From Gammaproteobacteria bacterium (GTDB taxonomy: Bacteria; Pseudomonadota; Gammaproteobacteria; Steroidobacterales; Steroidobacteraceae), in assembly GCA_004297335.1 (NCBI GenBank), contig SCUD01000175.1, forward strand, positions 62,001-126,000: a DNA stretch of 64,000 bases, given 5' to 3'. Positions 1 to 64,000 of this stretch are shown here, piece after piece. The first letter of the stretch is position 1, and the number at the start of each line of letters is the position of its first letter. A model generated the notes under the pieces. It did no database searches and had not been told where the DNA came from. It saw nothing but the letters and a program-made list of their open reading frames with translations. The position numbers and the translations under genes were made by a program.

Positions 1-440
1 AGGATGATCTCGCCGGCTGGCGAAATGATGAATCCCGTATTGAAGTAGCGGTCGGGCATGACTTCCGGCTCAACGACCTTCGCCTGGGCCACCAGGTAGA
101 TGTTGTGCTCGATCGCCTTCCGCGCCAGGGTTGCCGTTTCCTCGCCCGGGATCGTGATCGCGACATCCCGGCAGTAGGCCGCCTGGTCCATGTTGGAATA
201 CTCATCCCACATGCCCTGGATCGAGCCCTCCGACAGGGCGACCAGGCGTACCGGTCCGCCACCGTTCAGTGGACTCGTGTACATCGCCTCGTCGATGAGC
301 CGGCATTGATTCCGCAGATTCCTGGCGACATCCGCCCGGTTCCTGCAGCCATAGATCCTGGGCTGCAGTGCGACGGCAATGTAGGAATCGCCGGCCAGTG
401 CCGGGACGGTGGCGGTGGATTCAGCCCTGGAAGGGTGCAT
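1..440 (-). CDS. Carbon-nitrogen hydrolase (nitrilase superfamily), N-terminal part, runs off the left edge
   Basis: Reading right to left from an ATG at 440, this frame stays open to the window edge and gives about 146 residues. The ATG follows a GGAGG box six bases upstream. The sequence has nitrilase-superfamily features: an IAVALQP opening strand, the segment VRLVALSEGSIQG with a glutamate (E71) at the place of the catalytic Glu, the stretch AIEHNIYLVAQAKV, and DRYFNTGFIISPAGEI, a typical 'tag with product annotation' strand. The catalytic Lys and Cys would lie beyond the edge or near it and cannot be checked. Enzymes of this family cleave nitriles, amides or carbamoyl groups in the cytoplasm; the substrate cannot be told. 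A MarR-like regulator lies directly upstream on the same strand. Confidence 0.8.
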   Translation of the reverse strand, partial: MHPSRAESTATVPALAGDSYIAVALQPRIYGCRNRADVARNLRNQCRLIDEAMYTSPLNGGGPVRLVALSEGSIQGMWDEYSNMDQAAYCRDVAITIPGEETATLARKAIEHNIYLVAQAKVVEPEVMPDRYFNTGFIISPAGEII

Positions 441-482
441 GGCAACCTCCGGTTGCGAGCCTTTCTGGAGCGATCCTGGTCG

Positions 483-511
483 ATTGTAGGTGTGCTTGTA
501 AGAAAGATCAA
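483..511 (-). promoter_or_regulatory. Sigma70-type promoter of the nitrilase-like gene
   Basis: On the minus strand a -35 box TTGATC (511-506) and a -10 box TACAAT (488-483) are separated by exactly 17 bases. Both lie in an AT-rich stretch unlike the surrounding GC-rich DNA. Transcription would begin around 476 and leave a leader of roughly 36 bases before the ATG at 440. The spacing and match are good, but no experiment backs this. Confidence 0.6.
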
Positions 512-522
512 TTAGTTAATGA
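508..522. promoter_or_regulatory. Imperfect dyad overlapping the -35 box, possible MarR-type operator
   Basis: TCAATTAGTTAATGA is an imperfect palindrome (outer TCA/TGA arms and alternate inner positions match). It overlaps the -35 element of the nitrilase-like gene and lies 39 bases beyond the stop codon of the MarR-like gene. MarR-family proteins bind AT-rich dyads of this size, so it is a reasonable candidate site. This is inference from position and symmetry only. Confidence 0.3.
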
Positions 523-560
523 GTAAAAAACACTATAAAAAGCGTTTGACGGCGAACGCT

Positions 561-1130
561 CTATTGCTTATCAACCAGTGCGGCATTTCGATGCACATCG
601 GCATAGGTGATGGCGGTCCGGCTGGCCTGGTCATAGACGCCGGTGATCAGGTCCAGCATCTTCGTGATATGGACCAGTTCCTGGTCGACGTTGGCCAGCC
701 GCTCATACATCGACAGCAGGACTTTCTCGCGAATCACGGCGCTGCGGTCCGTGACCTCGTGCCCGAGCTCCGAGATCCGGTAGGTCGTCTGCTTCTTGGA
801 CGCGGATGCTGCCTTTTCGATCAGCCCGGCCTTCAGCAGCTTTTTCACGCTGTACTGAATATTGGAGTAGTCGTCCCGGTTCAACAGCCTGGCGATCTCC
901 GAGATGCCCATCGGGCTCTCTTTCAGGCGAATGAGGAACAGCGCGGCCGTGTCCGGCCCGCTCAATTGGGCCGCCGACACACAGCCGATGCAGTCCGCCT
1001 GCCAGCGATTGAACGCGGAAAACAGTTGCCAGACCGCCAGTTCGAATTCGAGGATGTGGGCCTGCTTCCGGATGACCGGCCGGGGCTTCGCCCGGTCGTT
1101 CCGTTCGCCGCTTTTCTTCCGAGCAGACAT
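561..1130 (-). CDS. MarR-like winged-helix transcriptional regulator
   Basis: The gene encodes 189 residues from an ATG preceded by GGAG six bases upstream. After a basic N-terminus (MSARKKSGERNDRAKPR), the core reads as a MarR-type winged helix: helix ISEIARLLNRDDYSNIQYSV is the likely recognition helix-turn-helix, followed by KKLLKAGLIEKAAS and a wing with TYRISELG. The C-terminal helix (about residues 150-175) would be the dimerisation arm. It lies upstream of the nitrilase-like gene on the same strand with 120 bases between them, which contain that gene's own promoter. It probably controls that gene and perhaps itself; the ligand is unknown. The family assignment is firm and the target is inferred. 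Confidence 0.75.
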   Translation of the reverse strand: MSARKKSGERNDRAKPRPVIRKQAHILEFELAVWQLFSAFNRWQADCIGCVSAAQLSGPDTAALFLIRLKESPMGISEIARLLNRDDYSNIQYSVKKLLKAGLIEKAASASKKQTTYRISELGHEVTDRSAVIREKVLLSMYERLANVDQELVHITKMLDLITGVYDQASRTAITYADVHRNAALVDKQ

Positions 1131-1213
1131 GCGGTGCTCCAGTAAATTACTGGAAGCATAATGGATGAATTGCTGAGTTGCGCGCCCGACCGGGGCGCCG
1201 GTCAGGCGCCGGG

Positions 1214-1579
1214 TCAATCCGCGGCCGGCTTCCGGGTCTTGATCCACTGCGACAGGCGCCGCAGGTCCTTCTTCTTCTTCCACTGCTTCTTGAGCAGCAT
1301 GCCGCTGTCGTAGGGATCGTAGCCCTTCTTCAGGCCCTGTGCGTTCTGCTGGATCCGGCGGACCGCACCCTCGGAGAACTCGTTGCTGAACGCAAGGTTC
1401 GGGTCGTCGAGCAGCTTGCTGAGGACGTCCTTGCCCTGGGCCCCCGAGAACGGTACCCAGATGGCGTTGCCGAGCTCGTCGAACTCGATCCGGCCGTGAC
1501 CGAGCTGCTGCTCCTGGGCGAAATGCGCCATCTCCCGGACATCCTCCGGAATGCGCTTGAATTTGCCTGTGTCTGCCAT
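1214..1579 (-). CDS. Hypothetical basic protein, 121 residues
   Basis: An open frame of 121 codons starting MADTGKFKRIPEDV. The protein is soluble, has no signal peptide or membrane segment, and ends in a very basic tail (KKQWKKKKDLRRLSQWIKTRKPAAD). Codon use resembles neighbouring genes. I do not recognise the family. It is transcribed towards the regulator at 561-1130 and divergently from the UvrD-like helicase; 148 bases separate it from that gene, with no clear promoter on either strand. The basic tail might contact nucleic acid, but that is a guess. Confidence 0.55.
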   Translation of the reverse strand: MADTGKFKRIPEDVREMAHFAQEQQLGHGRIEFDELGNAIWVPFSGAQGKDVLSKLLDDPNLAFSNEFSEGAVRRIQQNAQGLKKGYDPYDSGMLLKKQWKKKKDLRRLSQWIKTRKPAAD

Positions 1580-1727
1580 GCCGCCACCTGCACAGCCGGT
1601 GATCCTGCGGCGGAAGGTACCCGCAGCCGGCGCTGCGGGCCGAGAGCCAGTTCACGGAATCGGCATATGTCCAATTGGCGCCGGCAGTGGACTGGATGCG
1701 CATACAGGTAGCTGCTAGCATCTTGGG

Positions 1728-3806
1728 ATGCTGCAGGCTGCCCTGACCGACGAGCTCAACGCTGCGCAGCGGCGGGCAGCCGAATTCGGCAGTTGCGGCA
1801 CGGACGGGTCTTTCACCGCGCCGGGCCTGCTGGTCATCGCCGGCGCCGGTACCGGCAAGACCAGCACGCTGGCGCACCGGGTCGCGCATCTCGTCGCTGC
1901 CGGCGTGGATCCGGCACGCATCCTGCTGCTGACCTTCACCCGGCGCGCGGCGGCCGAGATGACCCGCCGGGCGGAACGCATCGTCGGAGCGGCGCTCGCC
2001 GCGAGATACGGCGGGCGGGCGCCGCAGCTGCGCCTGCCCTGGGCCGGGACCTTCCACTCGGTCGCGAACCGGCTGCTGCGCGAGTACGCGCCGCGGCTCG
2101 GCCTCGCCGGGCACTTTACGGTGCTCGATCGCGGCGACGCAGCGGAGCTGATGGACTTCGTGCGCCACGAGCGTGGCCTGGCCGAGGGCCGGCGCCGCTT
2201 CCCGCGCAAGGACACCTGCGTCGCGATCCACTCGCACTGCGTCAACAGCGGGCAGCCGCTCGAGAGCGTGCTGGAGGTGCACTTCCCGTGGTGCGCGGAG
2301 CGGGCCGGGGAGCTGCGCGACCTGTTCCGCGACTACGTCGCGCGCAAGCTGGAGCATCATGCACTCGACTATGACGACCTGCTGCTGTGCTGGCATGCGT
2401 TGATGCAGGATCCGGCGCTGGCCGCGGAGGTCGGGGCGCGCTTCGACCAGGTGCTGGTCGACGAATACCAGGACGTGAACCGGCTGCAGGCCGAGATCGT
2501 GCTGGCGCTGAAGCCCGGCGGCGCCGGCATCACGGCGGTTGGCGACGACGCCCAGGCGATCTATTCCTTTCGCGCGGCGACGGTCGACAACATCCTGGAG
2601 TTCCCGACCCGCTGCACGCCGCCGGCCGCGACCATCGTGCTCGAGCGTAACTACCGGTCCTCCCAGCCGATCCTGGACGCCGCCAATGCGCTGCTGGCCG
2701 GCAGCAACCGGCAATACCGCAAGACGCTCCTGGCAGCGCGCGGCGGCGGAGCCCGGCCGCGGCTGGTTACCGTGCAGGACGAACGCCAGCAGGCCGACTA
2801 CGTCGTGCAGGCCATCCTGCGGCGTCGCGAGGAGGGCACGCTGCTGCGCCGCCAGGCCGTGCTGTTCCGCAGCGCCCACCACAGCGACCAGCTCGAGATC
2901 GAGCTGCTGCGTGCCGATATCCCCTTCGTCAAGTACGGTGGCCTGCGCTTTCTCGAGGCTGCGCACGTCAAGGATCTGCTTGCGGTGCTGCGCTGGGCCG
3001 ATAATCCGCGCAACGGCCTCGCCGCGTTCCGTGTACTGCAGCTCCTGCCGGGCATGGGTCCGGCCAACGCCAGCCGTTGCTGGCAGCAGTTTGCCGCGGC
3101 CGCTCATCGGCCAGCGGCGCTGGCGGATTTCGCCGCGCCACCGGCTGCCGTGGCCGACTGGCCGGTGTTCGCGGAATTGATCAGTGCGCTCGCGCGGCCG
3201 GGCACGCCCTGGCCCGGCCAGGTGGCCCGCGTGGCCGGCTGGTACCGGCCGCAGCTCGAGCGCCTGTACGAGGCGCCGGGGGTACGCGCGGCCGATCTCG
3301 AGAAGCTCGGGCAGCTGGCGCCGCAGTACGCGAGCCGCGAGCGCTTCCTGACGGAGCTTGCGCTCGATCCGCCGCAGGCGAGCGGGGACCTCGCCGGCGA
3401 TCCGCTGCGGGACGAGGATTACCTCGTGCTGTCCACGGTGCATTCAGCCAAGGGCCAGGAGTGGGATGCGGTCCATGTGCTGAACGTCAGTGACGGCAAC
3501 TTTCCCTCGGAGTTCGCCACCGACAGCGCGGCGGCGCTCGACGAGGAACGACGCCTGCTCTACGTGGCGATGACCCGTGCGCGCGATGAGCTGCACCTGC
3601 TCGAGCCGCTGCGCTACTACGTGACCCGGCAGTCACCGACCGGTGATGGCCACGTCTACGGTGCGCGCAGCCGCTTCCTGGTCCCGGAGGTGCTGGCGAC
3701 GCTCGAGCAGCTGAGCTGGGCGGAAACCCCGCCGGGCGCGCCGGCGCCCGCGCCGGCCGGTGACGCGCGCACGGATGTCACCGCGCGGCTGCGGGCGCTG
3801 TGGTGA
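1728..3806 (+). CDS. UvrD/Rep-like superfamily I DNA helicase
   Basis: A 692-residue ATP-dependent 3'-5' DNA helicase of the UvrD/PcrA/Rep group. Walker A is AGAGTGKT (residues 38-45), motif Ia is LLTFTRRAAAEM, motif II is DEYQD (245-249), followed by GDDAQAIYSFRAA (motif III) and LERNYRSSQPIL (motif IV). Near the C-terminus LSTVHSAKGQEWDAVHV and EERRLLYVAMTRARDEL are motifs V and VI. The length is normal for the family, though it lacks the longer C-terminal tail of UvrD. Such helicases act in repair or replication restart; which of these applies here cannot be told. The start has only a weak ribosome site. Its stop is one base from the stop of the converging methyltransferase gene. Confidence 0.85.
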   Translation: MLQAALTDELNAAQRRAAEFGSCGTDGSFTAPGLLVIAGAGTGKTSTLAHRVAHLVAAGVDPARILLLTFTRRAAAEMTRRAERIVGAALAARYGGRAPQLRLPWAGTFHSVANRLLREYAPRLGLAGHFTVLDRGDAAELMDFVRHERGLAEGRRRFPRKDTCVAIHSHCVNSGQPLESVLEVHFPWCAERAGELRDLFRDYVARKLEHHALDYDDLLLCWHALMQDPALAAEVGARFDQVLVDEYQDVNRLQAEIVLALKPGGAGITAVGDDAQAIYSFRAATVDNILEFPTRCTPPAATIVLERNYRSSQPILDAANALLAGSNRQYRKTLLAARGGGARPRLVTVQDERQQADYVVQAILRRREEGTLLRRQAVLFRSAHHSDQLEIELLRADIPFVKYGGLRFLEAAHVKDLLAVLRWADNPRNGLAAFRVLQLLPGMGPANASRCWQQFAAAAHRPAALADFAAPPAAVADWPVFAELISALARPGTPWPGQVARVAGWYRPQLERLYEAPGVRAADLEKLGQLAPQYASRERFLTELALDPPQASGDLAGDPLRDEDYLVLSTVHSAKGQEWDAVHVLNVSDGNFPSEFATDSAAALDEERRLLYVAMTRARDELHLLEPLRYYVTRQSPTGDGHVYGARSRFLVPEVLATLEQLSWAETPPGAPAPAPAGDARTDVTARLRALW

Positions 3807-3807
3807 G

Positions 3808-4683
3808 TCAGCGTGCCGGCTTGCGGAAGCGCAGCGTGAACCGGTCGCTCTCGCCGATGGCCGCGTAGCGCTCGCGGTCGGTATCGCCGAGCGTATACGT
3901 GGGCGGCAGCGTCCAGACTCCACGCGGATGGTCCTTGGTGTCGCGCGGGTTGGCGTTGATCTCGCTGCGCGCGACCAGCTCGAAGCCCACGGCCTCGGCC
4001 AGCGCGATCGCATAGTCCTCGCGCACATAGCCGGAGCGCGCCTGCGGATCCTGTGGCGCGTTGTCGGCGGCGCGGTGCTCGACGACGCCGAGGATCCCGC
4101 CCGGCTTCAGCGCCGCGAACATGGCCGCGAACATCGGCGCGGCGGCGTCGCGAGCCATCCAGTTGTGCAGGTTGCGGAAGGTCAGCACCAGGTCCACGCT
4201 GCCGGGCTGCACCGGCTGCATCGCGCCCGGATGCTGCAGTGCCGTCACGGTGGTCCGGTCGTACAGGTCGGGCCGCGCGGCCAGCTTGTCGGCATAGGCC
4301 TTCAGTCCGTCCTGCACGTACTGGCTCGCTCCCTCCGGATCCCAGCTCGCGGCGATGTAGCGGCCCTGCTCGCGCAGCAGCGGGGCGAGAATCTCGGTGT
4401 ACCAGCCGCCGGCGCCCGGCCAGATCTCCAGGACCGTCATCTCGCGGCGCAGCCCGAAGAACGCGAGGGTCTCGCGCGGGTGCCGCCAGGCATCGCGGGC
4501 ACGGTTGGCCGCCGAACGGTGGTCGCCGGCCAGCGTGGCATCGAGCAGGGCCAGGGTCTTCGCATCAGTGACCGGCAGGGCCGTACCGGCCGGGCTTGCC
4601 CCCGGCTGGCTGGCGCAGGCGCTGGCCAGCAGCGCGGCAAGCACGAGGATCGTGGCGGGCAGGCAGCGGCTGGGTGAGAGCAT
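3808..4683 (-). CDS. Predicted lipoprotein SAM-dependent methyltransferase (COG4798-like)
   Basis: The 291-residue product begins with a basic, hydrophobic leader (MLSPSRCLPATILVLAALL) and ends its signal in ASAC, with Cys23 at the lipidation position. The mature part is a class I methyltransferase fold: motif I is VLEIWPGAGG (about 84-93), and later come VDLVLTFRNLHNW and LKPGGILGVVEHR. This pattern is typical of the small COG4798 family of predicted exported methyltransferases. A GGAG box lies six bases before the ATG. Finding a SAM-binding fold behind a lipoprotein signal is odd, since SAM is cytoplasmic; it may act in another way or have lost catalysis. It sits beyond the end of speA on the same strand but 76 bases away. 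Confidence 0.75.
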   Translation of the reverse strand: MLSPSRCLPATILVLAALLASACASQPGASPAGTALPVTDAKTLALLDATLAGDHRSAANRARDAWRHPRETLAFFGLRREMTVLEIWPGAGGWYTEILAPLLREQGRYIAASWDPEGASQYVQDGLKAYADKLAARPDLYDRTTVTALQHPGAMQPVQPGSVDLVLTFRNLHNWMARDAAAPMFAAMFAALKPGGILGVVEHRAADNAPQDPQARSGYVREDYAIALAEAVGFELVARSEINANPRDTKDHPRGVWTLPPTYTLGDTDRERYAAIGESDRFTLRFRKPAR

Positions 4684-4759
4684 GGGTCACTCCGGTCCTT
4701 AAACTGGTATCGAAGATACAAGATAGCGCATCGGCGCGCCGTGCTCCAGCAAGCCCGGC

Positions 4760-6712
4760 TCAGCTGGCGCCGTCGGGCTCCAGGTAGGTGTAACCGGCGA
4801 GTTCCGACTCGTAGAAGCGCTTCAGCGCCTGGCCCTCGGCGACCGACAGCCGGCCGTCGCGCATCGCGCGCTCGCAGTCGCGGGCGAAGCGCGGATAGAG
4901 CTCGTCCGTGTCGTACTGCATGTAGCCGAGCACGGTGCTCGCCGTATCGCCCTTGACGATCTCCTCGATCCACCAGCCGTGTTCCTCGTCCAGGCGGATG
5001 TGCACGACATGCGTGTCGCCGAACAGGTTGTGCAGGTCGCCGAGCGTCTCCTGGTAGGCGCCGACCAGGAAGGCCCCGAGATAGTAGTCCTCGCCGGGGC
5101 GCAGCTCGTGCACCTCGAGCGCGCGCTTGATGTCCCGCAGCGAAACGAAGCGGTCGATCTTGCCGTCCGAGTCGCAGGTGATGTCGGCGAGCACCGCGGC
5201 GCGCTGCGGCCGCTCGTCCAGCCGGTGCAGCGGCAGGATCGGGAACAGCTGGTCGATGGCCCAGCTGTCGGGCAGCGACTGGAACACCGACATGTTGCAG
5301 AAGTAGGTGTCGGACAGCACCGCCTCGAGTCCGTCCAGCTCCTCGGGCACGCGTCCGAGCCGGCGCGTGACGTCGCGGACCCGCGCGCAGGTGGACCAGT
5401 ACAGGCGCTCGGCGAGGCTGCGCATCTCGATGCTGAGGTAGCCGAGGCTGAACATCTGCTGCGCCTGCTCGCGGGCCTGCTGCGAATCGTGCCAGCACTC
5501 GACCAGGCGTCGCTCGCTGACCGTCTCCCAGGCGTCGAACAGGTCGGCGACCGGCTGCGGCAGGTGGCCATCGTCCACGACCGCCCGGTCCGGGACGCTG
5601 AAGCGGTCGAGCCGCAGCGCGCCCAGCACGTTGAACACCAGCAGGCTGTGGTGCGCGGCGATTGCCCGGCCGGATTCGCTGATGATCACCGGGTGCGGCA
5701 GGCCACGCGCGTTGCAGACGCTGGCCACGCGGTAGACGACGTCGCTCGCGTACTCGCGCAGCGAGTAGTTGGTCGAGGACTCGAAGTTGGTGCGCGAACC
5801 GTCGTAGTCGACGCCGAGGCCGCCGCCGACGTCGATGTATTCGAGCCCCGCGCCGAGCCGGGCGAGCTCGGCATAGACGTGGGCGAGCTCGTTGACCGCG
5901 TCCTTGACGCGGCGGATGTCGTGCAGCTGCGAGCCCGGGTGGCAGTGTACGAGCTTCAGGCAGTCCAGCATGCCATGCGAGCGCAGCACCTCGACCAGCT
6001 CGAGGATCTCGGTGGTGAACAGCCCGAACTTGGAGCGGTCGCCGGCCGAATCACGCCAGCGGCCGACTCCCTCGGCGGCCAGCTTGACCCGCACGCCGAT
6101 CTGCGGCCGCACCTGGTACTTCTCGGCGTGGCGCAGGATGTAGTCGAGTTCCGAGAAGTTCTCGATCACCGGGATGATCGAGCGCCCGAGCTTGGTCGCG
6201 AGGATCACGGCCTCGATGTAGCTGTCATCCTTGAAGCCGTTGCAGATGATGAGCCGGTCGGGAGCGTCCTCGGTCATCGCCATCACCGCGAGCAGCTCGG
6301 GCTTGGATCCGCACTCGAGGCCGAAGCCGAGCTCGGCGCTGCCGCGGAACACCTCCTCGACGACCAGCCGCTGCTGGTTGACCTTGATCGGGTACACCGC
6401 CGCATAGCGGTTGTGGTAGTCGTTCTCGGTGATGGCCGCCGCGAAGGCCTCGTGCAGCGAGCGCAACCGGTGCCGCAGGATGTCGGAGAAGCGGATCACC
6501 ATCGGTGCCGTCAGGTCGCGCGCACCCAGCTCGCGCACGACTTCGTAGAGGTCGATCTCGCGCACCGGATCCCGGTCCGGACGCACGACGACGTGGCCGG
6601 CGGCGTTGATGGCGAAATATCCAGCTCCCCAGGCCGGTACGGCATAGAGTTCGCTGGAATCCTCGATGGTCCAGGGGCGGGTCGCTGCCGCGCCGCGCGT
6701 CGTGTTTTCCAA
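4760..6712 (-). CDS. speA: Biosynthetic arginine decarboxylase
   Basis: Decarboxylates arginine to agmatine, the first step of the agmatine route to putrescine. The 650-residue product is normal length for SpeA. The PLP lysine is K110 in AAVYPIKVNQQ, and family landmarks follow: GLECGSKPELL, ICNGFKDD, KLVHCHPGSQLHD, IDVGGGLGVDYDGS, and the C-terminal SDTYFCNMSVFQSLPDSWAIDQLFPI with the catalytic Cys. The frame is open far upstream, so the start is a choice. A TTG at 6712 has GAGAAGG eight bases before it and begins 22 bases after the stop of the upstream sulfurtransferase gene. That gives a short N-terminus before the conserved WTIEDSSELYAVPAWGAGYFAIN. The enzyme probably feeds homospermidine synthase, whose gene is 1.6 kb away on the other strand. 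Confidence 0.92.
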   Translation of the reverse strand: MENTTRGAAATRPWTIEDSSELYAVPAWGAGYFAINAAGHVVVRPDRDPVREIDLYEVVRELGARDLTAPMVIRFSDILRHRLRSLHEAFAAAITENDYHNRYAAVYPIKVNQQRLVVEEVFRGSAELGFGLECGSKPELLAVMAMTEDAPDRLIICNGFKDDSYIEAVILATKLGRSIIPVIENFSELDYILRHAEKYQVRPQIGVRVKLAAEGVGRWRDSAGDRSKFGLFTTEILELVEVLRSHGMLDCLKLVHCHPGSQLHDIRRVKDAVNELAHVYAELARLGAGLEYIDVGGGLGVDYDGSRTNFESSTNYSLREYASDVVYRVASVCNARGLPHPVIISESGRAIAAHHSLLVFNVLGALRLDRFSVPDRAVVDDGHLPQPVADLFDAWETVSERRLVECWHDSQQAREQAQQMFSLGYLSIEMRSLAERLYWSTCARVRDVTRRLGRVPEELDGLEAVLSDTYFCNMSVFQSLPDSWAIDQLFPILPLHRLDERPQRAAVLADITCDSDGKIDRFVSLRDIKRALEVHELRPGEDYYLGAFLVGAYQETLGDLHNLFGDTHVVHIRLDEEHGWWIEEIVKGDTASTVLGYMQYDTDELYPRFARDCERAMRDGRLSVAEGQALKRFYESELAGYTYLEPDGAS

Positions 6713-6732
6713 GGCCCGGACCTTCTCGACCG

Positions 6733-7626
6733 CTACCGGGCGCGGACGATAGCAGAACCGCCACGGATGTAAATGCTCGCGACCGGGCGCTGTGGATCGC
6801 GGATCCACTCGCTCCAGGAACCGGCGTAGAGCCGGGCGCCCCGGATTCCCGCGACCTCGAGCGCGAGCAGTCCGTGGCAGGCGGTCACCCCGGATCCGCA
6901 CATGCAGATGAGCTCCGTTCCGGTACGTGTGCCGATCCGCTCGCGCCACAGCGAGGCGAGCTCGGCGGCGGGGCGCAGGCGGTTCCCTGCGTCGAGCTGC
7001 AGCTGGAAGGGCAGGTTGATGGCCCCCGGAACATGGCCGGCGACCGGATCGAGCGGCTCGACCTCGCCGCTGAAGCGTTCCGCCGCGCGCAGGTCGACGA
7101 GCGCGGCGCCGGCCGCGAGCGCGTGGCGCACCTCGTCGGCATCGCAAGCCATCCCTGGCCGCGGCCGTGCAGCGAAGCCGGCCGGCGGGCGTGCCGTAGC
7201 GGCCCCGGTCACGAGCGTGCCCCCGGCGGCGACCCACGCCGCGAGGCCGCCATCGAGGACCGCGGCAGCGTCGTGCCCCAGCCAGCGCAGCATCCACCAC
7301 AGCCGCGCCGCGATCATGCCGCCGCCAGCGTCATACGCGACGACCTGGGTCCGGGGCCCCACGCCCCAGCGCGCGAGCGTGGCCGCGAAATCCGTCGGTG
7401 CCGGCAGCGGATGCCGTCCGGTGGCCGGCGTCACCGGTGCGGACAGGTCGCGATCGAGATCCGCGTGCAGGGCGCCCGGGATGTGGCCTGCGCGCCAGGC
7501 GGCCTCGCCAGCCCCCGGGTCGGCAAGGTCGAAGCGGCAGTCCAGCAGCAGCCAGTGCGGATCGTCGAGATGTCGCGCGAGTTCGGCCGTCGTGACCAGG
7601 GTCGTGGGCATCGCGGGATTTCTCAT
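6733..7626 (-). CDS. sseA: 3-mercaptopyruvate/thiosulfate sulfurtransferase, two rhodanese domains
   Basis: A 297-residue cytoplasmic sulfurtransferase with two rhodanese domains, the first inactive (residues about 10-140) and the second catalytic (about 165-285). The active-site loop reads CGSGVTA (243-249). A CG[ST]GVTA loop marks the SseA/3-mercaptopyruvate type rather than classical thiosulfate rhodanese. The start at 7626 overlaps the stop of the upstream DUF2238 gene in an ATGA, which argues for coupling. An ATG five codons later (7611) is a possible alternative. speA follows 20 bases downstream, so the three genes may be one transcript although their functions look unrelated. Confidence 0.85.
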   Translation of the reverse strand: MRNPAMPTTLVTTAELARHLDDPHWLLLDCRFDLADPGAGEAAWRAGHIPGALHADLDRDLSAPVTPATGRHPLPAPTDFAATLARWGVGPRTQVVAYDAGGGMIAARLWWMLRWLGHDAAAVLDGGLAAWVAAGGTLVTGAATARPPAGFAARPRPGMACDADEVRHALAAGAALVDLRAAERFSGEVEPLDPVAGHVPGAINLPFQLQLDAGNRLRPAAELASLWRERIGTRTGTELICMCGSGVTACHGLLALEVAGIRGARLYAGSWSEWIRDPQRPVASIYIRGGSAIVRAR

Positions 7627-8309
7627 GCCGGTCGTCGCACCGGCAGCCGGCCCGCGAGCGCGAGGATCACGAGCGTGAGCACCGAGCCCGACATCGCGAG
7701 CGCCATGTCCTTCTGCGCATCCCAGACGTCGCCCTGGGTACCGAGATAGGCCTGGCCGAGATCGCCGCCGAAGATCAGCGCCGCGCCCCACTCGACCAGC
7801 TCGTAGATGGTGGAATGCGCGGCCATGAACAGGAACGGGAACAGCACCGCCCAGGACCTCGGGTAGCGCCCGTAATGGGCGAACAGCTCGACTGCGGCCG
7901 GGGTGATCAGCAGGCCGTAGAGAAAATGAACCAGGCGGTCGTAGTGGTTGCGCTCGAAGCCGAGCAGCGCGTCGAGCGACTGGCCGCAGAGCGCCTGGAA
8001 CCACTCGTCGTAGGGCACCAGTGAATAGGTGTAGTGGGCGCCGATCGAATGCAGCGCAAAGAACAGGAACAGGCAGTTGCAGGTGGCATTGCTGAAGCGC
8101 AGCCGCCCGCTGGTCGCGACCAGGATGGGGATGGCGATGACCACCAGCAGGTTCTCGAGCAGCCAGTCCTGCCGGTAGACCGGGTCGATCGCGAGCGCGA
8201 GCCACAGCGCCGTGAACAGCACCAGCAGCAGCGCCGGGTACCGCCGCGAAGCCGCGCTCATCGGTACCGGCGCGGCGCCGTCGCACGAGACGGCCGAGTT
8301 ACGGTACAT
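7623..8309 (-). CDS. DUF2238 / YjdF-like inner-membrane protein
   Basis: A 228-residue integral membrane protein with about six hydrophobic helices. Family-typical motifs are DPVYRQDWLLEN, FALHSIGAHYTYS, NHYDRLVHFLYGLL and the acidic helix IYELVEWGAA with GTQGDVWDAQKDM near the end. These belong to the DUF2238 family (E. coli YjdF), which has no established function. The ATG at 8309 has GGAAG close before it; an ATG at 8261 would give 212 residues, nearer the E. coli length, but lacks a ribosome site. It is divergent from hss with 41 bases between start codons, and its stop overlaps the sulfurtransferase start. Confidence 0.75.
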   Translation of the reverse strand: MYRNSAVSCDGAAPVPMSAASRRYPALLLVLFTALWLALAIDPVYRQDWLLENLLVVIAIPILVATSGRLRFSNATCNCLFLFFALHSIGAHYTYSLVPYDEWFQALCGQSLDALLGFERNHYDRLVHFLYGLLITPAAVELFAHYGRYPRSWAVLFPFLFMAAHSTIYELVEWGAALIFGGDLGQAYLGTQGDVWDAQKDMALAMSGSVLTLVILALAGRLPVRRPA

Positions 8310-8350
8310 TCCACTTCCAGGTCGCCTGCCAGCATGGAAAGTTCCAGATC

Positions 8351-9772
8351 ATGACCCAGCACCGGATCCATACCTACTTCCCCGGCCGCCTCATCTTCAT
8401 CGGTTTCGGCAGCATCGGCCAGGGCGTGCTGCCGCTGATTCTGCGACACATCGGCGGACTGACGCCAGACCGTATCACGATCGTGACCGCGGATGACAGT
8501 GGGCGCGCCGAAGCCGCCGAGTATGGCATCCGCTTCGTCAACCACCCGTTGACTCGGGAGAACTACCGTCACGTGCTCGAGCCGCTGGTCGGGCGCGGCG
8601 ACTTCGTGCTGAACCTGTCGGTCGACGTCTCGAGCATCGCGCTGATCAAGCTCTGCCACGAGGCCGGGGCGCTGTACCTGGACACCTGTATCGAACCCTG
8701 GCCCGGGGGCTACACCGATCCCAATCTCCCGGCCAGCCGTCGCACCAATTATGCGCTGCGCGAGGAAACCCTCGAGCTGCGGCGCACTCATCCCGGCGGG
8801 CCGACCGCGGTCATCACCCATGGCGCGAATCCGGGGCTGGTGTCGCACTTCGTCAAGCAGGCGCTGCTCGATATCGCCGCGGACACGGGCCACGCGAGCC
8901 CTGAACCGGCGAGCCGCGAGGAATGGGCGGCGCTGGCGATGAACCTCGGCGTCAAGGTCATTCACATCGCAGAGCGCGACTCCCAGGTCTCGAGCCGGCC
9001 GAAGATGCCCGGCGAGTTCGTCAATACCTGGTCGGTGGACGGGTTCGTCAGCGAGGGCAGCCAGCCCGCCGAGCTTGGCTGGGGCACGCATGAGCGGCAC
9101 TTTCCGCGCGACGGCCGCCAGCACGATTTCGGGCGCCGTAGCGCGATTTTCCTGATGCAGCCGGGCTGCGCGACCCGGGTGCGGACCTGGACGCCGCTGG
9201 CCGGCTGTTTCCACGGCTTCCTGATCACGCACGGCGAGTCAATCTCGATCTCGGACCTGCTGACGGTGCGCGAGCACGAGCGCGTGCACTACCGTCCGAC
9301 CGTGCACTATGCCTACCACCCGTCGGACAACGCGGTGCTGTCGGTGCATGAGCTATGCGGCCGGAACTACCAGATGCAGGAGCGCAAGCGGATCATGATG
9401 GAGGACATCACGACCGGTATCGACGAACTCGGCGTGCTGCTCGCGGGGCACGGTCGCAATGCCTACTGGTATGGCTCCCAGCTGTCGATCGACGAAGCGC
9501 GGCAGCTCGCGCCCCACAACAGTGCCACGTCGCTGCAGGTCACCGTGGCCGCATTGTCCGGCATGGTGTGGGCCATCGAGAACCCGGCCCTGGGGGTGGT
9601 CGAGCCGGACGACATCGATTTTCGCCGCAACCTCGAGATCTGCATGCCGTATCTCGGCCCGGTGGTCGGTCGCTACACGGAGTGGACGCCGCTCACCGAC
9701 CGCGGGCGCCTGTTTCCCGAGGATCTGGACGAGAGCGATCCCTGGCAATTCCGCAACATTCGCGTGCTCTGA
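8351..9772 (+). CDS. hss: Homospermidine synthase
   Basis: Transfers an aminobutyl group from one putrescine to another in an NAD-dependent reaction, giving sym-homospermidine. The 473-residue length is right for the bacterial Hss family. The N-terminal Rossmann motif is GFGSIGQG (18-25), followed by family blocks LNLSVDVSSIALIKLCHEAGALYLDTCIEPW (interrupted only by conservative changes), ITHGANPGLVSHFVKQAL, and NTWSVDGFVSEG. The related saccharopine-type dehydrogenases share the fold, so carboxynorspermidine-type activity is a weaker alternative. The gene is divergent from DUF2238. With speA nearby this suggests that homospermidine is a main polyamine of the organism. Confidence 0.85.
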   Translation: MTQHRIHTYFPGRLIFIGFGSIGQGVLPLILRHIGGLTPDRITIVTADDSGRAEAAEYGIRFVNHPLTRENYRHVLEPLVGRGDFVLNLSVDVSSIALIKLCHEAGALYLDTCIEPWPGGYTDPNLPASRRTNYALREETLELRRTHPGGPTAVITHGANPGLVSHFVKQALLDIAADTGHASPEPASREEWAALAMNLGVKVIHIAERDSQVSSRPKMPGEFVNTWSVDGFVSEGSQPAELGWGTHERHFPRDGRQHDFGRRSAIFLMQPGCATRVRTWTPLAGCFHGFLITHGESISISDLLTVREHERVHYRPTVHYAYHPSDNAVLSVHELCGRNYQMQERKRIMMEDITTGIDELGVLLAGHGRNAYWYGSQLSIDEARQLAPHNSATSLQVTVAALSGMVWAIENPALGVVEPDDIDFRRNLEICMPYLGPVVGRYTEWTPLTDRGRLFPEDLDESDPWQFRNIRVL

Positions 9773-9781
9773 GCGGCGCGC

Positions 9782-10297
9782 TCAACCGGCGTCGACCGCG
9801 GGCGGATATTCGACCGCTTCGATCCGCAGCGATTGCGGCCCGGCCGGCACGCGGACTTCAATCGTATCGCCGACCCGCCGGCCGAGGAGGGCGCGACCGA
9901 GCGGCGAGGCCATGCTGATGTAGCCCTCGCCGTGATCGAATTCATCCGGGCCGACGATCCGGTAGCGCCGCTGCGCTCCGCTCTCATCGGCGAGGCTGAC
10001 CCAGGCGCCGAAAAAGACCCGGGCCAGGTCCGAGGGGGGCTGCCCCACGACGACCATGCCCTCGAGGCGACCCCGCAGGAAACGGATCCGGCGGTCGATC
10101 TCGCGCAGCCGCCGCTTGCCGTAGGTGTATTCGGCGTTCTCGGAGCGGTCGCCCTGGGCGGCGGCCTCGGCCACCGCCTGGGTGACCGCGGGTCGCTCGA
10201 CGCGCCACAGCTGGTCGAGTTCCGCGCGCAGCCGGCGCTCGCCAGCTGGGGTGATGTAGCGCGGCGCGGAATTCGGCGGGACTGTGCGCTCGCTCAC
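9782..10297 (-). CDS. greB: Transcription elongation factor GreB
   Basis: GreB binds the RNA polymerase secondary channel and stimulates cleavage of backtracked RNA. The 171-residue product shows the N-terminal coiled coil (about 15-85) with the acidic tip DRSENAEYTYGKRRLREIDRR in which D50 and E53 are the catalytic pair. The C-terminal FKBP-like domain contains RYRIVGPDEFDHGEGYISMASPLGRALLG. The length and 'EYTYGK' fit GreB rather than GreA. The start is GTG at 10297, with a GGGG run as a possible ribosome site. The upstream 154 bases up to the ABC operon contain strong hairpins, described separately. Confidence 0.9.
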   Translation of the reverse strand: MSERTVPPNSAPRYITPAGERRLRAELDQLWRVERPAVTQAVAEAAAQGDRSENAEYTYGKRRLREIDRRIRFLRGRLEGMVVVGQPPSDLARVFFGAWVSLADESGAQRRYRIVGPDEFDHGEGYISMASPLGRALLGRRVGDTIEVRVPAGPQSLRIEAVEYPPAVDAG

Positions 10298-10336
10298 GTT
10301 CTGCCCCGGCGGCAGCGGCTAAGCTCCAATTCACAG

Positions 10337-10433
10337 GATGATGGCTGAGTCGCTCCTGTACGGCATCCCCTGGCGGACTCAGAGCTTTTGCGACAGTCCG
10401 CATTCCAGCCCCGGGCGCTCCCCGGGGCTTTTT
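10337..10433 (+). ncRNA. Candidate structured RNA ending in an intrinsic terminator, no known family
   Basis: Between greB and the efflux operon, both on the minus strand, the plus strand can form two mutually exclusive hairpins. CTGAGTC (10345-10351) can pair with GACTCAG (10376-10382), or GCGGACT (10373-10379) can pair with AGTCCGC (10395-10401). A terminator follows at once. No plus-strand gene starts here or downstream. It may be a small RNA, the 3' end of a long hss transcript antisense to greB, or chance structure. I see no convincing plus-strand promoter: a TAAGCT at 10320 lacks a matching -35. Confidence 0.3.
10407..10433 (+). terminator. Rho-independent terminator on the plus strand
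   Basis: A nine-base stem AGCCCCGGG / CCCGGGGCT (10407-10415 with 10421-10429) closes a five-base loop and is followed by TTTT then CTT. Read from the other strand no U-tract follows the stem, so the orientation is plus. The nearest plus-strand gene upstream is hss, ending 635 bases earlier, with greB antisense in between. Confidence 0.7.
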
Positions 10434-10451
10434 CTTGCCGGCTTGCCGGCA

Positions 10452-11699
10452 CTATTCGTGCCGCAGCGCCTCGACCGGGTCGAGGCGCGAGGCCCGCATC
10501 GCCGGCATCAGGCCAAAGCCGATGCCGACGGCGGAACAGAACAGCAGGCCGATCACGGCCCACTCCACGGGGACCGAGACCTCGAAGGCCGCGAAGGCCG
10601 CGACCACGTTGCCGAGCGCGAAGCCCAGCAGGATCCCGATCAGCCCGCCGACGTTGCACAGGATCACGGCCTCCAGCAGGAACTGCCGCAGGATACTGCT
10701 GCGCCGGGCACCGATCGACATGCGGATGCCGATTTCGCGGGTCCGCTCGGTGACCGATACCAGCATGATGTTCATGATGCCGACGCCGGCCACCACCAGC
10801 GCGATGATGCCGAGCACGAAGGCGCCGATGCGGACCCCGAGCGTCGTCTTGTTGAAGGTCTCGATCAGGCTGTCACTGTTGAAGAACTCGAAGTTGTCCG
10901 GGTCGCCGGGTGCCACGCTGCGGACCCGGCGCAGGATCTGCCGGGTCTCCTCGATCGCGTCGTTGACCAGTTGCGGGCTGCGGGCCCGCACCGTGATGTT
11001 GGTCGAGCGCGGGAAGCCCTCGCGGTCGAGCGGGCCGTAGGCCTGGACGAAGGTGCTGTGCGGCATCAGCACGTAGTTGTCGTAGCCACCGCCGAACGCG
11101 CTCTTCTTGGGCGCGAACACGCCAATGACCTCGAAGCTGCGACCGTCGACCTGGATCTCGCGCCCGACCGGGTCGATGTAGGGGAAGAAGCGTTCCGCCA
11201 GGCCCGCGCCGATCACGGCCACGCGCCGCGCGGAGCGCAGGTCGATCTCGGCGAGATTGCGCCCGGTGGCGACGAAATGCGTATTGTTCTCGGGGTACTG
11301 CGGATCGCCGCCGCAGATGTTGATGTTGGCCTCGGTGGATTCGCCGCCGTAGCGGACGGTGCTGCCGAATTCCCAGAGTTCCGAACCGACGAGGTCCACG
11401 AGCGTGCCGTGGCGACGGATGGCATCGGCATCGCTGAGGCTGAGCGGCGGCCGCCGCATCGCGATCCTGCGCTGCTCGTCGGTCGTGAAGCCACCGGCCG
11501 GCCACTTCTGCACCTGGAAGGTCTGGGCACCGAGCACGCTCATCTCCGCTTCCATCGTCGCCTGGATCACGGCGATGCCGGTCATGACGCCGATGATCGA
11601 GGCGACGCCGAGCACGATGCCGGACAGGGTCAGCGCGGAACGCAGCCGGTTGCCGCGGATGGCGCCGAGTGACATCAGCAGCGTGTCGTACCAGTGCAT
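10452..11699 (-). CDS. MacB-type ABC transporter permease (second of two)
   Basis: A 415-residue permease of the MacB/FtsX type. It has an N-terminal membrane helix (LRSALTLSGIVLGVASIIGVMTGIAV), a periplasmic MacB core (about 45-270) and three C-terminal helices, including the conserved [31 protein letters not shown] that contacts the ATPase. Together with the permease immediately upstream (24 bases), the ATPase and the MacA-like adaptor it forms a tripartite efflux system across the envelope. E. coli MacB fuses ATPase and permease, whereas here they are separate and there are two permeases, which may form a heterodimer. The substrate is unknown. It is the last gene of the operon. Confidence 0.85.
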   Translation of the reverse strand: MHWYDTLLMSLGAIRGNRLRSALTLSGIVLGVASIIGVMTGIAVIQATMEAEMSVLGAQTFQVQKWPAGGFTTDEQRRIAMRRPPLSLSDADAIRRHGTLVDLVGSELWEFGSTVRYGGESTEANINICGGDPQYPENNTHFVATGRNLAEIDLRSARRVAVIGAGLAERFFPYIDPVGREIQVDGRSFEVIGVFAPKKSAFGGGYDNYVLMPHSTFVQAYGPLDREGFPRSTNITVRARSPQLVNDAIEETRQILRRVRSVAPGDPDNFEFFNSDSLIETFNKTTLGVRIGAFVLGIIALVVAGVGIMNIMLVSVTERTREIGIRMSIGARRSSILRQFLLEAVILCNVGGLIGILLGFALGNVVAAFAAFEVSVPVEWAVIGLLFCSAVGIGFGLMPAMRASRLDPVEALRHE

Positions 11700-11723
11700 G
11701 CTCAGGGCTCCCGGCCGCCAGGC

Positions 11724-12958
11724 TCATTCATGGCGCAGCGCCTCGATCGGGTCCAGCCGCGCGCCCTTCCAGGCCGGGGCCAGTCCGGCGAGCATGCCGA
11801 CCGCGAGCGCAATCAGGATCGCGGTCGCCGCGATGCCGGGTGACAGGCTGGCAGGCATCAGCGTCGCGTTGATCAGCAGCGTGATCAGCCAGGCGAGCAG
11901 GATGCCGGCGAGCCCGCCGAACAGGCAGATGATGCCGCCCTCGATCAGGAACTGCAGCAGGATGCCGCGCCGGCGGGCACCGAGCGCCTTGCGGATGCCA
12001 ATCTCGCGCGTGCGTTCCATAACCGAGACGAACATCACGTTGGTAACGCCGACACCGCCGACGAACAGCGCGATGCCGGTCACCAGCAGTCCGATCGCCA
12101 GTACCACGCCCATCACGTTGTTGTAGGCGTCCATCAGCGTGTCGAGGCGGTTGATCGAGAAGTTCTCCGGCTGCCCGGGGCGCAGCCGGCGGATCTTGCG
12201 CATCTCGCCGGTGATCTCGTGCTCGAGTTCCGGCAGGGCCTCGTGGCTCAGTGCCTTGACGGCGATGGTGACGCTGCGGTCGCGACTGCGGCCGCCGAAG
12301 ACCTTGACGAAGGTGGATACCGGCACGAAGACCTGCAGGTCGAAGTTCGGACCGCCCAGGAAGCCGCCACCCTGCTTCTCCATGACGCCGACGACCCGGA
12401 ACACGTGCTCGCCGAGGTAGACCTTGCGGCCGATCGGATCGACAGTTCCGAATAGCCGTTCCCGGACCTCGTGGCCGATCACGGCGACCATGCGGCGCTG
12501 GCGCACGTCGAAGGGCATCAGGAACCGTCCGGCGGCCGGCACCGCGCTCGAGACCACGATCTGCTTCTCGGTCGTGCCGACGATCTGGGTGGAGTCGAGG
12601 GTGCTGCCGCGATAGCGCGTCGGCAGCGAGGTGTCGACCGTCGGATTGACGATGGCCCGACCGCGCATGGCCTCGGCGAGCCGCTCACTGTCGTCGAGCT
12701 CGACCGCCGGGCGGTTGCGGTACATCCAGAAGTCATTGACGATCACCCACGGCATCCGCGAGACGTAGAGCACGTCCGCGCCGACGGTCGAGAAGGCCTC
12801 GCGGAAGGTCCGGGCCAGCCCGTTGGCGGCGGTCATCGTGGTGATGACCGCGGTGATGCCGATGATGATGCCGAGCGTGGTCAGTGCGCCGCGGCCCCGG
12901 TTGGCCTGGATCGCCGACCAGGAAATGCGGGCCGCCTCGGTCAGTTCGAGGCCGATTC

Positions 12959-12962
<4 letters not shown>
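11724..12962 (-). CDS. MacB-type ABC transporter permease (first of two)
   Basis: A 412-residue paralogue of the following permease. It has helix [22 protein letters not shown] near the start, a periplasmic core, and the C-terminal block [31 protein letters not shown] followed by two more helices. The start is GTG at 12962, whose last bases overlap the TGA of the ATPase gene (GTGA), so translation is coupled. Both permeases end in a matching segment, [12 protein letters not shown] here and SRLDPVEALRHE in the partner, which points to an old duplication. They probably work as a pair with the single ATPase. Confidence 0.85.
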
Positions 12963-13693
<731 letters not shown>

Positions 13694-13694
13694 A

Positions 13695-14960
13695 TCAGGT
13701 CCGCTCCGACTCTTCCGCCTCATTGTTCACGCGGACGGCGGCACCGTGGCGCAGGTCCCGCGAAATGGCCCGGTAGCTGCCGGAGATCACCGTCTCGCCC
13801 GCCTTCAGGCCTGAGGTGACCTCGATCAGGTTGTCACTCTGGATGCCGGTCGCAACCTGTCGCGCCATCGCCTTGCCGTCCTGCAGCACGAACAGCAACT
13901 GCACGAAGCCGTCCTTGTCGGCCTTGAAGTCCGCGGTTTCCCCGGCCTTCTTCTGGTCCTCTTCCAGCTGGTCGAGGGTCCGGACGGTCACGCACTGGAT
14001 CGGCACGCTCAGGGTCGAGTCGCGGGTCTCGGTCGTGATGTCGGCGGCGGCCGTCATGCCGGGGCGCAGCTCCAGCGGCGGGTTCTCGATCGCCACCTTG
14101 ACGAGAAACTCGGTCTTCTGGGTCTGGCTCTGGTTCTGTCCCTGGGCACCGGTCCCGTGGGTCTTCGCGCTGCTGGCGATCTCGTAGACGGTCCCGGTGA
14201 GCACCTGGTCCGGCAGCGCGTCGACTTCGATTTCGGCCCGGTCGCCGACCGCGACCCGGACGATGTCGTTCTCGTCCACGTCCAGCTGCGCTTCCATCAC
14301 CGACAGGTCCGAGATGACCAGGATCACGTCTTCCTGGAACTGCGAGCCGATGGCGATTTCCCCCTGTTTGCGCCGCAGCTCCGAAATTACCCCGCTCATC
14401 GGCGCGTAGATCGAGGTCTTGGCCAGCGAGTCGCGCGATTGCTTCAGCGCCGCGCGCGCCCGGGCGGCGTCGCCACGGGCTGCCTCATGGCGGGCAGCCT
14501 CGACCTTGAAGGCCGCATCGGCGGCATCGAGGCGAGCCTGCGAATCGAGGCCACGCGCGACGATCTCGCGGGCGCGCCGCAGCTCGCGCTCGGCCTGCAG
14601 CAGGTTTTCATGGGCCAGCGTGACCCCCGACTCGGCGGAGCGGACGTTGGCCTGGGCGCTTTCGACCGCTGCCAGGTAGGCCTCGCGATCGAGCTCGACC
14701 AGGAATTGCCCCTGCTCGACCCGGTCGCCTTCCTTCACGCCGAGGCGCATGATCCGCGCGCTGACGTCGGCGCTGATCTTGACCTGGGTTCGAGGCTGCA
14801 CCTTGCCGGTCGCGTTGATGCGTTCGACGACCCGTTGCAGGCTGGCCTCCGTGGTGCGTACTTCCGGGGGTTTTTCACCACGGCCACGCACGACCAGGCC
14901 GGCGGCGATCGCGACGCCGACGACGGCGGCTGCGATGATGGCGACTGTCTTCTTCTTCAT
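13695..14960 (-). CDS. macA: MacA-like periplasmic adaptor subunit (HlyD/RND adaptor family)
   Basis: A 421-residue membrane-fusion protein. The N-terminal signal anchor is [25 protein letters not shown] split lipoyl domain follows ([19 protein letters not shown] and [19 protein letters not shown]), flanking a long coiled-coil hairpin (about 95-190) rich in Ala, Glu and Arg. Beta-barrel and membrane-proximal domains complete it. It would bridge the permeases to an outer-membrane TolC-like channel, whose gene is not in this window. It is the first gene of the four-gene operon and is divergent from the L,D-transpeptidase; a strong inverted repeat lies between them. Confidence 0.85.
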
Positions 14961-15013
14961 CAGATGGCTCCGCCAGCGGGATGGGACGGGTCGAGAGCCT
15001 ACATTTGTTGTGG

Positions 15014-15033
15014 TGTAGTAGTCAAGTACTACA
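15014..15033. promoter_or_regulatory. Inverted repeat in the divergent macA / L,D-transpeptidase region
   Basis: TGTAGTA (15014-15020) and TACTACA (15027-15033) form perfect seven-base arms around a six-base centre GTCAAG. The site lies in an AT-rich pocket 54 bases before the macA-like ATG and 69 bases before the transpeptidase ATG. A TTGACT that could be a minus-strand -35 box is embedded in it (15025-15020), but no good -10 follows. The position suggests a regulator-binding site for one or both genes; the regulator is not known. Confidence 0.45.
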
Positions 15034-15101
15034 GTAATATTTGGAGGTCTAACGGGGTGCCAGTATCCTACCGGGTTTTACAGAAGGGAACGTTTACCCG
15101 C

Positions 15102-16247
15102 ATGCGTATCATGGCTCCTGCAGCAAAGGGATTCCTGATCGCCGTGATCCTGGCTGGTATTGCCGGCTGCGCTCCCTTCGGTTCGCTGTGGCGCAAGCCG
15201 CCGCCACCGCCACCGCCGCCGCCCGCGGCACCGGCGCCGCCGCCCGAACTGCCGATTGCGCAGGCGATGCACCGTTTCATCGTCGCCCCGGACCAGGATG
15301 TCATCGGCCAGCTGCAGCTCACGGTCGCGCGCCAGGCGGATACGCTCTCCGACATTGCGCGGCGCTTCAACGTCGGCTACGAGGAGATCGTCCGTGCCAA
15401 CCCGGGCGTGGATCCCTGGCTGCCGAAGGAAGGCACGCCCATCGTGCTGCCGACCGAATACGTCCTGCCCGATGGCCCGCGCGAAGGGCTGGTGCTGAAC
15501 CTGGCGGCCATGCGGCTGTTCTATTTCCCGAAGCACGAGAAGGGCGCTCCGGTCGAGGTGATCACGCATCCGGTCGGCATTGGCAAGATCGGCTGGGCGA
15601 CACCCGAGGGTGCGACCAAGGTGGTCTCGCGCGTCAAGGATCCGGTGTGGATCCCTCCGCAGTCGGTGCGGAGCGAACACAAGCGCGACGGCGACATCCT
15701 GCCGGCCAAGGTTCCGGCGGGACCGGACAACCCGCTGGGCCGGCACATGCTGCGGCTCGGCTGGCCGAGCTACCTGATTCACGGCACCAACAAGCCGCCC
15801 GGCGTCGGCATGCGGGCGAGCCACGGTTGCATCCGCCTGTATCCCGAGGACATCGCGCAGCTGTACGACAGCGTCCCGGTCGGCACGCGCGTGACGGTCG
15901 TCAACCAGCCGTACCTGCTCGGCTGGCGCCAGGGACAGGCGGTGTTCCAGGCCTACCAGCCGCTGGCTGACGACAAGCGTGACTGGTCGGACGTGCCGCG
16001 CGCGCTGCGCCGGCGTGCGGCGCAGGACAAGTCGCCGCGCTGGAAGAAGATTGCACAGCAGGCGGACGCGCTCGACTGGCCGGCCATTGCCAGGGCCGCC
16101 GCCGAGCCGCGCGGGCTCGCGCTGCCCGCCGGACCAGGCGCCGCGCCGGCCCCGGAGGCAGTGCTGGCCGCCGCGCCGCGGGTGCGCAACGCGCTGCCCC
16201 AGGGTGCGAGCTGGGACGGTAACGAGAGCCAGTACGGTACCAACTGA
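15102..16247 (+). CDS. Lipoprotein L,D-transpeptidase (ErfK/YbiS family) with LysM domain
   Basis: A 381-residue periplasmic enzyme that makes 3-3 peptidoglycan crosslinks or attaches proteins to the wall. The lipoprotein signal ends in LAGIAGC (Cys23). A proline-rich linker (nine prolines in a row, about 32-40) precedes a LysM-like segment (LTVARQADTLSDIARRFNVG and onward). The YkuD catalytic domain contains HGTNKPPGVGMRASHGCIRL with the nucleophile Cys243 and its His partners. The C-terminal tail after about 300 is Ala/Pro rich. The start is an ATG at 15102; a second ATG nine bases later is possible. The stop lies one base from the stop of the converging EamA gene. Confidence 0.85.
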   Translation: MRIMAPAAKGFLIAVILAGIAGCAPFGSLWRKPPPPPPPPPAAPAPPPELPIAQAMHRFIVAPDQDVIGQLQLTVARQADTLSDIARRFNVGYEEIVRANPGVDPWLPKEGTPIVLPTEYVLPDGPREGLVLNLAAMRLFYFPKHEKGAPVEVITHPVGIGKIGWATPEGATKVVSRVKDPVWIPPQSVRSEHKRDGDILPAKVPAGPDNPLGRHMLRLGWPSYLIHGTNKPPGVGMRASHGCIRLYPEDIAQLYDSVPVGTRVTVVNQPYLLGWRQGQAVFQAYQPLADDKRDWSDVPRALRRRAAQDKSPRWKKIAQQADALDWPAIARAAAEPRGLALPAGPGAAPAPEAVLAAAPRVRNALPQGASWDGNESQYGTN

Positions 16248-16248
16248 G

Positions 16249-17172
16249 CTACGGTGCCGGACGCGCAGCCAGCGCGCAGATCATCGAGCCGGTGATCACG
16301 ACCAGGGCACCGAGCACGCTGGCCGTATTGAGGCCCTCCGGAGCGACCAGGTTCCAGCCGGACCAGCCGATCAGCCACATGGAAATGATCGTGAACAGCG
16401 GTGCGGTCGCCAGGATCGCGCTGACCCGGCTGATTTCCCAGTGGCGCAGCGCCTCGCCGAAGGCGCCATAGGCGATCAGGGTATTGGCACCGCAGAACGC
16501 CAGCATCCACAGCTGCAGTTCGTTGAGATCCAGCAGCTGGGCGGGCCGGGCGGCGGGCCACAGCAGCAGCGTCGCGCCGGTAAAGAGCAGCCACAGCACC
16601 TGGGGTGGTGAGAACAGCAGGAGCAGCCGCTTCTGGGCCAGCCCGTAGCAGGCCCAGGAGATCGATGCGGCGAGCATCACAACGACGCCCAGTCCGAGAC
16701 CGACCGTTGGCTCGGCGAGTTCCGGCAGCCGTCGGTTGAAGAACAGCAGCAGGCCGGCGCCCAGCAGCAGGAAGCCGAGCCACTGGCGCGGTGCGAACGG
16801 CTCGTGGAACAGGAACACGCCGCCGAGCAGCAGCAGCAGCGGGGCGATCTGGATCAGCACCTGGGCGACCGAGGGCGAGGTGAGATCGAGCGCCACGACA
16901 TACAGCACGAAGTTCGCGATCATGGTCAGCAATGCGAACAGCAGCAGCGCCCAGCCCAGGTGGCCGGCACTGGCGATGGCCGGCAGTTGCCGGCGCCAGC
17001 CGAGGTAGGCGCCAAGTCCTGCCGCGGACATCACGAATCGCCACCAGGTGATCGTGTACGCATCCATGTCCGTCAGCACGATTTCAATGGCGATCGGCAG
17101 CAGGCCCCACAGCAGCGAGGTGGTCAGCGCGAGCAGCAGGCCGAGCCGCCAGTGCCCGGTGGTCGTATGCAT
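16249..17172 (-). CDS. EamA/DMT-family transporter (RarD-like)
   Basis: A 307-residue membrane protein with ten predicted helices in two five-helix EamA repeats, as usual for the drug/metabolite transporter family. The start region, LLLALTTSLLWGLLPIAIEIVLTDMDAYTITWWRF, and the later FGEALRHWEISRVSAILATAPLFT are characteristic. The substrate is unknown. I chose the ATG at 17172; an upstream in-frame start at 17265 would overlap the divergent sheath gene region and adds a non-hydrophobic leader. The stop is next to that of the L,D-transpeptidase. Confidence 0.8.
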   Translation of the reverse strand: MHTTTGHWRLGLLLALTTSLLWGLLPIAIEIVLTDMDAYTITWWRFVMSAAGLGAYLGWRRQLPAIASAGHLGWALLLFALLTMIANFVLYVVALDLTSPSVAQVLIQIAPLLLLLGGVFLFHEPFAPRQWLGFLLLGAGLLLFFNRRLPELAEPTVGLGLGVVVMLAASISWACYGLAQKRLLLLFSPPQVLWLLFTGATLLLWPAARPAQLLDLNELQLWMLAFCGANTLIAYGAFGEALRHWEISRVSAILATAPLFTIISMWLIGWSGWNLVAPEGLNTASVLGALVVITGSMICALAARPAP

Positions 17173-17281
17173 GGGGTCAGTCCGGATAGCCAGGGGAGGA
17201 GGGACCCGCACAGCATAAACCAGCCGCGCCGCGCTGATCGTGGCCTGTGCTAACCTGCGGTACACCCCGCGGGAGGAGTCA

Positions 17282-18910
17282 GTGGCGGAACGGCAGGCCG
17301 GGATTCAGGTAGGCGAGGAGGCCGGGGCCGAACAGGCCATCGCGGCGGTACCCACGGCCATTACCGCCTTTGTCGGCCGCTGCCTGCGGGGGCCGCTCGA
17401 CCAGCCGGTGTCGATCAGCAGCTTCGCGGATTTCCAGCGCGTGTTCGGCGGGTTGTGGCAGCCGAGCATGCTGTCCTATGCCGTCGAGCAGTATTTCGAG
17501 AACGGTGGGCGCGCAGCCGTCGTCGTGCGGGTCGCCAACGGGGCCCGCTGCTGCAGCCTGGCGCTGCCGGCCGGCCCGGACACGCTGGTGCTGCGCGCGC
17601 GGGCACCTGGCACGCGCGAGTTCCTGCGGGCCGCAGTGGACTACGATGGTATCGGCGACAACGAGGACGACCGCTTCAACCTGGTCCTGCAGCGGGTGCG
17701 CGCACCGGGCTCGGAGCACATCGAGGACCAGGAGATCCACCGCCGGTTGTCGATACGACCGGCCGCCGCGCGCTTCGTCGTCGCGGTCCTCGCCGACTCG
17801 CAGCTTGCGCGCGTGGCTGGTCCAGTGCCGTCGTGCCGCCCCGATCCGACGCCCCCGTCGGATCCGCGTGGCCTTGCCGGCTATGTCGCCTCGGGTCCCG
17901 ATGGTGACGACGGCGGGCCATTATCCGACTACGACCTGATCGGATCGGCGACGCGTGCTACCGGATTGTTCGCGCTCGCGGGCGTCGAGAATTTCAACCT
18001 GCTGTGCATCCCGCCGCCGGCCCGCGACCGCGACCTGGGCCCTGGGGTGCTGCTGGTTGCGAATCGCTACTGCCGGGAGCGCCGGGCGATGCTGCTGGTC
18101 GATCCGCCGCAGGGCTGGGACAGCGCGGCGCAGGCGCTCGCGGCCATGCGCGACTGGTCGTTGCCGAGCGACACGGCCAGCATGTTCTTCCCGCGCCTCC
18201 TGGCCTACGACAAGCTGCGGGGCCGCTTCGAGGCCTTTGCCCCGTCGGCAGCCGTGGCCGGCATGCTGTCGCGGGTCGCGGGGCACACGCCGGTCTGGGC
18301 GGCGACACTCGGCGAGGAAGCGATCCTGCGGCCGGGGCTGCGACCGCTGTGCCCGGTGGATGACGATCACCGCCTGCGACTCGCTGCCGCTGGAGTCAAT
18401 ATCGTTCCGACCACCCGCCGTCCGGACCGCGGGTCGCCAGAGACCTGCACGCTCGCGGGTCCAGGGGCCGCTGCCGCCGACTGGCGCTCGCTGGGCCGGC
18501 GTCGCCTCGCCCAGATGATCGTGGCCAGCATCGAGCGCGGTACGCGCTGGATGCTGTTCGAACCGAGTGAGCCGCCGACCTGGCAGCGTGGCGCTGCGCA
18601 GGTGCGCGCATTCTTTGCCGCGCTCGAGGAGCAGGGCGCCTTCGCCGGGCACGAGCCGGGCGACCGGTGGTATGTCGTGTGTGACGAGCGGGTCAACCGC
18701 GGGCCGTACCGCGAGCGCGGCATGGTGAACCTGCTGTTTGGATTTGCCGCGGCGCGCCCGGGTGAATTCCATTCATGGATCGTGAGCCATCGCGCCGGCG
18801 GCAGCCGCGTGCAGGCCGTGAGCCCGAACCTGTCGGGACTGCCGCGCACGGGGGTCACGCAGCTGCTCTCCGCGCTGGACCTGCCGGTGGCCGGGGTCAT
18901 CCAGCCGTAG
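17282..18910 (+). CDS. Orphan contractile tail-sheath-like protein
   Basis: A 542-residue protein whose C-terminal third matches phage/contractile-injection tail sheaths. The pattern RRRLAQMIVASIERGTRW, MLFEPSEPPTWQRGAAQVRAF and GDRWYVVCDERVN is followed by VNLLFGFAAARPGEF, the conserved sheath C-terminal domain. The N-terminus (VPTAITAFVGRCLRGPLDQPVSISSFADFQRVFGG) is also sheath-like. GTG at 17282 has an ideal GGGAGGAG site three bases upstream. Sheath subunits normally polymerise round a tail tube, but no tube, baseplate, spike or ClpV-like gene is nearby. The neighbours are a transporter and a patatin. It could assist a system encoded elsewhere or have been recruited to another job. Confidence 0.75.
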   Translation: MAERQAGIQVGEEAGAEQAIAAVPTAITAFVGRCLRGPLDQPVSISSFADFQRVFGGLWQPSMLSYAVEQYFENGGRAAVVVRVANGARCCSLALPAGPDTLVLRARAPGTREFLRAAVDYDGIGDNEDDRFNLVLQRVRAPGSEHIEDQEIHRRLSIRPAAARFVVAVLADSQLARVAGPVPSCRPDPTPPSDPRGLAGYVASGPDGDDGGPLSDYDLIGSATRATGLFALAGVENFNLLCIPPPARDRDLGPGVLLVANRYCRERRAMLLVDPPQGWDSAAQALAAMRDWSLPSDTASMFFPRLLAYDKLRGRFEAFAPSAAVAGMLSRVAGHTPVWAATLGEEAILRPGLRPLCPVDDDHRLRLAAAGVNIVPTTRRPDRGSPETCTLAGPGAAAADWRSLGRRRLAQMIVASIERGTRWMLFEPSEPPTWQRGAAQVRAFFAALEEQGAFAGHEPGDRWYVVCDERVNRGPYRERGMVNLLFGFAAARPGEFHSWIVSHRAGGSRVQAVSPNLSGLPRTGVTQLLSALDLPVAGVIQP

Positions 18911-18918
18911 CCGCGCGC

Positions 18919-20676
18919 TCAGCGCAATGCGGCGCGCAGGTCCGCCGGCAGTTCGCCGGCCAGGCGCTGGCAGGCGTCGCGGTAGCCGATGTCGATCGCG
19001 CGCTGGAACGCGCGCCAGTCCAGCAGGTCCAGGGATTCGAGCTGCGGCGTCAGCAGCAGGTCGCTCTCGCCGCGGTGCACCTGAGTCGCCGCAGCGCTGT
19101 TGACCATCCCGGCGCGCCACAGGATCTGCAGGATGTTCGGGCGCTGCCGGCCGCGCCGGCTACGGAACAGGTTCCACACCGCCGGCGCCTCGGTCGACTC
19201 GACGTTGGTCGTGAATGCCCGGTCGGTGCCGGCGTCCACGCCGATGACGGGACCGCGGCCCTGCGCACGCATCACGTCCACCGGCAGGTTGTTCATCGTG
19301 CCGCCGTCCACGAATACCTCGCCACCGTGGAGTACCGGCGGCAGCACGCCCGGGATCGCGACCGAGGCGCGCAGCCAGCGCCACAGCGGGCCCTCGCGGT
19401 GCACCGCGACCCGGCCCGTGGTCAGGTTCGAGGATACGCAGAAGAAGGGCAGCGGCAGGTCGCCGACGTCGATGTCGCCGAATTCGCGGCGCAGCAACTG
19501 GCCGACCTTGCGGCCGGCGACCAGCGACACCAGGGGCAGCGTGAAATCGGCCAGCGGGTTGGTATCGACGAAGCAGCGGCGGAAACGCTCGACCAGCTCC
19601 TCGTCGCTCCAGTCGGCGGCCACGCCGGCCGCGAGGATGCCACCCATGCTGGTGCCGCCGGCCAGGTCGATCGCCAGGCCGTGCTCGCGCAGTGCGCGGA
19701 TGACGCCGAGGTGCGCAAAGCCGCGCGCGCCACCGCCGGACAGTACGAGTCCAATCGCGCGGCCGGTCAGCAGCCGCACGATGCGTGCACTGTCCTCGGG
19801 CCGGCGCAGGTGATGGCAGGGTACGCCGGGCAGGTGCCGGCGCCACTGGGCAGCGGCGCCCGTGGTGAATCCGCCCTCGTGCAGCAGCAGCAGCTCGGCG
19901 CGCCGCCACGCGCCGGGGTGATGTTCCGGTTCCGGCCAGGGCCCGGCGGCGACCCCGGCGCGGGCGGCCAGCAGCAGCGCATCGGCCTGGCGCAGGCACT
20001 GCCGGGTCCAGGCCGTGTCCCCGGGATCGGCGGCATAGACGACGAAGTCGTTGCGCGACTCGAGTTCATGAAACCACTGGGCACTGTGGCTCATGGCCCG
20101 CTGGCCGCCGACCAGCTCGACCCGGCCGTAGCGCCCCAGTGCCTGTACGAGCCCCGGTGCGAGCGCGTCGACCTCGACTCCCTCATCGCGCGGAAGGATC
20201 GCGAACGTGCGCGGCGCGAGCTGGCCCGGCTGGTGCGCGCGCGTTTCCTCAACACGCTCGACGGTCAGGCGCGCCAGGCGCAGGATCGCCTCCGGATGGT
20301 TCAGCAGCACCCGGTGGAACGCATCCGCCGGCAGGCGCGCGAGATCCGAGTCGCGCAGCGCCCGCACGGTTGCGGCCCGCGGGCGCGCCACCAGCAGGCC
20401 CATTTCACCGACACACTGGCCCGCGCCGACGCGGCCGATCAGCCCGCCGTCGGGCGCAAAGACGCCCAGGCAGCCGCTGACGACGAAATACACGGCATCG
20501 GCGGCCGCCCCGGCCTCGAACAACAGGTCGCCGCCAGGCAGTGACAACCATTCGAGCTCGGCCGTCGCGGCGTCGATGACGGCGCGCGGCAGGCCGGCGA
20601 ACAGCGGCAATGAGGCCAGCAGGCCCCAAGGGTTCCCCAGCGGGTTGACCTGGGTTCTCTCGTCGGCTTCGTTCAC
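18919..20676 (-). CDS. Patatin-like phospholipase with N-terminal cyclic-nucleotide-binding domain (NTE/RssA type)
   Basis: A 585-residue predicted serine esterase. Residues about 25-140 form a cNMP-binding domain (LFEAGAAADAVYFVVSG, GQCVGEMGLLVARPRAATVRA). A middle region (about 150-300) resembles that of bacterial neuropathy-target-esterase homologues. The patatin domain has the oxyanion loop SGGGARG (313-319), the nucleophile elbow GTSMG with Ser343, and the Asp of VDGGTMNNLP. The start is uncertain: GTG at 20676 gives the first conserved residues but has no clear ribosome site. It converges on the sheath gene with eight bases between stops, and is divergent from the alkyltransferase-like gene. 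Confidence 0.82.
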   Translation of the reverse strand: MNEADERTQVNPLGNPWGLLASLPLFAGLPRAVIDAATAELEWLSLPGGDLLFEAGAAADAVYFVVSGCLGVFAPDGGLIGRVGAGQCVGEMGLLVARPRAATVRALRDSDLARLPADAFHRVLLNHPEAILRLARLTVERVEETRAHQPGQLAPRTFAILPRDEGVEVDALAPGLVQALGRYGRVELVGGQRAMSHSAQWFHELESRNDFVVYAADPGDTAWTRQCLRQADALLLAARAGVAAGPWPEPEHHPGAWRRAELLLLHEGGFTTGAAAQWRRHLPGVPCHHLRRPEDSARIVRLLTGRAIGLVLSGGGARGFAHLGVIRALREHGLAIDLAGGTSMGGILAAGVAADWSDEELVERFRRCFVDTNPLADFTLPLVSLVAGRKVGQLLRREFGDIDVGDLPLPFFCVSSNLTTGRVAVHREGPLWRWLRASVAIPGVLPPVLHGGEVFVDGGTMNNLPVDVMRAQGRGPVIGVDAGTDRAFTTNVESTEAPAVWNLFRSRRGRQRPNILQILWRAGMVNSAAATQVHRGESDLLLTPQLESLDLLDWRAFQRAIDIGYRDACQRLAGELPADLRAALR

Positions 20677-20712
20677 GCACCGGCACCATAGCACCCTACA
20701 ATCTCCGGCAAC

Positions 20713-21066
20713 ATGAGCGCGGACCAGCGGCTGCTGGAGCGGATCTGGAAGGCGGTCGCCGCCATCCCGCCTGGCCGGGTGGCCAGCTACGGCGGCATCG
20801 CTCGCCGTGCCGGCCTCCCCAGGCGCGCCCGGCTCGTCGGCCATGCGCTGAAGGTGGCGCCCAGGTCGCTCGACCTGCCCTGGCATCGGGTGCTGAACGC
20901 CCGCGGCGCCATCAGCTTTCCCGCCGGATCGGCGGCGCACGCGGAACAGCGCCGGCGACTCGCGCAGGAGGGCGTGCGGTTCCGCAATGGTCGCGTGGAT
21001 CTTGCGGTCAATGGTACGGACGTCGCGGATCTCGACGAGCTGCTGTGGCGGCCGCGGCCGCCCTGA
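20713..21066 (+). CDS. Alkyltransferase-like protein (ATL), MGMT fold without the acceptor cysteine
   Basis: A 117-residue protein consisting of the DNA-binding domain of O6-alkylguanine-DNA alkyltransferase. Markers are [28 protein letters not shown] and LPWHRVLNARGAISFP. The acceptor loop reads PWHR where the repair enzyme has PCHR, so it cannot take up the alkyl group. ATL proteins bind O6-alkylguanine and hand it to nucleotide excision repair. This tryptophan substitution is the usual bacterial ATL state. The gene is upstream of the small hydrolase on the same strand with 39 bases between them. Confidence 0.85.
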   Translation: MSADQRLLERIWKAVAAIPPGRVASYGGIARRAGLPRRARLVGHALKVAPRSLDLPWHRVLNARGAISFPAGSAAHAEQRRRLAQEGVRFRNGRVDLAVNGTDVADLDELLWRPRPP

Positions 21067-21105
21067 TACCATCGGCGGCGACAAGGTTGGGGAACGGAGT
21101 AAGCG

Positions 21106-21624
21106 ATGCCAGGCCGGCACGTCGTCTTTTCGCATGGCCAGGAGAGTGGTCCCTGGGGGACCAAGATCACGGTGATGTCCGAAGTGGCCCGCAGCGAGGG
21201 CTGGAACGTCGACTCGGTCGATTATCGCGGCCTGGCCGATCCGCGTGACCGCATCACGCGGCTGCTGAGCTTCTGTCGCGACATCCGCGGCGATCTCGTG
21301 CTGGTCGGCTCCAGCCTCGGCGGCTACGTGGCGACCTGCGCCTCGGCGCTGCTGCACGCGCGCGGCCTGTTCCTGATGGCGCCGGCGTTCTACCTGCCCG
21401 GGATCGAAGAGCTGACCGCCAAGCCCGCACCGTGCCCGAAGACCATCGTCCACGGCTGGCACGACGAAGTCGTGCCGGTCGACCACAGCCTGCGCTTCGC
21501 GCGGGAATACGGCGCGACGCTGCACATCCTCGACACCGATCACGGGCTGCACAGCGAGCTCAAGCTGCTCAATTACCTGTTCGAGTATTTCCTGGTCTCG
21601 CTGGACCTGCCGAAGCGGCAGTGA
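21106..21624 (+). CDS. Small alpha/beta hydrolase (YqiA-like)
   Basis: A 172-residue alpha/beta hydrolase. The nucleophile elbow is GSSLGGY (Ser about residue 70); the later VHGWHDEVVPVDHS supplies the Asp and DTDHGLHSE the His. The opening VVFSHGQESGPWGTK is the oxyanion strand. It is short for the fold, like the UPF0227/YqiA and RsbQ-like esterases. A GGAG lies eight bases before the ATG. The substrate is unknown; the context gives no hint. Confidence 0.75.
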   Translation: MPGRHVVFSHGQESGPWGTKITVMSEVARSEGWNVDSVDYRGLADPRDRITRLLSFCRDIRGDLVLVGSSLGGYVATCASALLHARGLFLMAPAFYLPGIEELTAKPAPCPKTIVHGWHDEVVPVDHSLRFAREYGATLHILDTDHGLHSELKLLNYLFEYFLVSLDLPKRQ

Positions 21625-21692
21625 ATCTCCGGCAGCACCGCCGGCACGCGATCGCGCTAAACTGGCCCTCCTGTCGATCGGGGAGCGGGGCG

Positions 21693-21923
21693 ATGCGAGT
21701 CTGGACATCCGGCGTGACCGTTCTGGCGCTGGCCCTGGCCGGCTGCGGCCAGGATGAGGCCGAGCCACAGGAGCCACCGATGGCGGTGGAGGACACCGTG
21801 TTCGGGGATCTGGTCGCCACGCAGGACCAGGCGCGCGACCGGACCAATGCCGCCCTGGAACAGCACCGGGAGGCGCTCAAGTCCCAGCTCGATGTCGCCG
21901 AAGGATCGGCGCCGGAGGAATGA
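21693..21923 (+). CDS. Small predicted lipoprotein coupled to plsB
   Basis: A 76-residue product from an ATG preceded by GGGAGCGGGG. The signal LALALAGC puts the lipidated Cys at residue 18, leaving a short, acidic, Glu/Ala-rich mature peptide with helical propensity (DQARDRTNAALEQHREALKSQ, shown in part). Its TGA overlaps the plsB ATG (ATGA), so the two are probably co-translated. I do not recognise the family. Confidence 0.6.
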   Translation: MRVWTSGVTVLALALAGCGQDEAEPQEPPMAVEDTVFGDLVATQDQARDRTNAALEQHREALKSQLDVAEGSAPEE

Positions 21924-24394
21924 AGCTGCGCCTGCGCTGGCCGGCGGGGCTCGAGCGCGGCTGGCTCTGGCTGCTGCGCGGCCTTTCGCGCCTGTTCGTG
22001 CGTCCTGCCGTGGTACCGGAGGACGCATTCGAGCGCCTGCGCGGACGGACCCAACCCGTGCTCTACGTCTTCGAGGATCCTGATCTCTCGGATCGGCTCG
22101 CGGTGGAGCAGGTCTGCCTGCAGGGCGGGCTGCGCCGTCCGGACCGGCGCCTGCAGCTCGATGGCCTGCAGCTCGAGCGCTCATTCGTCGCGCTGGAGCG
22201 CCACGCCGGCATCCTGCGGCGGCGCCCGGACCGGCGCATGCCGCCGGATCTCGCGCGGATCATCGCGGTGGCCGCGCAGGATCCTGCGCTCGAGCTCGAC
22301 GTGGTGCCGGTCGCCGTCTACTGGGGCCGGGCGCCGCAGCGCGAGCGTTCGTGGCTGCGACTCGTGCTCTCGGAAGACTGGGCGCTGGCCGGCCCGTTCC
22401 GGCGCCTGCTGTCGATTGTCTTCAACGGCCGCAGCACGCTGATCCGCTTCGGCGAGCCGCTGCAGCTGCGGCAGTATGCGGCGCCCGGCACCGATGGGGC
22501 GCGGGGCGCGCGCCGGCTGCTGAAGGACCTGCGCGCCGAGTTCCGGCACATGCGGGTGGATACGCTCGGTCCGGACCTGTCGACGCGCCGCGTGCTGGTA
22601 GCGCAGGTCCTGCGCACCCGCGCGGTCCGCCAGGCCGTGCGCCAGGAGATGCGCGAGTCCGGCATCGCGCGGCGGGCGGCACTGCGCGTCGCGCGCCGCC
22701 ACGCGCTCGAGATCGCCGCCGGCTACTCGCACACCTTCGTCCGCATTGCCGAACGCGTGCTGGACTGGCTGCTGACCCGCATCTTCGACGGTGTCGACGT
22801 GCGCAACGCCGAGTACCTCGACCGGCTGCCGCCGGGCTGCACGATCGTCTACGTGCCCTGTCACCGCAGTCACATCGACTACCTGCTGCTGTCGTTCGTG
22901 GTCTACCGGCGCGGCTACGCCTTGCCCTATGTCGCCGCCGGCATCAACCTCAACCTGCCGGTGATCGGCCGCCTGCTGCGCATGGGCGGCGCGTTCTTCA
23001 TCCGCCGCAGCTTCCGTGGTGCGAGCCTGTACCCGGTCGTGTTCACGAAGTACGTGGACGTCATGATGAGCCGCGGTCACCCGGTCGAGTTCTTCATCGA
23101 GGGCGGCCGCAGCCGCACCGGGCGGCTGCTGAAACCGCGCACCGGGCTGCTGGCGATGACGGTGCGCAGCTTCCTGCGCGATCCACGCCGGCCGGTCGCC
23201 TACGTGCCGGCCAACTTCGGCTATGAGCGGGTGCTCGAGGTGCCGACCTACGTCGGCGAGCTGTCGGGACGGCCCAAGCAGAAGGAGAGCGTCGGCGGCC
23301 TGATGAAGGTGCTGCCGCAGCTGCGCCAGCAGCTCGGCCGGGTGCACGTCAGCTTCGGCGAGCCGCTGCTGCTGGCCGGCGTGCTGGACCGGCTGCAGCC
23401 GGGCTGGCGCACCGAGCCGCACGACGATGCCGCGCGTCCGGAGTGGTTCAGCCGGGCGATCGATACGGTCGCGACCGAGATCATGCAGCGGATCAACGCG
23501 GCGGTGGCGGTGACGCCGATCAACCTGCTGGCCGTCGTGCTGCTCGCGACCCCGCGCCAGGCGCTGCTCGAGGGCGATCTCGAGCGCCAGCTGGCGCTGT
23601 ACGCCGAGTTGCTGCGCGCCTTCCCGTACGCATCCGAGGTGCACGTCACCGGCGACTCGGCCGCCGCGATCATCCAGTGCGGCGAGCAGATGGGCCTGCT
23701 CGAGCGCCGCAGCCACCCGGCCGGGGACGTGCTGCGCATGGTCGAGCACAACGCCGTGCTCGCGACCTACTACCGCAACAACGTGCTGCACCTGTTCGCG
23801 CTGCCTTCGCTCGTGGCCTGTGCATTCCTCAACAATCCAGTGGTGCGCCACGAGGACGTCCACCGCCTGGTCTGGCGCGTCTATCCCTATGTGCGCGAGG
23901 AGCTGTTCCTGCGCTGGAGCGAGGAGGAGCTGCCGGGCGTTGTCGACGGTGTACTCGACGCGCTGGCGCGCTACCGGCTGCTGGAACGGGGTGCCGACGG
24001 GGCCTCGTGGCAGCGGCCGACGACCGGGAGCGGCGAGGCCGTGCGCCTGTCGCTGCTCGCGCAGGCGACGATCCAGATCGTCGAGCGCTATTACCTGGCG
24101 ATCGCACTGCTGCTGCATGCCGGCAGCGCGGCGCTCACGCCGGAGGCGCTGGAGCAGTCCTGCGTCACGACCGCGCAGCGCATGGCGATCCTGTATGGGC
24201 TCGCGGCGCCTGAGTTCTTCGACCGGGCGATGTTCCGGGCCTTCATCGAGCTGCTGCGCCGGCGCGGCGTGATCAGTCTCGACGCGGAGGGACGCCTGAC
24301 CTTCGAGGCCCCGCTGCTCGCGGTTGCCGACGATGCGCGCGTCGTGCTGTCCGAACAGATCCGCAACAGCATCCTGCAGGTCACGCATAGCTGA
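21920..24394 (+). CDS. plsB: Glycerol-3-phosphate 1-O-acyltransferase
   Basis: An inner-membrane-associated enzyme that acylates sn-glycerol-3-phosphate at position 1, the first step of phospholipid synthesis. The 824-residue length matches E. coli PlsB. The acyltransferase block I is HRSHID (315-320). Further blocks follow: GGAFFIRRSFRGASLYPVVF, then FFIEGGRSRTGRLLKPRTGLL (binding of the phosphate), then VAYVPANFGYERVLEV. Long N- and C-terminal regions are typical. The start overlaps the stop of the small lipoprotein gene. Confidence 0.93.
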   Translation: MKLRLRWPAGLERGWLWLLRGLSRLFVRPAVVPEDAFERLRGRTQPVLYVFEDPDLSDRLAVEQVCLQGGLRRPDRRLQLDGLQLERSFVALERHAGILRRRPDRRMPPDLARIIAVAAQDPALELDVVPVAVYWGRAPQRERSWLRLVLSEDWALAGPFRRLLSIVFNGRSTLIRFGEPLQLRQYAAPGTDGARGARRLLKDLRAEFRHMRVDTLGPDLSTRRVLVAQVLRTRAVRQAVRQEMRESGIARRAALRVARRHALEIAAGYSHTFVRIAERVLDWLLTRIFDGVDVRNAEYLDRLPPGCTIVYVPCHRSHIDYLLLSFVVYRRGYALPYVAAGINLNLPVIGRLLRMGGAFFIRRSFRGASLYPVVFTKYVDVMMSRGHPVEFFIEGGRSRTGRLLKPRTGLLAMTVRSFLRDPRRPVAYVPANFGYERVLEVPTYVGELSGRPKQKESVGGLMKVLPQLRQQLGRVHVSFGEPLLLAGVLDRLQPGWRTEPHDDAARPEWFSRAIDTVATEIMQRINAAVAVTPINLLAVVLLATPRQALLEGDLERQLALYAELLRAFPYASEVHVTGDSAAAIIQCGEQMGLLERRSHPAGDVLRMVEHNAVLATYYRNNVLHLFALPSLVACAFLNNPVVRHEDVHRLVWRVYPYVREELFLRWSEEELPGVVDGVLDALARYRLLERGADGASWQRPTTGSGEAVRLSLLAQATIQIVERYYLAIALLLHAGSAALTPEALEQSCVTTAQRMAILYGLAAPEFFDRAMFRAFIELLRRRGVISLDAEGRLTFEAPLLAVADDARVVLSEQIRNSILQVTHS

Positions 24395-24395
24395 T

Positions 24396-24414
24396 GCCTT
24401 TTGCACTGCAAAGG
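24396..24414. repeat. Inverted repeat just after plsB
   Basis: GCCTTTTGCA and TGCAAAGGC form arms around a single C, with one bulged T. The repeat begins one base after the plsB stop and lies 13 bases before the promoter of the next operon. No T-run follows, so it is not a standard terminator. It could be an operator or an mRNA 3' stabiliser. Confidence 0.35.
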
Positions 24415-24426
24415 CGCGTCCGCCGC

Positions 24427-24454
24427 GTTGCCGCTGGTGGGCCGCTGATATACT
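24427..24454 (+). promoter_or_regulatory. Extended -10 promoter of the DUF1302 operon
   Basis: TGATATACT contains a -10 box TATACT (24449-24454) with the TG extension. A -35-like GTTGCC (24427-24432) lies 16 bases upstream. The ATG at 24491 would have a leader of about 30 bases containing a GGGGAA ribosome site. Confidence 0.45.
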
Positions 24455-24490
24455 GACCCGGCCCGTTCGGGCCAGGTGCCGGGGAACACC

Positions 24491-26581
24491 ATGACCAACC
24501 ATGCCAGCCGATCCATGCCGCGCGCGTTGCGTCGCGCCGTTGCCGTTGCATTGGCCGCCGCAGCCGGCGCACCGGGCGCGGCCTTGGCGCTCGATTTCAC
24601 CGCCGGCGACTGGGACATCAGCCTCAACACGACACTGTCCTGGGGCCAGCTGTACCGGGTCGAGCATCCCGATCCGCGCCTGGTCGGTACCGCGGACGGC
24701 GGCAGCGGCCGCTCCCCGAACATCGACGATGGCAACCTCAACTACGACACGGGCCTCGTTTCGAACGCGTTCAAGGCGGTGTCCGAGCTGGCCTTCGATC
24801 GCGGCAACTACGGCCTGTTCGTGCGCGGCTCGGCACTCTACGACTACGAGGTCGAGGAGCAGCCGACCGAACGTACGCCGATCAGCGAATCCGGTCGCAA
24901 TCTCGCCGGTTCCTACGTCCGGCTCCTGGATGCCTTCGCGCATGGCCGCTGGGATCTCAACGGCCATGAGCTTGGCGTGCGCGCCGGACGCCAGGTCGTG
25001 AACTGGGGCGAGAGCACCTTCATCCAGGGCGGCATCAACAACGCGATCAATCATTTCGATGTCTCGGCGCTGCGTGTGCCGGGCTCGGAAGTCCGCGAGG
25101 CCTACCTGCCGCAGGAGATGTTCCAGGTCTCCTACGCGCTGACCGAAAACCTCAGCGCCGAGGCCATCGCGATCTTCGACTGGGACCGCACCGAGCCGGA
25201 GCCGGTCGGCAGCTTCTTTGCCGCCAACGACTTCGTGCCGCGCGGTGGCAGCCAGGTGTTCCTCGGCTTCGGCGCGTTCTCGGACCAGGGTGTGGATTTC
25301 CGGCCGCTGGGTGGCCCGCTGATTCCGGATTTCCAGGCCGTTGGTCGCGGTCCGACCGAGGAGCCGTCCGACACCGGCCAGTGGGGCGTGGCGCTGCGCT
25401 GGTTCCTGCCCGGCTTCAGCCAGGGTACCGAACTCGGTTTCTACTTCGTCAATTACCATAGCAAGCTGCCGCTGATCAGTGGTCGTACCGGGACGCAGGC
25501 GGGCCTCGCGAACTCGCTCGGCACGCTGACCGCGGCGATCGCGACGGCGCAGGGTCTCGCCGCGGGCCTGCCACTCGGCACGGCAGTCGCGATCGCGGCC
25601 AACGCCGGCGCCAACACTGCGGCTGGTGCGGGTGGCAACCTGTCGCTGGCGACCGCGGCCCAGTATGCAACCATCGCCGGTAACACGGTGCTGGGTGGTG
25701 GCAACATCACCGCGCAGGCCACCAACCTTGCCACCCACGAGTACGCGAAGACCGCGAGCTATTTCACGCAGTATCCGGAGGACATCCGGATGTTCGGCCT
25801 GTCGTTCAACACCCAGGTCGGCACCACCGGCATTGCCTTGCAGGGCGAGGTGTCCTGGCGGCAGGACGTGCCGCTGCAGTTCGACGACGTCGAGCTGCTG
25901 TTCGCGGCATTGACACCGTTCGAGGCCGCGGCGCTCGCTGCGCAGGGCGTCACGCCACCGCCGGTTTGCACTGCGGCGCTGCCGACGATCGCGCGCTGCG
26001 GGCAGCTCGGCAGCTTCGGCCTGAACCAGGTGGTGCAGGGCTGGGATGTCTTCGATGTCTGGCAGGCCCAGGTGACCGCGACCAAGGCCTTCCCGCCGAT
26101 GCTGGGTGCGGCCCAGGTGATTTCCGTGATCGAGGCCGGCGTCACCCACGTTGGCGACTTTCCGGACAAGCTGTCGGGCGGGCCGAACGGGCGCGGGCTG
26201 CGCTTCAACGGGCCCGGCACATCGGTCTCCGGCAACGACCTGCTGGCCAGCCGCCACTTCGGCGAAGTCGAGCCGCAGAATCGTTTCGCCGATGCGACTT
26301 CCTGGGGCTACCGGCTGGCGCTGCGCTTCGATTACCTCGGGCTCGTCGGCCCCTGGAACCTCAGTCCGCGGCTGGTCTGGTCACACGATGTCTCGGGCAC
26401 GACGCCGGGGCCGGGCGGCAATTTCGTCGACGGACGCTATGGCATTACCCTGGGAGTCGGCGCGAGTCTGCAGGCGACCTGGGAAGCCGATGTCAGCTAC
26501 ACGAAGTTCGGTGGAGCGGACCGCTACAACGAACTCGGTGACCGCGATTTCGTCGCGGCGACGATCAAGTACTCGTTCTGA
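24491..26581 (+). CDS. DUF1302 outer-membrane-type protein
   Basis: A 696-residue exported protein. The signal peptide runs to about residue 32 (AAAAGAPGAALA). The mature part is rich in alternating beta strands and ends in an aromatic residue (VAATIKYSF), as outer-membrane barrels do. Family-typical pieces are ISLNTTLSWGQLYRVEHPD, NYDTGLVSNAFKAVSEL and GRQVVNWGESTFIQGGIN. DUF1302 proteins are nearly always next to DUF1329, as here, with a YCF48 protein and an MMPL exporter. The group is thought to handle a lipid or hydrophobic substrate, but the function is not established. The ATG at 24491 is supported by GGGGAA; a GTG five codons upstream is possible. Confidence 0.8.
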   Translation: MTNHASRSMPRALRRAVAVALAAAAGAPGAALALDFTAGDWDISLNTTLSWGQLYRVEHPDPRLVGTADGGSGRSPNIDDGNLNYDTGLVSNAFKAVSELAFDRGNYGLFVRGSALYDYEVEEQPTERTPISESGRNLAGSYVRLLDAFAHGRWDLNGHELGVRAGRQVVNWGESTFIQGGINNAINHFDVSALRVPGSEVREAYLPQEMFQVSYALTENLSAEAIAIFDWDRTEPEPVGSFFAANDFVPRGGSQVFLGFGAFSDQGVDFRPLGGPLIPDFQAVGRGPTEEPSDTGQWGVALRWFLPGFSQGTELGFYFVNYHSKLPLISGRTGTQAGLANSLGTLTAAIATAQGLAAGLPLGTAVAIAANAGANTAAGAGGNLSLATAAQYATIAGNTVLGGGNITAQATNLATHEYAKTASYFTQYPEDIRMFGLSFNTQVGTTGIALQGEVSWRQDVPLQFDDVELLFAALTPFEAAALAAQGVTPPPVCTAALPTIARCGQLGSFGLNQVVQGWDVFDVWQAQVTATKAFPPMLGAAQVISVIEAGVTHVGDFPDKLSGGPNGRGLRFNGPGTSVSGNDLLASRHFGEVEPQNRFADATSWGYRLALRFDYLGLVGPWNLSPRLVWSHDVSGTTPGPGGNFVDGRYGITLGVGASLQATWEADVSYTKFGGADRYNELGDRDFVAATIKYSF

Positions 26582-26601
26582 ACCAGCGGTCGGAGCACAT
26601 C

Positions 26602-27981
26602 ATGAGCAACTTCAGGAACGCGACCTGCCTCGGCCTGCTCGCGGCCGCCGGCGTGGCTGGCCTGGCCGCAGCCGCCGTGACCCCGCAGCAGGCGGCACGG
26701 CTCGGTGCCGAGCTGACACCGATCGGCGCCGAGAAGGCCGGCAATGCCGCGGGCACGATCCCGGCCTGGACCGGTGGCATCCGTTCGGCGGCCGAAGCCG
26801 GCTTCCCGGCATTCCAGTCGGGCGGCCACCACCCGGACCCGTTTGCGAGCGACAAACCGCTGTACCGCGTCGATGCGTCGAACATGGCGCGCTACGCGGA
26901 GAGCCTGACAGCGGGCCACCAGGCGCTGCTCACAGCCTACAAGGGCAGCTACTTCATCGATGTCTACCCGAGCCGGCGCAGTGCCGCGTTTCCGCAGCGC
27001 ATCTACGATGCGACGAAGGCCCACGCCACGACCGCCAAGGTCACCGGCGGCGGCACCGGCGTCACCGGCGCCATCATCGGCATCCCGTTCCCGATGCCGG
27101 GCGAGGGCGTCGAGGCCATCTGGAACCACATCCTGCGCTACCGCGTGGATGTTGCCGAGCGCGTGATCGGCCAGGCGGCGGTGACCCGCTCCGGCAGCCA
27201 CACGCTGGTGCGTTTCCATGACGAGTCCATGGTCGGCTACAGCCTGCCGGGTGCAACCGAGGCCGGCCTCGACAACGTGGTGCTGTACTTCATCCAGGAG
27301 ACGTTGTCGCCGGCGCGGCTCGCGGGCGAGATCCTGCTGGTGCACGAGACGCTCGACCAGGCGAAGGAGCACCGCAAGGCCTGGCTGTACAACCCCGGCC
27401 AGCGCCGCGTGCGGCGCGCGCCAAACATCGCCTTCGACAACCCCGGCACCGGCAGCGACGGCCTGCGCACCGCCGACCAGCTCGACATCTACAACGGCAG
27501 CCCCGAGCGCTACGACTGGAAGCTGGTGGGCAAGCGCGAGATCATCGTGCCGTACAACGCCTATCCGCTGCACTCCAGCAAGCTGAAGAACAGCGACATC
27601 ATCAGGCCGCTGCACATCAACCAGCAGCACGCGCGCTATGAGCTGCACCGGGTGTGGGTGGTCGACGCGGTGCTGAAGCCCGGCCAGCGGCACCTGTACA
27701 AGCGCCGCACCTTCTATATCGACGAGGACTCCTGGCAGGTGCTGGTCGTGGACTGCTACGACAACCGCGACCAGCTGTGGCGCGTGCAGGAAGGACACTC
27801 GATCAACTACTACGAGATTCCGACCTTCTGGACCACGCTCGAGCTGACCTACGACCTGCAGGCGGGTCGCTACCTGGCCCTCGGCCTCGACAACGAGGAG
27901 CCGATGACGGTCAACTTCAGCGCCAAGCGAACCCCAGCGGACTTCAGCCCGGCGGCGATCGCGCGGCGCGGAACGCGCTGA
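26602..27981 (+). CDS. DUF1329 periplasmic/outer-membrane lipid-binding-fold protein
   Basis: A 459-residue exported protein with a signal peptide (MSNFRNATCLGLLAAAGVAG and on to about residue 25). Conserved DUF1329 pieces are AARLGAELTPIGAEKAGNAAGTIPAWTGG, cut here only by family-typical wording, and QRRVRRAPNIAFDNPGT, and YELHRVWVVDAVLKPGQRHLYKRR. DUF1329 resembles the LolA/LolB-type half-barrel seen in lipoprotein carriers. It starts 20 bases after DUF1302 and precedes the YCF48 gene by two bases, so the four genes form an operon. The substrate is unknown. Confidence 0.82.
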   Translation: MSNFRNATCLGLLAAAGVAGLAAAAVTPQQAARLGAELTPIGAEKAGNAAGTIPAWTGGIRSAAEAGFPAFQSGGHHPDPFASDKPLYRVDASNMARYAESLTAGHQALLTAYKGSYFIDVYPSRRSAAFPQRIYDATKAHATTAKVTGGGTGVTGAIIGIPFPMPGEGVEAIWNHILRYRVDVAERVIGQAAVTRSGSHTLVRFHDESMVGYSLPGATEAGLDNVVLYFIQETLSPARLAGEILLVHETLDQAKEHRKAWLYNPGQRRVRRAPNIAFDNPGTGSDGLRTADQLDIYNGSPERYDWKLVGKREIIVPYNAYPLHSSKLKNSDIIRPLHINQQHARYELHRVWVVDAVLKPGQRHLYKRRTFYIDEDSWQVLVVDCYDNRDQLWRVQEGHSINYYEIPTFWTTLELTYDLQAGRYLALGLDNEEPMTVNFSAKRTPADFSPAAIARRGTR

Positions 27982-27983
27982 CG

Positions 27984-29012
27984 ATGCGCGCGGTGGTTGC
28001 GACGCTGGCGCTCGTGGCGGCAGCGCCCGCGCTGCCGCAGGACGACGCCGGCGCGGATCCCGCGGCGCGGCCCTCGATCATCGCGCCACTCGCCGCCCGT
28101 TCGTTGCTGCTCGACCTGGCGCGCGCCGGGGACCGCATCTTCGCAGTCGGCGAGCGCGGGCATGTGCTCTATTCCACCGATGCAGGTGCCAGCTGGACCC
28201 AGGTGCAGGTGCCGGGCAGCGCCAACCTGAATGCCGTGCACTTCGCCGATGCGCGGCATGGCTGCGCGGTCGGGCATGCCGGCATCATCCTCTGTACCTG
28301 GGACGGCGGGGAGCGCTGGGAACGCGCGCATTTCACGCCGGAGGACGGCCAGCCGCTGCTCGATGTCTGGCTCGCCGATGAAAAGCGCGGCGTCGCGGTC
28401 GGCGCCTACGGCACGGTGCTCACGACGATCGACGGCGGCCACAACTGGGCGTCCATGGTGTTCGAGCCGGCACCGTTGCCGGGTGCGGAACTGCCGCCGG
28501 TCGCGGAAGACGAGCTGGATGCAGGCGTCGACCTCGGCCTCGAGTTCCACCTCAATGCGCTCGCTGGGGGGCCGGGAGGCGCCCTGTACCTCGGCGCCGA
28601 GGCCGGCCGCATCTTCCGCTCGGACGACGCCGGTGCGAGCTGGCGCGAGCTGCCCTCGCCCTACGAGGGCTCGTTCCATGGGATCCTGCCGCTCGATGGC
28701 GAAGCACTGCTGGCCTTCGGGCTGCGCGGCCACCTGTTCCGGTCCGATGATGGCGGCACGAACTGGGTGCAGCTCGCGACCGGCACCGTGGCGCTGCTGA
28801 CTGCCGGTGCGCGGCTCGATCCAGCGACCGTTGTGATCTCGGGCATGACCGGCGTGCTGCTCATCAGCCGCGACGGCGGGCACAGCTTTGCGCTGACCCA
28901 GCAGGACAACCGCAAGGCGATCTCGGCGGTGCTGGCAGGCGCGGATGGAGCGCTGATCGTGGCCGGGGAGAGCGGCGTGCGCCGCCTGCCGCTGCCGGCG
29001 GTGGCACCATGA
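27984..29012 (+). CDS. YCF48/BNR-type beta-propeller exported protein
   Basis: A 342-residue protein with a short signal peptide (MRAVVATLALVAAAPALPQ). It is followed by repeated propeller blades with the Asp-box pattern: STDAGASW, TWDGGERW, TIDGGHNW, RSDDAGASW, RSDDGGTNW and SRDGGHSF. This is the YCF48-like fold named after the photosystem II assembly factor HCF136. In this operon context it is probably a periplasmic accessory to the exporter encoded next. Its TGA overlaps the exporter's ATG. Confidence 0.8.
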   Translation: MRAVVATLALVAAAPALPQDDAGADPAARPSIIAPLAARSLLLDLARAGDRIFAVGERGHVLYSTDAGASWTQVQVPGSANLNAVHFADARHGCAVGHAGIILCTWDGGERWERAHFTPEDGQPLLDVWLADEKRGVAVGAYGTVLTTIDGGHNWASMVFEPAPLPGAELPPVAEDELDAGVDLGLEFHLNALAGGPGGALYLGAEAGRIFRSDDAGASWRELPSPYEGSFHGILPLDGEALLAFGLRGHLFRSDDGGTNWVQLATGTVALLTAGARLDPATVVISGMTGVLLISRDGGHSFALTQQDNRKAISAVLAGADGALIVAGESGVRRLPLPAVAP

Positions 29013-31387
29013 AGGCCGGCGGCGAATCCGCGCTGGTCGCGCGGCTCGAGCCGCTCGTCTTCGGCCAGCGCCGGCTGATCCTCGTGTTGTTCGCGCTGGT
29101 GACCGCGGCGCTCGGCTGGCTCGCGGCCACCGGCCTGCGGCTCGATACCAATTTCACCAAGCAGTTGCCGCTGCAGCACGAGTACATCCGGACCTACCTC
29201 GACCACAAGGGTGACTTCGGCGGCGCCAACCGCGTGCTGATTGCGCTGATCGCCCGCGACGGCAACATGTTCACGCCGGAGTTCTTCGAGGCGCTCCGCA
29301 TCGCCACCGACGAGGTGTTCTTCATCAAGGGCGTCGACCGCGCCCGCGTGCAGTCGCTGTGGACGCCGAACACGCGCTACACCGAGGTGGTGGAGGGCGG
29401 CATCGAGGCCGGCGACGTGATCCCGTCCGATTTCACCGCGGATGCCGCCGGGCTGGCGCGGGTGCGCGAGAACATCCTGAAGGCCGGCATCGTCGGCCGC
29501 CTGGTCGCCAACGACTTCTCCGGCGCGATGGTCAGCGCGCAACTCCTTGACGCCGATCCTGAGACCGGCGCGCCGGTGGATTACATCGAGATCTCCCACG
29601 AGCTCGAGCGCAAGGTGCGCCAGCGACTCGAGGGTTCGAGCCTCGAGGTCGCGGTGCAGGTGCCGGTCTCGGTGCACATGATCGGCTTTGCCAAGGTCGT
29701 CGGCGCGGTCGCCGAGGGCGCGCTGTCAGTCATCACCTTCGCAATCGTCACGGTCGGGCTGACGCTGTTGTTCGTGTGGGTCTACATCCAGTCGTGGCGC
29801 ATCGCGCTGGTCCCCGTGGTGTGCTCGCTGACCGCGATGGTGTGGATGCTCGGGCTGCTGGTGGTGCTCGGCTACGGCGTCGATCCGCTCGGCATCCTCG
29901 TGCCCTTCATCATCTTCGCGATCGGCACCAGTCACGGTGTGCAGAAGATCAGCGCGGTCAGCGATGCGGCGCAGGCCGGGCTCGGTAGCGAGGAGGCCGC
30001 GCGGCGCGCGTTCCGGCTGCTGTTCCTGCCGGCGATCATCGCGCTGCTGTCCGACCTGGTCGGTTTTGTCACCATCCTGCTGATCCCGGTGCAGGTGATC
30101 CGCGAGATGGCGGTGACCGCGAGCCTCGGCGTCGCGGTGATCATCCTGACGGATCTCGTGCTGCTGCCGGTGCTGGTCTCCTACGTGCCGCTGACCGACC
30201 GCTACCGGGCGCGGGTCGCTCGGCGCCAGCAGCAGCTCGCGAGGGTCTGGGACGGGCTCGCGCGCATCACCGGGCGCGGGCCGTCGCTGGCGATCATCGC
30301 GGTTGCCGCCGTGATCGGCGTGGTTGGCTACCTCAAGGGCCGCGAGACGCCGATCGGCGACACCCAGGCCGGCGTGCCGGAGCTGCGCGCGGATTCGCGT
30401 TACAACCGCGACAGCAATTTGATCAGCGAACGCTTCTCGATCGGCACCGACATCATCAACGTGATCGTCGAGACCAGGGCGGACGGCTGCATCGACTACC
30501 GGATCATCGACGCGATCGACCGCTTCGCCTGGCACCTGGCCAACGTCGAGGGCGTGCGCGACGTCATGAGTCTTGCCGGTGTCTCCAAGGTCGTCAGCGC
30601 CGGCTGGAGCGAGGGCAGCCTGAAATGGCGCAGCCTGCCGCGCGACGAGCGCCAGCTGGTGCAGGCGCAGACCTACATCGAGACCAGCACGGGGCTGCTG
30701 AACCGCGACTGCAGCGTGATGCCGGTAATGGTGTTCCTCGCCGATCACCGGGCGGAGACGATCGAGCGAGTCGTCGCCGCGGTCAAGGACTACCGCGAGC
30801 GTGAGCCGACCGAGGGCGTCACCTACCGGCTCGCGACCGGCAACGTCGGCGTCATGGCGGCGCAGAACGAGGAGGTCGAGGCCAAGGAGTTCCAGATCCT
30901 CGGCTGGCTGTTCGCCGCGATCGTGGTGATGTGCCTGGTGAACTTCCGCTCGCTCGCCGGTACCTTCATCGTCATCGTGCCGCTCGCGCTCGGTTCGCTG
31001 CTGGTGTACACGGTGATGGCCGTGGTCGGCATCGGGCTCAAGGTCAACACGCTGCCGATGGTCGCACTCGGCGCTGGCATCGCGGTGGACTACGGCATCT
31101 ACCTGTTCAGCCGCATGCAGGAATTCCTGCGCCGCGGCGACTCGCTGCACGATGCCTATCGGGGCGCACTGCGCGTGACCGGCGCCGCGGTCGTGTTCAC
31201 CGGCATCACGCTCTCGATCGGCGTGGCCACCTGGGCGTTCTCGCCGCTGAAGTTCCAGGCCGACGTCGGGATCATGCTTACCTGTATGTTCCTGGTGAAC
31301 ATGCTCGGCGCGATGCTGCTGTTGCCGGCGCTGGGGGTGTGGGTGTTGCGGGAGGGGAGCAAGGCTGGAGGGGCTGGGGAGGGGTAG
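29009..31387 (+). CDS. MMPL/RND-superfamily exporter
   Basis: A 792-residue inner-membrane protein with about twelve helices in two halves, each with a large periplasmic loop. It belongs to the COG1033/MMPL branch of RND transporters. Motifs include LDTNFTKQLPLQHEYIRTY, FIIFAIGTSHGVQKI and, in the second half, ALGAGIAVDYGIYLFSRMQEF. It is proton-driven in the known family members, which move lipids or hopanoids. It is coupled by ATGA overlap to the YCF48 gene and ends the operon. The last codons are unusually G-rich and mark the edge of conserved core DNA. Confidence 0.85.
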   Translation: MKAGGESALVARLEPLVFGQRRLILVLFALVTAALGWLAATGLRLDTNFTKQLPLQHEYIRTYLDHKGDFGGANRVLIALIARDGNMFTPEFFEALRIATDEVFFIKGVDRARVQSLWTPNTRYTEVVEGGIEAGDVIPSDFTADAAGLARVRENILKAGIVGRLVANDFSGAMVSAQLLDADPETGAPVDYIEISHELERKVRQRLEGSSLEVAVQVPVSVHMIGFAKVVGAVAEGALSVITFAIVTVGLTLLFVWVYIQSWRIALVPVVCSLTAMVWMLGLLVVLGYGVDPLGILVPFIIFAIGTSHGVQKISAVSDAAQAGLGSEEAARRAFRLLFLPAIIALLSDLVGFVTILLIPVQVIREMAVTASLGVAVIILTDLVLLPVLVSYVPLTDRYRARVARRQQQLARVWDGLARITGRGPSLAIIAVAAVIGVVGYLKGRETPIGDTQAGVPELRADSRYNRDSNLISERFSIGTDIINVIVETRADGCIDYRIIDAIDRFAWHLANVEGVRDVMSLAGVSKVVSAGWSEGSLKWRSLPRDERQLVQAQTYIETSTGLLNRDCSVMPVMVFLADHRAETIERVVAAVKDYREREPTEGVTYRLATGNVGVMAAQNEEVEAKEFQILGWLFAAIVVMCLVNFRSLAGTFIVIVPLALGSLLVYTVMAVVGIGLKVNTLPMVALGAGIAVDYGIYLFSRMQEFLRRGDSLHDAYRGALRVTGAAVVFTGITLSIGVATWAFSPLKFQADVGIMLTCMFLVNMLGAMLLLPALGVWVLREGSKAGGAGEG

Positions 31388-31742
31388 GAGGGGCGAGGGT
31401 GCCCTGTGCCGGATCGCCGGATGAGGCCAGAATCGCTGTGCCCCGGCGGGGGCCAGGTCAGGAGGGGGCGGTGGCCATGGTAGTCCAGAGTTCGCGGGAT
31501 TCACTGCTGGCGGGCGCGTTCGGCGCATTTGCTCAGACGCTGCAACCGGGCCTGTCCGCGGACGTTCGTGCGCAGCGTCTTCGGTTTCGGCGTGTCGGTC
31601 AACTTGGCGGGCGGGACCCGCGGGTTATTCGACACGGATCATCGCAACTGCAAGTATTGCAGGGGTTTCGCGCTGGCCGATATCTGATCGTCCGACGGGT
31701 TCGGCTGGAAATTCACCGAGAGTTGTCGGCCCCAATTAGTAG
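31388..31742. other. Non-coding stretch before the gene cassette, nothing recognised
   Basis: About 355 bases between the exporter and the start of the gene cassette. The first 60 bases are purine-rich (GGAGGGG repeats). No convincing ORF, integrase gene remnant or tRNA was found on either strand. The last bases, CCCCAATTAGTAGTTGGG (31726-31745), form a short hairpin CCCAA/TTGGG. The terminal AG^TT at 31741-31744 is where the cassette would have been inserted. Confidence 0.5.
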
Positions 31743-32619
31743 TTGGGCGTCAGGCAGGAGGTTGTAGTGGATTGGTCGACGCTTATCGACAGCAAAGCGG
31801 CAATATCCGTGCTATCGGCTGCGGGCGGTGCACTTCTTGCCAACCTGCTCATGTTACTGCGCGGCCGAATTCGGGTGCTCGAATACACGGCTTTGCATAA
31901 TCAGATTGGTTCCTCCGGTAACGACCCCGTATTTGGTCAAGTTACGGTCGCTTGGCAGGGGCATTCAGTATCAAATCTATTTTCATCTGTGGTTTCGCTC
32001 AGCAACGATACGACGAAAGATCTATCGTGTCTGCGCGTCAAGATATACACAGGAAACGAAACCTTGCTGCTAAACGAAAGCACTGAGATCGTAGGAACCA
32101 CTCAGATCGTAAAATGGAAGGAATCTTTCAGTAATCTCTTACACGTACCAGAGAATAGTGCTCCTACCCAAGCTCAATTCGAAACATATCACCACAATCG
32201 TGAGTACATGATTCCGGTTTTAAATCGCGGGCAAACGGCCGTCTTCCGATATCTCACGACGGTTACTTCAGCTCCGGGTAGTCCTTCAGTTTGGACAGAG
32301 GTGCAGCAGCTCGGCTTAAAGGCGCTGTATGTTCCGCAGGTTCCAGTTGTTCACGGTGCGCCGCAACGTTATGCGGTGTGGCTTGGTCTATTTGCCGCAC
32401 TCGCATCGGTTGTTGCAGCCACGCTGCTACTTAGCAGTCTCTGGTTGGCCGCGCTAATTTGCTGCGTGGTAGGTCTCTTTGCACAAGGCATCGGCGCGAT
32501 TCTGTTTAGATTTGCGAGAGCTATGAAAAGGTTAGTGCTGCATTGACGCCCAACAAATCGCTCCAGCCGACGTCGGTCTCGTCGCTTCGCTCCTCGCCCG
32601 CCGCGGCTGAGCTCAAACG
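31743..32619 (+). mobile_element. Integron-type gene cassette (one ORF plus its attC)
   Basis: The segment starts TTGGGC and ends at the G of the attC cleavage site GTTAAGC (32619). In an excised circular cassette the joined end would read GTTGGGC. That is the exact complement of the GCCCAAC (R'' box) of its own attC at 32548-32554, which is the diagnostic pairing for a true cassette boundary. Base composition of the cassette is clearly lower in GC than the flanks. No intI gene is present in the window, so it may be at a secondary site or in a cluster of attC sites without integrase. Confidence 0.7.
31767..32546 (+). CDS. Cassette-encoded membrane protein of unknown function
   Basis: A 259-residue product from a GTG with a strong AGGAGG site five bases upstream. 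It has one hydrophobic segment near the N-terminus (about residues 10-28, AAGGALLANLLMLL region) and two at the C-terminus (about 208-250, YAVWLGLFAALASVVAATLLL and LAALICCVVGLFAQGIGAILF). A soluble, beta-rich middle of about 170 residues lies between. Codon use is markedly AT-richer than in core genes. The topology resembles that of some cell-envelope sensors, but I recognise no family. It is the only gene of the cassette; its TGA lies just before the attC. Confidence 0.65.
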   Translation: MDWSTLIDSKAAISVLSAAGGALLANLLMLLRGRIRVLEYTALHNQIGSSGNDPVFGQVTVAWQGHSVSNLFSSVVSLSNDTTKDLSCLRVKIYTGNETLLLNESTEIVGTTQIVKWKESFSNLLHVPENSAPTQAQFETYHHNREYMIPVLNRGQTAVFRYLTTVTSAPGSPSVWTEVQQLGLKALYVPQVPVVHGAPQRYAVWLGLFAALASVVAATLLLSSLWLAALICCVVGLFAQGIGAILFRFARAMKRLVLH

Positions 32620-32625
32620 TTAAGC
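32548..32625 (+). other. attC: Integron attC recombination site (59-be type)
   Basis: A 78-base site. The R'' box is GCCCAAC (32548-32554) and the R' box is GTTAAGC (32619-32625), both fitting RYYYAAC and GTTRRRY. The L arms are GCTC-C-AGCCG (32560-32569) and CGGCTGAGC (32604-32612), which pair over nine bases with one extrahelical C, as required for recognition of the folded bottom strand. The centre is a GC-rich variable hairpin. The position directly after the ORF is canonical. Confidence 0.8.
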
Positions 32626-32633
32626 AACGCACT

Positions 32634-33191
32634 ATGCGCGCTCCGCGAGTAAATCGTGGCCTACCGGAAATGGTGGATCGACTTGAAGCGCAGCTCAGAT
32701 TGGTCAACGAGTTCGCGAAGCGAGCGTTTGGCGCGGGGGAGGAAGACTTTCTCGCACAAGTCGCTTGCGGACTTCGCATCTTACTCGTGCGATCGCGCAT
32801 GAATAGCCCCTTGCTATTTGAGATCGCTGAACGGCTCGGATGCGTACCTATGGCGACGCTTGACGGGCCTCCAATTCGCCGGCGACACGGCGAACCAGGT
32901 CCGGGTGACCAGCTCACTTTGGATGAGTTCTTTGACCGCCAGGCCGTTGGAATTCGAACTGCTGCCGGATTCGTTACCCTGACAAAGCGCCAGCTAATAC
33001 GGGCTTGGTGCGAACAACTCGGTGGTGCCCATGAAGATTGGGCTGTTGAGGAGTCGCTCGCAAATGCGGTGAACATGCAATTGCCGATTGCAGAGTTACG
33101 TCCGACGGTAATGGAACTTCAGAATTGCACCGACACGGCCTTGGCCCACGGTTGGAAGGTACTTGAGCTGGCGCGCCAAAGCAATCCTTAG
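32634..33191 (+). CDS. Hypothetical protein after the attC, possible second cassette gene
   Basis: A 185-residue soluble protein (MRAPRVNRGLPEMVDRLEAQ...). Its ATG is 9 bases after the attC, the usual place for the next cassette's gene. The first 60 residues look helical (RLEAQLRLVNEFAKRAFGAG, EEDFLAQVACGLRILLVRSR), with an aromatic/charged C-terminal half. I do not recognise the family. A second ATG at 32670 is possible. No attC closes it on the right: I looked for a GCTTAAC-like box between 33191 and 33306 and found none, so the cassette end may have been lost when the restriction operon arrived. Confidence 0.55.
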   Translation: MRAPRVNRGLPEMVDRLEAQLRLVNEFAKRAFGAGEEDFLAQVACGLRILLVRSRMNSPLLFEIAERLGCVPMATLDGPPIRRRHGEPGPGDQLTLDEFFDRQAVGIRTAAGFVTLTKRQLIRAWCEQLGGAHEDWAVEESLANAVNMQLPIAELRPTVMELQNCTDTALAHGWKVLELARQSNP

Positions 33192-33306
33192 AGGGCTGCG
33201 TGGCCGAATCACCCGACCCGAGCGCGCCGTTCCGTTCATATGGGTGAGTGTGCGCGTCATGCAGATGGCACTCGGCAAGTGAGACAGCCGCAATGAAGGT
33301 TTGCTA

Positions 33307-35781
33307 ATGGCCCTGAAGAAATCCCAGCTCTACTCCTCCCTCTGGCAGTCCTGCGACGAGCTGCGCGGCGGCATGGATGCCTCGCAGTACAAGGACTACG
33401 TCTTGACGCTGCTCTTCATGAAGTACGTGTCAGACAAGGCCGCCGGCGCCAAGCGCTCGCTGATCGAGGTTCCGGCGGGCGCGGGCTTTGCCGACATGGT
33501 GGCGCTCAAGGGCGATAAGGAGATCGGCGACAAGATCAACAAGATCATCGCCAGGCTGGCTGCGGCCAACGATCTAAAGGGCGTGATTGACCAAGCCGAC
33601 TTCAACGACGAGAGCAGGCTCGGTTCGGGCAAGGAGATGCAGGACCGGCTGTCGAAGCTGGTGGCGATCTTCGACGGCCTCGACTTTCGCGCCAACCGGG
33701 CCGAGGGCGATGACCTGCTGGGCGACGCCTATGAGTACCTGATGCGCCACTTTGCCACCGAGAGTGGCAAGAGCAAGGGTCAGTTTTACACGCCGGCCGA
33801 AGTCTCCCGGATCATGGCGCAGGTCATTGGCATCGAGCGCGCCGGTGAGCTGCGGGAACCGACCGTCTACGACCCGACCTGCGGCTCCGGCTCGCTGCTC
33901 ATCAAGGCGGCGGACGAGGCCGGAACGTCGAAACTCGCCATTTACGGCCAGGAGATGGACGTTGCGACCTGGGCGCTGGCGCGCATGAACATGATCCTGC
34001 ATGGCCATCCCACCGCCGAGCTGTGGCGCGGAAATACGCTGTCCGCTCCGCACTTCAAGAACAAGAGCGGCAGCCTGAGGACCTTCGATTTTGCCGTCGC
34101 CAATCCGCCCTTTTCGGCCAAGGCCTGGTCGAGCGGTCTGGACCCGGCCCACGACGAATTTGGGCGCTTCGAGCTCGGCGTGCCGCCGACCAGGAATGGC
34201 GACTACGCCTTCCTGCTGCACCTGATCGCCTCGCTCAAGAGCACCGGCAAGGGCGCGATCATCCTGCCCCACGGCGTGCTGTTCCGCGGCCACAAGGAGG
34301 CTGACATCCGCCGGCAACTGGTTCAGCGGGGCGTGATCAATGGCATCATCGGCCTGCCGGCCAACCTGTTTTACGGCACCGGCATCCCGGCCTGCATCGT
34401 GGTGATCGACAAGGAGCACGCCCACGCCCGCACCGGCATCTTCATGATCGATGCCAGCCGCGGCTTTCTTAAGGACGGCAACAAGAACCGTCTGCGCAGC
34501 CAGGACCTCCACAAGATCGTGGATGTGTTCAACCGCCAGATCGAGCTGCCGCGCTACTCGCGCATGGTTTCGGTGGCCGAGGTCGCGAGCCCGGCCAACG
34601 ACTACAACCTGAACCTCCCACGCTACATCGACTCGAGCGAGCCCGAGGACCTGCACGACCTCGACGCACACCTGAACGGCGGCATCCCGGTCCGCGACGT
34701 CGACGCCCTGGGCGATTACTGGCGTGTCTTCCCGACGCTGCGCCAGGTGCTTTTCAAGAAGGGCAGCCGCGCGGGCTACCTCGGGCCATGTGTTCCTGCA
34801 AACGAGCTGAAGCAGACCGTCCTCGGCCACGCTGAGTTTCAGGCTTTCGCCGAGCGGGTGGTGGTCATATTCGAGGGCTGGCGCGCCGCGCACGAGCCCG
34901 CACTCCGAGGCATCGAGGTGAACGACCTTCCCCGCGAGCTCGTCTACACTCTGTCCGAGGACCTGCTCGCGCGCTTCGCCGACCTGCCGCTTCTGAGTCG
35001 CTACGACGTCTACCAGCGGCTCATGGACTACTGGGCGGAGGTGATGCAGGACGACGTCTATCTCATCGCCGCCGACGGGTGGCAAGACGCCGCCCGGCCG
35101 CGCGGCATCGTCGAGGACAAGGCGCGCAACATCAAGGAGACGCCCGACCTCACCATCAATCGCAAGAAGTACAAAATGGACCTGCTGCCGCCCGCACTCA
35201 TCGTGGCGCGCTTCTTCGCCGAGGAACAGGCCGCCATCGAGGCCCTGCAGGCGAAGCAGGAGACCGCCGCCCGCGAGCTGGAGGAGTTCGTCGAGGAGCA
35301 CAGCGGCGAGGAAGGGCTCCTCGCCGAGGCGGTGAACGATAAGGGCAAGGTCACCAAGGGTGGCGTCAGGGACCGGCTACAGGCCCTCGCCGATGAGATG
35401 GCCAATGCCGGGGACGATGCCGAGGATGCCGAGGCCGAGCGCGACGCTCTCACCCGCTGCCTCGCACTGATCGACGCGGAGTCCGCGGCAGCGAAGGTCG
35501 TCAATGAGGCCGAAGGTGCGCTCGACGAGAAGGTATTGGCCCGCTACACGAGGCTCACTGAGGACGAGATCAAGGTGGTGGTTGTCGAGGACAAGTGGCT
35601 TGCCAGCTTGGGCGCCGCCATTGACGGCGAGGTGCAGCGAATGAGCCAGCAACTCGCGGGGCGCGTCATGGACCTGGAGAAGTGCTACGCCCAGCCGCTG
35701 CCGGCGCTGGAGCGCGAGGTCGAGGCGTTCAGCGCCAAGGTTGAGGGGCACCTGAAGAAGATGGGACTGGCGTGGGGATGA
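33307..35781 (+). CDS. hsdM: Type I restriction-modification DNA methyltransferase subunit
   Basis: An 824-residue N6-adenine methyltransferase subunit. The N-terminal HsdM helical domain (about 1-130) begins ALKKSQLYSSLWQSCDELRG. The catalytic domain has motif I DPTCGSGSLL (189-198) and motif IV NPPF (266-269). The last 350 residues, beyond the usual HsdM length of about 500-550, are a long C-terminal extension rich in charged helices (about 640-824). With HsdS it methylates one adenine on each strand of a bipartite site. The ATG at 33307 has AAGG eight bases upstream. Its TGA overlaps the hsdS ATG (ATGA). Confidence 0.9.
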   Translation: MALKKSQLYSSLWQSCDELRGGMDASQYKDYVLTLLFMKYVSDKAAGAKRSLIEVPAGAGFADMVALKGDKEIGDKINKIIARLAAANDLKGVIDQADFNDESRLGSGKEMQDRLSKLVAIFDGLDFRANRAEGDDLLGDAYEYLMRHFATESGKSKGQFYTPAEVSRIMAQVIGIERAGELREPTVYDPTCGSGSLLIKAADEAGTSKLAIYGQEMDVATWALARMNMILHGHPTAELWRGNTLSAPHFKNKSGSLRTFDFAVANPPFSAKAWSSGLDPAHDEFGRFELGVPPTRNGDYAFLLHLIASLKSTGKGAIILPHGVLFRGHKEADIRRQLVQRGVINGIIGLPANLFYGTGIPACIVVIDKEHAHARTGIFMIDASRGFLKDGNKNRLRSQDLHKIVDVFNRQIELPRYSRMVSVAEVASPANDYNLNLPRYIDSSEPEDLHDLDAHLNGGIPVRDVDALGDYWRVFPTLRQVLFKKGSRAGYLGPCVPANELKQTVLGHAEFQAFAERVVVIFEGWRAAHEPALRGIEVNDLPRELVYTLSEDLLARFADLPLLSRYDVYQRLMDYWAEVMQDDVYLIAADGWQDAARPRGIVEDKARNIKETPDLTINRKKYKMDLLPPALIVARFFAEEQAAIEALQAKQETAARELEEFVEEHSGEEGLLAEAVNDKGKVTKGGVRDRLQALADEMANAGDDAEDAEAERDALTRCLALIDAESAAAKVVNEAEGALDEKVLARYTRLTEDEIKVVVVEDKWLASLGAAIDGEVQRMSQQLAGRVMDLEKCYAQPLPALEREVEAFSAKVEGHLKKMGLAWG

Positions 35782-37088
35782 GCAGCGAAGCGATGCAGGT
35801 CAGGGATGCAGGGCCGGGCTTTGGCGCGGGTGGCGACGCGCAGGAGGTGCCAGCGGGCTACAAGCGGACCGAGTTGGGGGTGGTTCCCGACGAGTGGGAG
35901 ACGTGCCAACTTAGTTCCCTCGGATCAGGGAGTATCCTGCCAATTAAGGCTGGACCCTTCGGATCGTCACTGACCAAGGCTACCTACGTGCCAGATGGGT
36001 ACAAGGTATACGGGCAGGAACAAGTTATCCGTGGTGATCACTTGTACGGCGACTACTACATCACGCGCAAGAAGTACCTGGAGCTTGAAAGCTGTGCAGT
36101 TCGCGCGGGTGATATTCTTATAAGTCTTGTGGGCACTGCTGGCAAGCTTCTCGTTGTCCCTGATGGTGCTCCTCCTGGCATCATCAATCCTCGGTTGATT
36201 CGCTTCTCATTCGACCGGTCGCGTGTCAATGCGCGCTTCTTTCAGTTCTTGTTCGAGTCAGAGCAAGTCCAGGACAGACTTGCGCGGCAGGCGCAAGGCG
36301 GGACGATGGGCGTGCTCAACGCGGGGAACCTTCGCCCTTTCCGCGTTCAAATGCCCCGTCCCCGCGAACAACGCGCCATCGCCGAGGCGTTGTCGGATGT
36401 GGATGGGTTGCTCGGGGCGTTGGAGGTGCTGATCGCCAAGAAGCGGGCCATCAAGCAAGCCGCCATGCAGCAACTGCTCACCGGCAAGACCCGCCTGCCG
36501 GGCTTCAGCGGGGAGTGGGAGACGAAGCGGTTGTCCGAAGATGTAACCCTGCTTTCCGGACATCACGTCATGGCTCGGGACTGCAACTCGCGAGGCGTCG
36601 GCATCCCGTACCTTACTGGCCCCGCAGACTTTCCATGCAGGCGAATACAGCAAACCAAGTTCACTGTAAGGCCGACCACGCTGTGCAGGCAGGGTGACAT
36701 CCTCGTGACGGTGAAAGGGTCAGGCTCTGGGACGCTGATTGAAGCGGATCGTGAGTACTGCATCAGCAGGCAACTGATGGCGATTCGGACATCTTTCTGG
36801 AATTCGAGATTCCTTTTCTGCTGTCTCCTTCAGAACGCCTCTAGCATTGTCGCCGCATCGACGGGCCTTATTCCAGGATTGTCACGCGGTGATATCCTTG
36901 AGCAGGAGTTGCCGATCCCTCCTGACCCATCGGAACAGGATGCTATCGCCACCGTCATTTCCGACATGGACTCCGAGATCGCCGCCCTCGAAGCCCGCCG
37001 CGACAAGACCCGCGCGATCAAGCAGGGCATGATGCAGCAGCTTCTCACCGGCCGTGTGCGGCTGGTGAAGCCGGAGGCGGCGGCGTGA
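35778..37088 (+). CDS. hsdS: Type I restriction-modification specificity subunit
   Basis: A 436-residue subunit with two target-recognition domains (about 25-195 and 245-405). Each is followed by a similar helical conserved region: AIKQAAMQQLLTGKTRLPGF centrally and AIKQGMMQQLLTGRVRL at the C-terminus. The start overlaps the hsdM stop and the stop overlaps the next gene's GTG, so synthesis is tightly coupled. The two halves determine the two parts of the target sequence, which cannot be read from here. The internal conserved repeats are the usual sites of half-subunit exchange. Confidence 0.88.
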   Translation: MSSEAMQVRDAGPGFGAGGDAQEVPAGYKRTELGVVPDEWETCQLSSLGSGSILPIKAGPFGSSLTKATYVPDGYKVYGQEQVIRGDHLYGDYYITRKKYLELESCAVRAGDILISLVGTAGKLLVVPDGAPPGIINPRLIRFSFDRSRVNARFFQFLFESEQVQDRLARQAQGGTMGVLNAGNLRPFRVQMPRPREQRAIAEALSDVDGLLGALEVLIAKKRAIKQAAMQQLLTGKTRLPGFSGEWETKRLSEDVTLLSGHHVMARDCNSRGVGIPYLTGPADFPCRRIQQTKFTVRPTTLCRQGDILVTVKGSGSGTLIEADREYCISRQLMAIRTSFWNSRFLFCCLLQNASSIVAASTGLIPGLSRGDILEQELPIPPDPSEQDAIATVISDMDSEIAALEARRDKTRAIKQGMMQQLLTGRVRLVKPEAAA

Positions 37089-38458
37089 TCGAAGACCAGC
37101 ACACCGAGTGGAAGTCGTCCTGGCGCGACGAATGCCTGAAATGGCTATGCGGCTTTGCCAACGCGCAGGGCGGCGTGCTGGAGATCGGCCGCGACGACAA
37201 TGGAAAGGTTGTCGGCGTGAAGGATGCGAGGCGGCTGCTGGAGGAACTCCCCAACAAATTGCGCGACGTGCTCGGTATCGTCGCCGAGATCGACTTGCTC
37301 GAAGAGGGCGGCAAGCCCTACCTCCGGATCGCGGTCGAGCCGTACCCGGTGCCGATCAGCTATCGAGGCGAGTACCACTACCGCAGCGGTAGCACGAAGC
37401 AGGTGTTGAAGGGCGCCGCCCTCGATCGCTTCCTGCTCCGTAGGACCGGCCGGCGCTGGGATGGCGTGCCGGTGCCGGGCGTGACGACCGCCGATCTCGA
37501 TTCTGCCGCGCTGGCACGCTTTCGCAGGCGTGCGGCTCGCAGCAAGCGTTTGGAGGCGGAGGCTCTGGATGACGACGATGCGGCACTGCTCGAGAAGCTC
37601 CGCTTGACGGAGGGGCGCTACCTGAAGCGCGCCGCCGTCCTGCTGTTCCACCCGGAGCCGGAGCGCTTCGTGACCGGTGCGTCGGTCAAGATCGGCTACT
37701 TCGCGAGCGAGTCGGATCTCCGGTACCACGACCAGATCGCCGGCGACGTGTTCTCGCAGCCCGGCAGAGCATTGGATCTCCTGCTGACGAAGTACCTGAA
37801 GGCCGGGATCAGTTACGAAGGCATCCAGCGCATTGAGAGCTACCCGATGCCGGAAAGCGCCCTGCGCGAGGTGCTGCTCAACGCTGTGATCCATCGCGAC
37901 TACGCCGTTGCCGCGCCGATCCAGATCCGGGTGTACGCGGATCGTCTGCTGATCTGGAACCCCGGCGAGCTGCCCGAGGGCTGGTCGATGGAGACGCTCC
38001 TGGGGCAGCACCCTTCGCAGCCGTTCAATCCGGACCTGGCCAACACGTTCTTCTGGGCCGGCGACATCGAAGCCTGGGGGCGCGGCATCCAGCGTATCCT
38101 CGGAGCCTGCCGCGCGGCGGGCACGCCGGAGCCGCGAATCCGGGTCGAGGGGCGAAACGTGTGGGTCGAGTTTCCGTTCTCCGAGGCCTACCTGGACAGC
38201 CTCGCTTCCGGGGAAGAACCCATCGGGGTTCCGGGGCAGACTACCCAAGAAACTACCCAAGAAACTACCCAAGAACGGATACTCGCCCTGCTGCGAGAGG
38301 AGCCCACGGTCACTCGCAAAGCGATGGCGGAGCGAATCGGAATCACGGCTGACGGGATCAAGTATCACCTCGGCCAACTTCGCGCCGCCGGTCGGATCCG
38401 CCACATCGGTCCCACGAAGAAAGGCCGCTGGGAGATCCTGGGGGTAGCCGATGAGTAG
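37085..38458 (+). CDS. AlbA/Schlafen-domain protein with C-terminal winged helix, inside the R-M operon
   Basis: A 457-residue protein. Residues about 1-115 form a Schlafen AlbA_2-type domain (EDQHTEWKSSWRDECLKWLCG, FANAQGGVLEIGRDDNGKVVG). The middle has a GHKL-ATPase-like region (PMPESALREVLLNAVIHRDY, DRLLIWNPGELPEG). The C-terminus (about 400-457) is a winged helix, ILALLREEPTVTRKAMAERIGITADGI, preceded by three tandem TTQE units (12-base repeats). Proteins of this architecture are called RecG-like or putative transcriptional regulators and often sit in type I R-M operons. GTG at 37085 overlaps the hsdS stop. Its role in restriction control is inferred. Confidence 0.75.
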   Translation: MIEDQHTEWKSSWRDECLKWLCGFANAQGGVLEIGRDDNGKVVGVKDARRLLEELPNKLRDVLGIVAEIDLLEEGGKPYLRIAVEPYPVPISYRGEYHYRSGSTKQVLKGAALDRFLLRRTGRRWDGVPVPGVTTADLDSAALARFRRRAARSKRLEAEALDDDDAALLEKLRLTEGRYLKRAAVLLFHPEPERFVTGASVKIGYFASESDLRYHDQIAGDVFSQPGRALDLLLTKYLKAGISYEGIQRIESYPMPESALREVLLNAVIHRDYAVAAPIQIRVYADRLLIWNPGELPEGWSMETLLGQHPSQPFNPDLANTFFWAGDIEAWGRGIQRILGACRAAGTPEPRIRVEGRNVWVEFPFSEAYLDSLASGEEPIGVPGQTTQETTQETTQERILALLREEPTVTRKAMAERIGITADGIKYHLGQLRAAGRIRHIGPTKKGRWEILGVADE

Positions 38459-41400
38459 CGTCGGCCAGCGCGAGATCCGGACCCAGCAGCGCGTGATCGC
38501 GTTCCTGCGCGATGCGCTCGGCTACGCCTACCTCGGCCATTGGAAGGACCGCGACGGCAACAGCAACATCGAGGAGGACCAGCTCACGGACTGGCTCCGG
38601 CGCCAGGGGCGCGACGAGAAGCTGATCAACCGGGCGCTTTTCGAGCTGGACAAGGCCGCGGCGCTCGGCGGCAGCAGGACCCTCTACGACGCGAACCGTG
38701 AGGTCTACGGCCTGCTGCGCTACGGGGTGAAGGTCCGCCCCGAGGTCGGTGAGCAGACGGTCACGGTCTGGCTGATCGACTGGGCGCACCCGGACAAGAA
38801 CGACTTCGCCGTTGCCGAGGAGGTGACGGTTTATGGGGTCCACACGAAGCGGCCCGATCTCGTGCTCTATGCGAACGGCATCGCCCTGGGCGTGCTGGAG
38901 CTGAAGCGCTCCACCGTGGCCGTGAGCGAGGGGATCCGCCAGAGCCTCGACAGCCAGAAGAAGGAGTTCATCCGCCCCTTCCACACCACCGTACAACTCC
39001 TGATGGCGGGCAACGAGACCGAGGGGCTGCGCTACGGCGTGATCGAGACGCCGGAAAAGTATTGGCTGCGCTGGAAAGAGGCCGAGGCGCATCCGGAGGC
39101 CGGGGACAACCCGCTGCTGCGGGAGCTGGGCCAGCTCTGCGGCAAGGAGCGGCTGCTCGAGATCGTCCACGATTTCATGGTCTTCGACGCTGGCATCAAG
39201 AAGACCTGCCGCCAGAACCAGTACTTCGGCGTTCGCGCGGCCCAGGCGCGGGTGCGAGCGCGCGAGGGCGGCATCCTCTGGCACACCCAGGGCAGCGGCA
39301 AGAGCTTGATCATGGTGTGGCTCGCCAAGTGGATCCGCGAGCACGTGCGGGACTCACGGGTGCTGATCATCACCGACCGCACCGAGCTGGACGAGCAGAT
39401 TGAGACGGTGTTCAAGGGCGTCAGTGAAGACATCCACCGCACGAACAGCGGCGCGGATCTGGTGCGGGTGCTGAATGCGAGCGAGGAGTGGTTGATCGGC
39501 TCGCTCGTCCACAAGTTCGGTGCCTCGGAGGAAGGCGACATCGACGCCTTCCTGCAGGACATCCAGAGCCACCTGCCGAAGGGTTTCCGTGCCAAGGGCG
39601 AGATCTTCGTCTTCGTGGACGAGTGCCACCGCACCCAGTCGGGCAAGCTGCACGAGGCGATGAAGGCGCTGGTGCCGGGCGCGATGCTGATCGGCTTCAC
39701 CGGCACGCCGCTGCTCAAGAGCGACAAGCGCCGCTCGATCGAGACCTTCGGCCCCTACATCCACACCTACAAGTACGACGAGGCCGTTCGTGACGGCGTG
39801 GTGCTGGACCTGCGCTACGAAGCGCGGGACATCGACCAGAGCATCACCTCGCAGGCCAGGGTAGACCAGTGGTTCGAGCTGAAGACCCAGGGGCTCACCG
39901 CCGTTGCGAGAGCCCAGCTCAAGCAGCGCTGGGGGACGATGCAGAAGGTGCTGTCCGCGCGCGACCGGCTGGAGAAGATCGTCGCCGATATCCTCCTGGA
40001 CATGGAGACCCGCGACCGGCTCAGGAGCGGGCACGGTAACGCGCTGCTGATCTCGGACAGCATCTACTCGGCCTGCCGCTTCTTCGAGATGTTCCAGCAG
40101 ACGGACCTTGCCGGGAAGTGCGCCATCGTCACCTCCTACCGGCCGCAGCCTGCCGACATCAAGGGCGAGGACAGCGGCGAAGGGCTGACCGAACGCCTCC
40201 GGCAGTACGAGATCTACCGGAAAATGCTCGCCGCGCACTTCGACGAGCGCGAAGAGACGGCGATGTACAAGGTGGAGCAGTTTGAGCAGGAGGTGAAGAA
40301 GCGCTTCATCGGCCAGCCCGGGCAGATGAAACTCCTGATCGTCGTGGACAAGCTGCTCACCGGGTTCGACGCGCCGCCGGCCACCTACCTGTACATCGAC
40401 AAGAAAATGCAGGACCACGGCCTGTTCCAGGCCATCTGCCGGGTGAACCGGCTGGATGGGGAGGACAAGGAGTACGGCTACATCGTCGACTACAAGGACC
40501 TGTTCCGGTCGCTCGAGCAGTCCATCCAGGATTACACGGGCGAGGCCTTCGCCGGCTACGACAGGGAGGATGTCGACGGCCTGCTGAAGGACCGGCTCGG
40601 GCAGGGTCGCGAGCGGTTGGAGGAGGCGCGGGAGGCGGTGAAGGCGCTCTGCGAGCCGGTCAAGCCGCCGCGCGACACGACCGCCTTCCTGCAGTATTTC
40701 TGTGCCGCCGAGAGTGGCAAGGCCGAGCAGCTCCAGGAGAACGAGCCGAGGCGGGTCGCGCTCTACAAGCTGGTGGCTGCGTACCTGCGCGCCTACGCCA
40801 ACCTCGCCAACGAGATGCGCGAGGCCGGCTACACCAACGCCGAGGTGGAGGCGATCAAGGGCGAGGTCGACCACTACGAGAAGGTCCGCCAGGAGGTCAA
40901 GCTCGCCAGCGGCGACTACGTCGATATGAAGATGTTCGAGCCGGCGATGCGTCATCTGCTCGACACCTATATCCGCGCGGAGGAGAGCGAGAAGGTCTCG
41001 GCCTTCGACGACCTGACGCTGGTGGAACTGATCGTCGAGCGCGGGGAAGCCGCGGTGGAGGCGCTGCCCGGAGGTCTCCGCAAGAATCGGGAGGCGATGG
41101 CCGAGACGATCGAGAACAACGTACGCCGGCTCATCATCGACGAAATGGCCGTCAACCCGAAGTATTACGAGAAGATGTCCGAGCTGCTCGACGCGCTGAT
41201 CGAGCAGCGCCGGCAGGAGGCTCTCGACTACAAGGCTTATCTGAGAAGGATCGTGGAGCTGACCCGCCAGGTGAGCAGGCCGGAGAGCGAGGCGACTTAC
41301 CCCGCTGGAATCAACACCGGAGCGCTCCGGGCGCTGTACGACAATCTGGAGCAGCGCATGGCATCGTCGGTCCGCGAAACGCCGCCGCGCTACGGTGAGG

Positions 41401-41594
41401 GCGGCGCTGCCTGCGCCCGCGAGGATCTGGCGCTCACCCTGGATCGCGCCATCCGCGCCGTGAAGAAGGCGGACTGGCGCGGCAACCGGTTCAAGGAACG
41501 CGAAGTCCGCAACGCCATCCGTGCCGAAATCGGCGACGACGACGCGCTCGTCGATCAGGTCTTCGGGATTGTGAAGGCCCAGCGTGAGTACTGA
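38451..41594 (+). CDS. hsdR: Type I restriction endonuclease subunit
   Basis: A 1047-residue motor/nuclease subunit. The N-terminal nuclease has the pattern D136...E150-L-K152 (RPDLVLYANGIALGVLELK). The SF2 helicase has Walker A QGSGKS (280-285), FVDECHRTQSGK (motif II region), FTGTPLLKSDKR (motif III) and VDKLLTGFDAP with ICRVNRLDG (motifs V and VI). The C-terminal helical region (about 760-1047) would bind the HsdM/S core. The ATG lies eight bases inside the end of the preceding gene, and the stop overlaps the next gene. It translocates and cuts DNA unmethylated at the HsdS target. Confidence 0.9.
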   Translation: MSSVGQREIRTQQRVIAFLRDALGYAYLGHWKDRDGNSNIEEDQLTDWLRRQGRDEKLINRALFELDKAAALGGSRTLYDANREVYGLLRYGVKVRPEVGEQTVTVWLIDWAHPDKNDFAVAEEVTVYGVHTKRPDLVLYANGIALGVLELKRSTVAVSEGIRQSLDSQKKEFIRPFHTTVQLLMAGNETEGLRYGVIETPEKYWLRWKEAEAHPEAGDNPLLRELGQLCGKERLLEIVHDFMVFDAGIKKTCRQNQYFGVRAAQARVRAREGGILWHTQGSGKSLIMVWLAKWIREHVRDSRVLIITDRTELDEQIETVFKGVSEDIHRTNSGADLVRVLNASEEWLIGSLVHKFGASEEGDIDAFLQDIQSHLPKGFRAKGEIFVFVDECHRTQSGKLHEAMKALVPGAMLIGFTGTPLLKSDKRRSIETFGPYIHTYKYDEAVRDGVVLDLRYEARDIDQSITSQARVDQWFELKTQGLTAVARAQLKQRWGTMQKVLSARDRLEKIVADILLDMETRDRLRSGHGNALLISDSIYSACRFFEMFQQTDLAGKCAIVTSYRPQPADIKGEDSGEGLTERLRQYEIYRKMLAAHFDEREETAMYKVEQFEQEVKKRFIGQPGQMKLLIVVDKLLTGFDAPPATYLYIDKKMQDHGLFQAICRVNRLDGEDKEYGYIVDYKDLFRSLEQSIQDYTGEAFAGYDREDVDGLLKDRLGQGRERLEEAREAVKALCEPVKPPRDTTAFLQYFCAAESGKAEQLQENEPRRVALYKLVAAYLRAYANLANEMREAGYTNAEVEAIKGEVDHYEKVRQEVKLASGDYVDMKMFEPAMRHLLDTYIRAEESEKVSAFDDLTLVELIVERGEAAVEALPGGLRKNREAMAETIENNVRRLIIDEMAVNPKYYEKMSELLDALIEQRRQEALDYKAYLRRIVELTRQVSRPESEATYPAGINTGALRALYDNLEQRMASSVRETPPRYGEGGAACAREDLALTLDRAIRAVKKADWRGNRFKEREVRNAIRAEIGDDDALVDQVFGIVKAQREY

Positions 41595-42312
41595 CCCACA
41601 CCATATCGAGGTCGCCGGCATCGGGGTCGAGGTCGTCCGCAAGGAGATCAAGAACCTCCATGTGGGCGTCTACCCGCCTGCGGGTCGGGTCCGGGTGGCG
41701 GCGCCCCTGCGTCTTGACGATGAAGCCGTCCGGCTCGCCGTGGTCTCGCACCTCGCGTGGATCCGCCGTAAGCAGAAGGAGTTCGAGGGTCAGGATCGAC
41801 AGTCACAACGGGACATGGTGAGCGGCGAGAGCCACTACTTCCAGGGGCGCCGCCTTCGGCTGGCAGTGAAGGAACGTGGCGGAATACCCGGAGTGGGTCT
41901 TCTCGGCCATACAACGCTGGAGCTTCGGGTGCCGCCTGCCTTCGACCGAGTGCAGCGGGACGCGGTTTTGCAGCGCTGGTACCGGCGCCAGCTTCGGGCG
42001 CTGCTCCCGCCGCTGCTCGCAAAATGGGAGCCGAGGGTGGGGAAGACAATCGCAGAGGTGCGGATCAAGGGGATGAAGACACGCTGGGGAAGCTGCAATG
42101 CCGATGCCGGGCGAATCTGGCTGAACCTCGAGCTGATCAAGAAGCCGGTCGCGTGTGTGGAATACGTGCTGGTCCACGAGATGGTGCACCTGCTCGAACG
42201 CCATCACACCGAGCGATTTCAGGAGTGCATGGAGCGGCTGATGCCGAACTGGCGCCTGCACCGAGAGGAGCTGAACCGCGCGCCGTTGGCGCACGAGGAG
42301 TGGAAGTACTGA
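41584..42312 (+). CDS. YgjP-like metal-dependent hydrolase (DUF45)
   Basis: A 242-residue protein of the YgjP/WLM metallopeptidase-like family. The zinc motif is HEMVHLLERHH (H198 and H202), preceded by MKTRWGSCNADAGRIWLNLEL, both family signatures. GTG at 41584 overlaps the hsdR end by 11 bases. DUF45 genes recur directly downstream of hsdR in many type I systems, but a proteolytic role has not been shown there. It ends the five-gene operon. Confidence 0.82.
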   Translation: MSTDPHHIEVAGIGVEVVRKEIKNLHVGVYPPAGRVRVAAPLRLDDEAVRLAVVSHLAWIRRKQKEFEGQDRQSQRDMVSGESHYFQGRRLRLAVKERGGIPGVGLLGHTTLELRVPPAFDRVQRDAVLQRWYRRQLRALLPPLLAKWEPRVGKTIAEVRIKGMKTRWGSCNADAGRIWLNLELIKKPVACVEYVLVHEMVHLLERHHTERFQECMERLMPNWRLHREELNRAPLAHEEWKY

Positions 42313-42681
42313 TACCGGGGCTCTGCATAACCACCGGTTGCGGCGGAGGGTTCGCGGCGCGGCCCGCCATCGAGGAGGCCATGGTCAACGCGGTCGACTA
42401 CAGTTCCACGGCTCCGTGTGCATGGAGGACCTGCGCGCGATGGCGAACAACGGCTCGCCGCCTGCCGGTCCACGAGCGGGCGGAGCGGAGCACCCCTCAA
42501 GTCACCCCCCATGTACCCCCCATGTGCAACTGCTACCGGCCTTGGTGGCCGGCAAGGCTAAGGTATAAAGTTCGAATCGATGTTCCCGATCGCACGCACG
42601 CGCTCAACGAGCCGTCGGTGGTGGAGTTCTTGACCAACTACGAGGGCCGCCTCGCCGGTACCCGCCGGCACTGGGTCGCTG
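42313..42681. other. Scrap region after the R-M operon, no intact gene
   Basis: About 370 bases with no convincing gene. It holds an 11-base unit (A, six C, ATGT) repeated twice in tandem at 42504-42525. There is also a hairpin CCGGCC/GGCCGG at 42536-42552 that lacks a T-run. A short frame ending at 42692 (...VVEFLTNYEGRLAGTRRHWVADES) looks coding in its last 25 codons and overlaps the next start. It may be the 3' end of a lost gene. Confidence 0.4.
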
Positions 42682-42861
42682 ATGAATCCTGAGTTGCGCC
42701 GATACCTCGACTTGGAGCAGGCGATGCTCGCGCTGGATGCTCACGGCAACCCAGAAGCGGATCTGGTTCGAGACATCATGGATGGTGCGTGGAGTTTGTC
42801 TGCCTGCGGCAGCGTGAACTGGTCCCGGTGCCATTCGGTTTGGAGACCGCCGAGGCCGTGA
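42682..42861 (+). pseudogene. Truncated small ORF fused to oxidoreductase DNA
   Basis: The first 34 codons (MNPELRRYLDLEQAMLALDA and on to ...VRDIMD, ending 42783) read like a small acidic helical protein of a conserved hypothetical type. From 42784 the frame runs out of phase into the oxidoreductase remnant and stops at 42859. The junction marks a deletion that removed the 3' end of this ORF and the 5' end of the next gene. Confidence 0.4.
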
Positions 42862-43568
42862 GCCTCGTACTGAACTACATCACCGCGTACCAGATGCTGC
42901 ATCGTTCCGCTAAGGTCAAACCGGGCCAGCGCGTGTTGGTTCACGGCGCGTCAGGCGGGGTTGGCACGGCACTATTGCAGCTTGGGCGCCTCGCTGGGCT
43001 CGAGATGTACGGTACGTGTTCAGCGCGAGGCGCCTCGGCTGTTTCCGATCTCGGCGGCATCGCGATTGATTACCAGCATCAGGACTTTGTGGAGGAAATT
43101 CATCGCCTCACGGGCGAGGGCGTGGACGCCGTCTTCGACCCCATCGGGGGTACACATCTCTGGGATTCCCGCAAGGCCCTCCGTCCTGGCGGCAGGGTGG
43201 TGGGCTACGGCCTTATTACCTCGATACGTGGGGAAGGATTGACTTCAGGTCGACCGGGTCGTCGTCAACGCTTTCGTGGAACCACCATCTTCGGGCTTTA
43301 CATCGCTGGCGGCTGGCTCCTACCGGGCCGCAAACGCGTGATCCCTTACAGCATCCAGACGCTCAAACGGCTGAAACCGGAATGGTTTCGCCAGGATCTG
43401 ATTGCCCTATTTGACCTCCTCCAACAGAAGAAGATCAAGCCGCTTATCGCGCAGCGATTTCCTCTTGCCGAGGCGCGACACGCGCACGAGTTGCTCGGGA
43501 AGGGAGGCGTGATCGGCAAGTTCGTGCTCGCACTTAACGGGCCCTCCCATGAATTACGAGCGGCATAA
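42789..43568 (+). pseudogene. Medium-chain oxidoreductase lacking its N-terminal domain
   Basis: The 259 readable codons encode the Rossmann half and C-terminus of a quinone-oxidoreductase-like MDR protein. The NADP loop is VLVHGASGGVGTALLQL, followed by VDAVFDPIGG and RKALRPGGRVVGYG. The family has about 330-340 residues; the N-terminal GroES-like catalytic domain of roughly 80 residues is missing. The frame opens only at a GTG just after a junction with unrelated sequence at about 42783. A product could still be made but would lack the active site. The stop lies inside an attC-like sequence. Confidence 0.75.
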
Positions 43569-43608
43569 CAGCATGCAGCGGACGGCGCTGCGCGCCGCTG
43601 CTGATGCT
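43563..43608 (+). other. Degenerate attC-like hairpin
   Basis: GCATAAC (43563-43569) resembles an R'' box and contains the upstream gene's stop, as is usual for cassettes. AGCATGCAGCGG (43570-43581) pairs with CCGCTGCTGATGCT (43595-43608) with two extra bases on the 3' arm, over a GC-rich inner stem GGCGC/GCGCC. A proper GTTRRRY R' box is absent; GGTCTGG follows instead. It is probably a decayed attC. Confidence 0.5.
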
Positions 43609-43660
43609 GGACGGTCTGGGTCTCGTCCAGCAGGGTCTCGTCCAGCACTTGCGTGTGCTC

Positions 43661-43682
43661 GAGTGATACTATAGTATCACTC
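43661..43682. promoter_or_regulatory. Perfect 22-bp palindrome, likely YefM operator over the promoter
   Basis: GAGTGATACTA followed by its exact complement forms a perfect 22-base palindrome ending one base before the antitoxin ATG. It contains a TATAGT (43670-43675) that can serve as a -10 box, with TTGCGT (43649-43654) 15 bases upstream. Antitoxins of the Phd/YefM type repress their own promoters by binding such palindromes. The mRNA would be nearly leaderless. Confidence 0.65.
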
Positions 43683-43683
43683 C

Positions 43684-43941
43684 ATGCGTACCGAACTCGT
43701 AACGACCCTCAAGCGCCAGGCCACGGAATTGCTGTCCGAGCTTGAGCGAGACCGCGAGCCGATATTGATCACGCAGCACGGCGTGCCGAGCGCATATTTG
43801 GTCGATGTCGAGACCTACGAGTCATTGCAGCGCCGCATGAGCCTGCTCGAAGGTATCGCTCGCGGGGAACGGGCAATTGTGGAGGGTCGGACCGTCTCCC
43901 ATGCTGAGGCTAAGCGGCGCATGGGCCGATGGCTGAAGTAA
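43684..43941 (+). CDS. Type II antitoxin, Phd/YefM family
   Basis: An 85-residue antitoxin. The N-terminal Phd/YefM DNA-binding fold shows TLKRQATELLSELERDREPI and LITQHGVPSAYLVDVETYES, followed by a C-terminal toxin-binding helix (LEGIARGERAIVEGRTVSHAE). No ribosome site precedes the ATG, consistent with a nearly leaderless transcript. The gene overlaps the toxin start by 13 bases. The pair stabilises the surrounding mobile DNA. Confidence 0.85.
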   Translation: MRTELVTTLKRQATELLSELERDREPILITQHGVPSAYLVDVETYESLQRRMSLLEGIARGERAIVEGRTVSHAEAKRRMGRWLK

Positions 43942-44246
43942 TCTGGACTGAGCCTGCCCTTAGTGACCTCGATGCCATTGCGGATTACATCGCCCTCGAC
44001 AATCCCGATGCGGCCCGCAGCTTGGTGCAACGCGTGTTTCAGCACGTTGACCAACTCATTGAACACCCGCGTAGTGGCTCTAAACCGCTCGAGCTACGGG
44101 GATGGCGGTACCGGCAGATCGTCGAGCCCCCCTGTCGCGTCTTTTATCGGGAAGACTCGAATCAAGTCTTTATTCTCTACGTGACGCGTGCCGGACAGCT
44201 ACTGCGGCCAAGCACACTTCGATCGCGAGACAAGGGCGAGACCTGA
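43929..44246 (+). CDS. Type II toxin, RelE/ParE family
   Basis: A 105-residue toxin of the RelE/ParE superfamily. Typical sequence: VIWTEPALSDLDAIADYIAL, DNPDAARSLVQRVF, HPRSGSKPLELRGWRYRQIV and YREDSNQVFILYVTRAGQLL. ParE-type members poison gyrase and RelE-type members cut mRNA; the 'PALSDLDAIADYIA' start favours the ParE side, but the target is not certain. It is coupled to the antitoxin by overlap. Confidence 0.83.
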   Translation: MAEVIWTEPALSDLDAIADYIALDNPDAARSLVQRVFQHVDQLIEHPRSGSKPLELRGWRYRQIVEPPCRVFYREDSNQVFILYVTRAGQLLRPSTLRSRDKGET

Positions 44247-44357
44247 CTCTGCGATGCAACGGTCGTTACGCGTCGTCACGCCGCTTGTGCACGATTTCGC
44301 GCTTGGGGACCGGCCGATTTCCTGAGTTCGGTACCACCTTGGATTTCTTGCGCTCAG

Positions 44358-44386
44358 TTGCTAGGTATGACAAACTATCATACTAT
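44358..44386 (+). promoter_or_regulatory. Promoter of the RHH-PemK pair with dyad in the spacer
   Basis: TTGCTA (44358-44363) and TACTAT (44381-44386) lie 17 bases apart. Between them TATGA (44366-44370) and TCATA (44378-44382) form an inverted repeat that overlaps the -10 box, a likely binding site for the ribbon-helix-helix antitoxin. The ATG follows at 44398. Confidence 0.6.
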
Positions 44387-44397
44387 GGGGGTGCCCT

Positions 44398-44640
44398 ATG
44401 AGCAGCACTAAAGTCGCCATCACCATCGACAGCGGAACGCTGGAGCGCGTTGATGGCTTGGTCGCAAGAAAGGTCTTTCCCAACCGCAGCCGTGCCATCC
44501 AGGTGGCCGTTGCCGAGAAGCTCGCGCGGATGGAGCGCGGCCGTTTGGCGACCGAATGCGCAAAGCTTGATCCCAAATTCGAAAGGGCGCTGGCTGAAGA
44601 AGGCTTGGGGCAGGAACTCGACGCTTGGCCCGAATACTGA
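44398..44640 (+). CDS. Ribbon-helix-helix antitoxin (MazE/PemI-like role)
   Basis: An 80-residue protein beginning with an RHH fold: [20 protein letters not shown] is the strand and first helix, [18 protein letters not shown] the second. The C-terminal tail ([16 protein letters not shown]) is acidic and would wrap the toxin. A GGGGG run sits just upstream of the ATG. It overlaps the toxin start by 16 bases. Confidence 0.8.
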
Positions 44641-44963
44641 GGGGCGAGATCCGGTGGGCCGACCTCAACCCGGTACGCGGCCGCGAGCAGGCGGGCCTGC
44701 GCCCGGTGCTGATACTCAGTCATGACGTGTTCAACGAGCGCTCGGGCACCGTCATCGCGGTGGCGTTGACAAGCCAGCCTCAGCGCTCCGGATTTCCGCT
44801 GACTCTCGAGCTTCAGGTGACAAGGCTGCGGAAGCGCTCGTGGGTCAAGATCAGCCAGATTCGTACGCTTGCCGCCGAACGCATCGGTGCAAGACTCAGC
44901 CATGCCTCGCCCGAGGAGGTCGCACAGGTTATCGAGGGTCTCAATGAGATAATCGGCATCTGA
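44625..44963 (+). CDS. PemK/MazF-type endoribonuclease toxin
   Basis: A 112-residue toxin with the MazF fold: [30 protein letters not shown] holds the conserved RG..Q and RPVLI core, then VIAVALTSQ and [14 protein letters not shown] follow. MazF proteins cut mRNA at short sites. The start is a TTG inside the antitoxin gene with AGGA nine bases upstream. Confidence 0.85.
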
Positions 44964-45038
44964 CCGCCGCATCGACCTCGAGCGCTTCGCGGCGGTTCTG
45001 CGGGACGTTGATATGAGTTTCGAACCTGTGAATTAATC

Positions 45039-45083
45039 GGCTCATCCGAGCGACAGCGGGTGCATGACTCCGGTTGATGAGCC
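45039..45083 (+). repeat. Inverted repeat in the leader of the following gene
   Basis: GGCTCATC (45039-45046) and GATGAGCC (45076-45083) form perfect eight-base arms around 29 bases, 24 bases before the next ATG. A further inverted pair, CCGCCGC/GCGGCGG (44964-44970 with 44989-44995), follows the toxin stop. Neither is followed by a T-run. They could be weak transcript-end or leader structures. Confidence 0.35.
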
Positions 45084-45106
45084 CGCTCTTGCTAAGGAGT
45101 GAAGTC

Positions 45107-45457
45107 ATGCTGAACCGTGCTGTTCTGATCGTCCGCTTCAAGCAGCCCTTCGTCGAGTGGGTCAACGCTGCGGATCCTGCGCCGGCGCACACTATTACTG
45201 TGGCCGATCTCAATGACGACAGTAGCGCCTTCCTGCTGGAGGTCGAGGACGAGAGTGATCTTGACGGGTGGCTGGCGCTGAATGGGAACACGCTATTCGA
45301 AGAGATCCTGAATGACTGGTACACGGATCCTGGTCTGTGGCCCCCGGATCGCTCGCTGGCCATGTTCAGGGACTGGTGCAGCTTTGAGCTTCACACGGTG
45401 GTGATAGACACTGGCAGCTCGGTGCTTGAGGATGACGAAGATGAAGGTACCCTATGA
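45107..45457 (+). CDS. Hypothetical protein, 116 residues, acidic
   Basis: A clear AAGGAG box precedes the ATG by eight bases. The product (MLNRAVLIVRFKQPFVEWVN...) is soluble and acidic, with a very acidic tail (VLEDDEDEGTL). Tryptophan and aspartate are enriched (DWYTDPGLWPPDRSLAMFRDW). I recognise this as a recurrent small hypothetical protein but can assign no function. Confidence 0.6.
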   Translation: MLNRAVLIVRFKQPFVEWVNAADPAPAHTITVADLNDDSSAFLLEVEDESDLDGWLALNGNTLFEEILNDWYTDPGLWPPDRSLAMFRDWCSFELHTVVIDTGSSVLEDDEDEGTL

Positions 45458-45509
45458 TCCTTTCGATTGAATCAGGTAGCCGCTCGAGAGAAGTGATCGA
45501 GGCGTCGCC

Positions 45510-46046
45510 GTGCACGAGCAGGTGCTGAACTTCTGGTTCCGGGAAATAGAGCCAAGGCAATGGTGGGAGGTCGATCCCGCCCTGGATGCCCTGCTTGCGA
45601 GTCGCTTCCAGTCGCTGCTGGAACAGGCGGCTCAGGGTGAATTGTTCGCCTGGCGCCGGACGCCTGGCGGGCGTCTGGCCGAGATCATCGTCCTGGACCA
45701 GTTCTCCCGCAATATCCACAGGAATGCCGCCAGGGCGTTCTCGCAGGACCCAATGGCTTTGGCGCTCTCGCAGGAGGCAGTTGCGTCCGGGGCTCTGCAT
45801 CACCTCGAGCCACCGCAGCGGGCATTCCTGCTCATGCCCTACATGCACAGCGAGTCCGCCGTCGTGCATCTGGAAGCAGAGCGGCTTTTCCGGGAGTGGG
45901 CCCCGGAGGGCAATTACACCTTCGAGCTGCGTCACAAAGCCATCATTGACCGATTCGGACGCTATCCTCACCGCAACCGGATACTGGGCAGGACCTCCAC
46001 AGCAGAGGAAGTCGAATTTCTCAAGCAGCCGGGCTCGAGCTTCTAG
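45510..46046 (+). CDS. DUF924 family protein
   Basis: A 178-residue helical protein of the DUF924 family (all-alpha, TPR-like fold). Signature pieces are VLNFWFREIEPRQWWEVDPA, LAEIIVLDQFSRNIHRNAAR and ELRHKAIIDRFGRYPHRNRI. The start is GTG at 45510 with GAGG ten bases upstream. The biochemical role of DUF924 is not established. Confidence 0.8.
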   Translation: MHEQVLNFWFREIEPRQWWEVDPALDALLASRFQSLLEQAAQGELFAWRRTPGGRLAEIIVLDQFSRNIHRNAARAFSQDPMALALSQEAVASGALHHLEPPQRAFLLMPYMHSESAVVHLEAERLFREWAPEGNYTFELRHKAIIDRFGRYPHRNRILGRTSTAEEVEFLKQPGSSF

Positions 46047-46081
46047 CCGGAGGCGTTTCCTTTAGGCGCTGAGGACCACCA

Positions 46082-46492
46082 ATGAACTTGTACACCCGGA
46101 TCTTGATGACCCTCAGCGCGGCAGTCATGGCGGTGCTCGGGATCGGCATTACGTTTCTGCCGCAGGAACTCCTCGCCCATGTCGGCGCACCAGCGGAGGG
46201 AACCGTCGTCCTGGTGATGCAGATGCTCGGCGCCCTGTACCTGGGCTTCGCCGCCCTGAACTGGATGAATCGCGGCAGTCACCTGGGCGGCGTCTACGGT
46301 CGGCCCATCACCCTGGCCAACTTTGTCGCATTTGCGGTGGCCGCCGTGGCACTGCTGAAAGGGGCCATCGCCGTGCAGTTCCCGCTCGAGGTCACTGCCA
46401 TGGCAGCGATCTATTCGGTGTTCGGGGTCTGGTTCGGGCTGGTGCTGTTCACGCATCCGGCCAGCGACTCCCGGAAAGGAGCGGTCGGGTGA
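46082..46492 (+). CDS. Small four-helix membrane protein, unknown
   Basis: A 136-residue integral membrane protein with four hydrophobic helices: AAVMAVLGIGITFLPQELLA, VLVMQMLGALYLGFAALNW, FVAFAVAAVALLKGAIAV and MAAIYSVFGVWFGLVLF. The topology resembles DUF4345/DoxX-type small membrane proteins. I cannot name the function. It begins 35 bases after the DUF924 gene. Confidence 0.6.
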   Translation: MNLYTRILMTLSAAVMAVLGIGITFLPQELLAHVGAPAEGTVVLVMQMLGALYLGFAALNWMNRGSHLGGVYGRPITLANFVAFAVAAVALLKGAIAVQFPLEVTAMAAIYSVFGVWFGLVLFTHPASDSRKGAVG

Positions 46493-46532
46493 AACCGCAG
46501 GGCGGCAGTCCAGGTTTGTCGGTGCGTCGCCG

Positions 46533-46886
46533 ATGTTAGGCATTCATGACTATTGGCTGTTCGTGGCCGCGGGGATCGTCCTGAACCTGACCCCGGGCCA
46601 GGACACGTACTACATCCTCGGGCGCAGCATCGCGCAGGGAGCGCGTAGCGGCGCGGCATCGGCGACGGCATTCGTGGTGGTCAAGCTGGCCGGCGCCGCG
46701 TATCTGGCCTACCTCGGGGTGCGCATGATGCTGGCGGTCGCCGCGGGCCGGGTGCGCCGGCTCTGCTCGAGTCACCCCGAACGGCTCACTCTGCTGTCGC
46801 GCGTGGCGGGCGGTCTGCTGATCGGGCTCGGCCTGCGGCGTTTCATTACGTTGCGGATGTGGCAAATCGTTGACATTCGCAGTTAA
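46533..46886 (+). pseudogene. Decayed LysE/RhtB-family exporter
   Basis: The 117 codons start like a LysE translocator (DYWLFVAAGIVLNLTPGQDTYYILGRSIA, given in part as the family shows it). They continue with a piece from later in the protein (VVVKLAGAAYLAYLGVRMML) and end with the usual last helix (LLSRVAGGLLIGLGLRR). LysE proteins have about 205 residues, so at least two internal segments are missing: one after SGAASA and another after VRMMLAVAAGRVRR. The last 15 codons are unrelated and overlap the next promoter. It is not likely to transport. Confidence 0.7.
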
Positions 46887-46897
46887 CTGAGTACGCT
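46870..46897 (+). promoter_or_regulatory. Promoter of the AbiE operon with palindrome in the spacer
   Basis: A consensus -35 TTGACA (46870-46875) and TACGCT (46892-46897) are 16 bases apart. The spacer holds a perfect ten-base palindrome CAGTTAACTG (46880-46889). The -10 box ends eight bases before the ATG, so the transcript would be leaderless, and no ribosome site is present. The palindrome is a plausible operator for the AbiEi antitoxin. Confidence 0.6.
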
Positions 46898-46904
46898 TTC
46901 CCAC

Positions 46905-47510
46905 ATGCCCAGGACCGCTCGGCAATGCATCCTGAACCTGGTCAGGCCGAAGGGCTACGTGACCGCGCGTGCGGTGTCCCGGGCCGGTATCCATACCCAG
47001 GAGCTGACCCGACTCGTAGCGGATGGCACGCTGGAACGCGTCGGGCCCGGGAGGTATCGCCTCGCGAACGCGGAGGTCACCGAGCACCACGGGCTCGCTC
47101 TGGCCGCTGCGGCGGCTCCCGGCGGCGTGATCTGCCTGCTGTCCGCGCTGGCGTTTCACGGAATCGGGTCCCAGCTTCCGGCCGAGGTCTGGCTCGCCAT
47201 CGAACGGGGCCAGCGCCCACCCAAGGTCGCAAACCTCCGGCTGCGGATCGCACGCTTCAGCGGGCGCGCCTTCCACGAAGGGATCGAGGTCCACGAGATC
47301 GAGCGGCAGCGCGTGCGCGTCTACGGCGTCGCCAAGACCATCGCCGACCTCTTCAAGGCCCGCAATCGCGTCGGACCCGATGTTGCGGTGGAGGCGCTGC
47401 GCGAGGCGTGGCGCGACCGCCGCTTCAGGATGGCCGATCTCGACCGGGCCGCACGTGCCTGCCGCGTCGAGCGTGTCATGCGCCCGTACCTCGAGGGTGT
47501 GGTCGCATGA
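46905..47510 (+). CDS. abiEi: AbiEi-type antitoxin of a type IV toxin-antitoxin system
   Basis: A 201-residue protein. The N-terminal winged helix (YVTARAVSRAGIHTQELTRLVADGTLERVGPGRYRL, in part) represses the operon. The C-terminal AbiEi domain contains LLSALAFHGIGSQLPAEVWLA and GVAKTIADLFKARNRVGPDV. AbiE systems protect from phage by killing or stalling infected cells; the antitoxin does not bind the toxin directly. Its TGA overlaps the toxin ATG. Confidence 0.85.
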   Translation: MPRTARQCILNLVRPKGYVTARAVSRAGIHTQELTRLVADGTLERVGPGRYRLANAEVTEHHGLALAAAAAPGGVICLLSALAFHGIGSQLPAEVWLAIERGQRPPKVANLRLRIARFSGRAFHEGIEVHEIERQRVRVYGVAKTIADLFKARNRVGPDVAVEALREAWRDRRFRMADLDRAARACRVERVMRPYLEGVVA

Positions 47511-48310
47511 CGACGGGGCTCGCTCGCTCTGTCCAGGTTCGTCTCGTCCAGCACGCGAAGAAGCTCGGGATTGACCCCAACGTCGTCCTGGTGCGCTATG
47601 CGAGCGAGCGATTGCTGTACCGCCTGTCGCAGTCTCCGCACGGCGAGCGCTTCGTGCTGAAGGGCGCGTTGCTGCTCCTGGTCTGGCTGGGCGAGAAGAT
47701 CCGCCCCACGCGCGATGCCGACCTGCTCGGATTCGGCGAGCTCGACGCCGAATCGCTGTGCGAGCTGTTTGGCGAGGTCTGCGCACAGCCGGTCGAGCCG
47801 GACGGTCTCGAGTTCGACCCCGTGTCGCTGCGTGTCGCCCCCATCCGTGTCGAGGACGCCTACGGCGGGCAGCGTGTGCAACTGACCGCTCGGCTGGGAA
47901 AGGCCCGGCTCCGGGTGCAGGTCGATGTCGGCATCGGCGACGCCGTCGTTCCGGAGCCGCAATGGATCGAGTATCCGAGTCTGCTGAATCTGCCGCGACC
48001 GCGGCTGCGCGCCTACCGGCCCGAGACGGCGATCGCGGAGAAGCTGCACGCCATGGTCACACTCGGCGCGGCCAACAGCCGCATGCGGGACTTCTTCGAC
48101 GTGCACGCGCTCACCCGGAAGTTCGCTGAGATACCCGGAAAGTCGGCGCAGTGGATGGGATTCACTCGCCGCCTCCTCGGCGGCACACCGGCGCCGGAGC
48201 TTGCCGCCGTGATTGACGCGGTCGCGGTCTTCGCCGGCCCGGCGCTGCAGGCGGTTGCTCATGGCGAGCACTTTGCGGGGAGCTGGTCGCCGGGCGGACC
48301 GTGGCGATGA
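47507..48310 (+). CDS. abiEii: AbiEii-type nucleotidyltransferase toxin
   Basis: A 267-residue toxin of the AbiEii/DUF1814 nucleotidyltransferase family. Its motifs are LKGALLLLVWLGEKIRPTRDADLLG (the D-x-D active site) and, later, YRPETAIAEKLHAMVTLGAANSRMRDFFDV. This resembles the MenT-type toxins that modify tRNA. The ATG at 47507 overlaps the antitoxin stop (ATGA), a coupled arrangement. Confidence 0.85.
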   Translation: MTTGLARSVQVRLVQHAKKLGIDPNVVLVRYASERLLYRLSQSPHGERFVLKGALLLLVWLGEKIRPTRDADLLGFGELDAESLCELFGEVCAQPVEPDGLEFDPVSLRVAPIRVEDAYGGQRVQLTARLGKARLRVQVDVGIGDAVVPEPQWIEYPSLLNLPRPRLRAYRPETAIAEKLHAMVTLGAANSRMRDFFDVHALTRKFAEIPGKSAQWMGFTRRLLGGTPAPELAAVIDAVAVFAGPALQAVAHGEHFAGSWSPGGPWR

Positions 48311-48359
48311 GCGTGCCACTGTGCTGTGCGGGTGCATCCGGCCGCGGCTTGGTTGCTGG

Positions 48360-48950
48360 ATGACCAGCCGGGGGACGCCATCGCCAGACGACAGAGGCCA
48401 CGTTCCTGATCGCGGGCCCAGCGTCGTCCTGCTGCGCGGCGTCAACGTCGGCGGTCACCGGACCTTCCGGCCCGCGGTGCTAGCCGCGGAAATGCAGCAT
48501 CTGCGGGCGGTGAACATCGGCGCGGCCGGGACATTCGTGATCCGGGCGCCAGTCGGCCGCGCTGAGCTGCGCGCCGAGATTGCCCGGAGGCTGCCGTTCG
48601 ATGCCGAGATTGTGATCTGCGCCGGACGCGATATCCTGGAGTTGCTGTCGCAGGCGATGTTTCCGGCCATTCCGGCGGGGCGCGACATCGTCCGCTTCGT
48701 GAGCGTCCTTGCCGCCAGTCCGCGGGCGATGCCGGTGCTACCGATGAAGATCCCGGCCAGTGGCCCATGGCAGCTGCAGCTCCTCGCGAGGGAGCAGCGG
48801 TTCGTACTCGGCCTGTATCGGCGCCAGATGAAGGCCATCGGCTACCTCGGCACGCTGGACCGGCTCTTTGGTGTGCCGGTCACGACCCGCAACTGGAATA
48901 CGATCGCCGCGATCGCCAAGGTGCTGAGCTCTGAAGGAGTGCAACCATGA
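48360..48950 (+). CDS. DUF1697 family protein
   Basis: A 196-residue protein with the DUF1697 core (SVVLLRGVNVGGHRTFRPAVL, in part, then INIGAAGTFVI-like sequence and VPVTTRNWNTIAAIAKVL). The start is uncertain: the ATG at 48360 adds about 20 residues before the usual family opening. The function is not known. The stop overlaps the next ATG. Confidence 0.75.
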   Translation: MTSRGTPSPDDRGHVPDRGPSVVLLRGVNVGGHRTFRPAVLAAEMQHLRAVNIGAAGTFVIRAPVGRAELRAEIARRLPFDAEIVICAGRDILELLSQAMFPAIPAGRDIVRFVSVLAASPRAMPVLPMKIPASGPWQLQLLAREQRFVLGLYRRQMKAIGYLGTLDRLFGVPVTTRNWNTIAAIAKVLSSEGVQP

Positions 48951-49336
48951 CTCTGCGCGTCGTCCGTCTTGGCACCCCGCGGGCCCGCGACGAGGGCCTG
49001 CGCATCGGCACGGTGCGCCGCCCGCCGCGCGGCGTGCCGAAAGCGCAGTTCGCGAGCGGCAACTGGTACGACATCTGGTATCCGAACCTGGCGCCGAGCC
49101 TCGCGACGATGAAGCTGGGACTCGCGGCGGAAACCCCCGTGCAGTGGCGGGTCTTCGTGAAATACTATCGCCGGGAGATGGCCACGCCCGAGAACAGCCG
49201 GACGATTGAGCTGCTGGCCCGTCTGTCGCACACGGCCGATTTCTCGGTCGGCTGCTACTGCGCGGACGAGGCGCACTGTCATCGCTCCGTGCTGCGCGAA
49301 CTGCTTGCCGCAGCCGGAGCGCGGCTCGCGGCCTGA
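48947..49336 (+). CDS. DUF488 family protein
   Basis: A 129-residue DUF488 protein with the conserved ending VGCYCADEAHCHRSVLRELL and an ASGNWYDIWYPNLAPS loop. The family is small and its biochemical role is unclear; the conserved Cys/His cluster could bind metal or be redox active. It is coupled by ATGA to the DUF1697 gene. Confidence 0.8.
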   Translation: MTLRVVRLGTPRARDEGLRIGTVRRPPRGVPKAQFASGNWYDIWYPNLAPSLATMKLGLAAETPVQWRVFVKYYRREMATPENSRTIELLARLSHTADFSVGCYCADEAHCHRSVLRELLAAAGARLAA

Positions 49337-49365
49337 GCGCCCTGCAGGCCGGATCCGCGCCACCC

Positions 49366-49785
49366 TCACTCCATCGCCGGCTTTCCCCGCAGCTGCTTGC
49401 GCTGCTGCTGGTGCTGCTTCTGCTCGAGCCGGCGTTTCTTGACGGCGCGGCTGGGGCGGGTCGGCTTGCGGACCTTTGGCGGTGCCAGCGCGCGGGCGAT
49501 GAGTTCCTCGAGCCGCCCGAGCGCATCGCGTCGGTTGGCCTCGCGGCTGCGGTGCCGGTGGGCCTCGATCAGGATCTCATCTTCCAGCGTCAGGCGCCGG
49601 CCGGCCAGGCGCCGCAGGCGCGCTTTCGCGGGTTCGTCGAGCCAGTCGACCGGGCCGACCGGAAAGCGCAGTTCGCAGGCAGTCGAGACCTTGTTGACCT
49701 TCTGCCCCCCGGGTCCGGGGCTGCGCACGAAGCTGAGCGTGTAGTCGCCGGCGGGAATCGCGGGCTGCGGGGCCGTCTCAGGCAT
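49366..49785 (-). CDS. arfB: Peptidyl-tRNA hydrolase ArfB (ribosome rescue)
   Basis: A 139-residue ribosome-rescue factor. The GGQ loop is RSPGPGGQKVNKVSTACELR in part (G26-Q28 region). The basic C-terminal tail (KKRRLEQKQHQQQRKQLRGK) would sit in the empty mRNA channel. It releases peptides from ribosomes stalled without a stop codon. Its ATG lies eight bases inside the end of the YdcH-like gene. Confidence 0.92.
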   Translation of the reverse strand: MPETAPQPAIPAGDYTLSFVRSPGPGGQKVNKVSTACELRFPVGPVDWLDEPAKARLRRLAGRRLTLEDEILIEAHRHRSREANRRDALGRLEELIARALAPPKVRKPTRPSRAVKKRRLEQKQHQQQRKQLRGKPAME

Positions 49786-49999
49786 TGAGGTCGGGGATCA
49801 GCTCGCTCTCGAGCCGCAGGATCTGGTCCTTGAGCATCAACTTGCGCTTCTTCAGGCGCCGCAGCTGCAGCTCGTCCACGTAGATGTCCATGGACAGGCG
49901 CTCGATGACGTCGTCGAGATCGCGGTGTTCGATCCGCAGCTCGCGCAGGCGCCGCATGCGTTCGAACAGCTGGGTGTTGACCTTGTCTTCGTCCGTCAT
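49778..49999 (-). CDS. YdcH/DUF465 family small coiled-coil protein
   Basis: A 73-residue helical protein (ELRIEHRDLDDVIERLSMDI, LRRLKKRKLMLKDQILRLES) with the DUF465/YdcH layout of a heptad helix and a KKRKL-x-KDQI block. The function is unknown. It overlaps the arfB start by eight bases, so the two are probably made together. Confidence 0.8.
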   Translation of the reverse strand: MTDEDKVNTQLFERMRRLRELRIEHRDLDDVIERLSMDIYVDELQLRRLKKRKLMLKDQILRLESELIPDLNA

Positions 50000-50056
50000 T
50001 CCTGCCGTACCGCTCCCGAAAGCTTAGCCAATCGCCGCCGGCGACGCCATGCCCGC

Positions 50057-50368
50057 TCAGACCGACCGCGGCCCGAGCCCCACCGATTCGACTTCGAGCC
50101 CGGCCAGCACCACGAAGCCGCGCCGCCGGTTGTAGCCATCGTCGGAATAGTCGAACAGGTAGATGCGGTGCACCCGCAGCGGCCCGCCGTGATGGCGGGC
50201 GAGGCGGATCCGGTGGACGGCCACGGTGCCGTCGAGCATCCGGGCACCGGCGCCTTCGCAGGCCTCCTGGGCCACGCGGTTGGCCAGCTCGCGCGCGCCG
50301 AGATTCGCATGCCACGCGGCTGCCAGCAGCACGAGCACGAAGGTCGCAGCGAGGATCTCCCAGCTCAT
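50057..50368 (-). CDS. DUF3301 membrane-anchored small protein
   Basis: A 103-residue protein with one N-terminal transmembrane helix (EILAATFVLVLLAAAWHANL) and a soluble C-terminal part. VHRIYLFDYSDDGYNRRRGFV is the DUF3301 signature. The start overlaps the cysQ stop in an ATGA. The function is unknown. Confidence 0.75.
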   Translation of the reverse strand: MSWEILAATFVLVLLAAAWHANLGARELANRVAQEACEGAGARMLDGTVAVHRIRLARHHGGPLRVHRIYLFDYSDDGYNRRRGFVVLAGLEVESVGLGPRSV

Positions 50369-51168
50369 CGCATCAGCGACAGCCAGTCGGTCCCGGAATC
50401 GCCCCAGGCGACGAAATACGGGTTCAGCAGTTCCTCCCGCGCATTGCAACTCAGTGGCTGGCCGGCGAGGTCAACGACCTGCCCGCCGGCTTGCTCCACG
50501 ACGCACTGGCCGGCAGCGGTGTCCCACTCGCTGGTAGGGCCGAGGCGCGGGTAGACGTCCGCGGCGCCCTCGGCGACCAGGCAGAACTTCAGGGAGCTGC
50601 CGATCGGGACGAGTTCGTGCGGGCCGACCCGTTCCAGGAAGTGGTCCAGCGAGTCACCCCGGTGGGAGCGGCTGCCGACCACGCGCACCGGGCTTGGGCC
50701 GCGCGGCGCAGTGCGAATCGGCTGGCCCGTCGCACTCGCGTCGGAGCGGAAGGCGCCGATCCCGGCGCCGGCGTAGTAGTCACGATCGAGCGCGGGGGCG
50801 TGCACGACGCCGAGCACCGGCCGATGCCCGTGCACCAGCGCGATGTTGACCGTGAACTCGCCATTGCGCTTGATGAACTCGCGCGTGCCATCCAGCGGAT
50901 CCACGACCCACAGCCAGTCCCAGGCCGCGCGCTCGCCGAAGGGCGCCTGGCTGGTCTCCTCCGACAGGACGGGAATCTCCGGCGTCAGCCGGCGCAGGCC
51001 GGCCGCAATCACCTGCTCGGACTCGAGGTCCGCCTGCGTCAGTGGCGAACGGTCGTCCTTCTCGGTGACCGCGATGGACGAGGCATAGACGGCGAGGATC
51101 GCGCGCCCGGCCTGGCGCGCGAGCGCGACCACCTCGGGCAGCAGCTGGGACAGGTCATGGCTCATCAT
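50365..51168 (-). CDS. cysQ: 3'(2'),5'-bisphosphate nucleotidase CysQ
   Basis: A 267-residue Mg-dependent phosphatase that removes the 3' phosphate of PAP made during sulfate assimilation. It has the inositol-monophosphatase fold: DADLESEQVIA-type opening (TQADLESEQVIAAGL), LSEETSQ, VVDPLDGTREFIKRNGEFTV (metal site) and SEWDTAAGQCVVEQAGG. The double ATG leaves 51168 or 51165 as start; GGAG fits the second slightly better. It is divergent from yrfG, with 36 bases between start codons. Confidence 0.9.
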   Translation of the reverse strand: MMSHDLSQLLPEVVALARQAGRAILAVYASSIAVTEKDDRSPLTQADLESEQVIAAGLRRLTPEIPVLSEETSQAPFGERAAWDWLWVVDPLDGTREFIKRNGEFTVNIALVHGHRPVLGVVHAPALDRDYYAGAGIGAFRSDASATGQPIRTAPRGPSPVRVVGSRSHRGDSLDHFLERVGPHELVPIGSSLKFCLVAEGAADVYPRLGPTSEWDTAAGQCVVEQAGGQVVDLAGQPLSCNAREELLNPYFVAWGDSGTDWLSLMR

Positions 51169-51204
51169 TCGGCTCCGTGGCAGGGCGCGTTATATCATAG
51201 GAAC

Positions 51205-51906
51205 ATGCAGGAAGCCGCCGCCACGCCAGACTGGGATCGCATTGACACCGTGCTGCTCGACATGGATGGCACGGTGCTGGATCTCGACTATGACATGCGG
51301 TTCTGGCGCGACACCGTGCCGCGGCATTATGCCGGGCAGCACGGCTTGAGCTACGACGAGGCGCGTCGCCGGCTGTATCCGTTGTTCGAATCCGTGCGCG
51401 GCACGCTGGACTGGTACTGCATCGAGTTCTGGAGCCGCGAGCTCGGCCTCGACATTCCGGCACTGAAGCGGGCGCTGCGGCATGAAATCACCTGGCTGCC
51501 ACGCGCCCGCGAATTCGTCGCGCGGCTGCGGGCCGAGGGGCGACGGGTCGTGCTGGTGACCAACGCCCACCCCGGCACGGTGGCCATCAAGGACGCCCAG
51601 CTGGGCCTGCGCCGGCATTTTGATGCGGTGTATTCGTCGCACGAAGTGGGAGCGGCGAAGGAAAGCCCGGCCTTCTGGCCGCGGCTGGCCGAGCGCGAGC
51701 CCTTTGACCTGCTGCGCACGATGTTCGTGGACGACAGCCCGCCGGTGCTGCGTGCCGCACGGGCCCATGGCATCGAATGGGTCTACGGGATCCGCCGGCC
51801 CGACAGCCGCGGACCGGCCCGCGCGGTGGAAGGATTCCCGGCCGTGGACGCGGTGCACCAGCTACTGGGAGCGGGAGGAGCGGTGCGGCCGGTGCCCCGG
51901 GGCTGA
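51205..51906 (+). CDS. yrfG: GMP/IMP nucleotidase YrfG-like HAD hydrolase
   Basis: A 233-residue HAD-superfamily phosphatase. Motif I is LLDMDGTVLDLDYD, motif II VLVTNAHPGT, motif III K at AAKESPAFW and motif IV MFVDDSPPVL. E. coli YrfG dephosphorylates GMP and IMP. AGGA precedes the ATG. Its 3' end overlaps the converging rhlB gene by 45 bases. Confidence 0.87.
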   Translation: MQEAAATPDWDRIDTVLLDMDGTVLDLDYDMRFWRDTVPRHYAGQHGLSYDEARRRLYPLFESVRGTLDWYCIEFWSRELGLDIPALKRALRHEITWLPRAREFVARLRAEGRRVVLVTNAHPGTVAIKDAQLGLRRHFDAVYSSHEVGAAKESPAFWPRLAEREPFDLLRTMFVDDSPPVLRAARAHGIEWVYGIRRPDSRGPARAVEGFPAVDAVHQLLGAGGAVRPVPRG

Positions 51907-53172
51907 GCCGCCGCCACCGGGTCGCCGTCGCCGGACGCGGGCAGTCTCTTCCTCGGTGTCCTCGAGGTCGGCCCTGGGCGCCAGGTGCGACGGCCTGAGG
52001 CTGGGCAGCACGTTCGGGTCCACCGCAGCCACCGGGATCCGGTTGCCGATGAAGGCCTCGACCTCCGGCAGCGACTCCACGTAATGCTCGCAGCCGAAGC
52101 TCACCGCATCCCCGGCGGCCCCCGCACGCGCGGTGCGGCCGATCCGGTGGACGTAATCCTCCGGATCCTGTGGCAGGTCGTAGTTGAAGACATGGCTGAC
52201 GTCGGGAATGTGCAGCCCGCGTGCGGCGACGTCAGTGGCGACCAGCACGGCCAGCCGGCCCTCGTGGAAGTCGCGCAGCATCCGCAGCCGCCGCCGCTGC
52301 GGTACGTCGCCGGACATCGCCGCGGCACTGATCTCATTGGCGCGCAGCAGCCGCTCGAGCCATTCCGCCGCGCGCTTGGTGTTGACGAAGACCATCGTGC
52401 GGGTCGCCTGCATCGTGCGCAGCAGATGGACGAGGAGCGGGGCCTTTTCCTCCATCGCCGGGTAGTAGATGACCTGGCGCACGAGGTCGGCGGTGACGCG
52501 CTCCGGCTCGATCCGGATCAGCTCCGGATCGTTCATGTGCTCGTAGGCGAGCTCCAGCACGCGATGCGACAAAGTCGCCGAGAACAGCAGGTTCAGGCGC
52601 CGCTCCGGTGGCGGCAGCCGCCGCAGCAGGAAGCGGATGTCCTTGATGAAGCCGAGGTCGAACATGCGGTCGGCTTCATCCAGCACCAGGACCTGGGCAT
52701 AACGCAGGTCGAAGACGTGCTGCTTGAAGAAATCGATGATCCGCCCCGGGGTGCCGATCAGCACGTCGACGCCCGCCTGCAGCTGGCGGCGTTGCCGGTC
52801 ATAATCCACGCCGCCGAAGGCGAGGCCCAGCGTGAGGCCGGTGTACTGGCCGAGGATTTCCGCGTCGCGATGGATCTGCACCGCCAGCTCGCGGGTCGGG
52901 GCCAGGATCAGCGCGCGCGGCGAGCTGACCGGTCGTTCGGGCCCGGCGGGCTCGCGCAGCAGCCGCGTGTACAGTGCGACCAGGAAGGCGGCGGTCTTGC
53001 CGGTGCCGGTCTGGGCCTGGCCGGCGACGTCGAAACCGGCCAGCGCGCGCGGCAGCGACTGAGCCTGGATCGGCGTGCAGCGCTCGAAACCAGCGTCGGC
53101 GATGCCGCGGGCCACGGACTCGGGCAGGTGCAGGGCGGTAAAGGAGAGGTCGGCGAGTTGCTGGTCAGCCAC
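51862..53172 (-). CDS. rhlB: ATP-dependent RNA helicase RhlB
   Basis: A 436-residue DEAD-box helicase of the RNA degradosome. The Q motif is FERCTPIQAQSLP, Walker A is AQTGTGKT (53-60), motif II is LDEADRMFD and motif III is FSATLSHRV. The C-terminal helicase half has ARGLHIPDVSHVFNYD and HRIGRTARAG. A basic tail (RVRRRRPGGG region) ends it. GTG at 53172 has GGAAG seven bases upstream. It lies divergent from trxA-rho as in E. coli. Confidence 0.9.
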   Translation of the reverse strand: MADQQLADLSFTALHLPESVARGIADAGFERCTPIQAQSLPRALAGFDVAGQAQTGTGKTAAFLVALYTRLLREPAGPERPVSSPRALILAPTRELAVQIHRDAEILGQYTGLTLGLAFGGVDYDRQRRQLQAGVDVLIGTPGRIIDFFKQHVFDLRYAQVLVLDEADRMFDLGFIKDIRFLLRRLPPPERRLNLLFSATLSHRVLELAYEHMNDPELIRIEPERVTADLVRQVIYYPAMEEKAPLLVHLLRTMQATRTMVFVNTKRAAEWLERLLRANEISAAAMSGDVPQRRRLRMLRDFHEGRLAVLVATDVAARGLHIPDVSHVFNYDLPQDPEDYVHRIGRTARAGAAGDAVSFGCEHYVESLPEVEAFIGNRIPVAAVDPNVLPSLRPSHLAPRADLEDTEEETARVRRRRPGGGGSAPGHRPHRSSRSQ

Positions 53173-53474
53173 CGGAATTCTTCCGTGACCATCGGTTTGT
53201 GGTCGTTATCACTTGAAAATTACCCTCCAACGCGCTACAAAAGCGCCTGAGCATCGCGGTTTCCCGCCACCATCCGCGTCGAACGGCCCCCCAGGCGGCG
53301 TCCAGAGACGGACCCCGGGCGGGTGCCGGTACCTGACAGGCAGGCAGGGCCCCAGCACCAGATTCGGTATTGTGCCGCAACGGGCCAGCGCCCGTCACCG
53401 TAAACCACACGGCCACCAGTTTTCCCGAGATCGCCACCATCCCCCATCCCACAGCTGATCAGGAGCATTCCCGC
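53173..53474. other. Divergent regulatory region between rhlB and trxA
   Basis: Of its 302 bases the 60 nearest rhlB are AT-rich and contain possible minus-strand promoter elements, but no pair of boxes with correct spacing stood out. The remainder is C-rich on the plus strand, as expected for a long Rho-sensitive leader upstream of trxA-rho. No small gene was found. Confidence 0.4.
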
Positions 53475-53801
53475 GTGAGCGGCAACATCGTCCATACCAC
53501 CGACGCTACCTTCGAAGCCGACGTTCTGAAATCCAGCCTGCCCGTCCTGCTCGATTTCTGGGCCGAATGGTGCGGCCCCTGCAAGGCCATCGCCCCGATC
53601 CTCGACGACCTCGCCGGCGAATACGCCGGTCGCGTGCGCGTCGCCAAGCTCAACATCGACGAGAACCGCCAGACCCCGGTGCGCTACGGGGTACGCGGCA
53701 TTCCGACGCTGATCCTGTTCAAGGATGGCGCCCCGCAGGCGCAGCAGGTCGGGCTGGTCGGCAAGTCGAAGCTGGCGGCCCTGCTGGACCAGCACCTGTG
53801 A
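53475..53801 (+). CDS. trxA: Thioredoxin
   Basis: A 108-residue cytoplasmic disulfide reductase with the canonical active site WAEWCGPCK and the cis-proline loop [11 protein letters not shown]. The start is GTG at 53475 (family start, AGGAG upstream). An in-frame ATG 35 codons upstream is not needed. rho follows 98 bases later, the classic order. Confidence 0.93.
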
Positions 53802-53899
53802 GGGGCTATCTGGGGAACCAGGCACGCGGCCGCCAGAAGGGCAGCCATCGCAGCCGCGGCGGCGGTGGTGGTCCGCGCCACGGACAGGAAGGCCTGCCG

Positions 53900-55231
53900 G
53901 TGGACGATCACACCGACGGCTCTGAAGGCGACATCATCTCCCCGGAGGAGCTGGCCGCCTCGCGTCAGTCGATGAACCTGACCGAGCTCAAGAACCGGCC
54001 GGTGCACGCGCTCGTGACCACGGCCGAGTCCATGGGCCTCGAGAACATGGCGCGCCAGCGCAAGCAGGACGTGATCTTCGCGATCCTGAAGGCCCACGCC
54101 CGCGGCGGCGAGGACATCTACGGCGAGGGCGTGCTCGAGATCCTGCAGGACGGCTTCGGTTTCCTGCGCTCGGCCGACAGTTCCTATCTGGCCGGCCCGG
54201 ACGACATCTACGTGAGCCCGAGCCAGATCCGGCGCTTCAACCTGCGCACCGGCGATTCGATTTCCGGGCTGATTCGCCCGCCGAAGGACGGCGAGCGTTA
54301 CTTCGCGCTGCTGAAGGTCGGCGAGATCAACTTCGACACGCCCGAGAGCTCGCGGCACAAGCTGCTGTTCGAGAACCTGACGCCGCTGCACCCGACGCGG
54401 CGGCTCAAGCTCGAGCGCGGCAACGGTTCGACCGAGGACCTGACCGCGCGGATGATCGACCTGATGGCGCCGCTCGGCAAGGGCCAGCGCGGGCTCATCA
54501 TCTCGCCGCCGAAGGCCGGCAAGACGATGCTGCTGCAGAACATCGCCACCTCGATCACCTGGAATCACCCCGACGTCTACCTGATCGTGCTGCTGATCGA
54601 CGAGCGCCCCGAGGAAGTCACCGAGATGTCGCGCACGGTCAAGGGCGAAGTCGTCGCCTCGACCTTCGACGAGCCGGCGAGCCGCCACGTGCAGGTCGCC
54701 GAGATGGTGATCGACAAGGCCAAGCGCCTGGTCGAGCACAAGCGCGATGTCGTGATCCTGCTCGATTCCATCACCCGGCTGGCGCGCGCCTACAACACCG
54801 TCGTGCCGAGCTCCGGCAAGGTGCTGACCGGCGGCGTGGACGCGAATGCGCTGCAGCGCCCGAAGCGCTTCTTTGGCGCCGCGCGCAACGTCGAGGAGGG
54901 CGGCTCGCTGACGATCATCGCCACCGCGCTGATCGATACCGGCTCGCGCATGGACGACGTGATCTATGAGGAGTTCAAGGGCACCGGCAACAGCGAGATT
55001 CACCTCGACCGCCGCATCGCCGAGAAGCGCGTGTTCCCGGCCTTCAACATCAACCGCTCGGGTACGCGTCGCGAGGAGCTGATCACCGCGTCGGACGAGC
55101 TGGCCAAGATCTGGATCCTGCGCAAGCTCCTGCACCCGATGGACGAACTGGCCGCGGTCGAGTTCCTGATCGACAAGATGAAGGACACCAAGACCAATGC
55201 CGAGTTCTTCGAGTCGATGAAGCGCGGATGA
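53900..55231 (+). CDS. rho: Transcription termination factor Rho
   Basis: Hexameric RNA-dependent ATPase that ends transcription. The RNA-binding domain holds [20 protein letters not shown]; the ATPase domain holds Walker [22 protein letters not shown] and [15 protein letters not shown], then [21 protein letters not shown], all highly conserved. The family start [14 protein letters not shown] lies at 53972, but GTG at 53900 has an ideal AGGAAGG seven bases upstream and adds 24 acidic residues. I chose 53900 (443 residues); 53972 remains possible. Its stop overlaps the next ATG. Confidence 0.93.
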
Positions 55232-55845
55232 GCGACGCGCTGCGCCACCTGCGCCGGGGCGACCCGGTCATGGCGCAGCTGATCCGGCGCGCCGGGCCGT
55301 GGGCCCCCGCGCCGGAGCGTGGCCGCGGTCCCTACGAGGCGCTGGTGAGCGCGGTCGCGCACCAGCAGCTCACCGGCAAGGCGGCCAGCACGATCCTCGG
55401 ACGTTTCCATGCGCTGTATGGCGGCACGGACTGCCCGCCGCCGGAGCAGCTGCTCGCCACGGCGGACGAGACGCTGCGCGGCGTTGGCTTCTCACGGGCC
55501 AAGGTGGCGGCGCTGAAGGACATCGCCGCGAAGACCCTGGACGGCACGATTCCCGCGCGGCGCGCACTTGCCCGGATGGCGGACGAGGCGATCATCGCCA
55601 GGCTCAGCGAGACCCGCGGCGTCGGTCGCTGGACCGTCGAGATGTTCCTGATGTTCACGCTGGGACGGCCGGATGTACTGCCGGTCGATGACTACGGCGT
55701 GCGCAACGGCTTCCGCATCGCCTACGGGCGGCGCGCGCTGCCGACTCCGCGCGCGCTGGCTCGGCACGGCGAGCGCTGGGCCCCGTACCGCACGACCGCG
55801 GCCTGGTACCTGTGGCGGGCGGTGGACCTGCAGCGCGAAGCCTGA
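55228..55845 (+). CDS. AlkA-like DNA-3-methyladenine glycosylase
   Basis: A 205-residue HhH-GPD base-excision enzyme. [20 protein letters not shown] is the family opening; [20 protein letters not shown] is the helix-hairpin-helix and the catalytic Asp lies in [12 protein letters not shown]. It removes alkylated purines such as 3-methyladenine. The ATGA overlap with rho indicates co-transcription. Confidence 0.85.
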
Positions 55846-55853
55846 GCGCGCCT

Positions 55854-56141
55854 TCAGGCCGGCGTTTCGGGAAACTCGGCGTCCAGTACCCGCACCAGTT
55901 CCTCGTCGACCCGGTCGCGGAACATCGCGAGCAGGAAGCCGAGCCGGGCCTCGACCACGATCTCCTCGCCGTCGATGCTGATCGTGCCGTTGACGTTCGG
56001 ATGCTCGATGGCGAGCACCTCGCCCTGCCAGCGGCATTCGGCGCCGAACTTGGCGGCCAGCTGCTTCGACATGCGCTCGACGCGCTGGCGCGCCGCCTTG
56101 CGCGTCAATTCGTGACGGCGGCGCAGATGGATGCGACTCAT
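55854..56141 (-). CDS. Polyhydroxyalkanoic-acid-system family protein
   Basis: A 95-residue basic protein of the PHA_gran_rgn family: IHLRRRHELTRKAARQRVERMSKQLAAKFGA at the start and GTISIDGEEIVVEARLGFLL in the second half. Family members occur near PHA granule genes or alone; a role in granule formation or chromatin-like binding is only suggested. No clear ribosome site is visible. It is 19 bases after purD on the same strand. Confidence 0.72.
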   Translation of the reverse strand: MSRIHLRRRHELTRKAARQRVERMSKQLAAKFGAECRWQGEVLAIEHPNVNGTISIDGEEIVVEARLGFLLAMFRDRVDEELVRVLDAEFPETPA

Positions 56142-56160
56142 GCGCAGGAGTATAGCCCGG

Positions 56161-57438
56161 TCAGCGCGGCCCGAGCGCGCGCCAGCCGATGTCGCGGCGG
56201 AACTGCATGCCCGGCCATGAAATCTTCTCCACCAGCGCATAGGCTGCACGCTGTGCCCCGGCCACGCCGTCACCGAGGCCGACCGCGCAGAGTACCCGCC
56301 CGCCAGCGGTCACGATCCGTCCGTCCGCAAGCGCCGTGCCGGCGTGGAACACCTTGCCGGGCAGCGCGGCGGCCGCATCGAGGCCGCTGATCACCTCGCC
56401 GTTGCGGACCTGGCCGGGGTAACCCCCGGCCGCGAGCACGATGCCGAGTGCCGCCCGCGGATCCCAGCTCGCCTGGACCTGGTCGAGGCGGCCGGCGAGG
56501 GCGGCCTCGATCAGCAGCGTGAGGTCGGTCTGCAGCCGCATCAGGATCGGCTGTGTCTCCGGGTCGCCGAAGCGGCAGTTGAACTCGAGCACATTCGGCG
56601 TGCCGTCGGGCGCGATCATCAGGCCTGCGTACAGGAAGCCGGTGTAAGGCATGTCCTCGGCGGCGAGCCCGCGCACGGTCGGTCCGATCACCTCGCGGAG
56701 GATGCGCTCGTGCAGCTCGGGCGTCGCCAGCGGTGCCGGTGAGTACGCGCCCATGCCGCCGGTGTTGGGGCCCTGGTCGCCGTCCCCGAGCCGCTTGTGG
56801 TCCTGCGAGGTCGCGAGCGGCAGTACGTGCTCGCCATCCACCATCACGATGAAGCTGAGCTCCTCGCCGCGCAGGAACTCCTCGATGACCACGGTCTCCC
56901 CGGCCGCGCCAAAGGCGCCGGCGAACATGTCCTCGGCGGCTGCGATCGCCTCATCCGCGCTCGCGGCGATGACGACGCCCTTGCCGGCGGCGAGCCCGTC
57001 GGCCTTGACGACGATCGGCGGCCGCTGCGCGCGGATCAGCCCGGGATCGAAGCTCGCGCGCGTGAAGCTGTGGTAGCGCGCGCTCGGGATACCGTGCCGC
57101 TCCAGGAACTCCTTGGTGAACTGCTTGCTGCCCTCGAGCCGGGCAGCGGCGCGGCGCGGGCCGAAGCACGGCAGTCCAGCCGCGCTGAACCGGTCCACGA
57201 CTCCGGCGACCAGCGGACCCTCGGGGCCGACCACCGTGAGCGCGACGCCCTCGCTGCGCGCCAGTCGCAGCAGCCCCTCGAGATCGTCGGCCGCGACCGC
57301 CACATTGCGGCACTTCGGTTCGCCGGCGGTGCCGGCATTGCCGGGTGCGACCAGTACTTCGGTGACGCGCGGCGACTGCGCGAGCTTCCAGGCCAGTGCA
57401 TGTTCGCGGCCGCCACCGCCGATGACCAGGACCTTCAC
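56161..57438 (-). CDS. purD: Phosphoribosylamine-glycine ligase
   Basis: Second enzyme of purine synthesis, joining glycine to phosphoribosylamine with ATP. The 425-residue length is right. Landmarks are KVLVIGGGGREHALAWKLAQ, VVGPEGPLVAG, VVKADGLAAGKGVVIA, GPNTGGMGAYSPAP and NVLEFNCRFGDPETQ (ATP-grasp metal site). GTG at 57438 starts eight bases after the purH stop. Confidence 0.95.
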   Translation of the reverse strand: MKVLVIGGGGREHALAWKLAQSPRVTEVLVAPGNAGTAGEPKCRNVAVAADDLEGLLRLARSEGVALTVVGPEGPLVAGVVDRFSAAGLPCFGPRRAAARLEGSKQFTKEFLERHGIPSARYHSFTRASFDPGLIRAQRPPIVVKADGLAAGKGVVIAASADEAIAAAEDMFAGAFGAAGETVVIEEFLRGEELSFIVMVDGEHVLPLATSQDHKRLGDGDQGPNTGGMGAYSPAPLATPELHERILREVIGPTVRGLAAEDMPYTGFLYAGLMIAPDGTPNVLEFNCRFGDPETQPILMRLQTDLTLLIEAALAGRLDQVQASWDPRAALGIVLAAGGYPGQVRNGEVISGLDAAAALPGKVFHAGTALADGRIVTAGGRVLCAVGLGDGVAGAQRAAYALVEKISWPGMQFRRDIGWRALGPR

Positions 57439-57446
57439 CGCCGGTC

Positions 57447-58991
57447 TCAGTGACGGAAATGCCGCATGCCGGTGAACACCATCGCGATGTCGTGCTCGTC
57501 CGCCGCGGCGATGACCTCGGCGTCGCGCAGCGAACCGCCGGGCTGGATCACCGCCCGCACGCCGAGCTCGGCCGCCGCGTCGAGACCGTCGCGGAAGGGG
57601 AAGAACGCATCGGAGGCCATCACGCTGCCCGCGACCGGCAGGCCGGCCTCGCCGGCCTTCATCGCCGCGATGCGGGTCGAGATCACGCGGCTCATCTGCC
57701 CGGCGCCGACACCGATCGTCATGCCGTCGCGGGCCAGCACGATCGCGTTCGACTTCACGAACTTGCAGACCTGCCACGTGAACAGCAGGTCGGCGAGCTC
57801 CGCGGCCTCGGGCGCACGCCGGGTCACGACCTTCAACCCGGCCGCGGTGACCATGCCGGTGTCGCGCGACTGCACCAGCAGGCCGCCGCCAACCGTGCGC
57901 AGTTCCGGCGCCGCCGGTGCCGTCCCGGCGAGATCGCCGGTGACCAGCACGCGCACGTTTGCCTTCGTTGCCAGCACGGGCAGGGCACTCTCATCGACGG
58001 CCGGGGCCACGAGGACCTCGACGAACTGGCGTTCGAGGATGATCCGCGCGGTGGCCGCATCGAGCGGGCGATTCAGCGCGATGATGCCGCCGAAGGCCGA
58101 GGTCGGGTCGGTCTGCCAGGCGCGCTCATAGGCCGCGAGCGGACTGGCGGCGACCGCGACGCCACAGGGGTTCGCGTGCTTGACGATCACGCAGGCGGGG
58201 AGCCCGAACTGGCGCACGCACTCGAGCGCGGTATCGGCGTCGGCGATGTTGTTGAACGAGAGTTCCTTGCCCTGCAGCTGCCGCGCGCCGGCGATGCCGG
58301 CGCCGCCGGCGTTTGGGTCCGCATAGAACGCCGCTGCCTGGTGGGGATTCTCGCCGTAGCGCAGGTCCTGCTGCTTCGTGAACGCGAGGGTCAGCGTATC
58401 CGGGAAGGTCGTTGCCGCCTGCTGGCGGTGCAGCCAGCCGGCGACCAGCGCGTCGTAGGCCGCGGTATGGGCAAAGGCGCGGGCCGCCAGGCGCCGCCGC
58501 GTGGCCTCGCTGACCGGGCCCGCGCGCAGTTCGGCGAGAACCGGCGCGTAGTCCGCCGGATCGACCAGCACGGCGACGCGCTCGTGGTTCTTGGCCGCGG
58601 CCCGCAGCATCGCCGGCCCGCCGACGTCGATATTCTCGACCGCTTCCGCGTAGCTGCAGTCGGCCCGGGCGATCGTGGCCGCGAAGGGATAGAGGTTCAC
58701 GACCAGCAGTTCGATCGGCACGATGCCATGGGCGCGGGCGACGGCATCGTCCGGCCCCGTGCGCGCGAGCAGCGCGCCGTGGATGCGCGGGTGCAGCGTC
58801 TTGACGCGCCCGTCCATGATCTCCGGGAAGCCCGTGTAGTCGGCGACCTCGGTCACGGCCAGTCCGGCCGCGGCCAGCAGCCGCGCGGTACCGCCGGTCG
58901 ACAGGATCTCGAAGCCGAGTCCGGCGAGCGCGCGCGCGAAATCGGCTACGCCGGCCTTGTCGGAAACGCTGATCAGCGCGCGTCGCGCCAT
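57447..58991 (-). CDS. purH: Bifunctional AICAR formyltransferase / IMP cyclohydrolase
   Basis: Performs the last two steps of IMP synthesis. The 514-residue product has the N-terminal MGS-like cyclohydrolase domain ([30 protein letters not shown]) and the AICAR formyltransferase domain ([57 protein letters not shown]). It starts two bases after the fis stop and is followed by purD. Confidence 0.95.
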
Positions 58992-58993
58992 TG

Positions 58994-59296
58994 TCAGCTG
59001 ACGAGCCCGTATTCGCGCAGCTTCTTGCGCAAGGTGCCCCGATTCATGCCGAGGATCGTCGCGGCCCGGCTCTGGTTGCCCTCGGCGTAGTCCATGACGG
59101 TGCGGAACAGCGGCAGCTCGACCTCCTGCATCACGAGTTCGTACAGGCGGCCCGGCCGGTGGCCGTTGAGGCTCTCGAAATAGGCGCCAAGCGCCTGCTC
59201 GGTATGATCGCGCAGCGGGACCTGGTGGGCGTGCCCGTTGAGGGGGCGGGAGATTCCCGGGCGGCGCGTTGCCCGCGCCCTGGTTCTTGCGCTCAT
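58994..59296 (-). CDS. fis: DNA-binding protein Fis
   Basis: Nucleoid protein that bends DNA and activates rRNA promoters. The 100-residue product from ATG 59296 has the C-terminal helix-turn-helix [24 protein letters not shown], nearly identical to E. coli Fis. The N-terminus is more basic ([14 protein letters not shown]). It lies between dusB (46 bases away) and purH, the conserved place. Confidence 0.95.
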
Positions 59297-59342
59297 GAAC
59301 TGTGTATCCCCGCCTGTCGTCCGACTCAACTCCCCGTTCCGG

Positions 59343-60326
59343 TCAGGCCGCCCGGTCCACCGCCGCGATGCGGTCCGCAAGGAGCGCAGCCGCGAGCGCA
59401 AGCTGGCCATCGGCGCTGCCGGTCGTCAGCAACCCGGCCGGCAATGGTCCCGCTGTCGGGAACTGCCGCCAATACCAGCCGAGATGCTTGCGCGCCACGC
59501 GAACACCGATAGCTTCGCCGTAAAACGAGTACAGGGCCGCGAGATGCGTGCTGATGATATCACGGACTTCGGCTGCCGCGAGTGCCGGCACTGGCGTGCC
59601 GGCGAGCATCGCGCGGATCTCGCGGAAGATCCATGGTCGGCCACGCGCGGCGCGGCCGATCATCACCGCATCCGCGCCGGTCTGGTCGAGCACCAGCCGA
59701 GCCCGGGCCGGCGAGTCGATGTCGCCATTGGCGATGACCGGGATGCTGACCGCGCGCCGGACGGCGGCGATGGTCGCGTAATCGACGGTTCCGCTGAAGC
59801 CGTCCGCGCGGGTCCGGCCATGGACAGCGAGCGCGGCGATGCCATGCTCCTCGGCGATGCGGGCGACGGTAACGGCGTTGCGGTGGGCCGCATCCCAGCC
59901 GGTGCGCATCTTGACAGTGACCGGCACGCCGGCCGCGGCAACGACGGCGCTGATGATGGCCCGGACCAGCGGCAGGTCGCGCAGCAGGGCCGAGCCAGCG
60001 GCGTTTCTGCATACTTTGCGTGCCGGGCACCCGAGATTGATATCAATGACCTGGGCGCCGAGCCCGGCGCAGCGCCGGGCCGCCTCGGCCATCAGCAGCG
60101 GGTCGCCACCGAGGATCTGGACGACGCGCGGTTCCGGTTCGCCTTCCAGATCGAGCCGGCGTCGCGACTTCGGCGTATTCCAGAGCCGCACGTCGGCCGT
60201 GACCATCTCGGCGACCGCCAGCGCTGCGCCGAAGTTCCTGCACAGCGAGCGGAACGGCGGGTCGGTGATGCCGGCCATCGGCGCCAGTACCACCGGCGCC
60301 GCCAGGGTGTAGGGACCGATCCTCAT
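59343..60326 (-). CDS. dusB: tRNA-dihydrouridine synthase B
   Basis: FMN enzyme that reduces uridines in tRNA. The 327-residue product shows PVVLAPMAGITDPPFRSLCR, VIDINLGCPARKVCRNAAGSAL (catalytic Cys region), VTVKMRTGWD and VIANGDIDSPARAR, then IGRAARGRPWIF. The start at 60326 overlaps the DUF3426 stop (ATGA). The dusB-fis order is the standard operon. Confidence 0.94.
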   Translation of the reverse strand: MRIGPYTLAAPVVLAPMAGITDPPFRSLCRNFGAALAVAEMVTADVRLWNTPKSRRRLDLEGEPEPRVVQILGGDPLLMAEAARRCAGLGAQVIDINLGCPARKVCRNAAGSALLRDLPLVRAIISAVVAAAGVPVTVKMRTGWDAAHRNAVTVARIAEEHGIAALAVHGRTRADGFSGTVDYATIAAVRRAVSIPVIANGDIDSPARARLVLDQTGADAVMIGRAARGRPWIFREIRAMLAGTPVPALAAAEVRDIISTHLAALYSFYGEAIGVRVARKHLGWYWRQFPTAGPLPAGLLTTGSADGQLALAAALLADRIAAVDRAA

Positions 60327-61564
60327 GAAAGCGGTGGACGGGTATCGCCGGCGCAGCGCAGGCCGTCCGCCGACTGCAGGCAGACATCGATCTCGAAGCC
60401 GACGGCGTCGCTGCCGGGGTCGACGATCGTGACCTCGGCGTCGGCGCGTTGCCCGGGGGCGATCAGGCTGGCGGCCGCGGCCCCGGGCAGATAATCGGCC
60501 GGCTCGATCTCGCGGGCGCCGATGACACCGCCAAACCGGTCCTGCAGGGTCAGGCGCAACAGCGGATAGGGCTGGGCATGGGTTGCACGATTGACGATGC
60601 TGGCACGCAGCAGCAGCCGGCCGGGCTGGCGGGTGTCGGAAGTCGCGCCCCATTGGCGCAGCTCATAGGCGGCGAGATCCACCGGCGCGGCCAGCGGCCA
60701 GCCCAGCAGCGCATAGGTCCGCGCGAGCAACGGCCCGACGCTGGGCTGGAGCAGCAGCGCGTCGCGCCGGCTGTGGATGACCTGGGCTGCCAGCAGGAAC
60801 AGCAGCAGGACACCGGCGATCGCCCACGGCCAACGGCGCGATTGCTCGCCCGGGGCCGGTTCCAGCTCGAAGGCGCGCGCCGCGTCCGCAGCCGCGGCCG
60901 CCGCCGCCTCGTCAGCCAGTCCGCGCCGCATCTCCTCCGGAATCAGGATGTACGCTGGCAGCTCAGCAGGACCGTCCGGCGCAACTGGCGCAAGGTCTGC
61001 GGCGACGGGCTCCGCCACGGGAGCTTCCCCGGCCGTGTCTTCGACCTCGAACCCCGGTTCCTCGATCACCACCATCGGATACTCGTCCGTGGGGTCGCGA
61101 TCAGCCTCCTGGAATTCCGGGGACGGCTCCAGCTCAGGGTCGCCGGCCCGCAGCGCCGCCGCGATGTCACCCGGATCGGCGGTTTCGATCCAGTGCTCCT
61201 CACTGTCGGTGGTGAGATCCGCATCGTCGCCAGTTGCCGGATCCTCCTGGTTCTCGGCCCGGAAGCGCAGGATCGCGGCCGTACCCGGCGACGGTGCTGG
61301 CGGCAGTTCGCCCGGCGTCGAGAGTTCAATGACCTCGGTGCCGGGCAGTTCCTCGACCGTGATGGTGTCCTCCGTCACCGGCGGCTCGGGTTCCGGCACC
61401 GCGTGAAACGGCTGCTCGCTGAGGCGCTCGAGGGAATCGAAGGTCGTGGCACAGACCCCGCAGCGGACCTGGCCATGCGCAACGCGCAGCGCCTCCGCCG
61501 TGACCCGAAAGACCGTCGCACATTCAGGGCACTGTGTGTACAAAATTAGTTCCGGTGCCTGCAT
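60323..61564 (-). CDS. Zinc-ribbon and DUF3426 domain membrane protein
   Basis: A 413-residue protein. The N-terminal MJ0042-type zinc ribbon has CPEC...CGVC (about 12-38). A long acidic, proline-rich linker (about 55-235) precedes one membrane helix (WAIAGVLLLFLLAAQVI) and the periplasmic DUF3426 domain. It lies at the usual position between prmA and dusB. The ATG at 61564 is inside the last 19 bases of prmA. The function is unknown. Confidence 0.8.
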   Translation of the reverse strand: MQAPELILYTQCPECATVFRVTAEALRVAHGQVRCGVCATTFDSLERLSEQPFHAVPEPEPPVTEDTITVEELPGTEVIELSTPGELPPAPSPGTAAILRFRAENQEDPATGDDADLTTDSEEHWIETADPGDIAAALRAGDPELEPSPEFQEADRDPTDEYPMVVIEEPGFEVEDTAGEAPVAEPVAADLAPVAPDGPAELPAYILIPEEMRRGLADEAAAAAAADAARAFELEPAPGEQSRRWPWAIAGVLLLFLLAAQVIHSRRDALLLQPSVGPLLARTYALLGWPLAAPVDLAAYELRQWGATSDTRQPGRLLLRASIVNRATHAQPYPLLRLTLQDRFGGVIGAREIEPADYLPGAAAASLIAPGQRADAEVTIVDPGSDAVGFEIDVCLQSADGLRCAGDTRPPLS

Positions 61565-62427
61565 CCGGCGAGGACCGTCCAGCCCTCGCGTCCCCCTTCC
61601 CGAACGATATCAAACCACGGACGGTAGGCAACCGCCACCTCCGCGGCCTGGTCGTCGAGCAGCCCGGCGAGCAGCAGCGCTGCGCCTGGCCGGCACTGTC
61701 CGGCCAGCACGGGTGCGAGCTCAATCAACGGGCCGGCCAGGATGTTGGCGACGGCGAGGTCGAAACCGCCGGGCAGATCACCGGCATCGACGGCGATTCG
61801 CAGTCGATCCCGCAGCCCATTGCGTTCGGCGTTGTCGCTGGTCGCAAGCAGCGCCTGCGGATCGATGTCGAAGGCCCAGGCCTCGGCGGCGCCGAGCCGG
61901 AGCGCCGCCAGCGCCAGGATGCCGGAGCCGCAACCGTAGTCGAGCAGCCGCTGCCCGCTGAGTGCCGTTCGGTCCAGCCATTCGAGGCACAACGCCGTGG
62001 TCGCGTGGGTACCGGTACCGAAGGCGAGCCCTGGATCGAGTTCGAGTACGACCGCCTCGGGATCCCCGGCCGGTTGTCCGCCCGGGCAGACCCAGAGCCT
62101 TCGTCCGAAGCGCATCGGACGGAAGTCCCGCAGCCACTCGCGTTCCCAGGCGCGGTCGGCGACGGGCTGCGACCGGACCTTGCCGGGGTCCAGCCCGAGT
62201 GCCGCGGCGACCTCTCCGGCCAGCCGTTCCGGCACGGCAGTGGCCGGAAACAGCGCGGTCAGGCGCAGTTTCTGCCACAGCGGGTTCGCGCCGGGTGGCG
62301 GCTCGAGCAGCGGCTCGTCGGCAGCATCCGTCAGCGTGACCGAGAATGCCCCGGCCGCGAAGCACGCCGCTTCCGCCGCGGCGCATTCCGTGGCTCCGAG
62401 TTCGATCACGAGTTCGTGGAACGGCAT
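61546..62427 (-). CDS. prmA: Ribosomal protein L11 methyltransferase
   Basis: SAM-dependent enzyme that methylates L11. The 293-residue length equals E. coli PrmA. Motif I is LLDYGCGSGILALAALRLGA, and the FGTGTHATTALCLEWLD and VANILAGPL blocks are family marks. I took the ATG at 62427 (MPFHELVIEL), not the upstream frame. It follows accC by 22 bases. Confidence 0.93.
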   Translation of the reverse strand: MPFHELVIELGATECAAAEAACFAAGAFSVTLTDAADEPLLEPPPGANPLWQKLRLTALFPATAVPERLAGEVAAALGLDPGKVRSQPVADRAWEREWLRDFRPMRFGRRLWVCPGGQPAGDPEAVVLELDPGLAFGTGTHATTALCLEWLDRTALSGQRLLDYGCGSGILALAALRLGAAEAWAFDIDPQALLATSDNAERNGLRDRLRIAVDAGDLPGGFDLAVANILAGPLIELAPVLAGQCRPGAALLLAGLLDDQAAEVAVAYRPWFDIVREGGREGWTVLAGCRHRN

Positions 62428-62449
62428 CGGCGCGACCCGGACGCGCCTC

Positions 62450-63793
62450 TCACTTGAGGCCCAGGCGCCGTTCCAGGTAGTGGATATCGAGGCCACCCTG
62501 GTGGAAGGCGGCGTGGCCGAAAATCTCCTGATGCAGCGGCACGTTGGTGCGGATGCCCTCGATGACCATCTCGGCGAGCGCGTTGCGCATGCGCGCGATG
62601 GCCGTCTCGCGACTCTCGCCCCAGGCGATCAGCTTGGCGATGAGCGAGTCGTAGTGCGGCGGTACCGCGTAGCCGGAATAGAGGTGGCTGTCCACGCGAA
62701 TTCCCGGTCCACCGGGAGCGTGCCACAGGCGCACGTTGCCCGGCGAGGGCATGAAGGTCTTCGGATCCTCGGCATTGATCCGGCACTCGATTGCATGGCC
62801 GCGCAGCACGATGTCCTGCTGCCGGAACGGCAGCGGCTCGCCGGCCGCGATCGTGAGCTGCAGCTTGACGATATCGACGCCGGTGATCAGCTCGGTCACC
62901 GGATGCTCGACCTGCACCCGGGTGTTCATTTCGATGAAGTAGAACTCACCGCGCTCGTACAGGAACTCGATCGTGCCCGCACTGCGATAGCCGACCGCGG
63001 CGAGGGCCGCGGCGAGGCGCTCGCTCATCCGCTCGCGTTGTTGCGGCGTGATGCCGGGGGCCGGGGCTTCCTCGATGACCTTCTGCCGGCGGCGCTGCAG
63101 CGAACAGTCGCGCTCGCCGAGGCAGACCACGTTGCCGTGGTCGTCGGCGATGATCTGGAACTCGATGTGCCGAGGCTTCTCGAGGTACTTCTCCATGTAG
63201 ACGGTATCGTTGCCGAACGCCGCCTGGGCCTCGGTCCGGGCGACGTTGATGGCGTTGACCAGGGTTGCGTCCGTATGCACGACGCGCATCCCGCGCCCGC
63301 CGCCGCCGCCGGAGGCCTTGATGATCACCGGGTAGCCGATCGCGCGCGCCAGCCGGAAGCATTCGTCAGTATCCTCGGGCAGCGACCCGTCGGAGCCGGG
63401 CACGCAGGTGATGCCGTGCTGCTTCATGATCCGGATCGCCGAGACCTTGTCGCCCATCTGGCGGATGGTCTCGCTCTTCGGGCCGATGAACACGAAACCG
63501 CTGTTCTCGACGCGCTCGGCGAAGTCGGCATTCTCGGACAGGAAGCCGTAGCCGGGATGGATGCCGACCGCGTCGGTGACCTCGGCGGCACTGATGATCG
63601 CCGGCATGTTGAGGTAGCTGTCCCGCGACTGGGGCGGACCGATGCAGACGGTCTCGTCGGCGAGCAGCACGTGCTTGAGATTCTGGTCCGCCGTCGAGTG
63701 CACAGCGACGGTCTTGATGCCGAGCTCGCGGCAGGCGCGCAGGATGCGCAGCGCGATCTCGCCACGGTTGGCGATGACGACCTTGTCCAGCAT
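62450..63793 (-). CDS. accC: Biotin carboxylase subunit of acetyl-CoA carboxylase
   Basis: ATP-grasp enzyme that carboxylates biotin on AccB, the first step of fatty-acid synthesis. The 447-residue length is exact. Motifs: [72 protein letters not shown] and [18 protein letters not shown]. It starts four bases after the accB stop. Confidence 0.97.
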
Positions 63794-63797
63794 CGGC

Positions 63798-64000
63798 CTA
63801 TCCGAGCGCGAACAGCGGCTGGCCGAACTCCACGGGCTCGCCGTTGCGGGCGAGCACCGCGACGACGCGGCCCGCGCGCTCGCTCTCGATCTGGTTCATC
63901 ATCTTCATCGCCTCGATGATGCACAGTACCTGGCCCTCGCGCACCTCCTGGCCGACTTCGACGAAGGGCTTCGCCCCCGGCGCGGCCGAGGCATAGAAGG
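63798..64000 (-). CDS. accB: Biotin carboxyl carrier protein, C-terminal part, runs off the right edge
   Basis: The last 67 codons of the carrier subunit of acetyl-CoA carboxylase. The biotinylation motif is [12 protein letters not shown], with the modified lysine in AMKM. The preceding segment, [19 protein letters not shown], is the usual start of the lipoyl-like domain. The N-terminus lies beyond the window. It heads the accBC-prmA-dusB-fis-purHD series. Confidence 0.95.

Follow-up and report, generated by a model that had tools for sequence, protein, structure and literature searches.

A CALIN is a cluster of attC sites without an integron integrase; the default threshold is two attC sites, and a CALIN with a single attC can be a true positive (IntegronFinder 2.0, available part of PMC9024848). 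In Xanthomonas integrons, as given in the available part of PMC12444791, the integrase gene (intI) lies mostly downstream of ilvD and is lost via frameshifts, stops or large deletions, and cassettes remain; the insertion of cassettes at secondary sites is also known from this source. According to the available part of PMC2426708, about one third of intI genes are pseudogenes and more than one intI is found in 20% of integron-bearing bacteria. Some genomes pair an intI pseudogene with a functional gene, the duplicates being nearly identical (same part of PMC2426708).

The window is the whole stretch of DNA that was analysed (64 kb, from a gammaproteobacterium). It includes a site that is, with a probability of roughly 0.8, what is left of a decayed chromosomal integron at its intI-proximal end, with one cassette still intact. 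The following elements were found at this site: an attI, a mutated and truncated 5′ piece of a divergent intI, and one complete cassette with its attC. A decayed integron end is a well-described kind of structure; this genome also has intact integrase genes. PMC2426708, used for comparison here, is Nemergut et al. 2008.

The site resembles a CALIN, as defined in the available part of PMC9024848, in having an attC without a functional integrase nearby (the full intI genes are on other contigs). It differs in having one attC, under the default of at least two, and in retaining attI and an intI fragment. Like the integrons described in the available part of PMC12444791, it has an inactivated intI and a retained cassette. 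The remnant lies beside an MMPL gene in an island, however, and not downstream of ilvD, and full intI genes are found elsewhere in the genome besides. The pairing of an intI pseudogene with an intact intI in one genome likewise resembles pairs described in the available part of PMC2426708, except that the two copies have diverged (78% identity over the shared stretch) and that the pseudogene keeps its 5′ end only.

The attC site (32548-32625, plus strand) has the R″ box GCCCAAC, the R′ box GTTAAGC, and L arms of nine base pairs with a single extrahelical base on the L″ side. A rule-based scan of the 64 kb on both strands found exactly one attC, this one; when three mononucleotide shuffles of the window were scanned on one strand each, they gave one match in total. 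The site scored 45.4 bits with a covariance model from whose training it had been held out (E = 1.2e-9 over 119.5 kb and 3.8e-8 genome-wide; both E-values are rough). It is the sole match of this model in the window and ranks fourth among the 10 matches found in the genome at E <= 0.1, the weakest of which has 24.6 bits. GTTGGGC, the 5′ end of the cassette with the preceding G, is the exact reverse complement of the R″ box of the same cassette. The complete cassette is therefore 31743-32619 (plus strand, 877 bp); the homology to another attI copy breaks at the same base. The cassette is genuine and carries one ORF, oriented as its attC. The preliminary description, made from the letters of the sequence, had given the same attC, with its R boxes, nine-base L arms and extrahelical base, and the same 877 bases delimited by the R″ complement; both are borne out. 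It had left the site to the judgement of a covariance model; the score supports an attC and the contrary outcome did not occur.

Of 38 attC candidates gathered from the intI-adjoining loci of relatives, 28 were aligned, and the covariance model was built from these 28. Seven candidates of L091, two of L092 and one of L094 were left out, as were both 130-bp sites of L097; the attC of L083 was called on both strands, and the minus strand was used. In the 28-row alignment, 96.0% of cells were paired in the intended hairpin versus 80.8% in shuffles, and 60 cells were changed on both sides versus 17.0. One relative (G015, locus L091) has 19 sites of 88 bp, the arms of which are much like those of the window attC. 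A pattern search of the genome with GCCYAACN{35,65}GTTRRGC gave two matches (the window attC and C123:16752). The reversed-pattern control gave 22, so this pattern was uninformative and the covariance model was used instead. As a DNA query in its own genome, the attC matched itself and eight short stretches (best E = 0.002). No Rfam match up to E = 1 was found in 31300-33400, and a promoter and terminator scan of 31300-33350 gave no site.

The DNA to the left of the cassette is related to an integron of the same genome. By blastn, window positions 31416-31748 match the reverse complement of C103:114-447 at 78% (259 of 334 columns, one gap). This part of contig C103 comprises the beginning of a full-length intI and the attI-bearing region upstream of it; the matching stretch of the window reaches up to and across the cassette junction. 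The first 54 residues of the C103 IntI are matched by tblastn at 31635-31474 with 59% identity (E = 5e-13, from a small search). The intI fragment (31416-31635, minus strand) corresponds to about 73 of 335 codons, the remainder of the gene being missing, and is interrupted by an in-frame stop and a frameshift. Its mismatches with C103 are about evenly spread over the three codon positions (20, 15 and 19 of 63, 62 and 63), whereas in 8 of 8 comparisons of C103 with the relatives' intact intI genes, over the corresponding part of the gene, the third position has the most mismatches. The fragment has therefore drifted as a pseudogene.

The attI region (31604-31748, plus strand; these limits mark the extent of the comparison rather than a mapped site) agrees with that of C103 in 125 of 145 columns. 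The cassette crossover lies between 31742 and 31743 (TTAGTAG^TTGGGC). The motif TTAGTAG^TTRGGC precedes intI in L058 and L060 (no mismatch) and in L062 (one mismatch), as it does in C103. In most other intI loci of relatives it was not detected with up to two mismatches allowed, and it is thus specific to this attI type. Ahead of the crossover, the two attI copies are identical at 52 of 60 bases; they differ at one of the six R-box bases and share 11 of 60 bases past the R box. This is the pattern expected if a single attI is followed by a different first cassette in each copy. DNA of the attI region was found in 1 of 59 genomes (that of the window, in two places) and in none of the relatives. 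As in a complete integron, attI stands at the start of the array, but the functional intI beside it is lacking. The cassette therefore does not occupy a secondary site flanked by core genes, as had been proposed in the preliminary description: its left flank is attI with an intI fragment, and its right flank is island DNA. The statement that no intI is present in the window applies to an intact gene; 31416-31635 (minus strand) is the 5′ part of one.

Downstream, the R′ box (32619-32625) is the expected start of a next cassette. The stretch that begins there (32620-33191, plus strand) is probably a second cassette, cut off on its right side, whose attC is lost. It contains one ORF (ORF2, 32634-33191, 185 aa, GC3 of 0.57). 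The expected R″ box, GCTTAAC, is absent from the window save as the reverse complement of the R′ box itself, and no second attC was found in the window by the covariance model. No homologue of ORF2 was found in the order (1 of 396 genomes, its own), nor any viral relative.

The integron remnant forms the left boundary of an island of 18 kb (31388-49365), which lies between the MMPL gene (29009-31387) and a gene with an RF-1 domain by Pfam (49366-49785), taken here to be arfB. In two genomes of the same genus (G002 and G005), MMPL adjoins arfB directly, without the island; their homology to the window stops at 31345/31348 and restarts at 49448/49454. The distance between the two genes is about 1 kb in G025, about 8 kb in G029, and several kb in G015 and G019. 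The gap is therefore variable. arfB was not found in the examined MMPL stretch of G016. No attC-model match and no intI match was found in the MMPL loci of seven relatives. The preliminary description had expected relatives without the insert to show an empty AGTT site; G002 and G005 do lack the insert, but the empty site does not apply, the whole island being missing.

The island contains a type I restriction-modification locus (33307-41594, plus strand; hsdM, hsdS, AlbA_2/ATPase gene, hsdR; Pfam). Many small genes lie in its tail (43929-49336): toxins of ParE-like and PemK-like type, DUF924, an AbiEi/AbiEii pair and DUF488 (Pfam). No attC match was found in this tail by the covariance model. 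In the gap of G029 (L099:6168-13635), type IV pilus-like genes are recognized by eye, with prepilin-like starts and a 1533-aa ORF; the MMPL-arfB gap is therefore a place for different genes.

The genome is a draft assembly (3.96 Mb, 187 contigs, 97.6% complete, 1.8% contamination). The genome-wide search for intI proposed earlier gave two full genes above the TIGR02249 cut-off, on contigs C103 and C121. Besides the contig of the window, attC-model matches (E <= 0.1) are found on C122, C127, C83, C9, C94 and C10. No further attC was found within 20 kb to the left of the window, nor in the 9.35 kb between the window and the right end of its contig. C103 carries the sole trmD found in the genome and is therefore probably not contamination. 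Its IntI has matches at E <= 1e-70 in 41 of 148 genomes, own genome included. The contig ends inside its first cassette, so the array of C103 is unreadable. rplS, trmD, MMPL and the neighbours of the C121 gene are unmatched in 44 loci around the intI genes of relatives (L054-L097, some of which overlap), and no ancestral integron position could therefore be shown. The small contig C122 (L121) has four attC-model matches with small ORFs in between; its far end resembles an insertion-sequence ATPase gene, by eye only.

The following history is proposed. The integron would formerly have been located between MMPL and arfB. Its integrase would have captured a circular cassette by recombination between the cassette's attC and attI, the crossover being at 31742/31743. 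Afterwards, the bulk of intI would have been deleted as far as the MMPL gene, and the remainder would have mutated. The attC of the next cassette would have been lost as the distal array was cut, perhaps on the arrival of further island genes, the type I restriction-modification locus among them. The intI fragment could alternatively have arrived as a piece along with the island. No strain with an intact integron at the MMPL-arfB position was found. The cassette no longer has an integrase in cis; the related intact IntI of C103 could still act on it in trans.

Several points stand against a decayed integron: no strain with the intact form was found, the attI-region DNA was found in no relative, the MMPL loci of seven relatives gave no attC or intI match, the fragment could have come in with the island, a single attC is left, its bottom-strand fold is unexceptional, and the assembly is a draft of 187 contigs. 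A lone site with no fold advantage over shuffles is also what a chance resemblance without any true attC would give. The bottom strand has a z of -0.82, 37 of 200 shuffles fold equally well or better, and the R boxes are unpaired in the minimum-energy fold; this is taken as a weak test where attC hairpins are imperfect. Chance is hardly credible against 45.4 bits from a model that never saw this attC, a cassette 5′ end that is the exact complement of R″, and an attI found exactly at the predicted junction. The preliminary description had left two options. The remains of a larger array without integrase agree with the attI and the intI fragment at the junction. The same two features go against the other option, insertion of a lone cassette at an attG-type, secondary site of the chromosome. 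A single complete cassette with a single attC, and the lack of an intact intI in the window, would fit such an insertion, but the comparison of the attI copies contradicts it. Ordinary chromosomal flanks that rejoin in relatives are not seen either, since the entire island is missing there. A secondary-site insertion is thus very improbable.

The window attI may also be a second docking site: the truncation of intI would be old, and the cassette would have been placed there later, in trans, by the integrase of C103. An intact related IntI is indeed present in the genome, and the attI side is nearer to C103 (125 of 145 columns) than the pseudogene part is (134 of 190). The attI side is, however, slightly more alike than the gene start also in seven of eight comparisons involving four relatives with attI and intI, so the contrast may reflect just gene decay and alignment gaps. 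Placement in this order is considered unlikely. Little credence is given to the wider proposal that one integrase would serve two docking sites, the window attI, without its own intI, being kept as an outpost fed in trans from C103, and that the membrane protein of the cassette, next to the type I restriction-modification locus, would be defence-linked. The decayed integron end is preferred to these readings. Under it, a lone attC can be explained by searching for a short intI fragment and a copy of attI, which go unreported in a whole-gene family search. Since this genome has integron parts of one type in both intact and decayed form, integron decay, or the supply of an orphan attI in trans, could be tested in it.

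The cassette ORF (31767-32546, plus strand, GTG start) encodes a protein of 259 aa. Its predicted build is an N-terminal helix, a beta-rich middle and a C-terminal helical hairpin. GC3 is 0.50, versus 0.93 for the neighbouring MMPL gene. The protein belongs to no Pfam family above cut-off; CyanoTRADDas_TM and SLATT_4, weakly matched by its C-terminal helices, are below cut-off and were not retained. PADLOC gave no match for the cassette ORF or ORF2. The predicted structure has a mean pLDDT of 57. Foldseek gave 11 matches (E <= 0.001) to beta-sandwich proteins with query TM-scores of 0.24-0.33, from which no function was drawn.

This cassette-borne membrane-protein family occurs across several groups of Pseudomonadota. 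Relatives with about 30-35% identity are encoded at nine other loci: in G223, G124, G844 and G774, and in five named records besides that of G223 (Rhodocyclaceae, two Nitrosomonas, Hydrogenophilales, Methylomonas methanica). With its own genome included, the protein was found in 3 of 396 genomes of the order, 1 of 369 of the class and 3 of 398 of the phylum. A first scan of contigs gave no locus, and a second, based on a three-row alignment, gave six. The G223 locus is part of L131; L106 is the same locus as L131, and the two were counted as one. No match was found in plasmid records for either cassette protein or for the L133 homologue.

An attC match lies directly 3′ of the gene in four of the nine loci (L131, L133, L128, L137). 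None was found after the gene in the other five (L107/L120, L129, L130, L132, L138); the sequence of L129 covers just 346 bases beyond the gene. In G844 (L137), the gene adjoins a divergent intI, 51% identical to the C103 IntI over 324 residues. On these sequence comparisons, the family also occurs as integron cargo outside this genome, in one case next to a near-complete intI. TTAGCG is found shortly before the gene in all six loci of the contig scan, preceded by G in five and by C in L132, and resembles the 5′ end of a cassette. The available sequence around L128-L133, G223 and G124 gave no intI-like match (best E 0.28).

At L133:4950-5837 (Methylomonas methanica) and L128:4950-5810 (Rhodocyclaceae), the homologue looks like a cassette standing alone between other genes; each has an attC match and no intI-like match within 10.7 kb, and both may be true secondary-site insertions. 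L130:4850-5720, L132:4940-5800 and L129:4940-5800 have TTAGCG before the start codon and no recognisable attC after the gene. These three may be cassettes that lost their attC and became fixed.

In the window, G223 and G124 (3 of 10 loci, own included), a single ORF separates the family gene from an hsdM downstream of it in the same direction. hsdM was not found at the remaining seven loci with three HsdM queries (2.4 to 10.7 kb per locus). The HsdM of the window shares 25-29% identity with the HsdM proteins of G223 and G124, which share 44-46% with each other. The association with hsdM is suggestive only. In G223 (L106:1486-3744), where the contig stretch examined gave no intI-like match, two cassettes with attC sites lead straight on to hsdM, the first gene of this kind in a type I restriction-modification locus.
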